From Paramecium tetraurelia (Eukaryota > Ciliophora > Oligohymenophorea > Peniculida > Parameciidae): DNA of 64,000 nucleotides. The translations under genes and the position numbers were made by a program. Below are positions 1-64,000 of the stretch, in pieces (the first letter of the stretch is position 1; each line of letters begins with the position of its first letter). Location of the stretch: assembly GCF_000165425.1 (NCBI RefSeq), contig NW_001799466.1, positions 392,851 through 456,850 on the forward strand. Reading direction: 5' to 3'. The notes beneath the pieces were generated by a model. The model worked only from the letters and a program-made list of their open reading frames with translations, searched no databases and had not been told where the DNA came from.

Positions 1-1239
1 GTCAATATTTCAAGTGAGAATGATCCTGCTAGTCCAGAATAGACTAGACAAGCATTCCTCGTTAAATACTATGTAAAGCAAATCATACAACTTGCTGGGA
101 TCATTTTAATCTATGGAATCAATTAAATTAATGCTTTTTCCTCAATATATTTAACTGAAGTAGATAGAGAATGGTGGGGATCAAAATATACATATGAGAG
201 TTTCAGTCAAAACTATCATCGTGGTGCCACACGAAGGGAATTTGAAGATTGGATGGAAGAGAGAAGAAGAGATTACATGGACTATAAATTCAATTGGGTT
301 TATTACTTTATATTGTCTCTTACCTTATGCTTCACTGTATTCCTTGCCTTTGCTAGAAATTCCAAGTCTTTTGTATGTATTCTAACTTATTAATAGGCTC
401 GGAATTAAAATACATTCTTCATGATTCAAACAGTCTTCTTAGGAATTGTCTTGGGAGGATTGTCTAGTGTCCATTAGTAAAACTGGCTATACCATAATAC
501 AATAATATACATTCTCTTGACATTGTTTGGGTTAATGGCTAATAGTATCTTTAATTTAGTATTGATCAAACTTAATAAATTGTAAATTTATGGAAAATTG
601 CCCAAAACATTTACTTATCTATTTTTTGGATTGAACTTTTTGATGGGATTCAGAGAATATCAAATGGTCGAGGCCTTACCAATAGTCGAATTTATTACAA
701 TCTACTGCTTTTTTTATTTTGATCAATTAAATAAATCCCTTTTGGTGTAACCCTCAGAACTCCCACCAACAACAAATATTGTTGATCTCCTTAGAAACAT
801 TAAAACTGAACTGGAAGGCAATCAATTTCAGTCCAATTAACATTTTATTGTGATAAATAAGAAGGTATTAACAATAGTTTCTATTGGGGTTGGGCTAATT
901 CTTCTTGAAGTGTTCGGCTTCTTGATGGGCACCTTTATATTCATAGTAGTTTCAATTTTATCTGTGCTCACAGGGCTTAGTTTTGCTGTTCCTACTTAAG
1001 TGGCTCAATAAGTAATTAAATTTAATATTTTGATAGACTTTGACAACAGAAGATTCAAGCATAGCCGTTATGATGACTTATCTAGATCTCTTATGTCCAA
1101 TCCAAAATATAATAAGAAGCATTAAAATATGAATCATCATATAAAACAACAAGGAATATTTATTAAAATTAAATAAATAAGTATCTCAGATTTTAAAATA
1201 TTTTTTTTATTACAATATTAATGCCTTACTAAACATTGA
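1..1239 (+). CDS. Multi-span membrane protein, 5'-partial; paralogue of the gene at 25409-26548
   Basis: The reading frame is open from base 1 to the TGA at 1237-1239 when TAA/TAG are Gln, so the N-terminus lies off the window. About 410 residues are visible with several hydrophobic segments: near residues 35-50, then the stretch YYFILSLTLCFTVFLAF, then TVFLGIVLGGL, and two strong ones near the C-terminus (VSIGVGLILLEVFGFL, FIFIVVSILSVLTGLSF). The start RQAFLVKYYVKQ closely matches RQAFLVEYYIKI in the minus-strand gene at 25409-26548, and the C-terminal two-helix part (HFVINK...) matches too, so the two are members of one family. No enzyme motif is seen. The RxAF(x)xxxY start and helix count recall the TMBIM/LFG (Bax inhibitor-1) superfamily, but that is a weak guess. 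No intron is needed in the visible part. Confidence 0.7.
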
Positions 1240-1519
1240 AAAGGATTTAATCTTCCTTTTTAAATTCTTTATTTCAAGTATTAATTGTGACTTCTGTTAA
1301 GATTTTTGAGGCTGAATCTGTCTCTTTGTAATTGATTGAATGCAAATACCTTTTGATGATATTTATTATTTTCGCAATCCCTATTCTAATTAAACTGTGA
1401 CATTTTCCTTAACCACTAAACAGTGCTTACTCTTATAATAGAATTTGAAATATTTTTGTCCTCTTCTTATGATAATTAATCAAATATTAATTAGGTAAAT
1501 TACTAATATCCATAATTAT

Positions 1520-2563
1520 TCACACTGATTATAAAGAGATTAAACTGTAATCAACTTAATTATTAAAAATAGTAATATAAAATAATATCAACTGGTTCAA
1601 AAGATTTCTCTTTCTTTCTGCAGTTGCATATGCTTGACAATTTCTCTTTTTGAATTTACACTGTCTTTCAAAGTTATCATAATTAAGTTAGAAATTTCCT
1701 AAGTTTGTAAATCTTATCATTACTTTAATTTCGTGTTAGAAATGCAGTCCAAATTGAGATGCAAAACTATTCCAATTCATTTATATATTCAACATGATGG
1801 CACTGGTATAGAGAGAAGCACATGCAATTTTGGATGGTTCATATTTGATGATATTGATATTGTAAACTGCCACATCTAACAAGAGTAAGGAGTAGGTGAG
1901 CCAATTCGAAGTTTTTTCTGCAATGTTAATTATTGTCCAATAGTAGTTTAACCAAACATAGGAGGATGCAGTGACCAACTTAAAATCCAGAATGCATAAT
2001 AATTCTTTTTCGATCTGAAATATCTCTTGCATCTCATCTCTGTCGTGTGTATATCTCCACAACGGACTTGGATAGATCTAGTAAAAGTGAAGCAAATACC
2101 TCTTCGTATTTGGACGCTACAAAATAACATGTCTTGTATATCGAATCGATTTGAGCGGTAAATATTCTATTTGTACTTAAATAAACATCGAGCAAATAAA
2201 TGGTTTAATGGAAGGTTCTTCGCTAAGCCTTCATGAGCTGTGCATAACTTATGAACTTCGTCTATCTATTTAAGGTTATGTGGGGAGGAATACCATCTAT
2301 GCTCTCATTTCAGGATTGAGGTCTGATTGGATATCTGAAAAATAATTTGGATTAAGAAAGGACATGTTAACATTCTAAAATGATCAGAACACTTAATTAA
2401 CCTGTTGTGTTTATAGAGTGAAATAGATCTGCTTGATATACAACAAAACTTGTTATGGATCATGAGTGTGTTTTGATTCTTTCCTCTTGAATGGATTGGG
2501 AGGTTGAATGTAATAATTAGAGCGATCTGTAAAAGGCCTTATCATTTTTTGGATGTACTCCAT
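1520..2563 (-). CDS. Cyclin (cyclin-box cell-cycle regulator)
   Basis: Start ATG at 2563; stop TGA at 1520-1522. Three micro-introns join the exons: 2375-2401 (27 nt), 2262-2293 (32 nt) and 2078-2099 (22 nt). The spliced protein (about 320 residues) shows the cyclin box in order: NPEMRAQM at its start (compare MRAILVDWL), then TFHQTIYLLDVYLS, then VASKYEEIYPS, the hallmark of cyclin-box helix 3, split exactly by the 22-nt intron. A second half follows (IFQIEKELLCILDFKL ... YEPSKIACASLYTSAIML), as in cyclin C-terminal folds. Cyclins bind and activate cyclin-dependent kinases; Paramecium has many expanded cyclin families, so the subtype cannot be set here. No destruction box was recognised. The basic tail after about residue 270 continues to the TGA and its last 20 residues are less sure. 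Confidence 0.88.
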
Positions 2564-2796
2564 TTAAATAATTAAATGATTAATAAGCAGAAAAATAATA
2601 AATTTGGTTATTTAGTACTATCAAGTTTATACTACATAAAATATCTTACAATAAAGGATCATTATTAATATTCAGAAATCTCATAATTAATTTGGATTCC
2701 TATGTGAATTATATAAGTATTAATATATATATAAAGTTGAATGTCTCATATTTTTAGATATAAATTTAAACTTGTTAATGATAATAATAATATTAA

Positions 2797-4305
2797 TCAA
2801 TTAGGCAAGGGAATATCGTAGATGAAATTATTTATCATGATCAATGCAGCCATAGGTTAATCCATTGGAACCATATGTCCAGCATTTCTTATAGTCACAA
2901 ACCACAACCCATCTAAGATCCATACGTTACCTGCATTCTAATCTTCTCCACTTTTATTGCCTGGAATAGTCCAAGATCTCCATGGCTCAATTGTATGCAA
3001 GCCTACAATATAGATATTCATATCTAACCAATTTCATTCTACAAATTATTCAACCAGAAGAATGTCCCTGTGATTGGTACTACTCCATCCACATCTCCAC
3101 TAAACTTAAGTATTTTGAGTCCAGTCTTAATTAATTTAGGATATAAGTAATAGGTTGCTCTTGGATCCTTTGTGTATTTGATGGTGCTACTGCAATCCTC
3201 CCACTCTTTGGTCAGTTTGGATGTATCAATATTGATGGCTTTGAGGAACTCAGGGTTGGTAAAGTAGTAGAACAGTCCTTGGGCTTCAGAACAGGATGGG
3301 ACTGTTCCTGGTTGTCTATCAAATGGATCAAGAGTCATTTTGGACCTCTGGATGGTTTCTCCATTGAATTTGGTGATTGGCATTTGGTAACACTTTCCAT
3401 AGATGTTATAGGGATTGTAATAAAATTCGCTATTTTAATATGGATATTAGTTACTAGTTGAGATTGATTTCCTCTTAGGTTTTGGCATAGAGATCCTTGC
3501 AATACTAAGCTGTTGAATTGAAACAATTGTCTCTTTGGGCATCGATTTCTTCCCACAACTTCTCACTTATCAAATGATGACTGTGCATGAACTCGAATTT
3601 GTGAATAGGGAATCTCTTGGCCTCAATTGTGCATTCGGTGTAATCGGTACAACCATTTCCAATCATCAATCCAATAAGATTTATCCTTTTGGTAGCTATT
3701 TTATTATATTCTATGATCTCATTCGCTAATAATGGAATGTAAGTGCCAGCATAACTCTCTCCACTGATATAAAATTGATGAGTGCTAAGTTCAGGAAACT
3801 TATTAAAGAATTGGATCACTGCTTGTAAATTGTCTTTGGCCGAACTTGCGTCACTAGTGTGCTCATCACCATATGAAAACCCAACTGTGGCTGGAGATTC
3901 CAAATAGAACATATGTGCCTAGAGACATTCATCATAAACGTCTTACAGTGTTTGTCCATGAGTAGGAATTGACTCTCAAATCATTAGTGCCTAAATTGAA
4001 TACAAATGGACCATTCTCATTCAGAGCACCATAGAGTGAAGAACACCCAGGCCCTCCATTCAGCCATAAAATTACTGGACTTTCATCAGTCAAATTCTTG
4101 TTTTGTTGTGGAAACATGAAGTAATGAAACTACTTGCTCCCATCATCATTAATTCTCAAGTATCCTGAAAACCTGTAATTGTTATAATCTTTTTATAATA
4201 CCATTATCCTGTATACGGAATATTGAATTTAGCATAATCTTTCACTAGATCTTCTGTTGGAAAGCAGAATATGACAGCGACACTCAGAAATAGATACAAA
4301 TTCAT
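2797..4305 (-). CDS. Serine carboxypeptidase (peptidase S10)
   Basis: Start ATG at 4305 is followed by a clear signal peptide (MNLYLFLSVAVIFCF), so the enzyme is secreted or lysosomal. Visible motifs in order: LWLNGGPGCSSLYGALNENG (oxyanion/substrate region), ISGESYAGTYIP with the nucleophile Ser in GESYAG, FSGDVDGVVP with the catalytic Asp, and RNAGHMVPMDQP with the catalytic His. The triad is complete and the spliced length, about 465 residues, is normal for S10. Micro-introns at 4173-4201 (29 nt), 3919-3946 (28 nt) and 3003-3028 (26 nt) restore the frame; another lies around 3485-3520, where a 32-nt choice fits but is less certain. Stop TGA at 2797-2799. The role is removal of C-terminal residues from peptides in digestive or lysosomal compartments. 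Confidence 0.93.
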
Positions 4306-4420
4306 ATTAAAATATTATAATTCCCCACAATATATGTTGAATTAGAATATGGTTCTTATACTCCTATCTCTATTCCATTGAGTCTATATAATATCTTAAA
4401 ATGATATTTATATATAATAA

Positions 4421-5110
4421 TCATAACAATGTTTGCATAGATGAACAACCTTTCATTTTAGTACTTTGCTATCTCTTGAGTATTCTTGCTTGTATTATGT
4501 CTGCTTGTTAATTCAAATCCTATCTAACCTTTTGATCCGTACTTGTAGTATTGGTTGTAAAATCTGTGACCATCGTATTGAGCATTTCAGCTAGAATAAT
4601 TGTGAATGGGTTTTACATTGCTAATCAGCAGCTTCATGCAACTTGATTTATAGGGTCACTTATTTGGATCTGAGTTTCTTATCCATAATCTATTGATCGG
4701 ATAAAAGTGGGGGAGGCAGGTCTGAGATGGAGGATCTCTTCACAGGACTGATAGTCTTGGAAGACTCAATTTCTGATCTGGAATTAATTATGAGCATCAG
4801 TGTTTTGGTTTCACTCAAAGCCTATTGGATCTTATCCAAAAAGTAATATTTGATAGGATCCTGTATATTATCAAAATACTCCACGCACTTTCTATTCATG
4901 AATATGCAACCATTACCTATACATAGCAAGAGCCTACTGCACAGCATCAAGTTGTGGTTCTTTGATTATGGCCTTCTCAAGAGATAGGAGATTATAGTAG
5001 AATTGTCTATCAATGGCATTTCCTTGTACAGGAAGGGACTTTTCATTGTTAGATTACCTCATAATTTGTTAATTATAAATAATTTTAACATTTTTATCAT
5101 TTGCACTCAT
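4421..5110 (-). CDS. Conserved-looking coiled-coil protein of unknown function
   Basis: The best start is ATG at 5110 (MSANDKNVKIIYNQQ), which overlaps the TGA of the upstream SET gene in an ATGA arrangement; the internal Met 17 codons later is an alternative start. Micro-introns of 25 nt (about residue 57) and 26 nt (gtaaaacc...ctag, near 4585) join three exons, and TGA at 4421-4423 ends the frame. The protein is about 210 residues, mostly helical and charged, with a Ser/Pro linker (KTISPVKRSSISDLPPP) and a C-terminal QKVRQDLNQQADIIQARIL helix. The SP/KR-rich linker looks phosphorylatable. I do not recognise a family. The good codon and amino-acid pattern across both introns supports a real gene. 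Confidence 0.6.
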
Positions 5111-6464
5111 TTGCTAAAAAAAGTGAGATTATTTTATAGTATGGTCATCTCATCCTTTTGAATTTTGAAAAGATCCTACAATTCTTTGCCAATAGGTTTA
5201 GATATTTGTTTGTAAGTGGACAAGATATTCTTGATGTTGTGAATCATAAACTACTTAACCAACAATTCATTTTCTTCGCTGATTTTTTCTTGGAATGAAT
5301 TGAATTCCAAAAGGGGGTTTTTAGAGAATTCCTCCTCAGTCAGAAAGTATATCCTTAGATACCTAAGAGAGTCAGTTATAAATGTTACTGCAATAGTTGT
5401 ACATTAATTTTGTTAGCATACAAGGTCTATCTTTCAATGTTGGTGATTTCACTTTGTCTCAGCCACTTTTACTTCTACTCAAAGAGCTATTCAGTGTAAT
5501 TTATGGCTTTAGTGAAATCCAAATCTAAGGGCATTTCATTATAAGGATTGTCCTCCACAGTAATGCCATGTCTCATGAGTAGATCGTGATTACTCAAATT
5601 ACCATAATTAATTGTTAATTTCTATTAAAATTGGGGAGTATTCTTACATCGCCTGGTTCAATTTGCTTCTTCGCACTGAAGTCAACGAAACTCATGTTTT
5701 CATGGCTCAAATAACAACCATCCAAGAAGCAATTTGGGTCGAAGGAGTGATCAAATTGATAAACTAATGGACATACTATTTAGACTGATTGCATGTCAAA
5801 GTATTTAGGCTTTCTAGAATGTATTGATATTGGTCATACTGTGGATTGAAGCAAATTAAGGAGGCTCTGACAGCTTGGAACAATTTCAAAAATTCAAGGG
5901 CTGTCAAACCGTAAACTTTGCTCAATTGCAATTCATTATACATCGATTGACATTGAAGGAGAGTGCCTTCTATCAGAGAACCCAAATTCCTCGAGGATAT
6001 CAAATCAATCACTGTTTGAGGCCACAATAAGGGAGTATTGGGAGGTTGAATCATGTTTGCAAATGGAGAGTGATTTAGTGATTGGTCTTTCTGGTGCACG
6101 AACACTTGCAGAATAATTTTGAGCAAGCCTGTGACCAAATACTACTATTCCACTTTTCCACCACATATTTTGTGAGCTATTTGTGATGCTATGGTCTAAT
6201 TGATTTGCAACTACATACCTGAAGTTCTTGTGATTTCCTGTTGTCACAACCGACGAATTCCACACTTGTGAAACACTTCTCCGTCGAAATCAGCATTATC
6301 TATTGATTTGCCTTTACTTGCTAAGCTGCATACATCCCTTTTCTGAAATCGATGGATTGCATCACTCGCAAATAAGTAGGAGGCATCTTCAACCACTTCA
6401 AATACTATTGACCCAACAAACTGCCATAATTAGATGTTAGCCCAGCTATTAATTTCTCTTGCAT
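5107..6464 (-). CDS. SET-domain protein with Rubisco-LSMT-type substrate-binding domain
   Basis: Start ATG at 6464; the frame is restored by micro-introns: 23 nt (gtatgtag...attag, about 6198-6220), 26 nt (gtatgacc...ctag, about 5818-5843) and 26 nt near 5625-5650. The middle has the SET core YQFDHSFDPNCFLDG (family: NHSCDPN) and QIEPGD, in the position of the family's GEE(L/V)xxSYG-type end. It is followed at once by KLTINYGNLSNHDLLMRHG and DNPYNEMPLDLDF, the signature of the Rubis-subs-bind domain (YGxxSNxELLxxYGF). Such proteins (SETD3, SETD6, plant LSMT relatives) mono- or trimethylate lysine or histidine in non-histone targets. The His of the NHS motif is kept, but its Cys is Phe (DHSFDPNC). 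The C-terminal helical part ends at TGA 5107-5109, inside the start codon of the next gene. Confidence 0.82.
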
Positions 6465-6918
6465 TTAATTAATAATTATAATTAAATTCCTTATTTATAT
6501 ATATATAATTATAATATATATATAAAATATATATTAATATATATGCATAAATACCAAAGCATTTCTTGATATCTACATAATATATCTCACGCATATTTAT
6601 TAAAACCTAATTCGTTTATATTTATTTAACACACGTTCATTTCCCCTTTCGTTCTAACTTATCTACCTCCAAACTCTCGTTTAAGCCATCCTGATCTCAT
6701 CTCCTATGGACTTTAAGTTCAATCAGATCGGTATTCAACTTTTTCTTCTCCCTGGTCTTCCTACTCTCACAAATACACTGATTGGTGAGTCTTCTTTCAT
6801 TCCCCATCGAATAAATTCAAATTGTATAACTTTTTGAAGGTCCCAATATTCGATGGATCAGAAATTCAAAAATCATAAGTTTACTAAATGCAAAACAAAC
6901 ATATATGAGAATTAATAA
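6465..6918. other. Intergenic stretch with two short unproven ORFs
   Basis: Between the SET gene start and the SANT gene end. 6470-6600 is almost pure AT. The richer part 6640-6850 contains a 44-codon plus-strand ORF (ATG 6706, MDFKFNQIGIQLFLLPG...) and, antisense to it, a 36-codon ORF (MGNERRLTNQCICESR...). Neither matches anything I know, and their overlap means at most one is real. It could equally be UTR. Confidence 0.3.
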
Positions 6919-7510
6919 TCAATTGAAATAAGAATGGACTCTGTGCACAAATTGGGATAACAAATCTGTTATTTCTGGAAAAAAGTTCATCTCATCTATG
7001 ATTTAAGTTAGATCACTGCATTCTACCCTGTCGCTATCTCGCTTGCAATTCAGTCTTCGGTACTCACTATTAATCAATAAATGTATAGACATACCTTCCC
7101 AAAGTCTAATCCCATCTGAATCGAAGGTATTTATAATATCTATTCTTTATTGCATTTTAGTTCCTATCACTAAAGTATTTGGCTATATCACCAAACTTCG
7201 GGCCGTGCTCGAGTACGAGAGATAAGATTTTTTTGTCTTCCTCGAAGTTGAATGGATTATTATTATTCATATCTGTTATTTTATTGTTTCTTCTCTTCTT
7301 TTTGTAATGGAAGTCCATCCTCTTCTTCTTCTTCTTTATCTTCTTCCCCTGCTCATTGAGGGGAGAAACATCCAATTCCATAAGTTGTGTTAGAGAAGGA
7401 TTTTCCTGATTCATGAGAAGTAAAGAAGAAGAATTATCCTCATGAGACCCGTCATCCCTTTCCAACTGCAGGAAGTTGATGTAATTTTATTCGTTTGCAC
7501 AATCTTACAT
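6919..7510 (-). CDS. SANT/Myb-like protein, single repeat
   Basis: ATG at 7510 (MQDCANEQNYINFLQ) and TGA at 6919-6921. One 28-nt intron (gtatgtct...taatag, about 7071-7098) is removed near the end. The order is an acidic N-terminus, a lysine-rich probable nuclear localisation stretch (KKIKKKKKRMDFHYKKKRR), then one Myb/SANT helix set: FNFEEDKKILSLVLEHGPKF, then GDIAKYFSDRNQNAIKNRYY and KYLRFRWD. The spacing of E-D-K, the GPKF turn and the N-A-I-K-N-R-Y-Y recognition helix is that of a Myb repeat. The C-terminal 60 residues (RRLNCKRDSDRVECSDL...) form an acidic helix tail. A nuclear DNA-binding regulator is likely. The gene at 12672-13218 is a close structural paralogue. Confidence 0.8.
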
Positions 7511-7771
7511 TAAATTTAATATGAAATTAGCAATTTACTGCATCGGCATTTATATTATTGAATAATTATAAAATCTTTTTTTATTTGCATATATTAATAC
7601 AGTCTTAGTAATACTTATAAATTAATCGAATATTGTTCAGTTGGTAAAGATATTTTCCATTTAATTAATATTTAGTAACTTTCTATAATTGCATATGATT
7701 AATTATACGTATTAGTATTAACACTCATTTTTACTTAAACAAGTACAAAGTCTTCATTCTCTCCTCCAACT

Positions 7772-8008
7772 ATGTTTTCCAAACATTATAATTAAGCAAC
7801 TAAACTTGCTACCATTATAATGTACCACAAAAACCGTACTTTTTACAATTATTTCTTAAAATAAAATGGAGAACTTGAACCCCTCCCCCAAGGCTACCCT
7901 AAGTTGTCTGTAATTGAAAAATATAACTTTTTAATGTTTTTCGTAAGAGTCTTCTAATAAGAATTCATTTTTAAGATAAATCAAATTTCTTCGTCAGTTT
8001 ATTTGTGA
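7772..8008 (+). CDS. Small hypothetical protein (78 aa)
   Basis: This is an unbroken ciliate-code frame from ATG 7772 to TGA 8006-8008, lying alone in a 1.1-kb gap between genes. The first 55 residues have a balanced composition (for example KNRTFYNYFLKQNGELEPLP, then QGYPKLSVIEKYNFL), unlike the surrounding AT-rich noise; the last 20 are less convincing. No signal peptide or known domain is seen. It could be a short real gene, one exon of a larger gene, or chance. Confidence 0.35.
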
Positions 8009-8594
8009 ATTTATAAAACTCAATATTGTAATATTCTAAGTTGTATTAAAATGGAAACCATTTGGTGGAGAAATTCGAGAATGAAGACTTGTAAATATAG
8101 AACAATACATAATATGCATTGTCAAACACATAAAGTTTTTTTATTTTTTTTCATAATATTTTTATTCATTTGAATAGGACGATTTTTTATATAATTATAT
8201 TTGAAGTAATTGTAATTCCTACCTTAGTTTACTCTTATCTATGTATATCAGCACAAAAAGAAGGATATACGAAGAGAGAAGTTATAATGAACCTTTGATT
8301 AATTATCACGAAAAATAATATATATTATTAATTAAATATGAATTAAACTGCTACAGTTCTCACTATATAAAAAAGAAAACACTTACTATACGCTTGTTTA
8401 GCCTCTCTTTTTGGAGGATATTAATTGTACCTGCCAACCAAGGCGTACATTATATAGGTAGAATTCATCCTAAGGAGTAGGTTATAATATAATTAGCAGC
8501 TGTAATTCAACCCTATCTCATTGCAAAATTTTTGGATAACTACATTGTTGTATTAATAGTACCTGCATTTATCAATTTGCAACTATAGTTCATC
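8009..8594. promoter_or_regulatory. Intergenic AT-rich DNA upstream of the pecanex-like gene
   Basis: No convincing reading frame was found on either strand. The segment is AT-rich with poly-T runs (8140-8160), and presumably carries the promoter of the plus-strand gene starting at 8595. No specific element was identified. Confidence 0.3.
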
Positions 8595-11291
8595 ATGAAT
8601 TATTTCACAGCGAATGAGCATCGCAAATCAGGAAAATAGGTTGGAATGTAAATTGGAATGCTGTTTTTTTAAACTCTAGTAACTGCTTCAGCTATCAAAT
8701 ATGAAGGAACCGTTATTGATGCAGTTGTATTTTTTTTCTTGTTTCCTCGTGAATAAAATGTTGAACTTGGATTTACTCAATTGGAGTTATACTCCAGATC
8801 CAGTTACGCTCTCTTGTTTCTAACTCTGATTCTGATTTTGACTCATGCTAACAGAATGATCATAGCCAATATAATCAGGTACATCTATTATTTCACACCA
8901 ATACTCATTTGGATCGGATTGTTTGGATAGTTTTCCTAATTGTATGTATATTTAAGAATTGAATTAGTTTAGAATATGTGTGTGAACAATTCAATTTTCT
9001 AATGGGATCATCCTATCAATCAAGTCAGAAACGCACATATTTAACAGTATTATTAAATGTTGCATTGATTGCAATTTGTTTAGGATTATCATACATAGAT
9101 GAGCAGAGAATTGCAATAATTATAAGTGGTTGTTTGATAAACATCAAAATGTTCAATATTTTTGGATCCATAAATTAAGATCAGAAACAACTTTACAAAC
9201 AGCAAAATCTTGATAGATTATATCTGTTTTACAATCTATTAAGTTCAATTTTGAATGTAATTTCAACCATTTTATGCGGGACATTGGCATCCTCTTACTA
9301 TAAGGAATTATATTATGCTATAATTGTTTTGTTTACAATTTACATGATAATTCAATTCCAATTTCAATAATATGTGAAATACTATAAAATCTTTTATGCT
9401 GCTATTGAATATGCATGTATATCTATGATGGATTATGAGTTTGAAGGCATCTTCGCTTAAAGATTATTAGAATGTACGACTATAATCAGATTGTACAGTC
9501 TGATCCACTCAAATCCCACCTATTTATTTTTCGAATAATTAGTGTGTTTTATCGTTTCATTCACTACAAGTTATTCGATGGCTTACTGTTAATTGATTGG
9601 GTTCTTGGTGTAGATAGCTTTGAGATTTGGAATAAGAACGAAATCTCGATTTGTAATATGGATAATAGCAAAGTAACTTTCAATTAAAGTAGATTAGTTA
9701 TAAGATGTTGACAGTGAAGAAGTAGAAAGTAGAGGGAGCAGCACTTATTACATCTTTGTAATTATTAATGTGTCCCATAACATTCTTTATTATGCTTATT
9801 TCCAGCATCTTAGACAGTCCTTACATGCCATTGTTGGGATTGCCCATTTTCTATTTTTCATCTTTGAGACCTTTTAGAAATACAATTCATATATAGAAAC
9901 ACTTGAGTAATTCAGCAGAGGGCTAAATCTACAATTTCTATTTGAGTAAGTCATACAACAAATTATTGGGTTCTCAGCCTTTGTGGAGTCATTATTTAAT
10001 ACGAATAGGGAAATACCTGGGAGTAGTGTAAGTCTTAGAATATTAAGGAGGATATGCAGTCATTCAATTTAAGGGTTTGGAATCCTAGGATACCACAAGT
10101 TGTCATAGCATAGAGGCTAGGGAGGTTGATAGATTGGTTAATGCATAGGATTGCGGATCATATTTTGGAAGTGCCTTAACTTTACAAAATCAATTCTCAG
10201 TTCCTGGTTATGAGGAAAATTAGTTGACTTTAACAGGGATTATAGAAGCCACTGAATTTGTTAGTGGATTTAAAACAATATATTTAAAGATGTTATGTTA
10301 TTAAGCTTAAAAGTTAACTGAGACTAATAAGAAATCCATTATTGAATTATCGAAGAGATTCGAAGGTCCTGAACATCCATTCCCCAATTAATTTGCAGAT
10401 TTAATTGAATTAAAAACTAATTTCTTATCATTTATGAGCGAAGACTTAGAATAAGATGAGGGAATGAAATAATAAAATACACAGCACTCTAAAAAGCAAC
10501 TTCAATCCAATAGGGATGAAATCACTAGTATGTTGGAAGAATTAGATGATGATAATTATCTACAAAATTAGAATTTACACCAATACTAAAATAAGAATTT
10601 TAATCATCAATAGAACATTAATCTGTCTGGAGGATTTTATAATCACATTTAGAGAACAATTCTGTATATTTATTAAGTTTCATTGAGAGATTTAGATTTC
10701 AATTTTGAGGGTCGAATAAATTAGATAGTGTTGTTTGATTTATTCAAAAATTCGAACAGTCTTTTTGAACAGCATCAAATGAAGGGAGTTGATAAGATTC
10801 TGTCAGAGATCGCCACATTAGCCATTCGAAGTGCTTTGAAAATAAGTCTAGATTTTTACTCAATTGAATAACATTTGAGAATTGAAGATACTTAATTGTT
10901 GTAAGAATTGGAGGGAATGAAGGAATGTTTTGTTGGAATGGGCAGTGATGAAGGTTGGTAAAAAGCCATGATCTAGAATTTTCTGCTCTGGTCCTTGGGC
11001 TATGATGCTAGTTAAAACCAGTTGAAGGTCTATCGACAATCATATACTAATATCAATTGTTAAGTGTTCCGATTTGATAGTGAAGTGGTCCGGGGAATAG
11101 AAGCCAATTTATAGATGGAGATGTTGTTTGCCACCAATGATGATGACGAACGGTATATATACGAATGATTAAGTAGATATTCTATTTAAACACATGAGTA
11201 GTTTTTTAGAAACATTATCATTGAAGGTTCTGAATTCCCTTTAGGATATGCTCCATTCTATTCGGGACCAGTAGTAATTAGTTTAAGATGA
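8595..11291 (+). CDS. Pecanex-like multi-span membrane protein
   Basis: ATG at 8595 (MNYFTANEHRKSGKQ), TGA at 11289-11291. Introns: 8942-8967 (26 nt), 9542-9570 (29 nt), one starting at 9673 (32 nt to 9704, or 20 nt), and 11153-11176 (24 nt). The N-terminal 400 residues have about 10 hydrophobic helices. The cytosolic part has QFKGLESQDTTSCHSIEARE, matching the pecanex stretch LRGLExxxTxCxxxEA, and the protein ends SEFPLGYAPFYSGPVVISL, like the PLGxPxYxSP ending of pecanex proteins. Spliced length is about 860 residues. Pecanex proteins are conserved endomembrane proteins that affect Notch signalling in animals; the ciliate role is unknown. The assignment rests on remembered motifs and should be checked by a profile search. 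Confidence 0.7.
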
Positions 11292-11330
11292 AAATTATTT
11301 CTTATTTTTATATATTAAAAATACTAAATT

Positions 11331-12283
11331 ATGTATCAACAAAACTAAGTTATGTATCAATAATAGCAACCTCCACCTCAATAGCATCGTGATTATAATG
11401 TTCCACCACCCGGTAAGTGAGTAGTTCAATTCCATATCTTAGGGTACAAGGCTCCTCGTTACCCCAGGGAAGAGTTACCTGAGAATTAAGAGCAGAATCT
11501 CGACTTGGGTGGTTCCTATTAATCCTACCTTTACAACTGTGGAGAATGCTGCGGTAATTGCAAGGCTGTTTGTCCCTGTAATCCCTGTGTGGAATATCCC
11601 TATGTGTAGGTAGAGCAAAGTTTTGTTGGAGTGTATTTACGTTTTGGAAAGTACATCAAGACAGGTAACAATTATGTTTAATGGAAGTTCAACCTGGATT
11701 AATTTACATCAATCCTTGTACTGATACAATTCAGAAGGTGGATTGCAAAGTTCAGATGATCGATTGTCCTAGACAACAAGTGATGACTAAAGACAATATT
11801 TTAGTGAGCATTGATGCAACTGTTTATTATAGAATAGTGATACCAAGACGATCCATATTTTATATCAACGATCTCCATTAAGCAGTTACGCAATTAACAT
11901 TGGCCACTATCAAGAGCATTGCTGGATCCCACACTTTATAGGATTTGTTGGAGAAGAGAGCTGAAGTTTAATAGCAAATTGAAGGGTTCGTAGATGAACA
12001 TGTCTGGGAATGGGGTATTGACATTGAGAACATGTTGATTAAAGATATTCAATTGAATGCTGATTTATAAAACACATTGTCAATGGCAGCCAAAGAACAA
12101 AGAGCAGCTTAAGCGAAAGTCATATCTGCTTAAGGTGATGTGCAATCAGCAAAACTTATGAGATAAGCTGCAGAACTATTAGATTCAAAGGCAGCTATGC
12201 AAATTAGATATCTTGATACAATTACTACTTTGGGATAGTAAGGATCCACTAAAGTCGTATTGCTACCAACTGATTCTAAATGA
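11331..12283 (+). CDS. SPFH/band-7 (stomatin-like) protein with Cys-rich N-terminus
   Basis: Two in-frame ATGs, 11331 and 11352, begin near-identical MYQQ codons; either may be the start, only 40-60 nt after the pecanex-like gene. Introns 11413-11442 (30 nt) and 11665-11687 (23 nt). After a Pro/Gln start comes a Cys cluster (YNCGECCGNCKAVCPCNPC), then the band-7 domain: VEQSFVGVYLRFGKY, PGLIYINPC, MTKDNILVSIDATVYYR, RAEVQQQIEGFVDEHVWEWG, then KEQRAAQAKVISAQGDVQSA. TGA at 12281-12283; about 300 residues. SPFH proteins scaffold membrane microdomains and regulate channels. The usual hydrophobic hairpin is missing; the Cys cluster sits where a palmitoylated anchor would be. Confidence 0.9.
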
Positions 12284-12671
12284 TACATTAATATATATTA
12301 TTATTACATCTATTTATTTATTCATCTTTTAGATATTATAGTAAACTTATAGAATAATTAAATTACATTACTCTAAGATTGACTTAGTAGATAATAAACA
12401 TTACATTTGATAAGATTTAAGTGAACTCATCAATGTGGATGATCGATAAAGAGATATATCTATTATTAATTGATCTATATATAAACTGGAGTATCAAAAA
12501 TTTAAGAATTAAAATTATGATAGAGAGGCTTTTATTAGTGGTCAAAATGAGAATAAACTAATTTCTGAATTCTTTTGAAATTTTAGTGTTTTTATATTTT
12601 TGATTCATTATTGATACTTTATTAAAGCCAGTCTCATAGAGAATATAGTGACTTAGAATAATAGGATTTAT
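12284..12671. other. Intergenic, possible decayed coding relic
   Basis: On the plus strand one frame is coding-like but broken by three TGAs that I could not remove with plausible micro-introns. Fragments such as KIDLVDNKHYI, DLSELINVDDRQRDISIIN and NYDREAFISGQNENKLISEF are visible. It may be a gene relic. Otherwise it is the space between convergent genes. Confidence 0.25.
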
Positions 12672-13218
12672 TCAAAATAAAATTTATGAATAGATATTTT
12701 CATCGCTAAGCTCTTGCAAGCAATCCATACTGTGTTGATTTTCCATTTCTCTATCTGATGCATTCAGATGACCATAGGCCCTAGAAATCTTAAAATATTT
12801 CTTACTGTCCCAAAATAGCATCCCACTGGAAGCGCAAGGTCTTGTAATATCTATTCTTCACCATGCTCAAGGTCCTGCTAGGGAAGCTTTTAGCGATTTT
12901 ATAGAACTTTGGTCCCAACTCCAAGACTTAAAGAAGAATTTGTCTATCTTCTACATAATTGAATGGAATTGGTTGATGCTTTCTATTCTAATTAAAGATT
13001 AAATCAATTTGGTTACAATTTTCTTTGTGGTTGGCCTTCTTCTTCTCCTATCGTGTATGACTTGTCTTCTTCTTCTCTTGCGAGGTTTCTTCAGAGGCAA
13101 TTTTTGAATCGGATTGTAATAATCATTAGGTGCATTATCCCCCTCAAAATTGAACGTTTCAACACTCTCGACTGAATGATATTCACAACTGCTTACTTAT
13201 TTGGATCTCCTCTTGGGC
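12672..13218 (-). CDS. SANT/Myb-like protein, paralogue of the gene at 6919-7510
   Basis: ATG at 13218 (MPKRRSKQVSSCEYH), TGA at 12672-12674. Introns: 29 nt (gtaaccaa...aattag, near 12988-13016) and 25 nt (gtaagaaa...ttctag, near 12783-12807). The basic region PLKKPRKRRRRQVIHDRRRR is a probable nuclear localisation signal. The Myb repeat reads FNYVEDRQILLQVLELGPKF, YKIAKSFPSRTLSMVKNRYY, KTLRFQWD, and aligns residue for residue with the repeat at 6919-7510 (FNFEEDKKIL..VLEHGPKF, then AIKNRYYKYLRFRWD). Order and gene length are also alike, so the pair arose by duplication. It is probably a nuclear DNA-binding regulator. Confidence 0.8.
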
Positions 13219-14821
13219 ATTTTCAAAAGGAAATTCAGTTAATTATTACTAGGCAGTCATACAATGAGTTTATAGAAAGTCTAGGGTTATGATAATCTAG
13301 TACTTGGTTAGACTCCGAGAAAGTCGGTAGATTACATATATTGGAAGAAGAGGAGAGTGGAGATTAGGTTTATTTTATTAACACAATATTCATCGAACCA
13401 AAATGATTTAAAAATGCTAAAAAAACGATTTTGATAAATCTTATTAATTATCCAAGAATTTTTTATTACGTAAATACTAAAGGCATTTTACTGCTAAGTA
13501 TCAAAATTTGTAGAATACTTTAGATATATTGAATGATAAAACTGAATCAAAATTTTACAACTGAAACCATCGAAAAGAAGAATCAATATTCTTTTGGAAT
13601 TTCCTTCAACTCTTCCATCGCAATTCATATGAATATTCGTATGCTGGAATCACCGAAAAGTCTTTACATTACTTTAAATTGATTATTCGTTCTTTCTGTC
13701 TCTATATCAATTTTACTTGTATTCTCTTTACCAGGTATTTTAAGTAAATTAAAATAAATTTAAGCATTTTTTTATAAAACACTGAAATATTTTTTCATAC
13801 TAATTCATTTGAACATGCAGGAAGATTATCAATTAAAATGCATTCTACGATCATTTTCCAGTTTATCTTCCCTTTGAAATCCTAATGAAAGAAAATTATT
13901 TTTTAAATTATCTATTATAATACTTATCCAACAAAATTTCATAATAAGACACAAAGATCAAATCTCATTTATGTGTTTGAAGTTAAATAAATATATGAAT
14001 GAATTAGATTAGATTAGTATTAAAACAATTCAAATGAATTATTGAAAAAGTCAAAAAACTTAAAATATATATATATAATTTTTAAGGGAATGCAGGATAA
14101 TTAAAATCACCTTTAGAGTAAGAAATTTGATTATATAACTTATTTTGCAGATAATCTTATAATAGCAAATCTTTATATAATCATCAATGTCATGAAATAA
14201 ACTCATTAATTTATGTGATAATTTCAATTTACTTTAAAACCAATATGGTTTAAAGTTTGACCAATTTAAAGCAGAATAAAATATAAACAAAGACTCATAA
14301 ATAATAATTATAGAGTATTATTAAGATAGTAGTAACTTATTTAGTAAATACTATCATAGATTAAAATTAATATAATTTTCATGTAACAATTAAAAGAAAT
14401 GATTCTTTACTAAATATACTCTTTCTTTATATGTTAAATATAAAATTCAAATTTGAATCATTCTTCTCTTTGATTGAGATATAATTTTGAAATTGAGAAT
14501 CAAATTACATAATCTTTGACATAGCTTAGATTAGGTAAGAATTAATTAATCTGCTTGATACAATCTGTATTATTGAGGGTTACTTATCTACTTCATTTCT
14601 CATATTCACATCTAAAATATATTGTAATCAATCTTATTTGCTGCCAATTTTATTTTCATAAATTTATCTCCGTCTATTAAGCACTAAAAATGCACCTCGT
14701 AATACCATTATATACTCTTTAATTAATTAATATAATTTATTGAGATTCTCTTACATTTCTTATTATCAACAAAATGCATGGTTTTAATTTATATATCTCA
14801 AATATTTTGATATTTATTATA
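13219..14821. other. Long AT-rich intergenic region
   Basis: 1.6 kb between divergently transcribed genes, the longest gap of the first half of the window. I found no frame longer than chance free of TGA on either strand, no tRNA-like cloverleaf and no repeat family. It should carry the promoters of the SANT gene (minus) and the Rab-like gene (plus), but no element is identifiable. Confidence 0.4.
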
Positions 14822-15415
14822 ATGAAGACAATAGCGAAGTAAATTGAATTTTCACATTAGACCAGGATCGATTAAGATAAACATAAACAAAGATGATTAT
14901 TAGGAATATAGAATTGTGATGCTTGGGGATATGTCTGTGGGTAAGACATCAATTTTGGACAGATATATTAATCGCAATTTTTCTGAGAAGCACAATTAAA
15001 CAATAGCAGTTGATTTGAGACATGTACAGGCATCATCAAATATAACTGTAAGTTATGTTAATTAAATAACTGAAAGTTAAACTTTTGGGATTTTAGTGGA
15101 GAATAACAGTTTTGGAACGTCAGAAAGGAGTTTTATGAGGATGCCAATATGATAATCTTGGTTTTTGATTTGGCATCTCGTAAGAGTTTTAACAGTCTGA
15201 ACGAGTGGACTTAAGAAGCCAATAATATGGGAGCTACCAAATTACCCGTATTGGTTGTGGGCAATAAGCAGGATAAGAGGAATATCTCGGAGAACGAAGG
15301 GTAAGATTGGGCAAAGCAGAGATCCTATCATTACATAGAGGTGTCGGCTTTGTAGAACAGTAATATTGATTCGATGTTTAAATTGATCAAGGACATATTG
15401 TCTTAAAAAAAGTGA
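14822..15415 (+). CDS. Rab-like small GTPase without a prenylation tail
   Basis: ATG at 14822 (exon 1 MKTIAK), introns 14839-14860 (22 nt) and 15048-15076 (29 nt), TGA at 15413-15415; about 180 residues. G boxes are visible: G1 GDMSVGKTS, G2 Thr in QTIAVD, G3 DFSGEQQFW in place of DTAGQE, G4 GNKQD (NKxD), G5 EVSAL (SAK-like). Small GTPases of this type switch vesicle traffic. Two features are unusual: the switch II motif is altered (Ser-Gly-Glu-Gln for Ala-Gly-Gln-Glu), which may change GTP hydrolysis, and the C-terminus ends ILSQKK with no cysteine, so the normal geranylgeranyl anchor is absent. It may be a soluble Rab-like protein or need a partner. Confidence 0.88.
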
Positions 15416-15483
15416 TAAAATATTATATTTATATTATAATTTGCATGTAGAACACTAATAAGTAAGTTAGAGAATCTTGGAAG

Positions 15484-16523
15484 ATGTCATTAATCAATAA
15501 ATTTGGTTTGGCTGAAGTCATCGAACATAATCTCATTTTTTAGCCTCCTAAACCAAATTATCATATTAAAAATAGCTCAGATTTTAATGGTTTAGAGTTC
15601 AGCGTAGAACTGAAAGGCCATTGGGTCAGCTTGAATAAGCTGTGCAATCTCAAGCACAGGGTTTCCATTTTGAAAGAAGTGGAAAATAATGTAATTGTCT
15701 CATATGTTCCGATAATTCATTATTCGTGCAATTCTGATAGGGTTATCATCCTATCTCACAGCAATGCAATGGATTTGACCCTAGCATCGAGATGGGCCTC
15801 TAAGATTTGTGAGTTGTATGAGGTAGATGTGATGTGTTATGATTACTCGGGATATGGAATTACAAAACAAACAATGAAACCATCTGAGTATTTTTGGTAT
15901 CTAATAGATTGGGCATTTCAAGAGACCTCTCCAATGTAGTGGCTCTAGCTTAACATCAGTACGACCACATATTTTTGTGGGGATTCTCCATTGGTTCTTA
16001 TCCGACAGTTGATGTAGCTACGCAATTCTAACTTTCTGGAATCATTCTATAAGCTCCATTAGCCTCGTTGGGTAGAATTATAGACAATCGCAATTCGTTT
16101 TACTCAGAACATGATAAGTTTTCAAATCAAGCCATCATAAACAAAATCACTGCTCCAGTCTTGATCTTCCATGGAACCAAGGACAACATAATAAAGATCA
16201 ACCATTCAGAACAACTATCGAAATGTTGCTAGAATTTATTTGCATTTATCAAAGTAGAAGGAGCAAATCACAATGATATTGGAATTGCAGCTGAAACCCA
16301 GGATTCAGAGGTGTATAAATCAATTAGGGAACTGCTTCATAGTGAAAAGAGTCCGCCCATTAAGAGGGTGTTTGAATTATCATTAAAATATGATAATCTG
16401 ACTATTCTTGATCACATTGGGGACCAAAAAATGTACTAAAGCAATTTGCCAACCTAAAACAAGAAGGAAATCAATAAAAAATGCGATGGTTAAGGTTGTT
16501 AATTATTTTGCATAAAATTTTGA
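15484..16523 (+). CDS. Alpha/beta hydrolase, ABHD17-like
   Basis: ATG at 15484 (MSLINKFGLAEVIEHNLIF), TGA at 16521-16523. One 20-nt intron (15888-15907) links KPSE to LGISRDLSNVVALA. Motifs: SHSNAMDLTLASRWASKI, VMCYDYSGYGIT, the nucleophile elbow WGFSIGSYPT (GxSxG with Ser), the Asp region VLIFHGTKDNIIKINHSEQL and the His region VEGANHNDIG. This set (HSNAxD, YDYSGYG, GQSIGSxPT, HGTxDxxI) is that of ABHD17/FAM108 enzymes, which depalmitoylate membrane proteins such as Ras. The length, about 340 residues, fits. Unlike animal ABHD17, the cysteines lie at the C-terminus (KKCDGQGCQLFC) rather than the N-terminus; they could be the acylated anchor. Confidence 0.88.
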
Positions 16524-16558
16524 ACACTGAGTATATTATATTATATTATAATTTATTA

Positions 16559-17693
16559 ATGTCTTCTAATTCAGAATAGGTTCCTTTGAGTTTTGAGCAA
16601 ATTCCCGAGAAGGATATCATCAAGATATTGACTTACAATACATTTCTTAGACCACCCGTTGTGAATAATAATGGAGACGACTACAAAAATGAAAGATGCG
16701 AATTAATCATTAAAGAATTGATGAAGTAAATTGCTAGATCCAAATAATTAGTTTTGATATAGTGTGTCTGTAAGAAGTATTTGGGTTTTTAAATTCGAGA
16801 AAATCTATTCTAAAACATAAAGCATTCAAGCTTGGCTTCACTTATTAAGCAGTCAGTCCCAGTCCTAGTTTTTTCTCTAGTCAAATGGTCGACGGTGGAT
16901 TAGTCACTCTGAGCAGGTTAAAATATGTTCATCATCTCTAGATACCCGATCCTAAGTCACGAGTTTAAAGAATTTCCATATGGGATCCTATCTGATAATC
17001 TATCTAATAAGGGAGTATTGTATACAAAGATTCTGGTAAACGGATAGATGTTGCATTTATTCAATACGCACTTGCAAGCTAGTTATGTTGGAAAAGAGTC
17101 TAATGTGGTAATGAATCATAATTTATTGGAAGAGAGCAACTGTCTCCACTAGAATTGATTAATTGTATTGTTTTAAGAAATTTGTGCATTCAACACTTGA
17201 ATAGTAATAGGCATAGGAGAATGATTTGATTCTATTGGTAGGGGATTACAATATCGATAGCAGGTATGAGTAAGGATATCCTAATGACGTTTTGAAATAA
17301 TTTCCAATTTTGCAATAACAATTAGGCAATCCTCAAAAGTATCAAGAGTACGATGCTCTAATATCTATTATGACGAACAATGGTAAGGATAAGTTCATCA
17401 ATTTGTTGCTTGAGTAAGAAGGTAAGTTTCTTATTACGTATGCCGATTATGTGGAAGACGAGAGTGGTTAGAAGAAACCAATGGAAATTCAGTTAACAGA
17501 TAAAGCTGATTTGTTGACTGGACAATGTTTGGATTACATATTCTAAATGATTCCTGAAAATCAAGGGAATCCAAATTAAATCAAAATCAAATAAGTGAAT
17601 GTTGAGAAATTCTTTGTGGAAGGTCAAAAATTTACTCAATTGTCTGATCATTATGGCGTTTCTTGTGATATATTAGTTAAATTGCCTTAGTGA
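16559..17693 (+). CDS. Neutral-sphingomyelinase-like phosphodiesterase (endonuclease/exonuclease/phosphatase fold)
   Basis: ATG at 16559 (MSSNSEQVPLSFEQIPEKD), TGA at 17691-17693. Introns 16726-16751 (26 nt), 16917-16941 (25 nt) and 17108-17132 (25 nt). The metal-dependent core is clear: ILTYNTFLRPP (Asn), FDIVCLQEVFGFLNSRKSIL (metal-binding Glu in QEVF), DGGLVTLSRYPIL, FNTHLQASYV (NTHL), LILLVGDYNIDSRY (GDYN, equal to GDLN) and FTQLSDHYGVSCDI (catalytic SDHYG). About 350 residues. This is the order of secreted or cytosolic sphingomyelin phosphodiesterases, which cut sphingomyelin to ceramide and phosphocholine. No membrane helix is visible at the C-terminus, unlike animal nSMase1. Confidence 0.88.
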
Positions 17694-17721
17694 GATTTGT
17701 AAAATATTATAATTATAATTA

Positions 17722-18061
17722 ATGAATAATTCAACTCAAGGAGACACTCCCATGTCTCGTTTTGACTTATGTAAACTCTCATTAAACATTAGTTATTCAA
17801 TCATTCAAACAGTGGATGTTAACTATCATAAATGAGGCTTCAATTGGGCTCTATTAAATTTAATGCCATCTGAAGGATTCAATTCTGCATTTCAGAAAAG
17901 TCAAAGAGGACGAGGAAAAGCTGGCGAAGAAACTCTCTATAATAAATACGCAACAACAAAACACAATTGGCGAGTTGAAAGAAATAGGCGATTTGAATAG
18001 ACAATGGGCTCCGAAAATGCAAAGACTTCTTGATTAATTGTAAAATAATCAAAAATATTGA
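17722..18061 (+). CDS. BORCS8-like small coiled-coil protein
   Basis: ATG at 17722, one 22-nt intron (17771-17792), TGA at 18059-18061; 105 residues. The stretch LTIINEASIGLYQIQCHLKD aligns with the BORCS8 (MEF2BNB) motif ANEPSVALYRLQEHVRRS, followed by a Lys/Glu-rich helix (KVKEDEEKLAKKLSIINTQQ) and a C-terminal helix (LNRQWAPKMQRLLDQLQ). BORCS8 is a subunit of BORC, the complex that links lysosomes to Arl8 and kinesin. The length and the single recognisable motif agree; the rest is generic coiled coil, so confidence is moderate. It lies tail to tail with the transporter gene, 34 nt apart. Confidence 0.6.
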
Positions 18062-18095
18062 TAAAATATATAATTACAATTATAATGTGAGGCTA

Positions 18096-19249
18096 TCAAT
18101 GGTTATGATTGTGTTTGTGATCATTTTTATGCTCCTTATTATGATGTCCATTGGTTTCTTCTTCCTTCTTCTCATCTTCATAAGGAACCTTGATATATGA
18201 ACCCTTCTTCTTCTCAGCTGGGATTCTGGAACTCATTCCCTAACGAAAATCGAAATACACCCTTACCATAAATAATTCCCATGCCACTCCCAAGGCAACC
18301 AAACTTATGCCGATCCATTGTATCTAATCGACCTCGTGATTGTGAATTCATAATAGACAAGAGGACAGTGAAGAACTTTCTTGTTGTCGTTACTACACTT
18401 AACACTCGTGGAGAGAAGCAACTTAAATTCTAGTCTCACATTTACCTTATGCAATAGAAGATGAACACTTGGCCCAACACAGAGTAGATGGTCAAAAACA
18501 GTATTTCTGGAATAACTTGTGGGTATGATTGAATGTAACTCAAGAACTGAATGAACTTGCCTTGTATCAGTGTGTAGATAATTGAGCCTATAAAACTCCA
18601 GAGACTAATGTGGAATCCCATTTCCCATTGTTCCAATTTCTTCACTTTAAATTTGCTCTACAAAGTTGCTAGACACCCATCGGAGAACAAAGAAGTTATT
18701 AATAAAACAATTCCGAAAATCGAGGAAGTCTTATTGGATTTACTGCCCTCACTCACGTTAAATGCATAGATTCCCACAGTGATGATCAACCCACACAGTA
18801 TTTGCTACTTTGTGAATTTCTGGTTGCCCAAAACCAATCCAACTACCAATACAGACAGGATTCAATTATAATTATGAGGAATATGTACTTGCAGCTTTTC
18901 ACCAAGGCTTGAAGAGGAAAACTCACATACTATAATGCTGTCAATGCACCAATCATCGATGAAAAGTTTAACAATCCTAAATAAGCTCCCTCCTTTATTG
19001 TGCAAACAAAACTGATCTTATTTTTCAAAATCATCGCCAAACACAATAAATTGTATATTAGCATCTGCAAAAAGATCAGCACTGACGAAAACTCAAATTT
19101 CGGAGATGGAAAATCCATAGTACCTAAATTGCTCTTGAATCTGGCAAATAATCACATAATTTACAAATGCTCCTGAATGAGACCCACTTTGAAATAGCAG
19201 AAGTAAATTCCTCCCACGGCTATCAATAATTGCACTTCTTTTCTAAGCA
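18096..19249 (-). CDS. SLC35B-type (UAA family) nucleotide-sugar transporter, apparently disrupted
   Basis: ATG at 19249 (MLRKEVQLLIAVGGIYFCYF), TGA at 18096-18098 after a His-rich tail (HHNKEHKNDHKHNHNH). About 10 hydrophobic helices. Family motifs: LQALVKSCK (compare PTKVLVKSCK) and VLSVVTTTRKFFTVLLSI (compare CSIVTTTRKFFT), then IQWIGISLVALGVAWEL. UAA transporters move UDP-sugars, PAPS or ATP into the ER or Golgi. Two lesions were found. After VKSCK a 26-nt intron (18863-18888) would restore the frame to ILSVLVVGLVLG, but its acceptor reads TTG where TAG is expected. At about 18344-18348 one extra A throws TTTRKFFTVLLSIM out of frame with HNHEVDQIQWIG. Either it is a recent pseudogene or the consensus has errors. 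Normal introns: 24 nt near 19142-19165, 24 nt near 18428-18451 and 27 nt near 18239-18265. Confidence 0.7.
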
Positions 19250-19464
19250 TCTTTGAAACGTGTTAATTTTAATTAAAACCAAATTAAACCTATTAAACAG
19301 GATTATAAGAACATTTAAAAACTAAATTTGTACATTCTATAATTAATCTAGATCTTTGTTGAAAACTCAATATCACTAAGAAACAGACCAAGGCTTAACT
19401 ATAGAACTATTACCGTACTACTTTTAAATTACAACAACACCATACTCAAATATGTAAATATATA

Positions 19465-22162
19465 TCATTCAATATAAACCAATAAACATATAATTATATA
19501 TCCAACTACATCAAAGATATATTTAAATTAAATTGTTGTATACCCACCCAAATTGTTATAACTGTGAAATTGTGTAAACAAGATCTAAAGATAAAAGTTA
19601 AGCAAAAAATATAATTTTGTCTCCTTGTTTGTATTAGACTACTCTCTTAACTCATCTCCTTCCTACTACTTGAACAACTTCTCTACGAATTTCAAAACTA
19701 GACATCCACCAACATAAGGTCCCACCAAGATAAAAATGATTATTAAAAGCAACTCTACCCCATTAGTCGTTGTAAATCCTATTCTTTTTGTTGCATGTTG
19801 AACAGCCGATATCGAGCACTCATTACCTATCATAAACCAAGTGTATTAGCAGCTGAGCGAGATCAGAGCAACACAAATCAATTTGTTATACTAATAAAGG
19901 ATATTATAATTTGATACCTTCAATTATGGCTTTGATAATCTATATATTAACAGCATAAATAGAATGAAGTAAGTGTATATTGCAATTCCATATTAAGTGG
20001 TCGCTAATAGGGATGGAATCAAGAAGTAAACCAAGTCTTTTGCATAAATATACACAAAGGGCATGCAGAATATTAAAGGCTTAAGAGTACTCTTTATCAG
20101 TGTTCGTTTTAGGTCAAATAAAGGAATCTATGGGACCATAAAGTAGGATTGAACTGTAAATAAGAATAAATGAGGGATTGCTTTATTGAATTTATTTTTA
20201 TTCTCTAACTTCTAGTAGTAATAGAGTAGGATATGTTGTAAAATACAGGGGAAGAATATATGAACTAGTGACTTCATCATTCTTAGAGATTTAAAAGATT
20301 TCTCAAGACCAAGTTAGTAATATATATATTCTAAATAGAGCAGAATCAGAGCTATAACTCCAAGCATTAATTATTCGCCAATAGACTTAGCTAATGAAAT
20401 GATATGGACTTTTTATTCTCCTGAATCGTAGTAAGTCTTAAGAAAAATTAGAGTGTTTAGAATAATACTCATGAACAATAAGTCGAATATCTAATCAAAA
20501 AGTTCGTTATGTTCAATGGTTCCTGGATCAATTGAAAACAATAGTGATCCCTATCGAAATGCTTTATGTAAAAATAAAGCTAAAATAAAAAATTTAAAAT
20601 ATTGGAATTCGCTCCTATGAGTTTCTAAATCTAAAGTGGAGTATGTTGGAGATTATTCCTTCCTACCAATAATCAGCTATGCAATCGAATAAATCAAGAT
20701 GATAGAGATAATCAGAATTAAAATTGTTGCTATAAAGATTTCGAGTTCAACAAATAATGCCAATGAAGCCACCATTAAGATCCCAGCATAGAGGTGATTT
20801 CGGTAAGTGTTAAAATCAGATTTGTGTAAATGTTCAAGGGCACTTCTAAGAGAAAAGTCTTTAACATACTTTATAGTCAATAAGGTTGTTATGTAAAGTG
20901 TTAGGCTGAGGATTTAGAAGATCATTGAAAGGAAGATCAAGAGTTTGTTATAATTATTCCATATAATTCTACTTTGATGTTGAATGTCTTCCATTATTGG
21001 TATAGCCTAAGCACATGTAGAAACCTGATTTATTTGATTCTTCCATAACTTAATTTGTTATCGAGTAAATAAGCCTTAGTCTTATTATATTTTTTTTGAA
21101 TAATGAAACATCTACTTCAAGTTCTCCACACAATACTCATTAGCAACATCACCAGGAAATAACTCTGGGATTATGATGCCAATATTACTAAAGGGGATTG
21201 GAACTCCAATTAATTTAGCTATTGTTGGTGCTATGTCAACCTATTTGATCGTTCTTATATACGAATCTTTTGAAGTCACAGAGGTTTCATAGTCATCTCT
21301 AAATCCCTCTATTTTCTACATATAGTGTTTATCTAATTTAGCATTCTTCCTAGTTACAAAGAACACAGTATTAGTTTCTAAGGAACTATTACCTCCATGA
21401 TTTCCATCATTCAACATTCCATGATCTCCAGTGATGATCAAAGTTGTATCATTTGATAATCTCGAATAAATTTGTGTAATAATAGTACTCAATTAGTTTA
21501 ATTACTCCTCAAGTACTTTGTTTTCACTTACTCTATTATATTCATGAGCTACATAGTCAATTCCTAAAAAGTGAACAACGGCTAGATCGAAAGATGTATC
21601 AAAATTTTACCCAAAAAGTCTTTGAAATTTTTTATCCACTACATACATAGCTCTAGAATTGATTTTCATCTTATTTAGAGGATGGGCAATTGTAAACTCA
21701 TTCGGATAAAGCCCTAACCAATTGTTATCCCCTATAAATAATGTTTTCTTTCCACTTATTTTTGCCTATCGAATGAAGCTATCCTCCACAATCTAATCAA
21801 TTGCATATATTTACTTCTGAATCATGGAAGTTGTCCAAAACCTTGGTCAGTGGTGCAAAATTACCTGTGGTCATAGTTTGGATTCGAGGGCCTGTTACAG
21901 TGGGTGTTTCAGCTAAGGATAAAAAAGTAAGGGATTCTGAATCAGTTCTTCTTTAAGAAATAAAATTAAAATGATTGCTCATTGCCAAATCCATTCTGAA
22001 AGAGTCTATTACTATCAGGACTACAGGATTGGTCTTTTCAATTTTTCCTTGAGCCATCGTTCTAATGTAATGACGATCAATGAAGACTCCCCTAAAGAAT
22101 AGAATCAAACCCAGAAGAGTAGAAGCAATTGTAATGGTAATCAAAGTGTTTATATATGCCAT
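19465..22162 (-). CDS. GPI ethanolamine-phosphate transferase (PIG-O/PIG-G type)
   Basis: ATG at 22162 (MAYINTLITITIASTLLGL, signal-anchor helix). An alkaline-phosphatase-fold catalytic domain follows: VVLIVIDSFRMDLA (metal Asp), TPTVTGPRIQTMTTGNFAP (nucleophile Thr), IVEDSFIRQAKISGKKTLFI, then GDNNWLGLYP, VVHFLGIDYVAHEY (Asp/His) and ITGDHGMLNDGNHGG (DHG). VDIAPTIAKLIGVPIPFSN closes the domain, and about 10 membrane helices follow, as in GPI-EtNP transferases, which add ethanolamine phosphate to GPI mannoses in the ER. GHKHG-like His of human PIG-O is replaced (YVAHEY). A 22-nt intron (near 21791-21812) joins DSE to IVEDSF. The end is uncertain: the nominal TGA is 19465-19467, but the last 50 residues look non-coding and a final intron may give an earlier stop near 19620. 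Confidence 0.87.
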
Positions 22163-22254
22163 TATGATATTAAATCAAGTTAATTTAATTAAATTAAACA
22201 ACGCAAAAATAAGAACATCAAAATTAAATATAAAATTTTGACAAGAAATGATAT

Positions 22255-23307
22255 TCATATATTATAAGTTATTGAATAAGCAATCAAGGGCACCTTATAA
22301 TCAGGTTTCTTCATTAGAATTGCAAATTTATCGTTGTCTTCTAATTTGATTGTTGTATTTTGGATTCGATTAGCCCAAGTGTCAGGCAAGATCTATTTGC
22401 CAAAGTCTGTGATATTTTCTTTCTTTCTATACAAAAAGACTCCCAAACGACCAGTAATTTTTAGATAGAACTCATACTTGACTTCGTCTATCATATTTTT
22501 AGACAATTCCTTTACGTTGTCATCCAAAGAATAAAATACACTAAATTCATTATAATATAATACTCTTATTAATCATTATTTTCATCTACTTTAGGTTCTG
22601 GGTACTTCTATCTCCTATCGATCTTCCGACATAAGATCTAAGCGTGATCCTATGAAATTGTGTTGATTTGTTAGATGTCTTCTTTGAGGAGAGAGTAATC
22701 TTATCTCGATATCTTGCATACAACAATCTCAGATTCATTGTCCTTGAAATGGATGGCATGTTTATTTTGCAAATTAACTCCATGCTTTCTGAATATGGTT
22801 TTAGTATGCTCATCCGAAATGACAGACAAGACTATGTACTTTTCAGGTTTCTCATTGATTTGGATGTCATCCACTTAGGTAACAGTGGGTTGAATGGTTA
22901 GAGGTGGTTTTGGAATGGAGGGAATTTATGAAGTGGATTTTTTAATAACATTAAGTGCTGTTGATAAGGTGATCAATTGCTGTATGGAATTACACTTCTC
23001 TTTGATTTGTTCTACTTTGTTGTTGTAAGGGATCTGAAACTTAACACTATCCAATCTATGATGTTAAATATTTTTTGATTGATTACATGCTCACTTCTTG
23101 AGGGAGGTTCTTGAGCCACTCATAAGTCTTTTGGATTTCCTATTCAGCTTCCTTCAGGAATTAATTGGGACAATTGGAATCATCCAGTTATTTTAGAGTG
23201 TGACAGAACACCTCTAGATTTATGCGCAATTTCTTAATCTCTTCACAGTAATTATCCCTCGTTAAGGATATATCAATAGCCAGTTAAACAAGGTTCAATA
23301 AGTCCAT
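22255..23307 (-). CDS. Hypothetical soluble helical protein
   Basis: ATG at 23307 (MDLLNLVQLAIDISLTRDN), TGA at 22255-22257. A 31-nt intron (gtaatcaa...catag, near 23054-23084) and a 23-nt intron (gtattata...tttag, near 22540-22562) are removed; about 330 residues. The N-terminal 80 residues form a helical bundle (EEIKKLRINLEVFCHTLKQL, QEIQKTYEWLKNL), then a Pro/Thr linker (STSQIPSIPKPPLTIQPTVT), a helix, sheet-like part (KYIVLSVISDEHTKTIFRKH) and a C-terminal part (YEFYLKITGRLGVFLYRKKE, DKFAILMKKPDYKVPL). I do not recognise a family. The first part resembles four-helix-bundle adaptors of the HeLo/MLKL kind only in general pattern. No membrane segment is seen. Confidence 0.65.
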
Positions 23308-23434
23308 AGGAGAAATAATTGGTTGTCAATATTATTTGAATTGTTTATAATTGTTTATAATATTCGATTGCACAATTATGTTGAGTAAAAAGTAAGTTCA
23401 ATTGAAAAATATTAGATACAATATTTAATCATAT

Positions 23435-25106
23435 CAACTTGGAGTAGAATTCATCGGTGTTTCCTGCCAAAATCTTTAAGATCTCATCATAAATTAATTT
23501 GATTGACCGTGTTAATTGTTGGATTTGTGATTTCTAATTAGAAAAGAATGTAAAATACCTTGGGAAATAGTTTGATATAAAATCTGAATTTGTAAGCATG
23601 TTTTGCTAAATTCTTGGGATACTTGTAATTCTCCATGTAATGACACTCTCTTGATTTTCTTGATCTGATTTCCGATAGCTTGTTACAGAGATTATCGAGT
23701 CCAGTCTGAATGAGATTGTTCTACTTGAAGATTTTGACTTTCTTCAAGGCGATTTCGTATTTCTGATTAAATTTAGTTTGGGTTGTCTACTAAAATAATC
23801 TAGTCAATTCATAGTAAGGTTTCAAGAAGAAATGCATCACTATCCAACAGAGCAGGATTCCTGAAATGTTGTAGATAACATAATAAATCAATTGGGCAGT
23901 TGCTTGACTTAACAACTCCGATTTCAATTCTTGAGTGTCATTGTCATTCTCCTACATGAACTTGTAATCTACAAATCTTAAATATACATTGAAATATGCT
24001 TACACTATTTGATAGAATCTGTTGTGAATCCCAAACCCTCGAATGAACAGATCTTATCCAAACAATTTATTGTGTCTACAAAAGTTTTTGTATGCAAATT
24101 GGCAATTAGATTCTCCATTCTGATACAAAATCTATTTGAGAACTTCAATCCAGTCTTAGTTGTCAAATCCTGTGATGGAAGTGTCATTAAAGAACTTCAT
24201 CTCCTAGACAAAATTCACTGAGGGATACACATTCGATATCAATATCCTACCAGCCAGATCGACTAGATAGATATTAAGTTAATCATAATTGATCTTGGGT
24301 TTGATCACTTGAAAATTGCTATCCAATGCTATGACTCCATCAAATTGTAATTATGCATCCGTCAATGACACTGTGAGAGTAAATTCGAACTCTTGGGTCT
24401 CGTAATTCCTGTATATCTCCGAAACCACTTCTGGTTGATTACTACTGTTCAGATTAGCAATGTGATCCTTGTACCATTGTCGTTCCTTTGGTCGATATTT
24501 AGGGTATCTCATTTTTTAAGGAATAATGGCAAAAAATTACCCTTCTCCTTATTAAGTCAAATAGATTGTAGGTTCCAATTCACGATAACTGATTAACAAA
24601 AATTGTTGGTTTAACATTTAAATCAAAATTATCAAATGCTAATCAATTTCTGTTTTCGGAATTAAGGCAAAATCTACCTGATTTGCATAATAATAACAAA
24701 ACTCCGGCAGATAATATTCGAATGGCTGATTCTATCTCACATTGTAATCAACACAACTAAATGGCGTGTTGCTCAGAAGGATATGTTATTACTTAAGCAA
24801 ATACAAATTTTGATTATTAATTTTATTAAGCAGACTGAAGCCAAAATTAAATGTTAAAAAGGTTTAGTATTCCAAATAAGCTGATTATTTAAATAGAGCC
24901 TTTTGATTAATGTTTTATAACAATTAAAATGAAACCTTCTCAATTACAGATTCAATTATTACTCTATTAATCACCAAGGCTATGGTCAAAAAGGCAATAA
25001 TCACAGTAAATATTAAAAGTTAAATCACTAAAATTTAATTCTTCACTCTATAGTTTCTCAAGCAATATAAAAACCTCGGAGTTCTAATTTAATTAAGTGA
25101 GAACAT
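23435..25106 (-). CDS. Cache-domain two-helix membrane protein (sensor-like)
   Basis: ATG at 25106 (MFSLNQIRTPRFLYCLRNYR), first membrane helix ILVIQLLIFTVIIAFLTIAL, a large extracellular part, second helix LIYYVIYNISGILLCWIVMH near residue 395, then a cytosolic coiled region. The extracellular part has the Cache signature RYPKYRPKERQWYKDHIANL followed by VSEIYRNYETQEFEFTLTVS and LQFDGVIALDSNF (family: RPWY..A...G..ISEVY.D..G...ITVS). Double-Cache domains bind small ligands in bacterial chemoreceptors and in eukaryotic alpha2delta subunits. A 25-nt intron (gtatttta...aattag, near 23538-23562) precedes the last exon; TGA at 23435-23437; about 545 residues. The cytosolic tail has no kinase or cyclase, so any output would need a partner. 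Confidence 0.78.
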
Positions 25107-25408
25107 GATTTTTATAATTTGATTAAATATGCTATTTTATTTTCATTCAAATCAATCATTCAATATTCACTTAATCTAAAAATACACCTGAAGATGTTAT
25201 GAAGAATTTCAAATTATCAATTCAGAAAAAAGATTGAATTAAAAAATTTACTTATTACTCTTCTGAATTCAATTAATTTATTTTTAGAAATAATTTTATT
25301 CCCATTAATTAACACTATGATATATATAAAAAGTTTTGGTATAAATATTTGATTTTTTTTCATTTATTGAATAAACTTCTCAATAACAATCTCAATGGGC
25401 TGGCCATG

Positions 25409-26548
25409 TCAAGGTATGTCAAACAAACTGCATAATGGGAGTCTTCTGGTAACAAACTCTAAGTTTAATATTATAATAATTTATACTCTTGAAGCAACTT
25501 GAGTTTCCAATATCACACTCAACATTGAAATAGATCCCAAAATCAAGGTGAATATCAAGAATACATTCCCAGTCACAATGCTTAACACCAATACTATGAT
25601 ATATCCAACACCTGATCCAACTACAATTGCTAAATGCTTGTTTATCACAAAATGAGTGACTTATAATTCTTCAATCACTTGATTCTATCTGGCTTCTTAA
25701 TTCAATATGTGTCTGGTGAAGGAAAGCTTTCTAATTCTTTCAAATATCGATAATTCTTCAGGCAATTCGTGAGTCTATTTCAATAATTAATTGTTCAATT
25801 AATTAAAATAATAAAATGCATAGATGATGATTCCACAAATTATAAATGCAGTGTTAAACTGGGTGTTTAACAAAGCTAGAATAAAATTCAAACCCAATGA
25901 TCCAATGATTGTAAATTTCATAATAACAGTGTAATAATGAGTTTTTTGGAACTTTACTATAACAATCTGTAGTAAATCGTGGCCAATTAAAATCAACAAA
26001 ACCAAGATAGTCCATACATTCACGGCTTTGTGATATTCATTTCCTCTTTGGTTTCCAGCAATTCCAATTAAAAGAAAGGCTATCAATATTGTCTGAATTT
26101 GGTATAATGTGGACTAAAGCTAAACCTAATAAGTTTAGACAATATAGAATACAATGAATCTGTATTTTCTTAATAGTGGAAGTCCTATTACGATGGCAAT
26201 CAATAGACTCAAAACTACATACCAAGTCCATCTAAATGAACTCCACCATTAACCATGATGAACTACAATTGAGCTAAACCATTCATTCAATCCAAATAGG
26301 AACAATCCAAGAATTATAGAATGTTGAACGGAAATCTTTATGTAGTATTCAACCAAAAAAGCTTATCGATCTAAATTCACATCATTCACAACTGTCTTCT
26401 CAGATCCTGTTTGCTTTCCATCATCCAATTAAATATATTAATCTGCTGGCACCGTATTACTCAATATTGGGTATTGAACTTGTGAAATCTAACTTGGAGA
26501 CTAGGGAGTCTATTGAATATAGATTGGTAATTCTTGTTGTGTGGACAT
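25409..26548 (-). CDS. Multi-span membrane protein, paralogue of the gene at 1-1239
   Basis: ATG at 26548 (MSTQQELPIYIQQTPQSPS), TGA at 25409-25411, no intron needed, 379 residues. A Pro/Gln-rich N-terminus of about 65 residues is followed by RQAFLVEYYIKISVQHSII and eight or nine hydrophobic helices (for example YVVLSLLIAIVIGLPLL, ILIAFLLIGIAG, AFIICGIIIYAFYYFN), then a cytosolic loop (HELPEELSIFERIRKLSFTR) and a final helix pair (VVGSGVGYIIVLVLSIV, VFLIFTLILGSISMLSVIL). The same architecture and the RQAFLVxYY start occur in the partial gene at the left edge. There is vague likeness to TMBIM/LFG proteins (IIYAFYYFNQL versus IIYDTQLI); the substrate or role is unknown. Confidence 0.75.
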
Positions 26549-26607
26549 TATCTAAATTAATTAATATCTATAATTCAGAATTCAAAATTTGTATAAAAAA
26601 CTAAATT

Positions 26608-26856
26608 ATGAAATCCCCTAATCTAAAATTATCAGAATTTATTGCCTATTATATTAATTTAAATTATGATGACACTAAATTAATGTATAACAATACAGAG
26701 CTCCATCATTTAATTTATGTAGTTTCAATTTTAAAACAATATTCATTATGAACCATCCAAAATTATGACAGTCACACCATTAATTAGTTTGCTAGCAATC
26801 AGCTGCTTAATTATAATTAGTAGATGATCTTAAAAAATATGCAAAAATTCAATTGA
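26608..26856 (+). pseudogene. Possible small gene or relic
   Basis: ATG 26608 opens a 47-codon frame (MKSPNLKLSEFIAYYINLNY...) to TGA 26749-26751. The same frame continues beyond the TGA with coding-like residues (TIQNYDSHTINQFASNQLLN) to TGA 26854-26856. I found no micro-intron of normal length that removes the first TGA. It is either a tiny gene ending at 26751 or a decayed one. Confidence 0.3.
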
Positions 26857-27037
26857 TGTTTAATCTTTCATTAAAACTTTAGTGGGTATAAATAGTTAAA
26901 AATTCAATTGGAAATTCATCCTGTATCTTATTAATGGAATCTAATTCAATGAAAGCATCTTTGATCCACACTTTTTGTGAATTATAATTTTCATTATTAC
27001 CTGAATTGTTTCGGAAATAATATCATCTTGAAATGAG
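26849..27037 (-). pseudogene. Coding-like fragment without start
   Basis: A minus-strand frame ends at TGA 26849-26851 and reads coding-like upstream (SQKVWIKDAFIELDSINKIQ, then DEFPIEFLTIYTHQSFNERL). It is open only to about 27037, where a TGA blocks it, and I could not find a convincing upstream exon. It looks like the 3' end of a decayed gene. The rest of the gap up to 27326 is AT-rich with nothing recognised. Confidence 0.3.
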
Positions 27038-27326
27038 ATAATCTTAATAATTGAGTTAAACAATATTATTATCTAATGAAAAATTATACGTTATTCTATT
27101 CAAACTTAGAAGGTAGTCATTTATTTCTTTTTAATTAATTATATATATTTAAATAAGAAGTTTATTAATAAATAAGGCAGATGGTCACTTTATTAAAACA
27201 ATAAGAATTGAGATTTAGAATTTAATAGTTGCATTTATAATCCATTGAACAAAAATCTTTCTTTGAAGATATTAATTAATATTATTTATACAACCATATT
27301 TTTATTAAATAATTGCACTAAGCATA

Positions 27327-28867
27327 ATGAGTTCTAAACAAAGTTAATGCTTTATGAATCTCCAACAAACGAAATAAAAATAAGAAGAATAAAAAACAAG
27401 GACGAAAACACCAAAAATTCCCTTTGAAGTATTAGACTAAAATAAATTATTTAGTAGCGAATTAATAAAGGCATAAGTGAATTTAAGCCAAAACATCTTA
27501 ATAAAGATAAAACATATACAAAAGTGCACTAACAAAAAATGGAATATAAAGAACAAAGTTAATTTAGAATTAGGGCCTTCTCATAATAAAAATAAATTAT
27601 TAATTAGAAATGTATTAAACCTGATTATAAACCCAATCCATCAACTAATCTATAAATTGACCCATAAAAAGACCCATAAACTAATCCATCGACTAATCCA
27701 TAAACTAATAAATAAATTAACCCTTAAACTAGCCCATAAACTAATCCATAAGCTGAGGATTAAATTGATGCTGAAATTTAACACGATTATGATATTAAGG
27801 ATATTTCTAATAATAATGATGAATACCAGAAACTACTAATATATACTAATATTCTATTTTATTATAATAAAAATCAATAGAATCTTGAAAAATAATCATA
27901 ATCTCAATAAGGTTAACATAAAATAAGAGGGAAATTGTATAATACATTGTATGATCATGATCAAAATCCTTCCTATATCATTTAGGAGGGAGAATTTTTA
28001 GTTGACTTAAATAAAAAGTAATTTAAATTGGATGGGTAAGGAATAGAATATTAAGGAAAATCTAATTAGGTGAAAATTTAAGGGGAATTTAAATAAGGAG
28101 TATAAGCCTAGAGGATACCTTCATCATAAAATAAATCTCAATATAAATCATTTAGCGTTGAGCCAAAACGAATTAAAATAATGGAAATTATTGATGGATA
28201 ACCAATACAAATAAATAATAGAATCGAAAAGAAAAGTACTTGGTGTAAATATAATCAATAATTTTATTAAAGAGATTTAGATATATTTAAAAGTAATTAG
28301 TGGCTAAATAGTAGTATAATTGATTGCTATGTTTTATCACTTAACAAAAAAAGCGAAGAAGAATATTTTAACTTATCTTAAGATAAAAGACGATAAATAA
28401 AGAGAATCTACTTTGTTACTAGTAGTTTAACCACAAATATTAGTAGATTAAACAACATTTAACAAGGCAATGATTTATTTCAAAAGCACTTTCTAGAGTT
28501 ATAAGAAGTAAAATATAAGATTTAAACTATTTATTCCAAAATTGGTTTCCCTGTTGTTTCAAACAGCCATTGGTTTTTTTTATTGTTTGATTTAGAAGAA
28601 AACAAAGTAGAAATTTTTAATTCTTTGAAACCAAATTTAAATGCTTATCAAAACTTAATCACAAAACTCTCAGAGTTATTAATGGTACAAAATCCATAAT
28701 AAAGCATAAATGGAAACTCTGGTTCATAAAATGATGGTTACTCATGTGGATATCATGTTTGTTGTTTTATGAAAATTTGCCATAAAGCTCAATTTTCAAA
28801 TTCATCTTTGTATCATTATGATGAGAAGGAAATGAGAGGAATCTTGAGAGATTTGATTAATTATTGA
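27327..28867 (+). CDS. Ulp1/SENP-like cysteine protease (peptidase C48)
   Basis: ATG at 27327 (MSSKQSQCFMNLQQTKQ), one 26-nt intron (gtattaga...tttag, near 27428-27453), TGA at 28865-28867; about 500 residues. After a basic Gln-rich start comes a low-complexity run of DPQTNPSTNPQTN type (about 27640-27750), a Gly/Gln region, then the protease fold: DLDIFKSNQWLNSSIIDCYV, SKIGFPVVSNSHWFFLLFDL (catalytic His), VEIFNSLKPN, and NDGYSCGYHVCCFMK (catalytic Cys). Ulp1-type enzymes cleave SUMO or related modifiers. The usual Asp of the (Y/F)DS motif is Asn (FNSL), and the Gln of the oxyanion hole is hard to place, so activity is uncertain. The standard code hides this gene because TAA/TAG are frequent. 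Confidence 0.8.
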
Positions 28868-29186
28868 GATAATAAATCATAGTGAATTTAGAAAATTTGA
28901 TTGAAATTTTTTACTATATTTTGAAAAAAATTATTGTATTATGTAATTCTAAATTAGATTGCAAAAATACTTCTTTGACTTTACCCCAATATTATCTCAA
29001 ATTCAATATATACACAAATCCTATTATTTTTCTTGAACTGAATTGTATTTAATAAATTAATAAAATAGTTCTACTTTCTTTGCATTTTCTCTTACAATAT
29101 CATAATTAATCAAAATTAGTAGTTGAAAAGAATAAATAGGTTGCATGTTAATATAAGGTAATAACTTAAACAATAAATTTCAAATA

Positions 29187-29762
29187 ATGTTGAAGTATTT
29201 AACTACTATTTATATAATGATTTCCACTTTGTTTTCCCAAAATTAACACTCTTTATTTTATCATAACTGCCCTATTAATAGTAAGAATCAATTTTTGAAT
29301 CTGAAATAATTTAAAGCATATCAAGTTCAAATATTACCACCTAAGGGTTCTGTTAATTATAAAATCAAAATAAATAATAACACATTTGAAAGATTTAATT
29401 TAAATTCTCAGAATTTTGATAATAGTCATGTATTAATATTTTTTATAATTTTATAAAATTAAATATATATATGTTTTTTGAAATATTATTTTAAATCAAT
29501 TTGCTCCATTTTAGTATATTAAAACCCTATTTTTATGAAAACCTATTGCATTGTATTAAAAAACTTTGTCTTTAAAATTGAAATCACTTCTCAAATTTAT
29601 TTCTAAATTATTTATTAATGCAACAAAATTAATTGTGATTATTAAGAATTAATTATTTTTGTATAATGGAATTGTTAATTAATTTGCTTAGCTGATAAGT
29701 CCTACATTAAATAATCATTTTAAAGCATATCAATTAACAAAAGATTCTGTTTTTTCTGTTGA
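29187..29762 (+). CDS. Short secreted ORF, possibly a truncated gene
   Basis: ATG 29187 starts a good signal peptide (MLKYLTTIYIMISTLFSQ) followed by about 70 coding-like residues (SLFYHNCPINSKNQFLNLKQ, then VQILPPKGSVNYKIKINNNT). The frame runs on to TGA 29760-29762, but the second half is AT-rich and phenylalanine/isoleucine-rich and reads like DNA that has lost its coding sense. It may be the 5' end of a surface-protein gene whose remainder was lost. The stretch 28868-29186 upstream holds nothing recognisable. Confidence 0.4.
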
Positions 29763-29826
29763 ATTTCTGAAAGTGAAATTAAAGTCTTAAAGATTTATTG
29801 CTTTTTTATTAAACAAAAATAAACTG

Positions 29827-32800
29827 ATGTCACAAATCAAGCAAACTTAAAGAAATTCAAAAAATTTGGACATGCAACCCCAGCCTTAGGCATAAATTCA
29901 AGGAAGCCAAAAAATACCTTAGGGACAACAAGAAAAACAGAACTAATAATAACCCTAGGCAAGAAAAGGTGGCCCAGATCAGACTACCAAATTGAAGAAT
30001 CCAAATGATACAAAAACATACGTATTGATGACATTGTAAACTCAGTAGTCTTTGATTTAACCTGAGACCAGTCGATAAGAGCAAAGTTAGGAGGTTAAGA
30101 TTGCTAATTAAGAGGCTCCACCAAAATTTGCTTGTCTTAAACCTCGCCCTGATCCTGTTTTAAATTGGGAAACCCACCAAGAGAAGAAATTGTATAGTGA
30201 ATTCCAGGAGTTTATAGAATCTCGCTACCTAGAAGTTAAGAGAAGCTCGAGCATATATAAATATTATGCTAAAATAGGACTTCAAGTATTTATTTACATT
30301 TTAAATGTCCTTGAACTAATTTTTACTTTAAGCTACAAGTCCTATAATAACATTCCTGATAATGAAGTATTTTATTTGGGTTGCTACCATATCTCTATTA
30401 TTGGCTGTGCTTTACTTCACAGTGCAACCTGGATGTATACATATAAATTCAGATAAGTTGCCAAAAAGAGTTTGTTTATAGAAATTTCTTATTATATCTT
30501 TTACATGTTTATGGGAGGATTAAGCTTTTTTAAAATAGCTCCATTTATCTATTATTACAACAGAGACCAATCAATCACGTAGTTTTCTTTCAGTTAAATA
30601 AATAAATACTTGATTTTAGATGGAGAAGATAAATTTAGAAATCCTTGTATGCTTTTCAAACACAGAACAAAACCAGTCAATATCTTTAGAGATTTAATTT
30701 TCCATAGGATTGCTCTTCTTTCCATGATGATAACAATGTGTCTTCAAACATTCCCTTAACTCTTTATCCAAGGCTTCTACAATACAGAACATGAATGGGA
30801 TGGCTTCAATGTTTTTAGTTATTTATTGCTAATAAGTAATTTAATCTATTACCTTTTGGAATTGCAATTTATTGTTTTCACAACAACTTATAGATAGATA
30901 CAAACAGAGCTTCAATTTAAATTGAAGAAAATAAAATTAAAGTTCATTTAAGAAACTAAACAATTATTAAAGTCGGATAAAAAATATCTGGGATTTGTTA
31001 AATCTTTTTATTTTCACATTGATCCAACTACATTTAGCTCTTATCAAAAGAAACGATGCATAGTTTAAATTATCACATTCTTGACTAGATATAAGAAATT
31101 CTAAAATGTATAATTTTTATATATTGATTAATATGATGAAGTTACGTTGTAATATTTAGCAAATTGTTTTAAATTGATTTAAGTAGAAAACATTAGCCTA
31201 TAATATAAAGACGCAAACAAATTAAAAATGTTGTAAGATACTTTTAAACCATAACAATTTCCAAAAATAAAGATTGAACTAATGCAAGACTAAAATGTTG
31301 ATTAATTATGGGATACAGATAAAATAGATGCCAATGCAGAAGAATAAAAAATTCAAGAAATTCAATTTATTGAAAATCCAAAGATTAATGCTGGTTGGTA
31401 AGCAGTAGCATAAAACTAAAAAGCTATGAGAGAATATATTGAAATGAGTTATCATTTTATTAAATTGATACCCGATCATTTAAGGAAATCAGTCAGATTA
31501 AATTCTAGATCATATGGAACAGGCACAATATAAAGTTAAATTAACATTGCTTAGACTGATAGATAAGAAACTTAAATTGATATCGCTACAGAAGCAAAAA
31601 TTCAATTTCAAAATATATCTAAAAAGGAAATCTTGGAGGAAAGCTTAGGATATTTTAAATGTTTGATGACTTATATTAACTATTTCGAAACCTGGGGCCA
31701 AATGAATTAATATTAGGCTACCATGTAATCTTTATAGTCATTTTTGAATGGGGGTTTGCAGATAGTCTCACTTGTTTACATAGGAGATGATCCAGATAAA
31801 TTTTAATCTGCATTAATTGTATTAACTGTTATCATTCCTGTTATGCAGATGTTATCCTTTATGGTGTTTCAACATAGAGTGTTTAAGACTTTAAATATTT
31901 AAAAATAAATTTAGAATGTTCTACTTTTTGCTATTTTTAACTTCTTAAAAGTTTGGGATATTGTGATGATTGCAATGTATTTTTTCTCAAAGAAATTTTT
32001 TTCTACTTTAGAGAGAAAGTTTAGTGCTGAAGGATATATAAAATTTAAAAGCTATGCCTCTAAATTCTAAGGTAGTCTTCCTATTTCAGTATTTTAGTAT
32101 GAAACTGTTTAGGTTGATTCTAAGAGCATTTTGGCAATAAAATAATTACCATTTTATTAGGCAGTTATGTGGAGAACTAGTGTCGAAGAAGCTTTGAATA
32201 AGATTCCTTAATTCTTTATCTATATTTTAGCATTATCATCTACTGGTTTAACTGCAGTGTGGGCAATGTCTTTTTTCCAGCAGATAAAGGAGGGTGTTTT
32301 GGCAGTCAAAGATATATTAGAAGTTGTTATTAAAGATTTCTTTATACCAGCACTAATTTTAAGTACGGTTTCTGTCGAATAATTCTTCTAATCCATGTTG
32401 TATTTGAGTTCAATATCAAATTAGTTTTTGTTAGAATATCCTAAATCCTTCTAAATCATGTCGAAAGTTGATGAAAAATATTTAAAAGAAAAATGTACTT
32501 TTAAAATTAACATGGAACACATGGATTTTTCAAATTACAAAGAGAAAAAAAAAGAGAAGATACTGGCCTAGTTTAGGTATGTTCTTGCTTCTATACAAAA
32601 TATCTTAGAAATAGATAAAGCATAAAGATTATTTTGCATGGGACCTGAAATAAATGATTTTGTCAGATGCTTAAAAGTTAGTCCAATTTATTAATTGAAG
32701 CTCAATTTCAATTTAGATGAAGTAAACCCTCTTGATCTTCCTCATATTAATGCCTTTATTAAATGTTGTCCCCCATAATTACAATTTTTACAAATCTAAG

Positions 32801-33399
32801 TTGAAGCAACAGAAGAAATAAAAATGCCCTTTTGTGTTGAAAGAAAAGCTACTCTTAAAGCCTTCTCTTATTCTTATTTCTAGATAATTTAATAGTACAA
32901 AGATAGTGCTTAAGTTGTTTAGCAAAAAAGTTTAGATGTAAACAAAGATTTTTTAGAATTAGATAGGTACGATTTTGAATAATTCTATTTTGAAATTGCA
33001 GGTAACTTAAATTTAGAATAGTGTTCATAATTATTTGGAAATTTCAAAGAAATGAAGATTTTCCAGTTATCCATTAATAATAATGCCATAATGCAGAGCT
33101 TTAACTTTTCTGATAACATAAAAAGCAAATTGGAAGTTTTGGATATCACTTTTGAAAATATAAGATTAGATTTTTAATAATTTCCATTTAACACCCTTAA
33201 AACTCTTAAAATGAATTTGAAAAGATGTGAATTTAATAAGGCAGGATTATATTAAAGCTTAGTAAATCTAAAAAACGGAGAATCTAAAGTAATTTTAATA
33301 GATTTGAGTTAATGCTCATCAACTTTTACAAAGGCTGAACATTCAAATTTGGTGAAAGCATTAGAATAAAATAAATTTGATGTAACCATTATAATATGA
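29827..33399 (+). CDS. Large intronless membrane protein with XK-related-like modules
   Basis: A single uninterrupted ciliate-code frame of 1190 residues from ATG 29827 (MSQIKQTQRNSKNLDMQ) to TGA 33397-33399, without any intron. N-terminal 110 residues are Gln/Pro-rich. The first membrane block (about residues 145-350) contains LLHSATWMYTYKFR and ALLSMMITMCLQTFPQLFIQ; the second block (about 620-850) contains SVEEALNKIPQFFIYILAL. The F-P-Q-L-F-I-Q and I-P-Q-F-F-I-Y turns resemble the (F/V)PQLxLQ motif of XK-related (XKR) scramblase-family proteins. Between and after them are soluble, helix-rich parts; the C-terminal 250 residues have leucine-rich-repeat-like spacing (KLEVLDITFENIRLDF, TLKTLKMNLKRCEF). 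I do not recognise the whole protein. Function in lipid movement would be inference only. Confidence 0.75.
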
Positions 33400-33673
33400 T
33401 ATTAATATAAGATAATAATTATGATTTAATTTATAATTTTAAATCAATATATATTATTTTTAACAATTATATCTAAAAAAGTGCCATCGTACTGGAGAAT
33501 TATTCAGATCAAAATGAGTGTCAACTAAAGATGCTCTATCATGAGTAACATAAATATCTCATGCGTAATTAGGATTTTTTGTATTTAAAATTCCTCAAAG
33601 AAAATTTTTTAATTTCATATTATAATGCTTTGATAATTTCTAGCAATAGATGATTTAACTCCATAAATTAATA

Positions 33674-34066
33674 TCAAAATAGCAACAACAATCTAAGGAT
33701 TTTTGGATTTGGAATACCGTCTACAATTTTACCTAAATGATAAGCCGATAATAATAATGAAATTATAATCAACATAAAGGAGTCAATTTCTATAAGTTTT
33801 TCATTACTCTTATCTTATAGAATCTTTAAAAACCTAAATAATTTCATGGTTGCTATGGAATGCTAAGAATGAAATATAGATTAAACTGTAAATAGATGTA
33901 AGCACCTAAAGAAAACTAAATAGAAATGAGTAGGATATTTTTAACATAAAAGACACATCTAGTTTTATTTGGATAAATTGAATTAAGTAAATGGTCGTGA
34001 TTTTTTGTGTTGTCTATAAATCAGAAAAATAAATTAAAATTGAATTTGTAAAAAAATAAATGACAT
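33674..34066 (-). CDS. Small membrane protein (130 aa), unknown
   Basis: ATG at 34066 (MSFIFLQIQFQFIFLIYRQH), TGA at 33674-33676; no intron. Hydrophobic segments lie at the N-terminus, near residue 50 (THFYLVFFRCLHLFTVQSIF) and near 100 (SFMLIIISLLLSAYHLGKIV), and the C-terminus is GIPNPKILRLLLLF. The central CLLCQ could be a metal or acylation site, but it stands alone. Composition is coding-like throughout. It lies between the convergent XKR-like gene and the giant AAA gene. The remaining parts of 33400-34302 hold no convincing frame. Confidence 0.45.
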
Positions 34067-34302
34067 GGTAATTTAAATATTATTTGAAGCTTATAAACAT
34101 TATTACATGTTCTAAGATTTTGTATTATAAATAAAGAATCTTTTAATTTATTTACAACTAATTCACTAATTAGAAAAATAAGAAAAGTTCATTCTTATAA
34201 ATATATTAAATTAATTAAGTTTGAAAAAAAGTATTTTTATAAATTAATTTTCCAGATAACTAAAATAATTAGATGGATGATTAATATTGTAAATAATATA
34301 TT

Positions 34303-36078
34303 TCATGTATTCTAACCCAATTATTTTAGAGAATCACTCTATTATTTTATAAAACAATCTTGAAATTCTTTGAACTTAACTAGCAAGTTTAACAACAAAT
34401 CTAATTTGTTAAGTCTAACTAATTATTAATCTTAATCGGAATCTTTATTGGAATCTTCACATTTTACATAATTGAAATATTTATTCAAATAGCAATTACT
34501 TTATTTATCTTCTGAAGTAATTTCCTAAAGATCGAGTGTCTTTGGATATTTTTCAATATTTTCAAAGAACTCAAAGGACCCATCAACATCCACACCCTCA
34601 TATACTTTCTACAGCAAATTTGTTATAATTAGGTTTGCATTATTTGATTGAATGAGGGGATATTGAATAACACCATCTACTGAACGATTGATATATTTTT
34701 TTATATCAAGTCCCAACGAAACTACTTTTATTTGCATTTGCTAAGCCATATTTAGTTGTATTTAAAGTTTATGAAATGGATAGTTATAAAAAGAGTGATT
34801 AATAAAAATCAAATATTTTTTATATTGGCTAAATCTTTCAAATTGATCAAGTACTAACTAAAATTTATTGTGATTATCATTTAATGGCACCTTATTACAT
34901 TAATCAATTAGGCTTTATATTAATAAGGTTTATTCCTAATCAGTCCAGGAAGTAGAAAAATTTTACTTGATAATATTTTGAGTATGATTTAAAATCATTA
35001 AATTGCATACAAGTGAACATTACTTACATATTTCGATAAATTAAAATAAAAATGGTAATAGAATTTATTATAGGGTTTCCTTTTCAATCTAACTTAAATC
35101 TAAAACAATCTAAAAAAGATAAAAAGACTTTCCTCCTTTATTTTTTTTCTTCATTATATCCCTAGCAGTTCCATTTGTGCAAAAGAATTTGATGATGCCT
35201 TTTATATCTATTGTAGTTCCTTTTGAAGATAAAGAATACTTCGTAAATTTACTTACTTCCAGCAATGCTTTAATATCATTTGCTTCTTTAGAGTCAAGTT
35301 GGGATTCAAATTCAGAAGTTTTTTTAATTTCTTCTGCCTCGTCCAACAATTTTTAGACTATTTTTTCTGTCCTTATTTTTTAATTCTCTACAATTTGATT
35401 TAACAATTCTATTAAATTTTTTGAATTACTGATTGTTTGACCATTTTCAATGTTGATAATATTATAATCAAATTTGTCCTATATTTGAATAATTGAAGTA
35501 AACCCTTCATCTAATAATTCCTCTTTACATTTATTTGACATTTCCAATAATTATTTTGTAAATAATAATATAAAATCATTTTTGTGCTAAATTTCTTCAT
35601 CAACTATAATAAAATCCTTTTTGCATTTACCATTTACAGCATGTAAAATTGAATCTAGAAGATTTACAGATAAATAATCCTATTTTTGTTTTAAAAATAT
35701 CGCTTTGAACTATCCTGATAAGATGATATCATAAGTCAAATTAAGAAAAGAAAATTGTAATAACAATAATCCTAAATGTTAAAAATATTGCTACTCTAAT
35801 TATTACTCTGTAATTATAATTCTAAAAGTAAATTTTTTGATAATGTTCCAGATTTCTTAGGAATCCAACCATTCTTCATAAAGTTTTTACTCTGCTTAAA
35901 TAATTAATTTATTATAATCAGTGTAGTTTATGTTTGTAAAAACCTCTGATTATTATTTAAATTTTTGAGGTTACAAAGTATTATAAATTTTACTATTAGA
36001 TTTGGTAACTTTAGTTTTTAAATAAATATTTGAATCCAAATAATCATCAAAAAAATATTTTTTAATATTATTCATATT
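34303..36078 (-). other. VWA-domain segment of the giant gene (possibly a separate reading frame)
   Basis: This frame differs by one base from the AAA part. It continues from the last repeats and also has its own ATG at 36078 (MNNIKKYFFDDYLDSNIYL). A helical half is followed by STTIDIKGIIKFFCTNGTAR-like sequence (midasin: NMRKVIPYIAS) and a VWA fold: FYLFQIVLDLSQIEKETLQQ, KFQLVLDQFERFSQYKKYLI, MQIKVVSLGLDIKKYINRSV. The MIDAS motif DxSxS is degenerate (DLSQI at about 35085-35100), so metal binding is doubtful. In midasin the MIDAS domain docks substrates such as Rsa4 and Ytm1. Confidence 0.6.
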
Positions 36079-39000
36079 TAAAGTAATTGAGTTTGTTAGT
36101 TTTTAGTTATTTTATTAATTAACATTCCGATAGGAATCTGTTTAATTATGCAAACTAGTAGAAGTTGTATATATTTATATTTGCTATTATTCATTATTAG
36201 AAATTGATTGTTGAATTATTAATTATTTAGAATTAGTATTTGCAAATGGTTATGTTTATTTATCAGTATTTGAAATTTATGATTATAGTGAGGCTGTCTA
36301 TTAACCATTTTTAGTATCTGACGATTATTATGACTATTAGGCATCATTAGTATTTGATGATTATGATGTCTATTATCCATTATTAGTATTTGATGATTAT
36401 GATGTCTATTATCCAATATTAGTATTTGATGACTATGATGTCTATTATCCATTATTAGTATTTGATGATTATGATGTCTATTATCCATTATTAGTATTTG
36501 ATGATTATGATGTCTATTATCCCATTTTTAGTATTTGATGATTATGATGTCTACTATCCATTATTAGTATTTGATGATTATGATGTCTACTATCCAATAT
36601 AGGTATTTGATGATTATGATGTCTATTATCCATTATTAGTATTTGATGATTATGATGTCTATTATCCATTATTAGTATTTGATGATTATGATGTCTATTA
36701 TCCATTATTAGTATTTGATGATTATGATGTCTACTATCCAATATAGGTATTTGATGATTATGATGTCTATTATCCATTATTAGTATTTGATGATTATGAT
36801 GTCTACTATCCATTATTAGTATTTGATGATTATGATGTCTACTATCCAATATAGGTATTTGATGATTATGATGTCTATTATCCATTATTAGTATTTGATG
36901 ATTATGATGTCTATTATCCATTATTAGTATTTGATGATTATGATGTCTATTATCCATTATTAGTATTTGATGATTATGATGTCTATTATCCAATATTAGT
37001 ATTTGATGACTATGATGTCTATTATCCATTATTAGTATTTGATGATTATGATGTCTATTATCCATTATTAGTATTTGATGATTATGATGTCTACTATCCA
37101 TTATTAGTATTTGATGATTATGATGTCTACTATCCATTATTAGTATTTGATGATTATGATGTCTACTATCCATTATTAGTATTTGATGATTATGATGTCT
37201 ACTATCCATTATTAGTATTTGATGATTATGATGTCTACTATCCATTATTAGTATTTGATGATTATGATGTCTATTATCCATTTTTAGTATTTGATGATTA
37301 TGATGTCTACTATCCATTATTAGTATTTGATGATTATGATGTCTACTATCCAATATAGGTATTTGATGATTATGATGTCTATTATCCATTTTTAGTATTT
37401 GATGATTATGATGTCTATTATCCATTATTAGTACTTGATGATTATGATGTCTACTATCCATTATTAGTATTTGATGATTATGATGTCTATTATCCAACAT
37501 TAGTATTTGATGATTATGATGTCTATTATCCATTGTTCGTATTTGATGATTGTGTATTTTAATTGTTAGTTTTTTTTGTTTGTAATTATTATTCTTATTA
37601 TTTTTATTCAATTTTTTCTTCACTTATCTCCTATGCTTATGAATTTTTATTCATATTTTATCTATAATCATATCCTTTTTTGTTATTTTCATTAGAATTT
37701 TCTTTCTTATATACTTTCTCCAAATCATTATAATTTGTTAAATTTTAATTTTTTGTCTGGTCATGATTATATTATTTGGATTTATTTTAATCTTTTTTAT
37801 TTTTATTTTTTTCATTCCCATCTACTTCATATTCTTATTACTTTTTATTTTATTAATGTTACTTTTCCTTTTATTCTTATTTGTCTTATTTAGATTCCTT
37901 ATTTTCATCTTTTTAAGCTTTTTCACATATTTTCTCTTTTAAGATTTTTTTTTTTTCTTATTCTTCTTTTATTTCTTTTTCATATTTTTCGACTTCTACT
38001 TGTATTTTTTCAATATCCCCAGAAACATCAACATCAATCTCTTTCATTAGCTCCTTAATTTCTTTTTATTTGTTACAAATCATTTTTTTAACTTCATAAT
38101 CATCATGTTTCAACGTTATTCCAAATCTTTTTAATTTTTTTAAAAATCCATCATCAAATAATTTCGAAAATTTTTTAAAAACATCTCTTATTAGATTTAC
38201 TCCATTTATAATTAATTACGCATTCCAAGAAATTGGCTTCCTACTCTTATGCTCTTCATTTTAACAAAATGAAAATGAAATTATAAAATGTGCAGCAACT
38301 CCAAAAATTACATCACCAATAAATTCAATTCCTATATATTTGATTTGAATCAATTTAAGATCAAGTTGAAGCCAGGAAGTTTTATCGAATTCCAAACTAC
38401 CTTTTATTCTTGGTCTAAATAGTTATAGTTCTAAACATAGTTTGCAATATTTTCTATCCCATTAGAAATCACAACTTAAAGGAAAACCTTTCCCTAATAT
38501 GTATTTTGAACATGTAGTAAAAGGAATATTATCAAAGATTTTAGCCGATAATTTCGCTGTTAAATCAAAGCAACTATTTTTCACATCAATATTGTAATTT
38601 AAACTGATATCAAAATCAATACAAGTTATTGTAAATTTAGCCCAACCTTTCCCAATATATATATCTCCATTGTTGAATAATAGAGTACTAGATGTTGCAA
38701 AATTTTAATTTCCTTCTTAGTCTTCTATAAATATGAAAACAGGTTTATATTTTTTCCACGATAATGAAGTTTCCTCTAAATCCTATAATTCAATTTTAAA
38801 ATTGGAAAATTTTAATTTATCAAATTTTTACAAAAGTGTATGAAATTTAGTATCCTTTAACTTGTGCATTATTTCTTTAGGAAAAATTGGATTAGTAAGA
38901 TCTAAATCGATTTCCCCATTGAAAAATAATATTCTTTCTGTTTTCGTAAAGAAATCAAAAAAATTTTCTGGAAAAATTTTTTCCATACAAAATATCTCCA

Positions 39001-42000
39001 TTGAATTTTATAGATTTGAGTTAGAAATTTCAACTACCCATGTTTTTGGAATAAAGTGATAATAATTAAAAAGAATGAGATTTACCTTATTTTTATAGAC
39101 TTCCCCAGTTAAATTTCCTAAAAATTCAGTTATCTATTAATTTTTTACTTTAAATTAACATTTTCCATTAAAGCTCATCCCAACTATTCGAAAAGCCTTA
39201 TTATAAACAAGCTCAAAATGACCTTCTTATGATTCTTATCCGAACTAAATATTACCTTTATATGTTAGGCTTCCAAAATCTTTATAAAATTATGTCAATT
39301 GAAGATAAATTTTATAACTTGGAAGAGTTTCTGATTTCAATTGAAATGAACATTTTAAATTTGCATTTTCAAAGGAAAATTCTGGACTTTGAGCCTTAAG
39401 TTCCTTTAGATTCTAATATTATATTTATAAATCGAATTCTTATGGGAGAAAAAACAAAATAATTTTGAGCTCTTATTTTATTTGAGCTCTACAATTTGCA
39501 AACCAACTAAATTCTCGCTTATTTATTTCTCCCTTTTCAATAAGTTTCAAGTAATTTACATAATTTGTATTTTCCTATAATTCCTTGAAAATAAAATTTC
39601 CATTTTAATTAGTATATATAAATAAGCAATCTGCTTTTTTTAATTTAAAAGAATAATCAAATTCACATAAATAATTAAATATATCCTTAAACTTCCTATG
39701 ATTATCAAATGAATATTAGAAAATCGCTGAATGATAATGATCTCTAAAATAAAGATTGATATTATGATATGGTTCTTTTAGTGTAACAAATATTTTGTCG
39801 TTTTGAAAAATTAAATCAGTTATTTATAGTTCCTATCTTGAAATGTCAAATCTGTCATATTCCTTCTCTTCCTTTAACTGGGCTCCATCTTTTTTCTAAA
39901 TATAAGAAAATATGTCCGTTCCTCTTAGAGAGAAAATGCTATTGTTCTAAAAAGTGAATTTTTTTTTTCCTTAATCATATTAAAGAGTAAATGGAATTTC
40001 AAAAATATTTACATCAAATTACAAGCTTAATTATGTGGATTTTGATTTGATTTCCAATATTAGAGTAATTTATTTAAATTATGTGATACCATTTCTGATG
40101 GATAAATTTTTCTTACATTCAAGTATTAAACTCTAAAAGGAATATGTCTTACTAAGTTTTAAAGTACATGAAAGATCCAAATACTTATTTTTAAAATCAC
40201 TAGAAAAAATAGGTAACTTAAAATCATAATAAGAATTCAAAATTTCTAGAAACTTATGTAAATTTTGTTCTAAATTAAAATTAAATTCAAATTGTTTTGT
40301 TTTCTCTAAAAGATCTATTTCGAATTCTATTCTAAAATCATTATGAGAAAACAAATTCAACTCAAACGACAAGTATAAAGTTTTCTTAAGTTTAGTATCA
40401 TCACTTATCTCAAAAGCTAATTAAATATTATCCAATTTTAAAGCATTTGTCAAAGTTTAAGTAGATACTTCATATGAAAGTTTAAATGAGGTATTACAAT
40501 TCCCCAATACCAGATAAACATTTAAATCATCATAATTTATTTTCCTAGCAAATACAATATCTATTTCTTTATTAAAAACAGCCAAAAAAAATTATTTCAT
40601 ACTAAATTTGAATCTAANNNNNNNNNNNNNNNNNNNNNNNNNNNNNNNNNNNNNNNNNNNNNNNNNNNNNNNNNNNNNNNNNNNNNNNNNNNNNNNNNNN
40701 NNNNNNNNNNNNNNNNNNNNNNNNNNNNNNNNNNNNNNNNNNNNNNNNNNNNNNNNNNNNNNNNNNNTCACTTTTCTCAAACGCCCCCCCCACCTTTCCC
40801 CCCCCCAACGCCTTTGTCAACGCCCACGTCGATCCTCATCTGACCGCCCAATGAGGTTTCCCTTCCCCATTACCCGATCCCCCCCCATCATCATCCCCCC
40901 CTTCCCTGGCAATACAATATCTATTTCTTTATTAAAAACAGCCAAAAAAAATTATTTCATACTAAATTTTGAATCTAATTAGAAATCACAATAGAATTCT
41001 TATTTTAATTAACTGAACTTGAGGTCTATAGAACCTAAAAGGAATTAATTTATTCTACATATTCCTGATAAGCAAGTTTCTTCCCAATCTTTTTTCCTAT
41101 AAACTAGATATCCATTCAATTCTTTGATGTTTATTAAATTAAAAATTTTACATTAACTATTTGCTATAAATAATTTTACTATATATTCCCACACTTAATG
41201 CTTTTCTAATAATAAAGAAAAAGAAAAATCCTGAACCTCAAACTTTGCATCCTTTTCAATAATATCTATTCCTACACTATTTTTTATGAATTAATTCAGA
41301 CTAAACTTCTCGATTATAAAAGAATTAAATTTTAGCTAATAATTTGGATTTGATTCCTAACTTAGAGAGTCTTAAAATTTTAAAAGAAAATCAACTTCCT
41401 GCTGAAAAAACAGTAATTTTACTTTTAAATCAGCATAACCTTCACTTCGTTTTTCGGATTATTAAAATGTTAATTGTATTTTTTCAAAAGTTAAGCCAGT
41501 GTACTTGGTTATAATATTTTCTTTCACAACATTTAATTCACCTTCAAATTCTTAAGATATAATATTGTAATTAAAGTATACAATATGATTTACTCTTGGA
41601 AATATATCTATTCCTTCAAATTAACGTCCAAGCAAACCAAAACCCAATTTGAAAGGATCGATTGACATTTGTAAAGATTTATCTTCTATTTCTAAATTTA
41701 GCGATCCTGTAGGATTTAACTAAAGTTCAAAGGTATTTAGAGGAAATCCTTTTAATGCTATTAATCCTTTCAAAATAAGCCCAAAACATTTATCAGATCC
41801 AAAAATTGTTAAATAGCAGTCACAAAGATTTATAAATTCAGATATTTTCCTTCGATTCAATAGACCTACGCTAAATTTCAACCAAACTGAATTATCCCAA
41901 ATTATCATTGATTCGTAAGTTTGCTCTTAATTCTATTTTTCTTAATCCTTTGCTTCTTACTTTTATTTTAATTCTTAAGCTATTTTTTCATCTTACATTT

Positions 42001-45000
42001 ATTTTAGCTTTTAAGCTATTTTTTCATCTAAACCAGTTTAAAATTTTTATTATTTTGATTTTGCCTCTTCAAAATCATAACCTTGAGATTGCATTTTATG
42101 TTCTTGCATTTAAAAAAACTATTAAAGTTCTTCTCCTAATTTTTCAAATTAATCCAAATTTAAAAATGATTTAGAATTCTCTTATTCAAATTATATTGTT
42201 TCAATTTCATCAAACCCTTTTACTTATGATAATTGCTTTTCCAAATCACTTGAGAAAGCAGCAATAATATGTTTTAATTTTGGGGAGTTCATCCCTTTTT
42301 TTAATTTCATAGTTAGACACTTTTCTAAATCTTAGCAAAAAAATCTCAAAAAATCAAACTCTAATTCAACTTCAATTGTAAGCTTAAGAATTTCAACAGT
42401 GAAACCTATTGTAAATTATGCAATTTTTGAATCAATATGGGAATATATTTGCATACTTTTTATTTAGAAATTTATTTTCTCAAAAATTTGAATATTCCAA
42501 TCAAACTCAATAATTATTTAAAAATTCCAATAAATTGCATCAGTGATAATATCAAGCTTCTTTATTGAAGTAGCTTTACTTTTTGATAACTAAGATATAA
42601 AAATATTGTTGTTTTCAAAATAATTCTAGAAAAATTTTTTAATTATTTTATCAGAATAAATTTAGTGTTATCCTTGAGGTAATTATTCAGTTAATTTGAA
42701 TATCATTGTGTTTTTTTGAATTATTCCAACTAAATTACCAATATCTTAATCTAGAAACTGAAATGCAAATTCAATACTTCCATTTAAAGCAATTGGTTAT
42801 TTTAGTTCTATATTTGTATCTATTTTATTAATTTTAATCCAAAATGGTAACTTATAAATTTAAATTGGTTTTTCACATCTAAGTTGTATTTCTACCCTTC
42901 TTTCTTCAAAATCAATATATGGTACAAAATTTTCACAAAAAGTAAGATTAATATTAGAAATTAAACTAAAACATCCAGATTCCAAAAAAATATTAACTAT
43001 ATTTTATTATGGAATACATATTTCTCCTCTATTTGAAATTAAATCATTTATTCTACCAAAATATCCTTGTTTGATAAAATAATAATTTAATTCAAGATGC
43101 AGATCACAACTTAGTTAAAATTAAGTAATGATATTTTCCTTGTTTGAGGCAAATTTTCCAGATATATCTTTTAATTTCAAATTGATATTAGGAAATGTGT
43201 AGTCATTTAAACTGAAATTTAAAATGATTTCTAAATCTTGATTTAGGAGCAATAAACATTCCATGTCTGATTTTGATAAAAGGTGTTTAAAAGTCTTAAA
43301 AAATTATTCTTAAGATGGCCCAATAAGGGATTTAATCAAAGGAACCAAAGATAAATCATTAGATTATTAATATTAAATTTACAATTAACCTCCAGGATTC
43401 AATCTTGCTTCAGCTAAAAACGTATATTACTAAAATTAACATTTTGACTTCATTATAAATTTTAACAATTCTTTGCCTTTAATGTATAAAGACAAGAAAG
43501 TAGGTTCAATCTTCAGAGTTTCCTAACATAATTAAATATTTAACTCTCCATTTACTTGAATTTCATAACAACCTAAGTCATATTAGTTTTCTGTTTAAAA
43601 ATTTACCAGCAATATTTATCTACTGATGCCCTCAATAAAACTCTAATAATTTTGAATATCATTATTTGATAATTATTTTTTTAAAAATTAACTTAAGTTT
43701 TTTAAATCCAACCATCTTTTAGTTTAGTCGTGGTTAACAATTTAAAAGGAATTAGACACTAATTTATTTAAGATTGTATCATTATATTTTTCTAGAATTT
43801 AATCAACTTGAAGTTGATGATTGAAATCAAAAATTGGAAAATCAGGATGATTTTTACATTCCTTAAAATCTGATCCAAAAAGGATCTCCATTGTTTAATC
43901 ATAATATTTTAATCCGTTTTCTTAAATCATCCTAAAAGCTTTGATAATACTCCTTAGATTAATTAAGCACTTAGATTATTCCTAAATAAAGATTATTTAG
44001 TTCAATATATTACTTGCCAAAATAACAGTATCTTCTAATTAAAGCTACTATCCCAAACCACTTCTAGTCAAAATTTCTATAACATCTATATAATTATCAG
44101 CAATATCAATTGAAAAGTTAATTTTAATACATCGATTATAAAAGGCAGGAGATAATATATGTTAGTCTTCCCTGGAGGGATTTTATACACATATTAAACG
44201 AAAATTCTTATGAGGAATGATACAGGAATTCGAGTCTCCAAACTCATTATTGAATAAGCGAGGTGAATCTTCTCCCAAAGAATTCAATCGTTCAACTATT
44301 TCAGCTCTTGCTAAATTAATATTGTCTAAAATTAACCAATATCCAAATTTACAACAAACCTTTAATACTCCTTCGATATATTTCATATTCATCCCCTATT
44401 TTTATTTTTTATTATATATAAATTTCTATTTTTATTTCAAAGAAATCCTCTCTAATTCTTATTAAATTTCATCGTAATTAGGGTCAACTAAAGCAAAATT
44501 CCCAAGTAAATCATCAGTTTCTAAATCGCAATGGATTGGCAGTAGAATAAATCTTTGGTTTAAAAGATTAGCCAATTTGATGATGCAGGAAGTTTTTCCT
44601 GATGAGACATCTCCTTAACATAGTATTACTTTCTTTGAATGAATAGCTATAAACAGCTTTTCAAAAATGGCTGAATTTTATAAGTTTATAACTAATGAAT
44701 TATTGGAAATTTAAGGAGGTACCTAATTTGATAAAATAAAATTGAATAACGGTTTAAAATCTTTTTCAATTTATCTGCTTATTCTGATAATGTTTGCATT
44801 TTGCTCTAAAAAGACTCTTCTATTGATCCATTCTTCCTCACTTAAACCAAACTTATCTAAGATTATTTTTATCACTTATTTTGTAAACTCCGTTTTATAA
44901 AAGTGCTATACATATATCATATCTAAACAAACAATTATCAATTCTAATTAAAGTTTTTCATCATTTAATTTTTATCTCTACTCCAAAATTTGTTAGCTGA

Positions 45001-48000
45001 AAAGTTACAATAGATTCTCCAAAAATCTAATATTAAAGTCATAATTTGATTTCATTTTTTATTATGCCAATAAAGCAAGCTCTTTGTGTAAATCCAACAT
45101 CAATTAAAAATTAACTCCATTATTTTATAAATGTTTAATTTCATTTTTATATCTCTATTAGAATATGTCTAATACTTAATCTATGCTGAATGCTTCAATA
45201 TAAACATCACACAATAGATTCGAAATACATAAAGGTAAGTCTTTTCTCCCTTCATATGAAGTGGGATTCATTGAGCATAAGAATACGCATTTATCTTTAT
45301 TTAATCTACTATCTTTTATTCTAATCTCCTTTTCATCTGTGTTAAATAAAGCCTAAAGTGTACTTAAAACTTCAGGAGATGCTAAATTAACTTCATCGAA
45401 TAATATTAAGCTCTTCTGTGATAATGCTTAAGCTAGATATCCTTCTTGAAATGTAAATGCTATTTGATCATTGTCAATCTTTGGAGCATAAGACCCAAAT
45501 AGATCTTCAACACTCAAAGAATCCGAACAACAAACTCTACAGTGTTCCTTTTTAATTATAGAGGCAAATTCTGATGCAATTGCAGATTTTCCAACTCCTG
45601 GTGGTCCAATAAGGCAAGGTATATAATTTGTAGTAATTGCTGAGTATATTCTTTGTAATATTTTTATTGTAGACGGATTCATGATGATTTTTGGAGAATT
45701 GAAAAACTATTTATCTTTTAATTTTTCTTAAATTTTGTTTAAAGCTTGTTTGTAATGTTCCTAATAATTAGCATCATTAATGACTTCTTCAAAAGTTATT
45801 CTATATTTGTCCAGAATAGTAAATTAAAATCCTAATGCTAATTTTTATAAGTGAGTAGCATCTATATCCAAATTCAAAAAGCTCATCCATTAATAGAATT
45901 TTCGATCAGATATATTTTCATAGTAGACTTCTTTAACTTCTTTAGTCCTTATTAAAACATCCTAAACAAACTTAATTATTTGATCACTCTCAACCTAATT
46001 TTTAATTTTACTTTATATAAATTTCTAATAAGAAATGTCTAGTATTTTTGTAGAATTAATGAGTTATGGAACTTATATTTTGATTTTTGTCAGTCTTGAT
46101 TACAATGCATCGCTTAATTAACCTCCAAAATTAGTATTTAATAATGCTATTACAAAAAATTCATTATGTAATTTAATCTCTTATCCATTTACAATAAAGT
46201 GTGGTTCTATTTCCAATAATGCATTTAATCCCTCTATAACTGATTAATCTGCCATGGATATGTTTTTTAAACAGACAACACCTCCAAATCTAGCATTAAA
46301 TGTTAATCCTCTTTCAATAAAAGGGAATTAGTTACCAATATTTTTGAAAACTTGATCAAAGAACGAAGGTTATTGATATTTATCATTCAATTATTTAAAT
46401 CTGCTTTCGATATTTATTTCATTTTAATTTATATTCTATTCATCTTTATCGAGTTTCTTAATTAAATTTTAACAATATTTTTCATAAGATTCTTGGTTAT
46501 GAGATTCCATACTCCCAATTAAGTCCGTTATCTCAGTTTATGAATTGATGTACATTAATTCGAATGGATAAGGATTCTAAAACTCTACTAGTTAGGCAAA
46601 TAGTTAGGATAAGTATGTTTTTGATGATGTTTTCCCCACAATTAAAATATTTTCTCTAAAATAACAGCTAAATGCTATTTTACATAAGACTAATCTTTAA
46701 ATAGGGTTTAGATTTTATTCTGCCGATTTATGAATGTTGTAATTTTTGCCAAGTTTAAATGGTATCGATATCTCAGCCTGTTGATTTTTTATTGAAAACT
46801 TAATGGTTTATTGTTTATATTCAATTTTACATTCTAAATCTTATTCTTCAGAGGCATTTTTAGGAAAAAGAATTATCTAATGTAATTGTAATTGATTTTC
46901 CCAATTAGGTTATTTAGTGGAAAAATTTGTTTTCTCCAAACGATTTCTAAATCTTATGAATTGTCTTAAAGTAAATTAGGTCCCATTGAAATTTAATAGA
47001 TTTTCATTGCCGTCTTTTGGATACGGTATTAGTTTGGTTAGAAAATATTCCATACCTTTTTTGATGCAATCTTAACTATCTTTCTTCATACTTAGTTGTG
47101 ACTCTGTGCAAATTTTAATTACTTCCTCATAAGGATAATTAGGAACTTCAACAACTATAACTTTAGAAGCTAATGTTTGTGGGAGCTCAGTCCTGCTATT
47201 ATAAGATGGAGGATTCTATGCGAAAAAGATTCTAAAATTTTCATGAACCTTTATAACTTTATTTGAAATAGGATCTTGAAATTCTGAAGGATACTTGGCT
47301 ACAGATGCTAAGAAGTTAAGTAAACTTGCATCTGAAAGGTTAGCCTCATCTATTAACACTATTCCACCTTACTCCATTCCTAAATACAATGGGCCTTTTT
47401 TTAGTATAAACTCCTTCTTATCTTAGTTGCATGATGATATATATTATCCCATTAGATCATTAACGTCTGTATTTTAATTCAAATTAATATAATGAAAAGT
47501 AGTTGATTCAAATAATTTGCATGTTTATTAAAATGTAGATATTACTTTTGTTTTTCCAACTCCTGCTGTTCCTTATAAAACCAAAGGTATTTTAGCAGCT
47601 ACAGCTACTGCAATTATATCAGAGACAATTTTCCTTGATGGAGTTACAACAAAATTGTTTTTCTTACTATCTTTTGATTATAATTACTAATAATGAAGAG
47701 GTACTTATATTTATTCACTTAAAAGAGACTTATTATCTTGTAAACTTAAAGCAATGAAGAAATCTATACATTGTATTACTTTTTATTACAAATTCATCTT
47801 AAATTGAGCTTCAGCGAATTTCTAGATTTCCTTGATTGGCTTTAAGAATCTGATTATTTTGTTCAATGATATTTATTCAATTTAGGTTTCTAAATTGGAT
47901 GAAGTCTTCCCATTATTCCCTGCCATTAATTTGGTAGTAATATCTCTTACAAAGTTTATATCAGATGGTATATTTGCTGATTAAAATAATTAAATTATAT

Positions 48001-50662
48001 CATCTTAATTTACTTGAAATTCTAAGAAAAAGCTTAAGAATCTGCTTTTTAAGGCTGGAGTGATTTTTTTATCTAATTCATGAAAATCAGATGAAACTGC
48101 AATCACAGCAAAATCTTAGTGTCTTTGGTATTTTTCATTCTACACCAATAATTAAAGAAATTTCTTTTCCAAAATTCCATTTAACGATTCTGTTAAGGCA
48201 CAATCTGGGGCTTCAAAATTAGTGAGGATTAACACCTTCCCTTGATGAAAACATCTGGTAACTGGTCCTATAATGAATTCAAATCCATTCTAAGTAGGTT
48301 GATACTTTCCAAATAAATCTTCCGCATTTGTACTAGAGGATAATTCCAGTATTTCATATTTTTCTATCTTCTGAAATTTTAACCAAAGAAGAATGCTTGA
48401 TAATTTTCCACAAAATTATTATCCCACTACTAATGCTGCTCTCTTAGTTTTGTAACATAAGGTCAACATTGAAAATAATGTTTCATGAAATGAGAGAACC
48501 TTTAACTCATTTGTATTGTTCCAATTCATAATTTCAGTATCCCTCTTTGATTTTGTTTAATCAAATGCATCATTTGTATCAGCAATAAATTTGTTTTGAT
48601 CTATTTGATAATTTATAAGATCACGATTCTTTTTTAAATAAATGAATTATGTTGAGATTAATTTCATACAATCTTTTAGAGGCAATAATTCAAATATTTT
48701 GTCCTTGTCTTATTCAAATGAAACAAAAATGAAATCAATAATTTAAACTATATCTCTTAAGGTAAAAAGTCCATCATCCATATTTTTCAATTTAATTTCT
48801 TCATAAATCATCATAATCAGAAAGGATAATTATTAAATAGATATCTTTTGCTCTGGCTATTTCTTCATTTCTTGTAACTTTGAGACTAAAATTTAATCAA
48901 CAATGAAATTTAAATCATTCATACTCATGGACTCAAACTTTATGGGAATGAATTGGCTCATCAAAGATGGAGAAAAGATATTTCTAGATGCTGCAAACTT
49001 TGAATCAGTTGCTGGATTTTAGGTTAAAAAGAGTTTAAAATTTTAATGTTTCTTTATTGTTAAAGTTCCGTCTATTTAATCTACATGAGAATTTATAGAA
49101 CTGCCATATAAAGTGATATATCCAAGCTCAAGAACATCTTCAATAACTCTTAGTATTGAATCACTCGCTAAATTTGCCTCGTCTAAAAGGATCCATGAAC
49201 CCTCTTATACAGCTTAAGCAAAAGGGCCTGGTTAGAATTCAAACTTAAATCCTGGTAGAATTTCAACTTTGCCAATAAAATCAGAAATCTAAGTAAATGA
49301 ACTCAAATTCATTATTATTAATGGCTACTTATTTTTATAAGCCAAATATTAAATTATCGACGTCTTTCCACATGCAGCACTGCCTTCACATAAGATTGGG
49401 TTATCTCCATTTATAGCAGTTTCCAATTAAAGTAAATGTTTCTTTACACTTTGAGTTTCAGCGTAAGTGTCCATATTTGGAATCAATTCCTTTAATTTTG
49501 AATTCGCCTGATAATTAAGGTTTAAAACTCTATAATCTACTAAAGGTAAAAACCGAAACTACACATTTAGGTTTACTAAAGTTGTAAATTTTGGATTTAA
49601 GTTCTCAAAATCTTACTGGTATTACTACATCAAGAGTTCAGTTGATTTTGTTTTGTTTACATCAGTTAAAATTCCTTACAAGGCTCTCTTTTTCACTTGA
49701 GAGGCTATTGTCAAGCATTACGTTGGATATGGGGGTCTTATTGATATATCAGGAGGCAAATTTTCAAGTAATAATTGATTTTTATTGTCCAAAAACATTA
49801 AGTTTTCGTCCAAGAGAGAAACATTAAATTAAATTATATTAGGAATGCTTTTGATTTTTTACTACATTTAGAAGTTTGAGTTAATTGAATAAATATGCAA
49901 GGTTTAGGATGAGTCAAGTAAAAGTATCTCCTTTTTCTTTTTTCTGTATCCTACCTTTATTATATTTTAAGGAGGATCTGACAAATTTTGCTGAATCTCT
50001 TTTTCTATTTAAAATCCATCTTCAAATTTTGCAAGAATAATGACTAACTAACTTGATTTGTTTTGAATCAATAAAAAGGAATCTTTCTCTTATTCTTCTA
50101 TTATTTTGCAGGAGACACAATTATTAAACTTTTAGACCTCAGTTTAATTTTCTACAGCTAGCACTAAACAAATGGAATTATGATTGTTCTATTGAAATTC
50201 ACAAAGAATTTAATCAAATTTCTTAGATATTGTAAATTGTTCGATTTAATTAAAATCTGATTATATTTTCTTGATGACTTTGTTTAAAAAAATATCATAT
50301 AGCACTAGATCATTTTTAAAAATGAGTGCGCAAATTCTACTATTGCACCAATCTACCAACCTTAACTGAGTAGTTGGAATTTGTATCTTTGTCACAGGAG
50401 TAAAAGATTTTTCTAATTATGCAGAATAAAGATTAGTTAATTTATCCTGTTCTTATTCTTCAAACATAAGTAGAAATTATAAGTTTGGATCACAGACTAC
50501 ACTTTGAATGTTGACATTAGTTAATTAGTACTCTCTAAAAATAAGACAATCAGAATCAAATATTAATATTTCTGAGTCTGATTTATTCTTCGATAAAATA
50601 GTCACCTTGGTGTTACGTAGTGATAGTTGTTAAGCATTAGATGCCTAGAATATGATACTCAT
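34303..50662 (-). CDS. Giant midasin-like AAA protein (six AAA modules plus VWA)
   Basis: ATG at 50662 (MSIIFQASNAQQLSLRN), TGA at 34303-34305; no intron was needed in about 16 kb. After a 400-residue N-terminus come six AAA modules, the count of midasin (Rea1/MDN1) and dynein. P-loops: CEGSAACGKTS (about 49360-49390), VVGQQFCGKLS (about 48395-48425, degenerate), LQGTAGVGKTK (about 47545-47580), IVGKTSSKT (about 46620-46650, degenerate), IGPPGVGKSA (about 45580-45612), CQGDVSSGKTS (about 44585-44620). Walker B: LLDEANLAS, LIDEANLSDAS, LFDEVNLASPEV. GLNALLEIEPHF and NFRIFFAQNPP are midasin-like. Then follow about 1900 residues of strand-rich sequence, a Lys/Glu/Gln segment, the 36-bp repeat array and a VWA domain (GGKSFYLFQIVLDLSQI). 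Midasin removes assembly factors from pre-60S ribosomes; this protein is far diverged. About 5330 residues if the gap artefact (40551-40910) is removed. One extra base near 36513 breaks the frame before the VWA part. Confidence 0.72.
36338..37550 (-). repeat. 36-bp in-frame tandem repeat, about 33 copies
   Basis: On the minus strand the unit is ATGGATAATAGACATCATAA followed by TCATCAAATACTAATA, 36 bp. In the frame that continues the giant gene it codes GQQTSQSSNTNN, with all Q from TAA/TAG. Variants are scattered (CTA for TTA, CCAATATAGG for CCATTATTAG, CATTTTTAG). The CCAATATAGG variant recurs at spacings of 144 and 108 bp, multiples of the unit, pointing to recent segmental expansion. Because 36 is divisible by 3, other frames are open too, including a His-rich one. 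One copy (about 36505-36520) carries an extra base. Confidence 0.95.
37551..38060 (-). other. Lys/Glu/Gln-rich low-complexity linker in the giant gene
   Basis: Between the strand-rich middle and the repeat array the frame codes a highly charged run (EVEKYEKEIKEEQEKKKILK, KDENKESKQDKQEQKEKQ). It sits where midasins have their acidic D/E-rich linker, but it is mixed charge rather than acidic. A run of 12 T on the plus strand (about 37945-37956) makes the frame sensitive to miscounting. Confidence 0.7.
38060..43750 (-). other. Strand-rich middle region of the giant gene, unrecognised
   Basis: About 1800 residues with repeated alternation of hydrophobic and polar residues (for example GSLNLEIEDKSLQMSIDPFK, LDLTAKLSAKIFDNIPF, FRPRIKGSLEFDKTSWLQLD), typical of beta strands in consecutive modules. 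The pattern hxGxhxhxhxx...F recurs but I could not set a clean repeat length by eye. A short charged, coiled stretch (EKIAQKLKQMQDEKIAQELK) lies near 41930-42010. Midasin's linker at this position is mainly helical, so this part may be a lineage-specific replacement. Confidence 0.5.
40551..40978. other. Assembly gap with flanking duplication and GC-rich junk
   Basis: 150 N (40618-40767) are followed by 40768-40910, a C-rich stretch (runs of 7-10 C) unlike anything else in the window. The 67 bases before the gap (40551-40617) recur almost exactly after it (40911-40978), differing by one T in a run of 3 or 4. The giant frame is open on both sides in the same phase, and the right copy is in frame. 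The simplest reading is that the two flanks overlap and the gap plus C-rich tail are artefacts of a poor read end. Confidence 0.85.
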
Positions 50663-50724
50663 ATGAAATAATAATAATAAATAAGATAATTGACATTTTC
50701 TACAAATTTAAAGTCATAGAATTA
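50663..50724. promoter_or_regulatory. Short bidirectional promoter candidate
   Basis: 62 bp separate the ATG of the giant gene (minus, 50662) from the ATG of the WWE-like ORF (plus, 50725). It is AT-rich (aataataataataaataaga). No specific motif is recognised; the role follows only from the divergent arrangement. Confidence 0.35.
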
Positions 50725-51060
50725 ATGATATCATCTAGATCTACTTTAAAAAATTTGATCTTCTAAGCCTAAAAGGAATTGATATCCTCAAAATACTATC
50801 TCAATTCCTAATGGCAGAGCTAAACATTTACTTGTTATGAAAATATGGAGTATATAGAATAACATTTTTATTCTAGAAGGTAATAAGAATTTTCATATAT
50901 ATAATTAGATTAAGAGAAAGTCAGTTGTTATATCAATTGTAAGGATAACTTGAATTTATAGGAAAATTAGCATAGAATGTTATAGCGAAAGTAATATATG
51001 AAAGATAATGACTATTAAATCTCTATAATTTTAGATCAATCTTATCTCCTGTTTTTCAGA
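50725..51060 (+). CDS. WWE-domain-like small protein, divergent from the giant gene
   Basis: ATG 50725 (MISSRSTLKNLIFQAQKEL), 62 bp from the giant gene's start on the other strand. About 105 residues are clearly coding-like: a helix, then SQWQSQTFTCYENMEYIEQH, FYSRRQQEFSYIQLD, QEKVSCYINCKDNLNLQ, ENQHRMLQRKQY. The order W..Y....YIE..F......F.YI.....V..Y.I....L..NQ......R follows the WWE fold, which binds iso-ADP-ribose or mediates protein contacts in ubiquitin and PARP proteins. No in-frame TGA occurs before the frame runs antisense into the zinc-binding gene, so the 3' end is unknown; an intron or a lost stop is possible. The coordinate given is where coding sense fades. Confidence 0.45.
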
Positions 51061-52882
51061 GCGCATTCTCAAAATCAAAGTCAAATTCACTCGATTTTCT
51101 TTGTTCATATACTTCAAAACAAGTCTTGTGAAATGTAAATTCTGTCTCTTCTATTTTATGAAGAATCTAATTGTCAGCTTATATTAATTATATGCATGAA
51201 TAACAGGAATCAGATACATGTATAGAACAATTATTATAAGCTAAATTTAATAATTAGCTCTCTATCATTCTACTACAAGAACCACATTTTTTTTACTAAA
51301 AGTAAGGTATATCAATTTCTGTTAAATTATTGAATTTCAATTGATTGTTAATAGCTTTTTATTCTATTTTATTCTAACAACTTGTATCTATCTCTTCTAA
51401 TGTAAATCTGAACAGTGACTTTTCTTTGTTAGATTTATTTAATTTTGCATCCTTCTGTTAATATTCACTTTTGAGAATTGAAATCGTCTTAGGCAAATTA
51501 TAACTAATTAAAGAAGATGTTTTTAATAAATCTGAATCAATATGGACATTCTTTTCTATCATCTATGTAGCAAGAATAACAGCTTTGAATAATTATTCTA
51601 ATCTCTTAAAAATTGGGTAGTATTTGGATATTTTCTCATAAATCTCACTAAATTTTTCTGCAAATAAAACACCTTAATCATTAGAGTCCTTAATATCTTT
51701 TTCAATTATCTATTATTTCATTATTTCTATTTGCTTAGCTTTACATTTAATTTATATACTTTCTATTAAGAATTAGCCATCTTAATAACTATAAACACAT
51801 TTTTAAGGATAAAGTATAAACTTGTAAATCTACTAAGATCCCATCATGCTCCCAAAATTCTGGTATGATTTCAATCCACATAATTCTAATTCTCTTGGGT
51901 ACTTAAAAGGAGTTTTCCCATCTGCTGCAATACCCAAACTTATTTGTTACAATTAATGACTACTTTCAAATAACACTTTTGCAAATTCAGTATCGTTGAT
52001 TACATTTCTTTTTACAAATTCATCTGGCCAATTGAGTTTCTCCTATTATTACACTTCTTCTTAGTTCAAAGAAAAAACAGGATTTAAATTAAATTTGATC
52101 ATCTTTTCTTATTTTGATAGCTTTGGATCACTTAAGACCAATAATGCTGTTGCTAAATCAGTTAAGTGTATATCTTCTTAAACATCTATGAAAAATTTCA
52201 TAGAATTAAAATTAATCCCTCTAATTTTCTTTTCTAATTCTATTTCATCTTTAAATTGACCTAACATGTTTTAAAATTATGGTTTGCTCTCATATTATTC
52301 TAATTTTTAATCCTCTAATCCAGGCATTATTCCTTTATCTATTTATTCCTATAATTGATCCAAATTTGAAATCCAATTTTCGTAATTTCTTTTTTTCAAA
52401 GGATTTCGTTTAATTGCTTCTTCTAAAAAAAGAATTCTGGATTAAATTAGTTCATGTTATAGATCCTTTTAATTCATGTTATTCAGAGTTGATATAATTA
52501 CCTTATTGAAAATGCCATCCTTCGTTGTTCTGCATATTTTCTAGATAAAAAGAGTGGCATTTCTAGTTCCTAAATTCACTAATGTATCAAAGAACAAATA
52601 AGCCGTATTTGGATCCACTATTTTTTCAACATGATTTTTGATGTACAATTAATAATAGAAATTAATGATTTCATCCATTGATAATTCTTCAACATCCTTA
52701 GCCATTGGTATATCGCCTTCTTTCACTCCTAATTTTAAATACTTTTCTTTATGAAATTTGCCATAAATATTTTACGACACCCCATAATTTATTTTTTCTT
52801 ATTGAATGTCGTAATGAACTTTCTCTCTTTAATTTTCAAGAATATGTTAAACTATTATCTCAAATTTATTAATTTTCGACAT
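51056..52882 (-). CDS. Helical protein with C-terminal zinc-binding module
   Basis: ATG at 52882 (MSKINKFEIIVQHILENQRE), TGA at 51056-51058, 608 residues, no intron. The first 500 residues are helical with no family recognised (for example FFDTLVNLGTRNATLFIQKI, FKDEIELEKKIRGINFNSMK). The C-terminal 90 residues have ordered Cys/His pairs: CGSCSRMIES, NNCSIHVSD, SCYSCIQ, ILHKI, TFHKTCF. The CxxC...C.xH...CxxC...H...HxxC layout resembles a LIM or treble-clef zinc module. It lies upstream of the giant gene on the same strand, 394 bp away, in the same intronless, AT-rich style. Confidence 0.6.
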
Positions 52883-52972
52883 CAATTCCAATAGAATTAG
52901 AAAAATAATATAAATTCTGAATTAAATTACAAATCAACAGCTCTAATAATATTACATAATAGCATAAAAAAG

Positions 52973-53566
52973 ATGAGTTACAAAGATTATTTTACATTCT
53001 GCTTTAAGAGTTAATAGAGTCTCAATTTAAAATTCAATTTTTTTGTGGGTTCCTAAAAAATAGATTTTAGCTTAAAGAGGAATTCTTTACAAACTATAGC
53101 AATTAGACTCTTATCTTTATAAGCTAATGGTTAATTCTAAAGGCTAAGGGAATTCGGAAACTTGAACATGGATTTTTGGAAACACTCCATTAAATATATT
53201 TTATATTATAAATTTTTAGCAATAAATATAATGTAATTTGATAATTATATTAAATTGATTTCCAAGCAATGTCTAAATTTACTAAATCAAAAATGTTAAA
53301 ATAAAATCATCATCAAATACTAATCAAACATAGTTGTTTTTGTGAGATTTACTTCAAATTTAAGAAATGAATAACATAATATTAGATACTAAATAAGTAT
53401 CATACTATTCTTAATAAACTCTAACAATTAATTAACAATAGAAAATATATTCGAATAAATTTATTTAAGACATAGGCATCTATTTTCTTAAAATGTTCAG
53501 ATAAGAAAATATCAAAAATTTATGTTAACCAAAGCTAGGGCACTTAGAATAGCTATGATAGATTGA
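52973..53566 (+). CDS. Orphan ORF (197 codons), doubtful
   Basis: ATG 52973 to TGA 53564-53566 without interruption. The first 80 residues are fairly coding-like (MSYKDYFTFCFKSQQSLNLK, SLKRNSLQTIAIRLLSLQ, FGNLNMDFWKHSIKYIL); the rest is rich in Asn/Ile and may be chance. No domain is recognised. It lies in the 1-kb gap between the zinc-binding gene and the tubulin gene. The stretch 53567-53915 holds nothing recognised and probably carries the tubulin promoter. Confidence 0.3.
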
Positions 53567-53915
53567 TATTAATGACAAGGAATCTAATATAGAATTCCCT
53601 AGTCTTCATTTCCATATCAATCATTTTCTTAATATATTTATTATATTTATTGAATTATACATAATTAAATCGAATTATCATAAAATAATAAATTCAAGAC
53701 AGAGGCATCTGAACATTTAGTTGAATAATATTATTCAATTTATTTTAGCAGATTTGCTTTTCCAAACAATATGATCTATAGGAGAAATTAAATGAAAGAG
53801 CAAATATACTTTAATGTATCTTAAAAATGAACGGTTGACTAATATCATTTAATCTATTTCAATCATCATAAAAATCTGTAATTTATTTGTCGTCATTCAA
53901 TATTTATTAATAATA

Positions 53916-55187
53916 ATGAGTTCTGCTATTCACCTTCATATTGGAGGAGCTGGAGTAATGATAGGAGATGCACTATGGAAACTTTATTAAAAGGAGCAAG
54001 AGGAGACAAATGTTAAGAGTTATATTTACAATGAAAACGATAATAATCATCCATTATCTATGTTTATTGATTTAGATGATAGAATGGTAAACGAAATCAA
54101 AAAGGATAAATCTGTTAACTATAAATCTAACTCTTTTGTTACTGGCAAGGAGGACTCATCAAACAACTATTGTAGGGCACATTATTCAATTGGAAAGGAA
54201 TTAGTTGAAAAATGTTTAGATAATATTAGAAAGTAAGTAGAAAGTGTGGGAAGAATAGATTCATTCATTATTACGTCTGCTCTAAGCGGTGGCACAGGAT
54301 CAGGTTTTACTTCTTTGCTTTTACATAGATTATATGTTGAATACGGAGAGAAGGTCAATAGAAATGCATTCTTGATTTATCCATCTAAAGAAATATCGAA
54401 CAATACAGTGGATATCTATAATGCTGTTCTAGCAACTCGTATGACTATAGAACATTGTAATTCGGTTGTTATGTTAGATAATCAATCTATGTATAATACC
54501 ATTGATTCTCAGATTGGTTTAGATTATGTTGATTATTCTCACCTAAATAATTTAGTATGCTAAATAATTAGTTCTTACACTGGTTTAAGAAGATACAGTA
54601 ATATTGATAATGGCAAATTATTTACTGGGCTTTGTCCCTATCCATTAATTCATTATGTGATACCCTCATATGGACAATTGGCATCCATAAATGATTAGAT
54701 TAATAAATAATTAAATGAAAAATAACTGATATAGTAAATAACAAAACCAGCTCAAAGATTATTTTATTCAGAAATGAAACCTGAACACATTTGTGCATCC
54801 TTTGTTCATCGTTCTCAACACTAAAATAAATTTTTTGGTTAATAGGATTTGACACTTTAAAGAATGAAAATTAAATATTAAGCAAATCCAAATGTGTTTT
54901 AATGTTAATCTAAAAATTATACAGTAATTCCAGAACTTGCATAATTAAAGTAAACTGCTATATTTCTGTCTAATGATGCTTCCTTGTTCAATTACTTTGA
55001 ATTACTTGGTAAGAAGTATGATTTAGTATACGCTAAAAGAGCATTTGTTCATTGGTTTGTTGGAGAAGGTTGTGAATCTGGGGAGATGTCAGAATGTAGA
55101 GAAAATGTGGCTTATCTGAGCAATAACTATGAAGAGCTGACAGATGGAGCGCTCAGAGTTTGCTAAACGTAAGTAGATGATGATTGA
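53916..55187 (+). CDS. Highly divergent alpha-type tubulin
   Basis: ATG 53916 (MSSAIHLHIGGAGVMIGDAL), TGA 55185-55187, 423 residues, no intron. The tubulin signature SALSGGTGSGFTSLLLHRL is intact, and alpha-like features are RAHYSIGKELVEKCLDNIRK, CQIISSYTGLRRYSN and AKRAFVHWFVGEGCESGEMS near the end. The changes are large: the N-terminal GQAG(I/V)Q is GGAGVM, and the helix-8/T7 region (alpha: NVDLTEFQTNLVPYPR) reads NIDNGKLFTGLCPYPL, so the catalytic Glu254 that drives GTP hydrolysis on the partner beta subunit appears to be Lys. The C-terminus is QTQVDDD, without the usual acidic EEY tail. Paramecium carries extra tubulins; this looks like a fast-evolving, perhaps specialised or inactive, alpha-like paralogue. 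Confidence 0.85.
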
Positions 55188-55453
55188 GAATGAATTTGTT
55201 ATCAATTTATTTATGCTTATCTCTGATTATTAATAATTACTTCTAAAATTCTACAATAAAGTTTAAGCGTTAATTTCATACTCATAAAAAGAATTATGGA
55301 ATAATTTATTCATTTTAAATAAGAACTCATTTTTGTGATTGTACTCAAATCTATTGACAATATCGTTTAATATTTCTAAATAATATATAAATTAATATTA
55401 TCAAATTTATTTTTCTGATTTTGTTTAAAAACTATATTAAGATACATAATTAG
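55188..55453. other. Short intergenic stretch between convergent genes
   Basis: AT-rich, contains the 3' flanks of the tubulin and surface-protein genes. No frame, repeat or terminator is recognised. Confidence 0.4.
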
Positions 55454-58400
55454 TCAATTTGATATTTAATCTAATATTAAAGGAATAATTTACTAATAAT
55501 TTTCTTTGTATTTCTTTTTAAAAAAAGCCTATCTTAATTTGTAAAAATTGTTTTTAACTCTCTCTTCCTTCTATTTTAAATGTTCTAGGTTTTTTGATAA
55601 ATATTTAGTATATTTAGAATTAGGTTAAGAGGCAAGGAATACTGAAAGCAAAGATGACAATATCTGAGGTTTTAACTTCTTGTAATAGACTTTTAGGATG
55701 TCTCTAACAAATGGGAAACTCAGTACTAAACTGATCAATATGATTATAGTTTAAATGACACCTGAAATTATTGAATTGTCTTATTAATCACATATATATT
55801 TCACGGCTGCTAGAAATATTGCACTGGAACAAAGCTAGCCAGCCTATATGTCCAATAGATTGAATCTTTGAAGGTGATATGGCTTGAATCGTTAAGATAT
55901 GAATTAATAGATCAACAAGCACAACCCTAATAATGTAGCCTTCAGAAATATATCAGTTTCAAAATAAATTAGAATAATTATAATAATTGTTTTCTTCCAC
56001 AATTTAATCCACTCCCAAAAGTAGGTTTTTCCAGAATACTCATTAAATAGATACCCAATGTGTCTTCTATATTTAATTTTATTAAGCTTATCCTTCTTGA
56101 AGAAAAGGTAAGTGTACATAGAAAATGGTAATATTATTACTAGCAACACAGACCCAGGCACTACAAATCCATATATCCATTTAATATGAGTATTAGTGCC
56201 ATACAGTAAGGACACATCCCCTTAGATATAGTCGATTTAAGAAATCGTTCTAGCTGCCAATATCGAAAAGAATCTAATATTAGGAATATAAGTGTTACTA
56301 ATTGATCACTGATGCATAATTTTAAATATACAGATAAAGAATAGTTATAGAGAGAATTCTGCTTTGATATTTATAATCTGTTAATAAAGAAAGTAGTTAG
56401 AATCCTAAATAGATTATTATAATTTAAGATATTATTAATACTATAGTAAGGATAATTCTGCTGTAAATCAATTCGGTACCATGTATTTCCGACAAAAAGC
56501 ATTCAAAATAATTAGCCATAAAATAAGATGTATCACTTGATTATTTCAAAAAGCCTAAAGAGAATGAAAATCGAATGTTAAAAGTAAAAATAAGAGAAAA
56601 TATCCAAATATAATTTAAAAATAACTTAAGTAAAATACTCTCATGATCTAAATATACACATTATTATTACCTTGATTCAAATTGAATAGAATATCTGCAA
56701 ACTTTTATTTTAATTTAAGTGAAGTGAATAATTAGTTAGATTTTTCAATACTTTTGATGGTTAAGAGAGTTGATAAGATAGCCCTAATAATATAATTGAT
56801 TAATTTTACCAAAATGATATCAATAAGAAAGCTATTAATCTTTTTAAAAGCTCTTAGCATTATTAACATTCCAATTATTATTAGTTCTTGAAGAACTGGC
56901 CATCTCCTCTAAGATTAAATTTATCGCACTCTTCACATAAACCTCCAAGATGTCCCTTATTGCAAGTTTTATCACCTATAGCCCAGCCTCCCAAACATTT
57001 ACTTGTACTTTTATAGCAGAGTTCAATATAATCTGAGATATAATTAGGTCTCCAATAACCTGGTTTGAGTTAAATTTTATTTGAAGTAATCGCATCGACT
57101 TTAGTTTTATCAAAAATAGAGCATTTTGTAGTATTGTAAGTAACAGAGTAAAACCCTTATTCTGATTGGCATGTTTAACAACCACCAGAAACATAAAATT
57201 CACCTAATTGACAGAAAAAGCTTTTGACCCTCATTTTATAAGAAAATACACTATCCTAATATTCAGTTTTGCATTGGATTAGTATTTCTTATATTTTATC
57301 ATTCTAGGTATATGGGTCAAAATTGAACTTAGATAATCCAATGTTAAACTTATGAATAATTGAATCGTAAGCAATTTCTTATGTATGTGTGGTTTCTTAA
57401 AGTGAATAGGTGCTGACATCAAATGATTATTAAGTTAAATTACATGAGGAATTGATAAGGTTTAGAGTCTACTACTCATTCATGCTATTTTTTAAAATGA
57501 TAGAAATCTCATTAAAGTAAGCTATGTATTGCTGAATCTTAGGATTATAAAGTTGATAATTAATTAGAGTTTGGCCACTAGGTATAGTTAAATAATTGGT
57601 TCTTCTCATATGATCTTGGGATATGATTTTATAAGGATTTAGTTATAATACATACACTGATTCATTGTTTAAGGATTGCCTCTAAGAATGCATTTCTTGA
57701 TAATTAATCTACAAGGCTAAATGAGAGGGCAATTCGTTGATATTGCTGGATGATACATCAGCAAAATTAAATAAAATGATTGATTATTTGAAATTTTCCA
57801 CATTCAAACTGCTGTTCCCCTCTAGATAAACACCCCCTCCTTCTTATGCTTAATTCTAACAAATTAGAGTTTAATTTAATAAGAATCTTTATGAATTTTA
57901 ATTAAAATAAATGCCTCCTCCTTTTTCATCGGCAATATTATTAATAATTCTTGTATTTTGCAAAGCAACTCTTAAGTTTTACACTTATACTCCTGTTCCT
58001 TTAGTTCCATGGTTTGACATAAAGATTGAATGATCAATATATATTTATTTATCCAAGCTACTATCTGATATTGCTAAAATACACCCATATGATTTGATAA
58101 AATTCATAAGGCAATTGATTTCCTTAAGTTTAATTACTTTTATATCTGTCAATTCGAAATATATTAAACCATTCCAACAATGCTAACAGTCGTTATTTAT
58201 AACTGAGATTTTTCTAAGCGAAAATTAGGTTTGATTTGTGATGCTTTTCAAATGGATCAAAGACCCTTTTTAATTAGAATTGGCCAAAATTTCTTCAAAA
58301 AATTGATTGATTGAAATTTACTCTGAATTAGATTACGTTACATCTTTACTTATGAAGGTATATTGATTAATATTTAATTGAACATTTGAATTTATGTAAT

Positions 58401-61400
58401 TTAGTTAAGTTTTCTTGGTTGAAAATGAATTTACATTTAATATTGAAATTTTATTTAGAAGTAAATTTGCGCCTAAAAGATTGCTCTAAGAGAATTCTAG
58501 TATATTTAATGGATAAAATGTCGAAATATTATAGAAATTAGAATTAGCAAAGAAAATCTCATTATAATCCACAATTTTTATAATTCCTGATAATATAATA
58601 CCTTCAATTTAAAATCCTTTCATCTCTAACTTGCATCCAATGATATTTATAATAGCATTATCTGAGATTACTTTTTAGATTTCTATAGGATTAAGAGTTC
58701 CAATCGATTGTAAGTACAAAAAGAGTGCGGTATCAGTTTAACTAATATGTAAGTTCTAAATTGACACTTAATCCATAATCAGCATTTTCAAAATCGAACT
58801 CTAAATAAAGCAATTGATTCACAAGAGAAAAGCAATTCTGAGCATATATCTTGTTTAATAATATGTCATTCTTAGTAGGGGATGGATAAATTGAAAAAAT
58901 CGCAGATGATAGTTTATCTTAGACATCCTTCAAAGTTAGATTTTCAATCTCCACAGCTAATAAGCTCCCCTTAGCATTGATAGTAATTGCTCCATCTACC
59001 TAAGATGATGAAATAGATTAAGTCTAAGCATTTGGGATATCACAATTTTTAATAATTACAATTCCATTACCTTATAAATTGATGTTAAAAATTAAGCTAC
59101 TCGCTGCAATTATATTACTAAATAAACCATTAGCGAAATTCAATTATGTAGATGTAATCTATAGAGCTCCACCTATTGTTTCAATATTAAATGCATTCTT
59201 AATTATCTAAGTAATTTCGTTTTAGGTGTATTAATTTGAAATTTACACTTGATAATATTTGCTCCATATTTCAGCCTCAAGGTAGTTATGATTTAAAGTT
59301 TAGAAGGTTTCAAAAGTAATAGTATTTGAAAAGATGGAAATGAATGAACTGGATGAATTAGTCAGAGCATTGGAAGAGCATATTATATTTGTCATAATTA
59401 TTTTTCCTTATACAGAATTGATAAGAATAAGGCTGGCATAATTATCAGAAGGATCAGTTAAGTATTAATGAAACATATTTTCTTTAAAATTTACATTGTT
59501 CATAGATAAGATTTGAGTTTTTTCAGAGTAAATTTAAATTAAGGAATAATATAAACCTAATTTTTATTTTATTAGAATATTTCCTAGAAAAGTGACATGA
59601 CTAATCACTATAGATTCTATTGCATTAAAGTTAATCAAAGGATTAGATTGAATAGAGATAATAGATTAATCTATGCTAAATTAATTTATAATCTAAATTT
59701 ATTAAAAAATTAAGTTAGAGAATCCTGATACTAATAGTAATTGTGAACTTATTTAATTATTTTGCAAACAACCAAACTTGATTGCAACTTTTTCTTATTA
59801 ATTCTAATTCTCATATAGCATGTTTTCTACTCTTATTATAGGAGTAGCAAATATAGAAAAAAATCTCACATCATAGGTGTTTTTCAATTCGATATTATTG
59901 ATTTATAAAGTATAACAAGTCAATTTAAGAAGAAACTAATAATGATCTTCAGGATCTTGAATATTGTTCTCAAAGAGAAAATCTTCTAACTTTATATTCA
60001 CATTATTGTTTTCATACTTTACTTCTGTAATAAAAGCAGAGAAATTTGAAACTTGATTTTCTAAAATGATAAAATTATTTATCCTAATTTCTGAATCCAT
60101 AAATGTAGTTGCTAATGAAACCAAAAATTACGTATCTTTTAAAAGATTCTCCTTCAATATTATATCATGAAAATAGAAGCTTTTACTGAAAGAAATCATC
60201 CTACAACCATTAAGTGAACTTTTGGTAAGTGAAAATTTATTAACATTAATAGTTGAATTACCATTGCTGTTAAGGAAATTTGAGTCTTAAAAGAAAGAAT
60301 CCTTAATTTCTACATTATTTATAAATATATCTGCAAATTCATTGGAGTTTAAATTGATTGTTATGATTGATGAACTATAAAATTAGCATGTAGTAATTAT
60401 AAGACTATCAATTCTGATTAATCTACGCATATTCGAGAAATATAGTAAAGTTGAATTGTTAAAGATGCAATTGGACAGCTGTAAATTCTTTAAAGTAATA
60501 AGTTCACCTTCATCGGAACTTATGATTGAAAAAATGAGAGAATTTTTAATTATCAAGTCAAAAATATTAACATTGTTCAAATCAAATTTGAGGAAGTTAT
60601 CACTTGACCATTATAACTTTATAGGATTGGTGCGATCAGAATAAAAGTTTGTATCAATAATATCAAAATCTATAGATTACCCTCTATTCTGAAATACGAA
60701 TTCTAATCTATTTCTTATTAGAAAGAGTACTTAAGAGATTGTAACTTAATCAAAATACAACACCTTTAATTACAGTACTAAGAGGAAGGGTTGTGTTAAT
60801 TATCCCTCTATTCTCATCTTTGATCACTTAGATAGAGAATACTTTTTCTCTAAATTAATTTATAAAAATATAATCTGTAACCCTCCACGATCCACAAATT
60901 TCGTTGAATAGTAAGATTAATGTAATTTTTTTTAGTCCTATTTCATTAAAATACTTGTAATTAAATCTATATTCCAAATAGTAATCAAGGGGCACAACGT
61001 TTAACATTCTAAAAGTCTCGCAAACAAATTCAACCTAAATTATAATCGCTCATTACTTGGTACTCAAAATTGTAATCACAATTATCATTAAGACAATACG
61101 ATGCGATTTGGAAATTTGGATCAATTACAATTTATGCTAAGGGAACCTGTTTATAGGCATTTCATAAGTGTATATTTAATTATCTGTTGTTATTTTAAAA
61201 ATTGGGTTTATTTTCTATTAGAATTAATAATATAATACTTCTATTTCTTCACTTGATCTATATTCACATGTTTAACATAGTGAAGGACATTCCATACACT
61301 TACCCTCAATTTGTCCTCTTTACCGGTACTTGTAATAGTTCAAACCGCATTTTTAACAAGCAAAAAAGAATTAAGGGGGTTTTACATTTTTCTAGCATAT

Positions 61401-63882
61401 TTAACAATTCGAGTCACAATATTCGTGGCATTAATTTTAAATAATGTCGTAGCCATCGAAGCATTACACAACATAATTCTTACTAAGAGTAATTATTAAT
61501 TCATAAGAAAAATTTTTAATTTGAAGGAATTGAATTCTGAAGCTTTGAATCAACCATTTCCAAGGTTCAACATTCTTTGAATACCATTAAATACATGTTT
61601 TGGAATATTATATCAAAGTGCATTCAGTACAAATTCCTGTAAATGCAGACGCTGAATATCCATCTTCACAAATTATACATTTTATTATTAATTCTGGAGT
61701 TTATATACATTATTTGCATTTATACATGTGTTTTTGACAATTTATAATTTCTGGGGCAATACTGAAATCATCTATTGATGATAATGTACAAATTTCTTAA
61801 CCATCAAATGCAATATATGATCTAAGACAATTTGAGATTGCAGGAATCTAATATAAACATTCCTCCTTTTCAAAGTTATAAATGAAACCATCATTACACT
61901 ATGAACAACCTGTTTTAATCTCTTCGCCAACAATAGAGTAGGAGAATCTTTAATTTAGAGTGGTAATTGAGTGATCATTGCCAAAATAATTGAAGCAATA
62001 TAAACAATATTTTATCATACATAGAGTACATTTTAATTCAAAATTTAAAAAATAAGGAGGTAGGCAATACTATTGCGAACCTAACGGTGGTATTGTTAGA
62101 GATACAAATTTACCAATGGTCGATAATGATTAGTCATCCCCACATTTATAATAACTTAAGGAGTTTCCATCAAAATTATAACAAGAATCTGAATCCTAGA
62201 ACTATTGCGATATATTTCCATCTTCGTCTGAATATATCGATGTCTTACAATAAAGCATATTTAGCCATTCCTTAGGATTCTATAAACACTCAAGACATGT
62301 GAGTACATTTTCAGAAATCGTTGATGGACTAGTTAGATAATAATACAAAAATACCATCTGAAACATTGATCTTCAAATTAAAAATATCCATATTTACAAT
62401 TTGAAGTAGGAACTTCTTCTGGAATTATGATACTTAAATTAAGACTCTAGTAAGTTAAGCATTCGTTTTCCATATCAATAGTACCATAATCACAGATGCA
62501 CTCCTTAAAATCTGGGTAATATCTTCTATTTGATGATTCGGCACAAGATAAACAATCAGACTTTGTTGGACCATCGCATTCCTTGCAAGTCCTATGACAT
62601 TTTTATCCCAGTTCTACATCCTCTACGCAATTAAAGAATTAAAAATCAAAAATCTGAATTTTTAATTAGTATGAATGAGTTTATAATAGATCTCCGTATT
62701 ACAATTTAAATTAAACCAAATTAAACTGTTTAACTTCTTAGTAAAATTCATACTTTTCTTATTCAGAAAAGCTAATTGAAATTTATATGGCAGTTTCCAA
62801 TTTCCTAACATTCAAATAATGCCATAGTTTTACATCACTGACAATATTAAAGGTCTCTTTGATTAAAAAGGGATCGTTTGAAAAATCAATATTTATTGAG
62901 GGAAATGTATAACTATATGTAGTTATAATGATCTAATTTCCTTTAGAGGATAACTTATAAGTTAGTGTAAAAGGGGATATATTGTCACCTGTCGTTTAAG
63001 AAACCTTAACATTTCCAGATAATTTTAAAAATTTAAAATGTACTGCATCAGCAAAGATTTGCACCTAATCAAATTTAATCCAACCTGAAAATAAGAATTC
63101 TAAACAATTTATTTATTAAGAAAGATAAAGAAATTCTTCTTACTATTATATCACTTAATTATTGATATTCGTATTTTCACTTGATTAACATCGACAATCA
63201 TCTAATTTGAAATTTTCAATATATGAAATTATAAAGTCACAATATTCTTCTACATTTAAATAATATCCTTGAGCAATGAGAACTTACCCAGGGAAATACG
63301 ATAATTTTCCATTTTATGAATTGTGAATTTATTAATTCTCATTTACTACCAAGTCTCCTCCAAAAATCAAATTTAATTGATCGTCATAAAATGGTAATTC
63401 AACCTGCATCTAGTGTATTTTAATCGTTTGCCCTTGTTCATAAAAATAAACATTTAATTTTTTTTGAAATGGGGATGTCTAAATTCCAACAAAAAACCAG
63501 ACATACTCATATTCACCCTCTATTGGCATCTCATAAATATGATCATCACCATTGTTATCTATAAATTGTAGATATTTTATTATAGAATTGGCTTCGTAAT
63601 TAAGACATTCATAGTAAATCAAGTTTATCCTTTATGTTGTTGGTTCTTGTGCATGATGTAAATGAAAGCAATTGCTATCTAAAATTCCAATTTATCCAAT
63701 TTTAACGATGGTGCTTAATGGAATATATCTACTCCACACACCGTATCCACTACAAGCAGTGTACATCTAACTTCTCGATAATGGGTAAACCTAGAATGGA
63801 TATTATGACAGCAAATAAGTAGTTTATATGCAATTTGCTACAGTAATCATTGTTACTAATTCAAGAGAAAATCTTTTGAACA
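55454..63882 (-). CDS. Giant surface membrane protein: Cys-rich, beta-helix and multi-span C-terminus
   Basis: ATG at 63882 (MFKRFSLELVTMITVANCI, signal peptide), TGA at 55454-55456, about 2780 residues. Introns recognised: 25 nt near 62348-62372, 22 nt near 61030-61052 and 25 nt near 56285-56310; others may exist. Order: a sheet-like N-terminal part; furin-like Cys repeats (KCHRTCKECDGPTKSDCLSC, CEYRSSEE); a long beta-helix of 20-25-residue coils from about 60600 to 57800 (LITLKNLQLSNCIFNNSTLL, RINNFIILENQVSNFSAFI); a Cys stalk (YVSGGCQTCQSEQGFY, GHLGGLCEECDKFNLRGDGQ); then several membrane helices (IKWIYGFVVPGSVLLVIILP, WKKTIIIIILIYF). This is the ciliate family of pectin-lyase-fold transmembrane proteins, thought to act at the cell surface. 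Ligands are unknown. Confidence 0.82.
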
Positions 63883-63924
63883 TATTCAATTTTTTAAAAT
63901 TATCAATAAATAAAATACAATCAC

Positions 63925-64000
63925 ATCACATCAAAATAAAAGCTTAAGCTTCGGCGCTGTCGGAATACATGCCTCCACAAGCTACGTCCTAACGTTGAGT
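63925..64000 (-). CDS. 3' end of a GC-richer gene, cut by the window edge
   Basis: From 63945 to the window end the base composition rises sharply (gcttcggcgctgtcggaata). On the minus strand the window edge starts inside a frame reading TQRQDVACGGMYSDSAEAQA, then FILM and TGA at about 63929-63931. Another minus frame (LNVRTQLVEACIPTAPKLKL) also closes with TGA nearby, so the frame is not certain. High GC in Paramecium often marks a highly expressed gene. The product cannot be named from so little. Confidence 0.4.

Follow-up and report, generated by a model that had tools for sequence, protein, structure and literature searches.

Midasin (Rea1, Mdn1), a motor of ribosome assembly that acts in 60S maturation, carries six AAA modules in one chain, with a long tail after module 6, comprising an α-helical linker of about 1,700 aa and a D/E-rich stretch, and a C-terminal VWA region with a MIDAS (DxSxS, SDG). 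In Rea1 the complete ATP sites are described as those of AAA2-AAA5, with AAA5 supplying the arginine finger for the site of AAA4 (PMC6286127). Dynein heavy chain and RNF213 are likewise single-chain six-AAA machines, placed in one subclass with Rea1 (PMC11603028). For Torsin and its partners LAP1 and LULL1 it has been proposed that finger-less ATP-binding modules alternate with non-catalytic, finger-supplying ones, and the (LAP1-Torsin)3 model provides a precedent for an alternating ring with three active sites (PMC4358337). In bacterial MoxR-VWA-β-propeller systems a MoxR-type AAA protein goes with a separate VWA protein, and a subset of these VWAs is described as lacking the MIDAS aspartates (PMC7159879).

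The protein described here, from Paramecium tetraurelia, shares the overall plan of midasin, which also provides its best sequence matches, but differs from it in several features. Its complete sites are 1, 3 and 5 rather than the AAA2-AAA5 of Rea1, its module 2 lacks the helix-2 insert of midasin, a tail of apparently β-type stands against a helical linker, a Q/S/N/T repeat against a D/E stretch, the MIDAS residues are lost, and its N-terminal region matches nothing found. Among the open-licence PMC papers listed in our literature searches, none described a ciliate midasin relative.

Results and discussion

Gene structure and assembly faults

The window, the whole 64,000-nucleotide stretch analysed, holds a real gene on the minus strand from 50662 to 34303, read with TAA and TAG as glutamine (NCBI table 6), with an ATG start at 50662 and a TGA stop at 34303-34305. 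Its 3,298-codon open frame (40817-50713, minus strand) is the longest among the 119 ORFs of at least 150 aa in the whole window. An earlier note on this DNA had described six P-loop modules in one frame; the six modules are confirmed, while the single frame is not, as the gene is interrupted twice, by a gap and junk region and by an extra G in a 36-nt repeat (Table 1). At the first interruption, a TGA (40817-40819) sits in G-rich junk adjoining 150 N (40618-40767), and the flank MKQFFLAVFNKEIDIV is present on either side of the N run and junk; gap, junk and doubled flank look like an assembly artefact. At the second, a single repeat unit has GGG in place of the GG found in nearly all the rest, which shifts the frame. 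The N-terminal region, 60% identical to that of a second copy described below, gave no PDB match at E≤5 in a profile search, and its Pfam matches all fell below the cut-off.

Table 1. Features of the giant-protein gene (window positions; AAA module borders approximate)
Feature	Position	Strand	Remarks
N-terminal region	49493..50662	-	~390 aa from translation; without known domain
AAA module 1	48521..49480	-	GSAACGKTS, WILLDEAN: Walker A/B intact; Q at finger position, no arginine finger
AAA module 2	47669..48520	-	GQQFCGKLS (Walker A altered), LTNFEA (Walker B lost, TN); arginine finger LKSRF
AAA module 3	46736..47668	-	GTAGVGKTK, LIDEAN intact; K at finger position
AAA module 4	45704..46735	-	GKTS-SKT (Walker A altered), CLKNIS (Walker B lost, KN); finger LQSRL
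AAA module 5	44711..45703	-	GPPGVGKSA, LFDEVN intact; L at finger position
AAA module 6	43868..44710	-	GDVSSGKTS; LILDNIN (Walker B DE to DN); arginine finger FYNRC
Middle region	38204..43867	-	~1,700 aa; β-strand hydrophobic alternation; spans assembly gap; no known family
Probable assembly artefact	40618..40925	.	150 N and G-rich junk with spurious TGA, duplicated flank
36-nt tandem repeat, Q/S/N/T-rich linker	36295..37551	-	34.9 copies, 94% matches; extra G ~36522
Conserved C-terminal region, candidate VWA domain	34306..35628	-	DLSQI for DxSxS, INHS for SDG

Complete and broken site motifs alternate along the six modules

Pfam AAA_5 recognises six stretches in the 3,245 residues from the ATG (total E 4.6e-72, 240.9 bits). 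The motifs quoted in the earlier note (GQQFCGKLS, GKTSSKT, LILDNINLA and DLSQI) are all present; that note had missed that Walker B is also lost in modules 2 and 4 and that the arginine fingers alternate. In the motif table modules 1, 3 and 5 keep Walker A and B and are without an arginine finger, and modules 2, 4 and 6 are without an intact Walker B and keep the finger. Read from these motifs, three complete sites alternate with three broken ones, and the losses form an ordered pattern rather than decay. Under random placement of three fingers, 20 of 400 arrangements match the fingers to the modules that follow intact ones, in a test devised after the pattern had been seen. Helix 2 of module 4 carries an insert of roughly 55-60 aa, and module 6 has both a helix-2 insert and a lid-like LINLRSIIKAFR.

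A search of the genome for further copies of this architecture, proposed earlier, yielded one, divided between the end of C99 and the start of C183, with 63% identity over 3,215 codons and likewise a long open frame (3,353 codons). All 48 motif residues examined are identical between the copies, lost positions included, and 71.8% of the other module positions are (n=1,535); part of the motif identity is expected because such columns are generally conserved in AAA proteins, and both copies in which the alternation was compared come from one genome. Between them dN/dS is 0.14-0.27 across the motor ring and 0.46-0.60 in the later tail, values that are rough because dS is ~0.7-1.4 in large blocks. 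The ring is therefore maintained under purifying selection, and the earlier description of the gene as fast-evolving holds for the later tail and not for the ring. Comparison of the window with C99 (start to gene) and C183:1-29500 at E≤1e-6 gave matches inside the gene alone. This is a small test of synteny, and of a whole-genome duplication as the origin of the two copies, because only 13 kb of the window's contig lie upstream of the gene.

The genome has a canonical-looking midasin

At E≤0.01 the PDB matches comprise nine sequences, led by five midasin chains (E 3.1e-74 to 4.1e-71). The remaining four are NorQ/CbbQ chains, none stronger than E 4.4e-6, and neither dynein nor RNF213 is represented. 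Pfam AAA_7, the P-loop containing dynein motor region, scores 55.8 bits here against the 240.9 of AAA_5, and bpMoxR passes its cut-off in two stretches (34.4 bits), far below AAA_5. Two midasin families stay below threshold: AAA_lid_7 reaches 14.9 bits against a cut-off of 22.7, and MDN1_4th 12.5 bits against 27. Individual modules have no one-to-one match to midasin modules; by our reading of the numbering, modules 1-2 align collinearly with AAA3-AAA4 of the midasin chains. A tree of 18 AAA modules pairs the two copies and resolves no further grouping. Taken module by module, these comparisons did not separate descent from midasin itself from descent from another midasin-class AAA chain.

The same genome contains a canonical-looking midasin, an open frame at C190:167167-179238 of 4,024 codons without a break. 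Compared with solved midasin chains, its first 1,944 translated residues reach 748 bits; its linker is 34.1% D/E, its MIDAS reads DDSLS, and it alone, genome-wide, gives a midasin-lid (AAA_lid_7) match over Pfam's cut-off. Only its sites 2, 3 and 4 are complete, so it too departs from the AAA2-AAA5 of Rea1. With so ordinary-looking a midasin present, the window gene is best regarded as a divergent relative, in line with the earlier suggestion that it is not the housekeeping midasin; the absence of a second midasin, which would have made it simply the species' own, does not apply. The related argument that a lack of introns betrays an unusual history fails because the C190 frame is equally open over its 4,024 codons, with one inferred 22-nt intron near the 3' end. 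In P. tetraurelia, a length of 20-30 nt is given for about 98% of introns (PMC5485702).

Middle region, repeat linker and candidate VWA domain

The strand-rich middle noticed earlier is borne out by β periodicity: the ratio of hydrophobic moments at 170 and 100 degrees is 1.29 against 0.98±0.05 in 200 shuffles (z=+6.1), while the linker of the C190 midasin gives 0.84 (z=-2.4). A β-type middle region thus seems, from its residue pattern, to stand where midasin has a helical linker. Pfam scans of the tail matched no known family, and nothing in NCBIfam passed the cut-off. Pattern searches for relatives, with the tail in GTDB contigs and with the tail and N-terminal region in IMG/VR, gave 171, 239 and 74 matches, none of them confirmed by tblastn. 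Comparison of overlapping windows with hhalign, in runs covering 1,042 and 2,034 aa, revealed no internal tail repeat above 6% probability. Single-sequence structure prediction of 816 aa of the tail gave an unusable model (mean pLDDT 30.8). DUF6603 (PF20248) was considered as the identity of the tail and rejected, having no match in the genome or in the Pfam scans of the tail; the genome search is a weak one, likewise without a match in any of 14 control genomes.

The 36-nt array stands, as had been claimed, in place of an acidic linker. Over 200 aa the window linker contains 5.0% D/E, 36.0% Q/N and 28.0% S/T, the D/E content comparing with the 34.1% of the C190 midasin. A charged 191-aa segment preceding the repeat is 20.4% D/E.

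The MIDAS consensus is given as DXSXS...T...(S/T)DG (PMC6624252). The window copy has DLSQI and INHS and the second copy DLSSI and INHS, so that on our reading the consensus is replaced in both. Of the VWA with a broken MIDAS proposed earlier, the altered motif is confirmed and the fold is not established. For the C-terminal region Pfam gave nothing above its cut-off, a profile search of the PDB gave nothing at E≤5, and the phmmer hits were all at chance level (E≥0.59); it resembles midasin VWAs weakly (P 0.026-0.11, with 7 of 200 shuffles as good), though collinearly up to the DxS position. Structure prediction from the single 441-aa sequence was again unusable (mean pLDDT 35.1).

Putative mechanism and alternative explanations

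On balance, the gene probably encodes a giant midasin-class AAA+ protein, apart from the species' own midasin, in which the ring of six modules on one chain has been rebuilt as an alternation. By analogy, the Torsin-LAP1 logic appears to operate within one chain, with the difference that all six modules lie in a single polypeptide and are of MoxR/dynein type (AAA_5); no homology to Torsin or LAP1 was found in Pfam at E≤1 or in the PDB at E≤0.01. Modules 1, 3 and 5 would bind and hydrolyse ATP, and modules 2, 4 and 6, unable to hydrolyse it, would contribute an arginine finger to the site one module earlier. Should the chain form a closed ring in module order, composite sites 1/2, 3/4 and 5/6 would fire, and interfaces 2/3, 4/5 and 6/1 would be without the necessary parts from both sides. 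Hydrolysis at three sites may then move the long β-type tail and the C-terminal VWA-like tip, which could hold a partner without a Mg2+-dependent MIDAS contact, and the protein would remodel some non-ribosomal assembly. The likeness to bacterial MoxR systems lies in the MoxR-type AAA modules and the candidate VWA; no propeller was shown in the window protein.

A decaying midasin duplicate, with motif losses, frame breaks and a rearranged tail as the marks of a pseudogene, is a very improbable explanation. The frame is indeed interrupted twice and several motifs are lost, but of the two interruptions one is an assembly gap whose flank is duplicated and the other a single base in a tandem array, both copies retain their long open frames, and the low dN/dS of the ring and the 48 shared motif residues argue against decay. 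Less credible still is that this is the species' own midasin, unusually diverged: midasins are its best PDB matches, but the C190 gene, with its D/E linker, DDSLS motif, midasin lid and 748-bit score, contradicts this unless that gene proves non-functional. A scaffold ring that binds nucleotide and hardly hydrolyses it would fit three sites at most being catalytic and the odd modules having no fingers of their own; we consider it improbable, as Walker A, Walker B and the neighbour's finger are all kept at 1/2, 3/4 and 5/6 in both copies.

A more serious contender, though a doubtful one, is an independent single-chain six-AAA class, made up of MoxR/dynein-type modules and not derived as a whole from midasin. 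It would be the fourth such class after dynein, RNF213 and midasin, and its C-terminal domain might be something other than a VWA. The missing one-to-one correspondence with midasin modules, the unresolved module tree, the N-terminal region and tail without matches and a VWA match equalled by 7 of 200 shuffles all speak for it; against it, the AAA modules resemble midasin, neighbours aligning collinearly, and the C-terminal match, weak as it is, keeps its collinearity.

The number of sites that have to fire in an AAA ring, and their order, are an old question, usually tackled with engineered mixed rings. If the reorganised midasin-class ring is real, it would offer a ready-made test object, with catalytic and activator modules, three of each, alternating in fixed order along one natural chain. 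It would also mean that the chassis of midasin can be put to a new use with another tail and without a MIDAS. More speculatively, and rather unlikely as a whole, ciliates might possess a fourth class of single-chain six-AAA mechanoenzyme, a permanently wired trimer-of-pairs ring, each pair joining a catalytic to an activator module, with a giant one-sided β-sheet arm, possibly a lipid- or polymer-binding groove, instead of a helical lever, and a metal-independent VWA-like tip.

Some details of the modules count against the alternating ring. The sensor-2 columns of modules 4 and 5 fail to align, and module 3, an exception to the alternation, still has a lysine at the finger position. Module 6, likewise an exception, may still bind ATP, because it retains Walker A and, of the two acids of Walker B, the aspartate.

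Frame and copies of the giant gene

Among the 119 ORFs of at least 150 aa in the window, the longest belongs to the minus-strand midasin-class gene, and two further pieces continue its frame. The earlier note had described this giant gene as a single unbroken frame; the gene itself stands, but it is divided into three pieces, with breaks at a TGA in gap junk and at a GGG-bearing repeat unit. The TGA (40817-40819) sits in G-rich junk adjoining 150 N (40618-40767), and the sequence preceding the junk recurs after the N stretch. The other break falls at a unit of the 36-nt linker array that has GGG, where nearly all other units have GG. Both breaks look mundane. A search of the genome (69 Mb, 231 contigs) found one other copy, on contigs C99 and C183, which we infer to be pieces of one gene because of their contig-end positions and orientation. 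Its C99 frame matches the long tail that follows module 6 on both sides of the gap (47% identity ahead of the gap, 34% over a short stretch beyond it), supporting continuity across it. No further relatives turned up when the genome was searched with the window protein and with the midasin VWA.

Coordinates of the giant gene, its relatives and neighbouring ORFs
Feature	Coordinates	Strand	Remarks
Giant gene, longest piece	40817-50713	minus	3,298 codons, table 6 (TAA/TAG=Q); first ATG at 50662
Giant gene, continuation	36344-40816	minus	ORF listing
Giant gene, continuation	34303-37650	minus	ORF listing
Assembly gap, G-rich junk, duplicated flank	40618-40925		yields false in-frame TGA
Second copy, first piece	C99:37740-47798		runs to contig end
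Second copy, second piece	C183:1141-4461		Q/N-rich repeat and C-terminal region
Canonical-looking midasin	C190:167167-179238		open frame
Endolysin-domain ORF	51059-52933	minus	immediately upstream of giant gene
Alpha-tubulin-like ORF	53796-55184	plus	divergent
Open frame	29539-33399	plus	1,286 aa

A separate canonical-looking midasin

That the housekeeping midasin would be another gene, as the earlier note supposed, is borne out by the C190 frame, which looks like an ordinary, separate midasin. As translated, its first 1,944 residues score 748 bits to solved midasin chains, against 253 bits for the window protein and its best midasin chain. It carries a D/E-rich stretch (34.1% D/E), a MIDAS reading DDSLS, the sole midasin-lid match above cut-off in the genome and a VWA region that matches solved midasins at E 2.1e-43. 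Module alignment gives it complete sites at 2, 3 and 4. Its module 5 Walker B reads KN where DE is expected; AAA5 is reported to be functional in yeast Rea1 (PMC6286127). Of 23 AAA_5 matches listed in the genome, six fall within the window gene, the second copy and C190; four loci among the other 17 listed were read, two of them resembling dynein heavy chains by our reading and two, read on one strand only, being uninformative.

Alternating sites in the ring

Pfam AAA_5 matches the window protein six times, and the six modules (w1-w6) were aligned with those of the second copy and C190, the finger residue being assigned from alignment columns. Walker B retains DE in modules 1, 3 and 5, with TN, KN and DN in modules 2, 4 and 6; the arginine-finger column holds R in modules 2, 4 and 6, and modules 1, 3 and 5 carry Q, K and L there. 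Modules 2 and 4 also have an altered Walker A. In Rea1, for which AAA2-AAA5 are described as functional in yeast, the finger for the AAA4 site comes from AAA5 (PMC6286127). Taking this direction, sites 1/2, 3/4 and 5/6 are complete, and at sites 2/3, 4/5 and 6/1 each side is missing parts. The 48 motif residues examined, lost positions included, are all identical in the second copy, compared with 71.8% of 1,535 other module positions. When three fingers were placed randomly among six modules they matched the three intact modules in 20 of 400 arrangements, a test set post hoc. Exceptions to the pattern are that module 6 retains Walker A and the Walker B aspartate, that the module 3 finger position is K, and that the sensor-2 columns of modules 4 and 5 align poorly.

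Correspondence to individual midasin modules is mixed. Profile scoring places w1, w3 and w6 closest to midasin module 3 and w2, w4 and w5 closest to module 4 (w5 by 0.1 bit), with none of the six matching module 1 or 6 best, and a tree of 18 AAA modules recovered only the pairing of the two copies. By our reading of which modules are involved, w1-w2, which are neighbours, align collinearly with AAA3-AAA4 of the midasin chains. Rea1 is described with helix-2 inserts in modules 2, 4 and 6 and with an AAA6 without a small domain (PMC6286127), whereas the window protein has inserts in modules 4 and 6 only, none in module 2, and a lid-like motif, LINLRSIIKAFR, after module 6.

Tail, linker repeat and C-terminal tip

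In the middle region the hydrophobic moment peaks at 170 degrees, with a 170/100 ratio of 1.29 (z=+6.1 against 200 shuffles); the second copy gives 1.32 (z=+5.3), the canonical C190 linker 0.84 (z=-2.4) and the window's ring 0.95 (z=-0.8). At the level of sequence the ratio shows a strand-like alternation, short of a fold; the window and canonical linkers did not differ in mean strand or helix propensity. Neither the N-terminal region nor the tail nor the C-terminal region gave a Pfam or NCBIfam match over cut-off or a PDB profile match at E<=5, and searches of GTDB contigs with the tail and of IMG/VR with the tail and N-terminal region yielded no confirmed relative. In the second copy the linker holds a different Q/N-rich tandem repeat (C183:1-4461), its unit by eye ~24 aa against 12 aa in the window; turnover of the linker repeats has therefore been independent in the two copies.

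The tip resembles midasin VWAs weakly. HMMER found no VWA there. Aligned to the C190 VWA by itself the tip gave P 0.11, and aligned to four midasin VWAs 0.026-0.05; 7 of 200 column shuffles reached an equal score. This collinear alignment stops at the DxS of the MIDAS, which we read as DLSQI in the window protein and DLSSI in the second copy; on a later strand we read FINHS in both at the place of SDG.

Identity between the two copies is 63% across 3,215 aligned codons and 48% across 634 C-terminal codons. In 300-codon blocks, dN/dS begins at 0.22 and lies at 0.14-0.27 through the ring; successive tail blocks give 0.27, 0.46 and 0.60, and those of the C-terminal part 0.48, 0.25 and 0.37 (last block 34 codons). 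With dS at 0.7-1.4 in the larger of these blocks, the values are approximate.

Class and putative mechanism

Proteins with six AAA modules concatenated in one chain have been set apart as a special subclass, made up of dynein, RNF213 and Rea1 (PMC11603028). The window protein fits this subclass and is closest to midasin, yet departs from it in four tested defining features (catalytic set, helical linker, D/E stretch and MIDAS), and we therefore call it a midasin-class variant, not midasin. Among the open-licence papers listed we found none on such a ciliate protein. If its ring closes and is active, as we infer, it could be a remodelling or force-generating ring with three catalytic sites in alternation, whose tail and tip would carry movement to a partner. 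The closest functioning parallel is (LAP1-Torsin)3, a ring reported to alternate finger-less AAA+ modules with nucleotide-free modules supplying the finger (PMC4358337); the window protein would have such an alternation built into a single polypeptide. A Mg2+-dependent grip on UBL domains of the Ytm1/Rsa4 type is unlikely, because the MIDAS residues are gone.

Neighbouring ORFs

The 1,286-aa frame gave no Pfam match at E<=0.001 and no NCBIfam match at E<=0.01. The ORF upstream of the giant gene has a phage-type endolysin domain (phrog_315, 60.1 bits, E 2.9e-16; Pfam Glyco_hydro_108, 23.2 bits, cut-off 21.2) and may have come from a phage or bacterium. Residues 43-448 of the alpha-tubulin-like ORF match alpha-tubulin chains at 260 bits, and its start carries ~40 extra residues.
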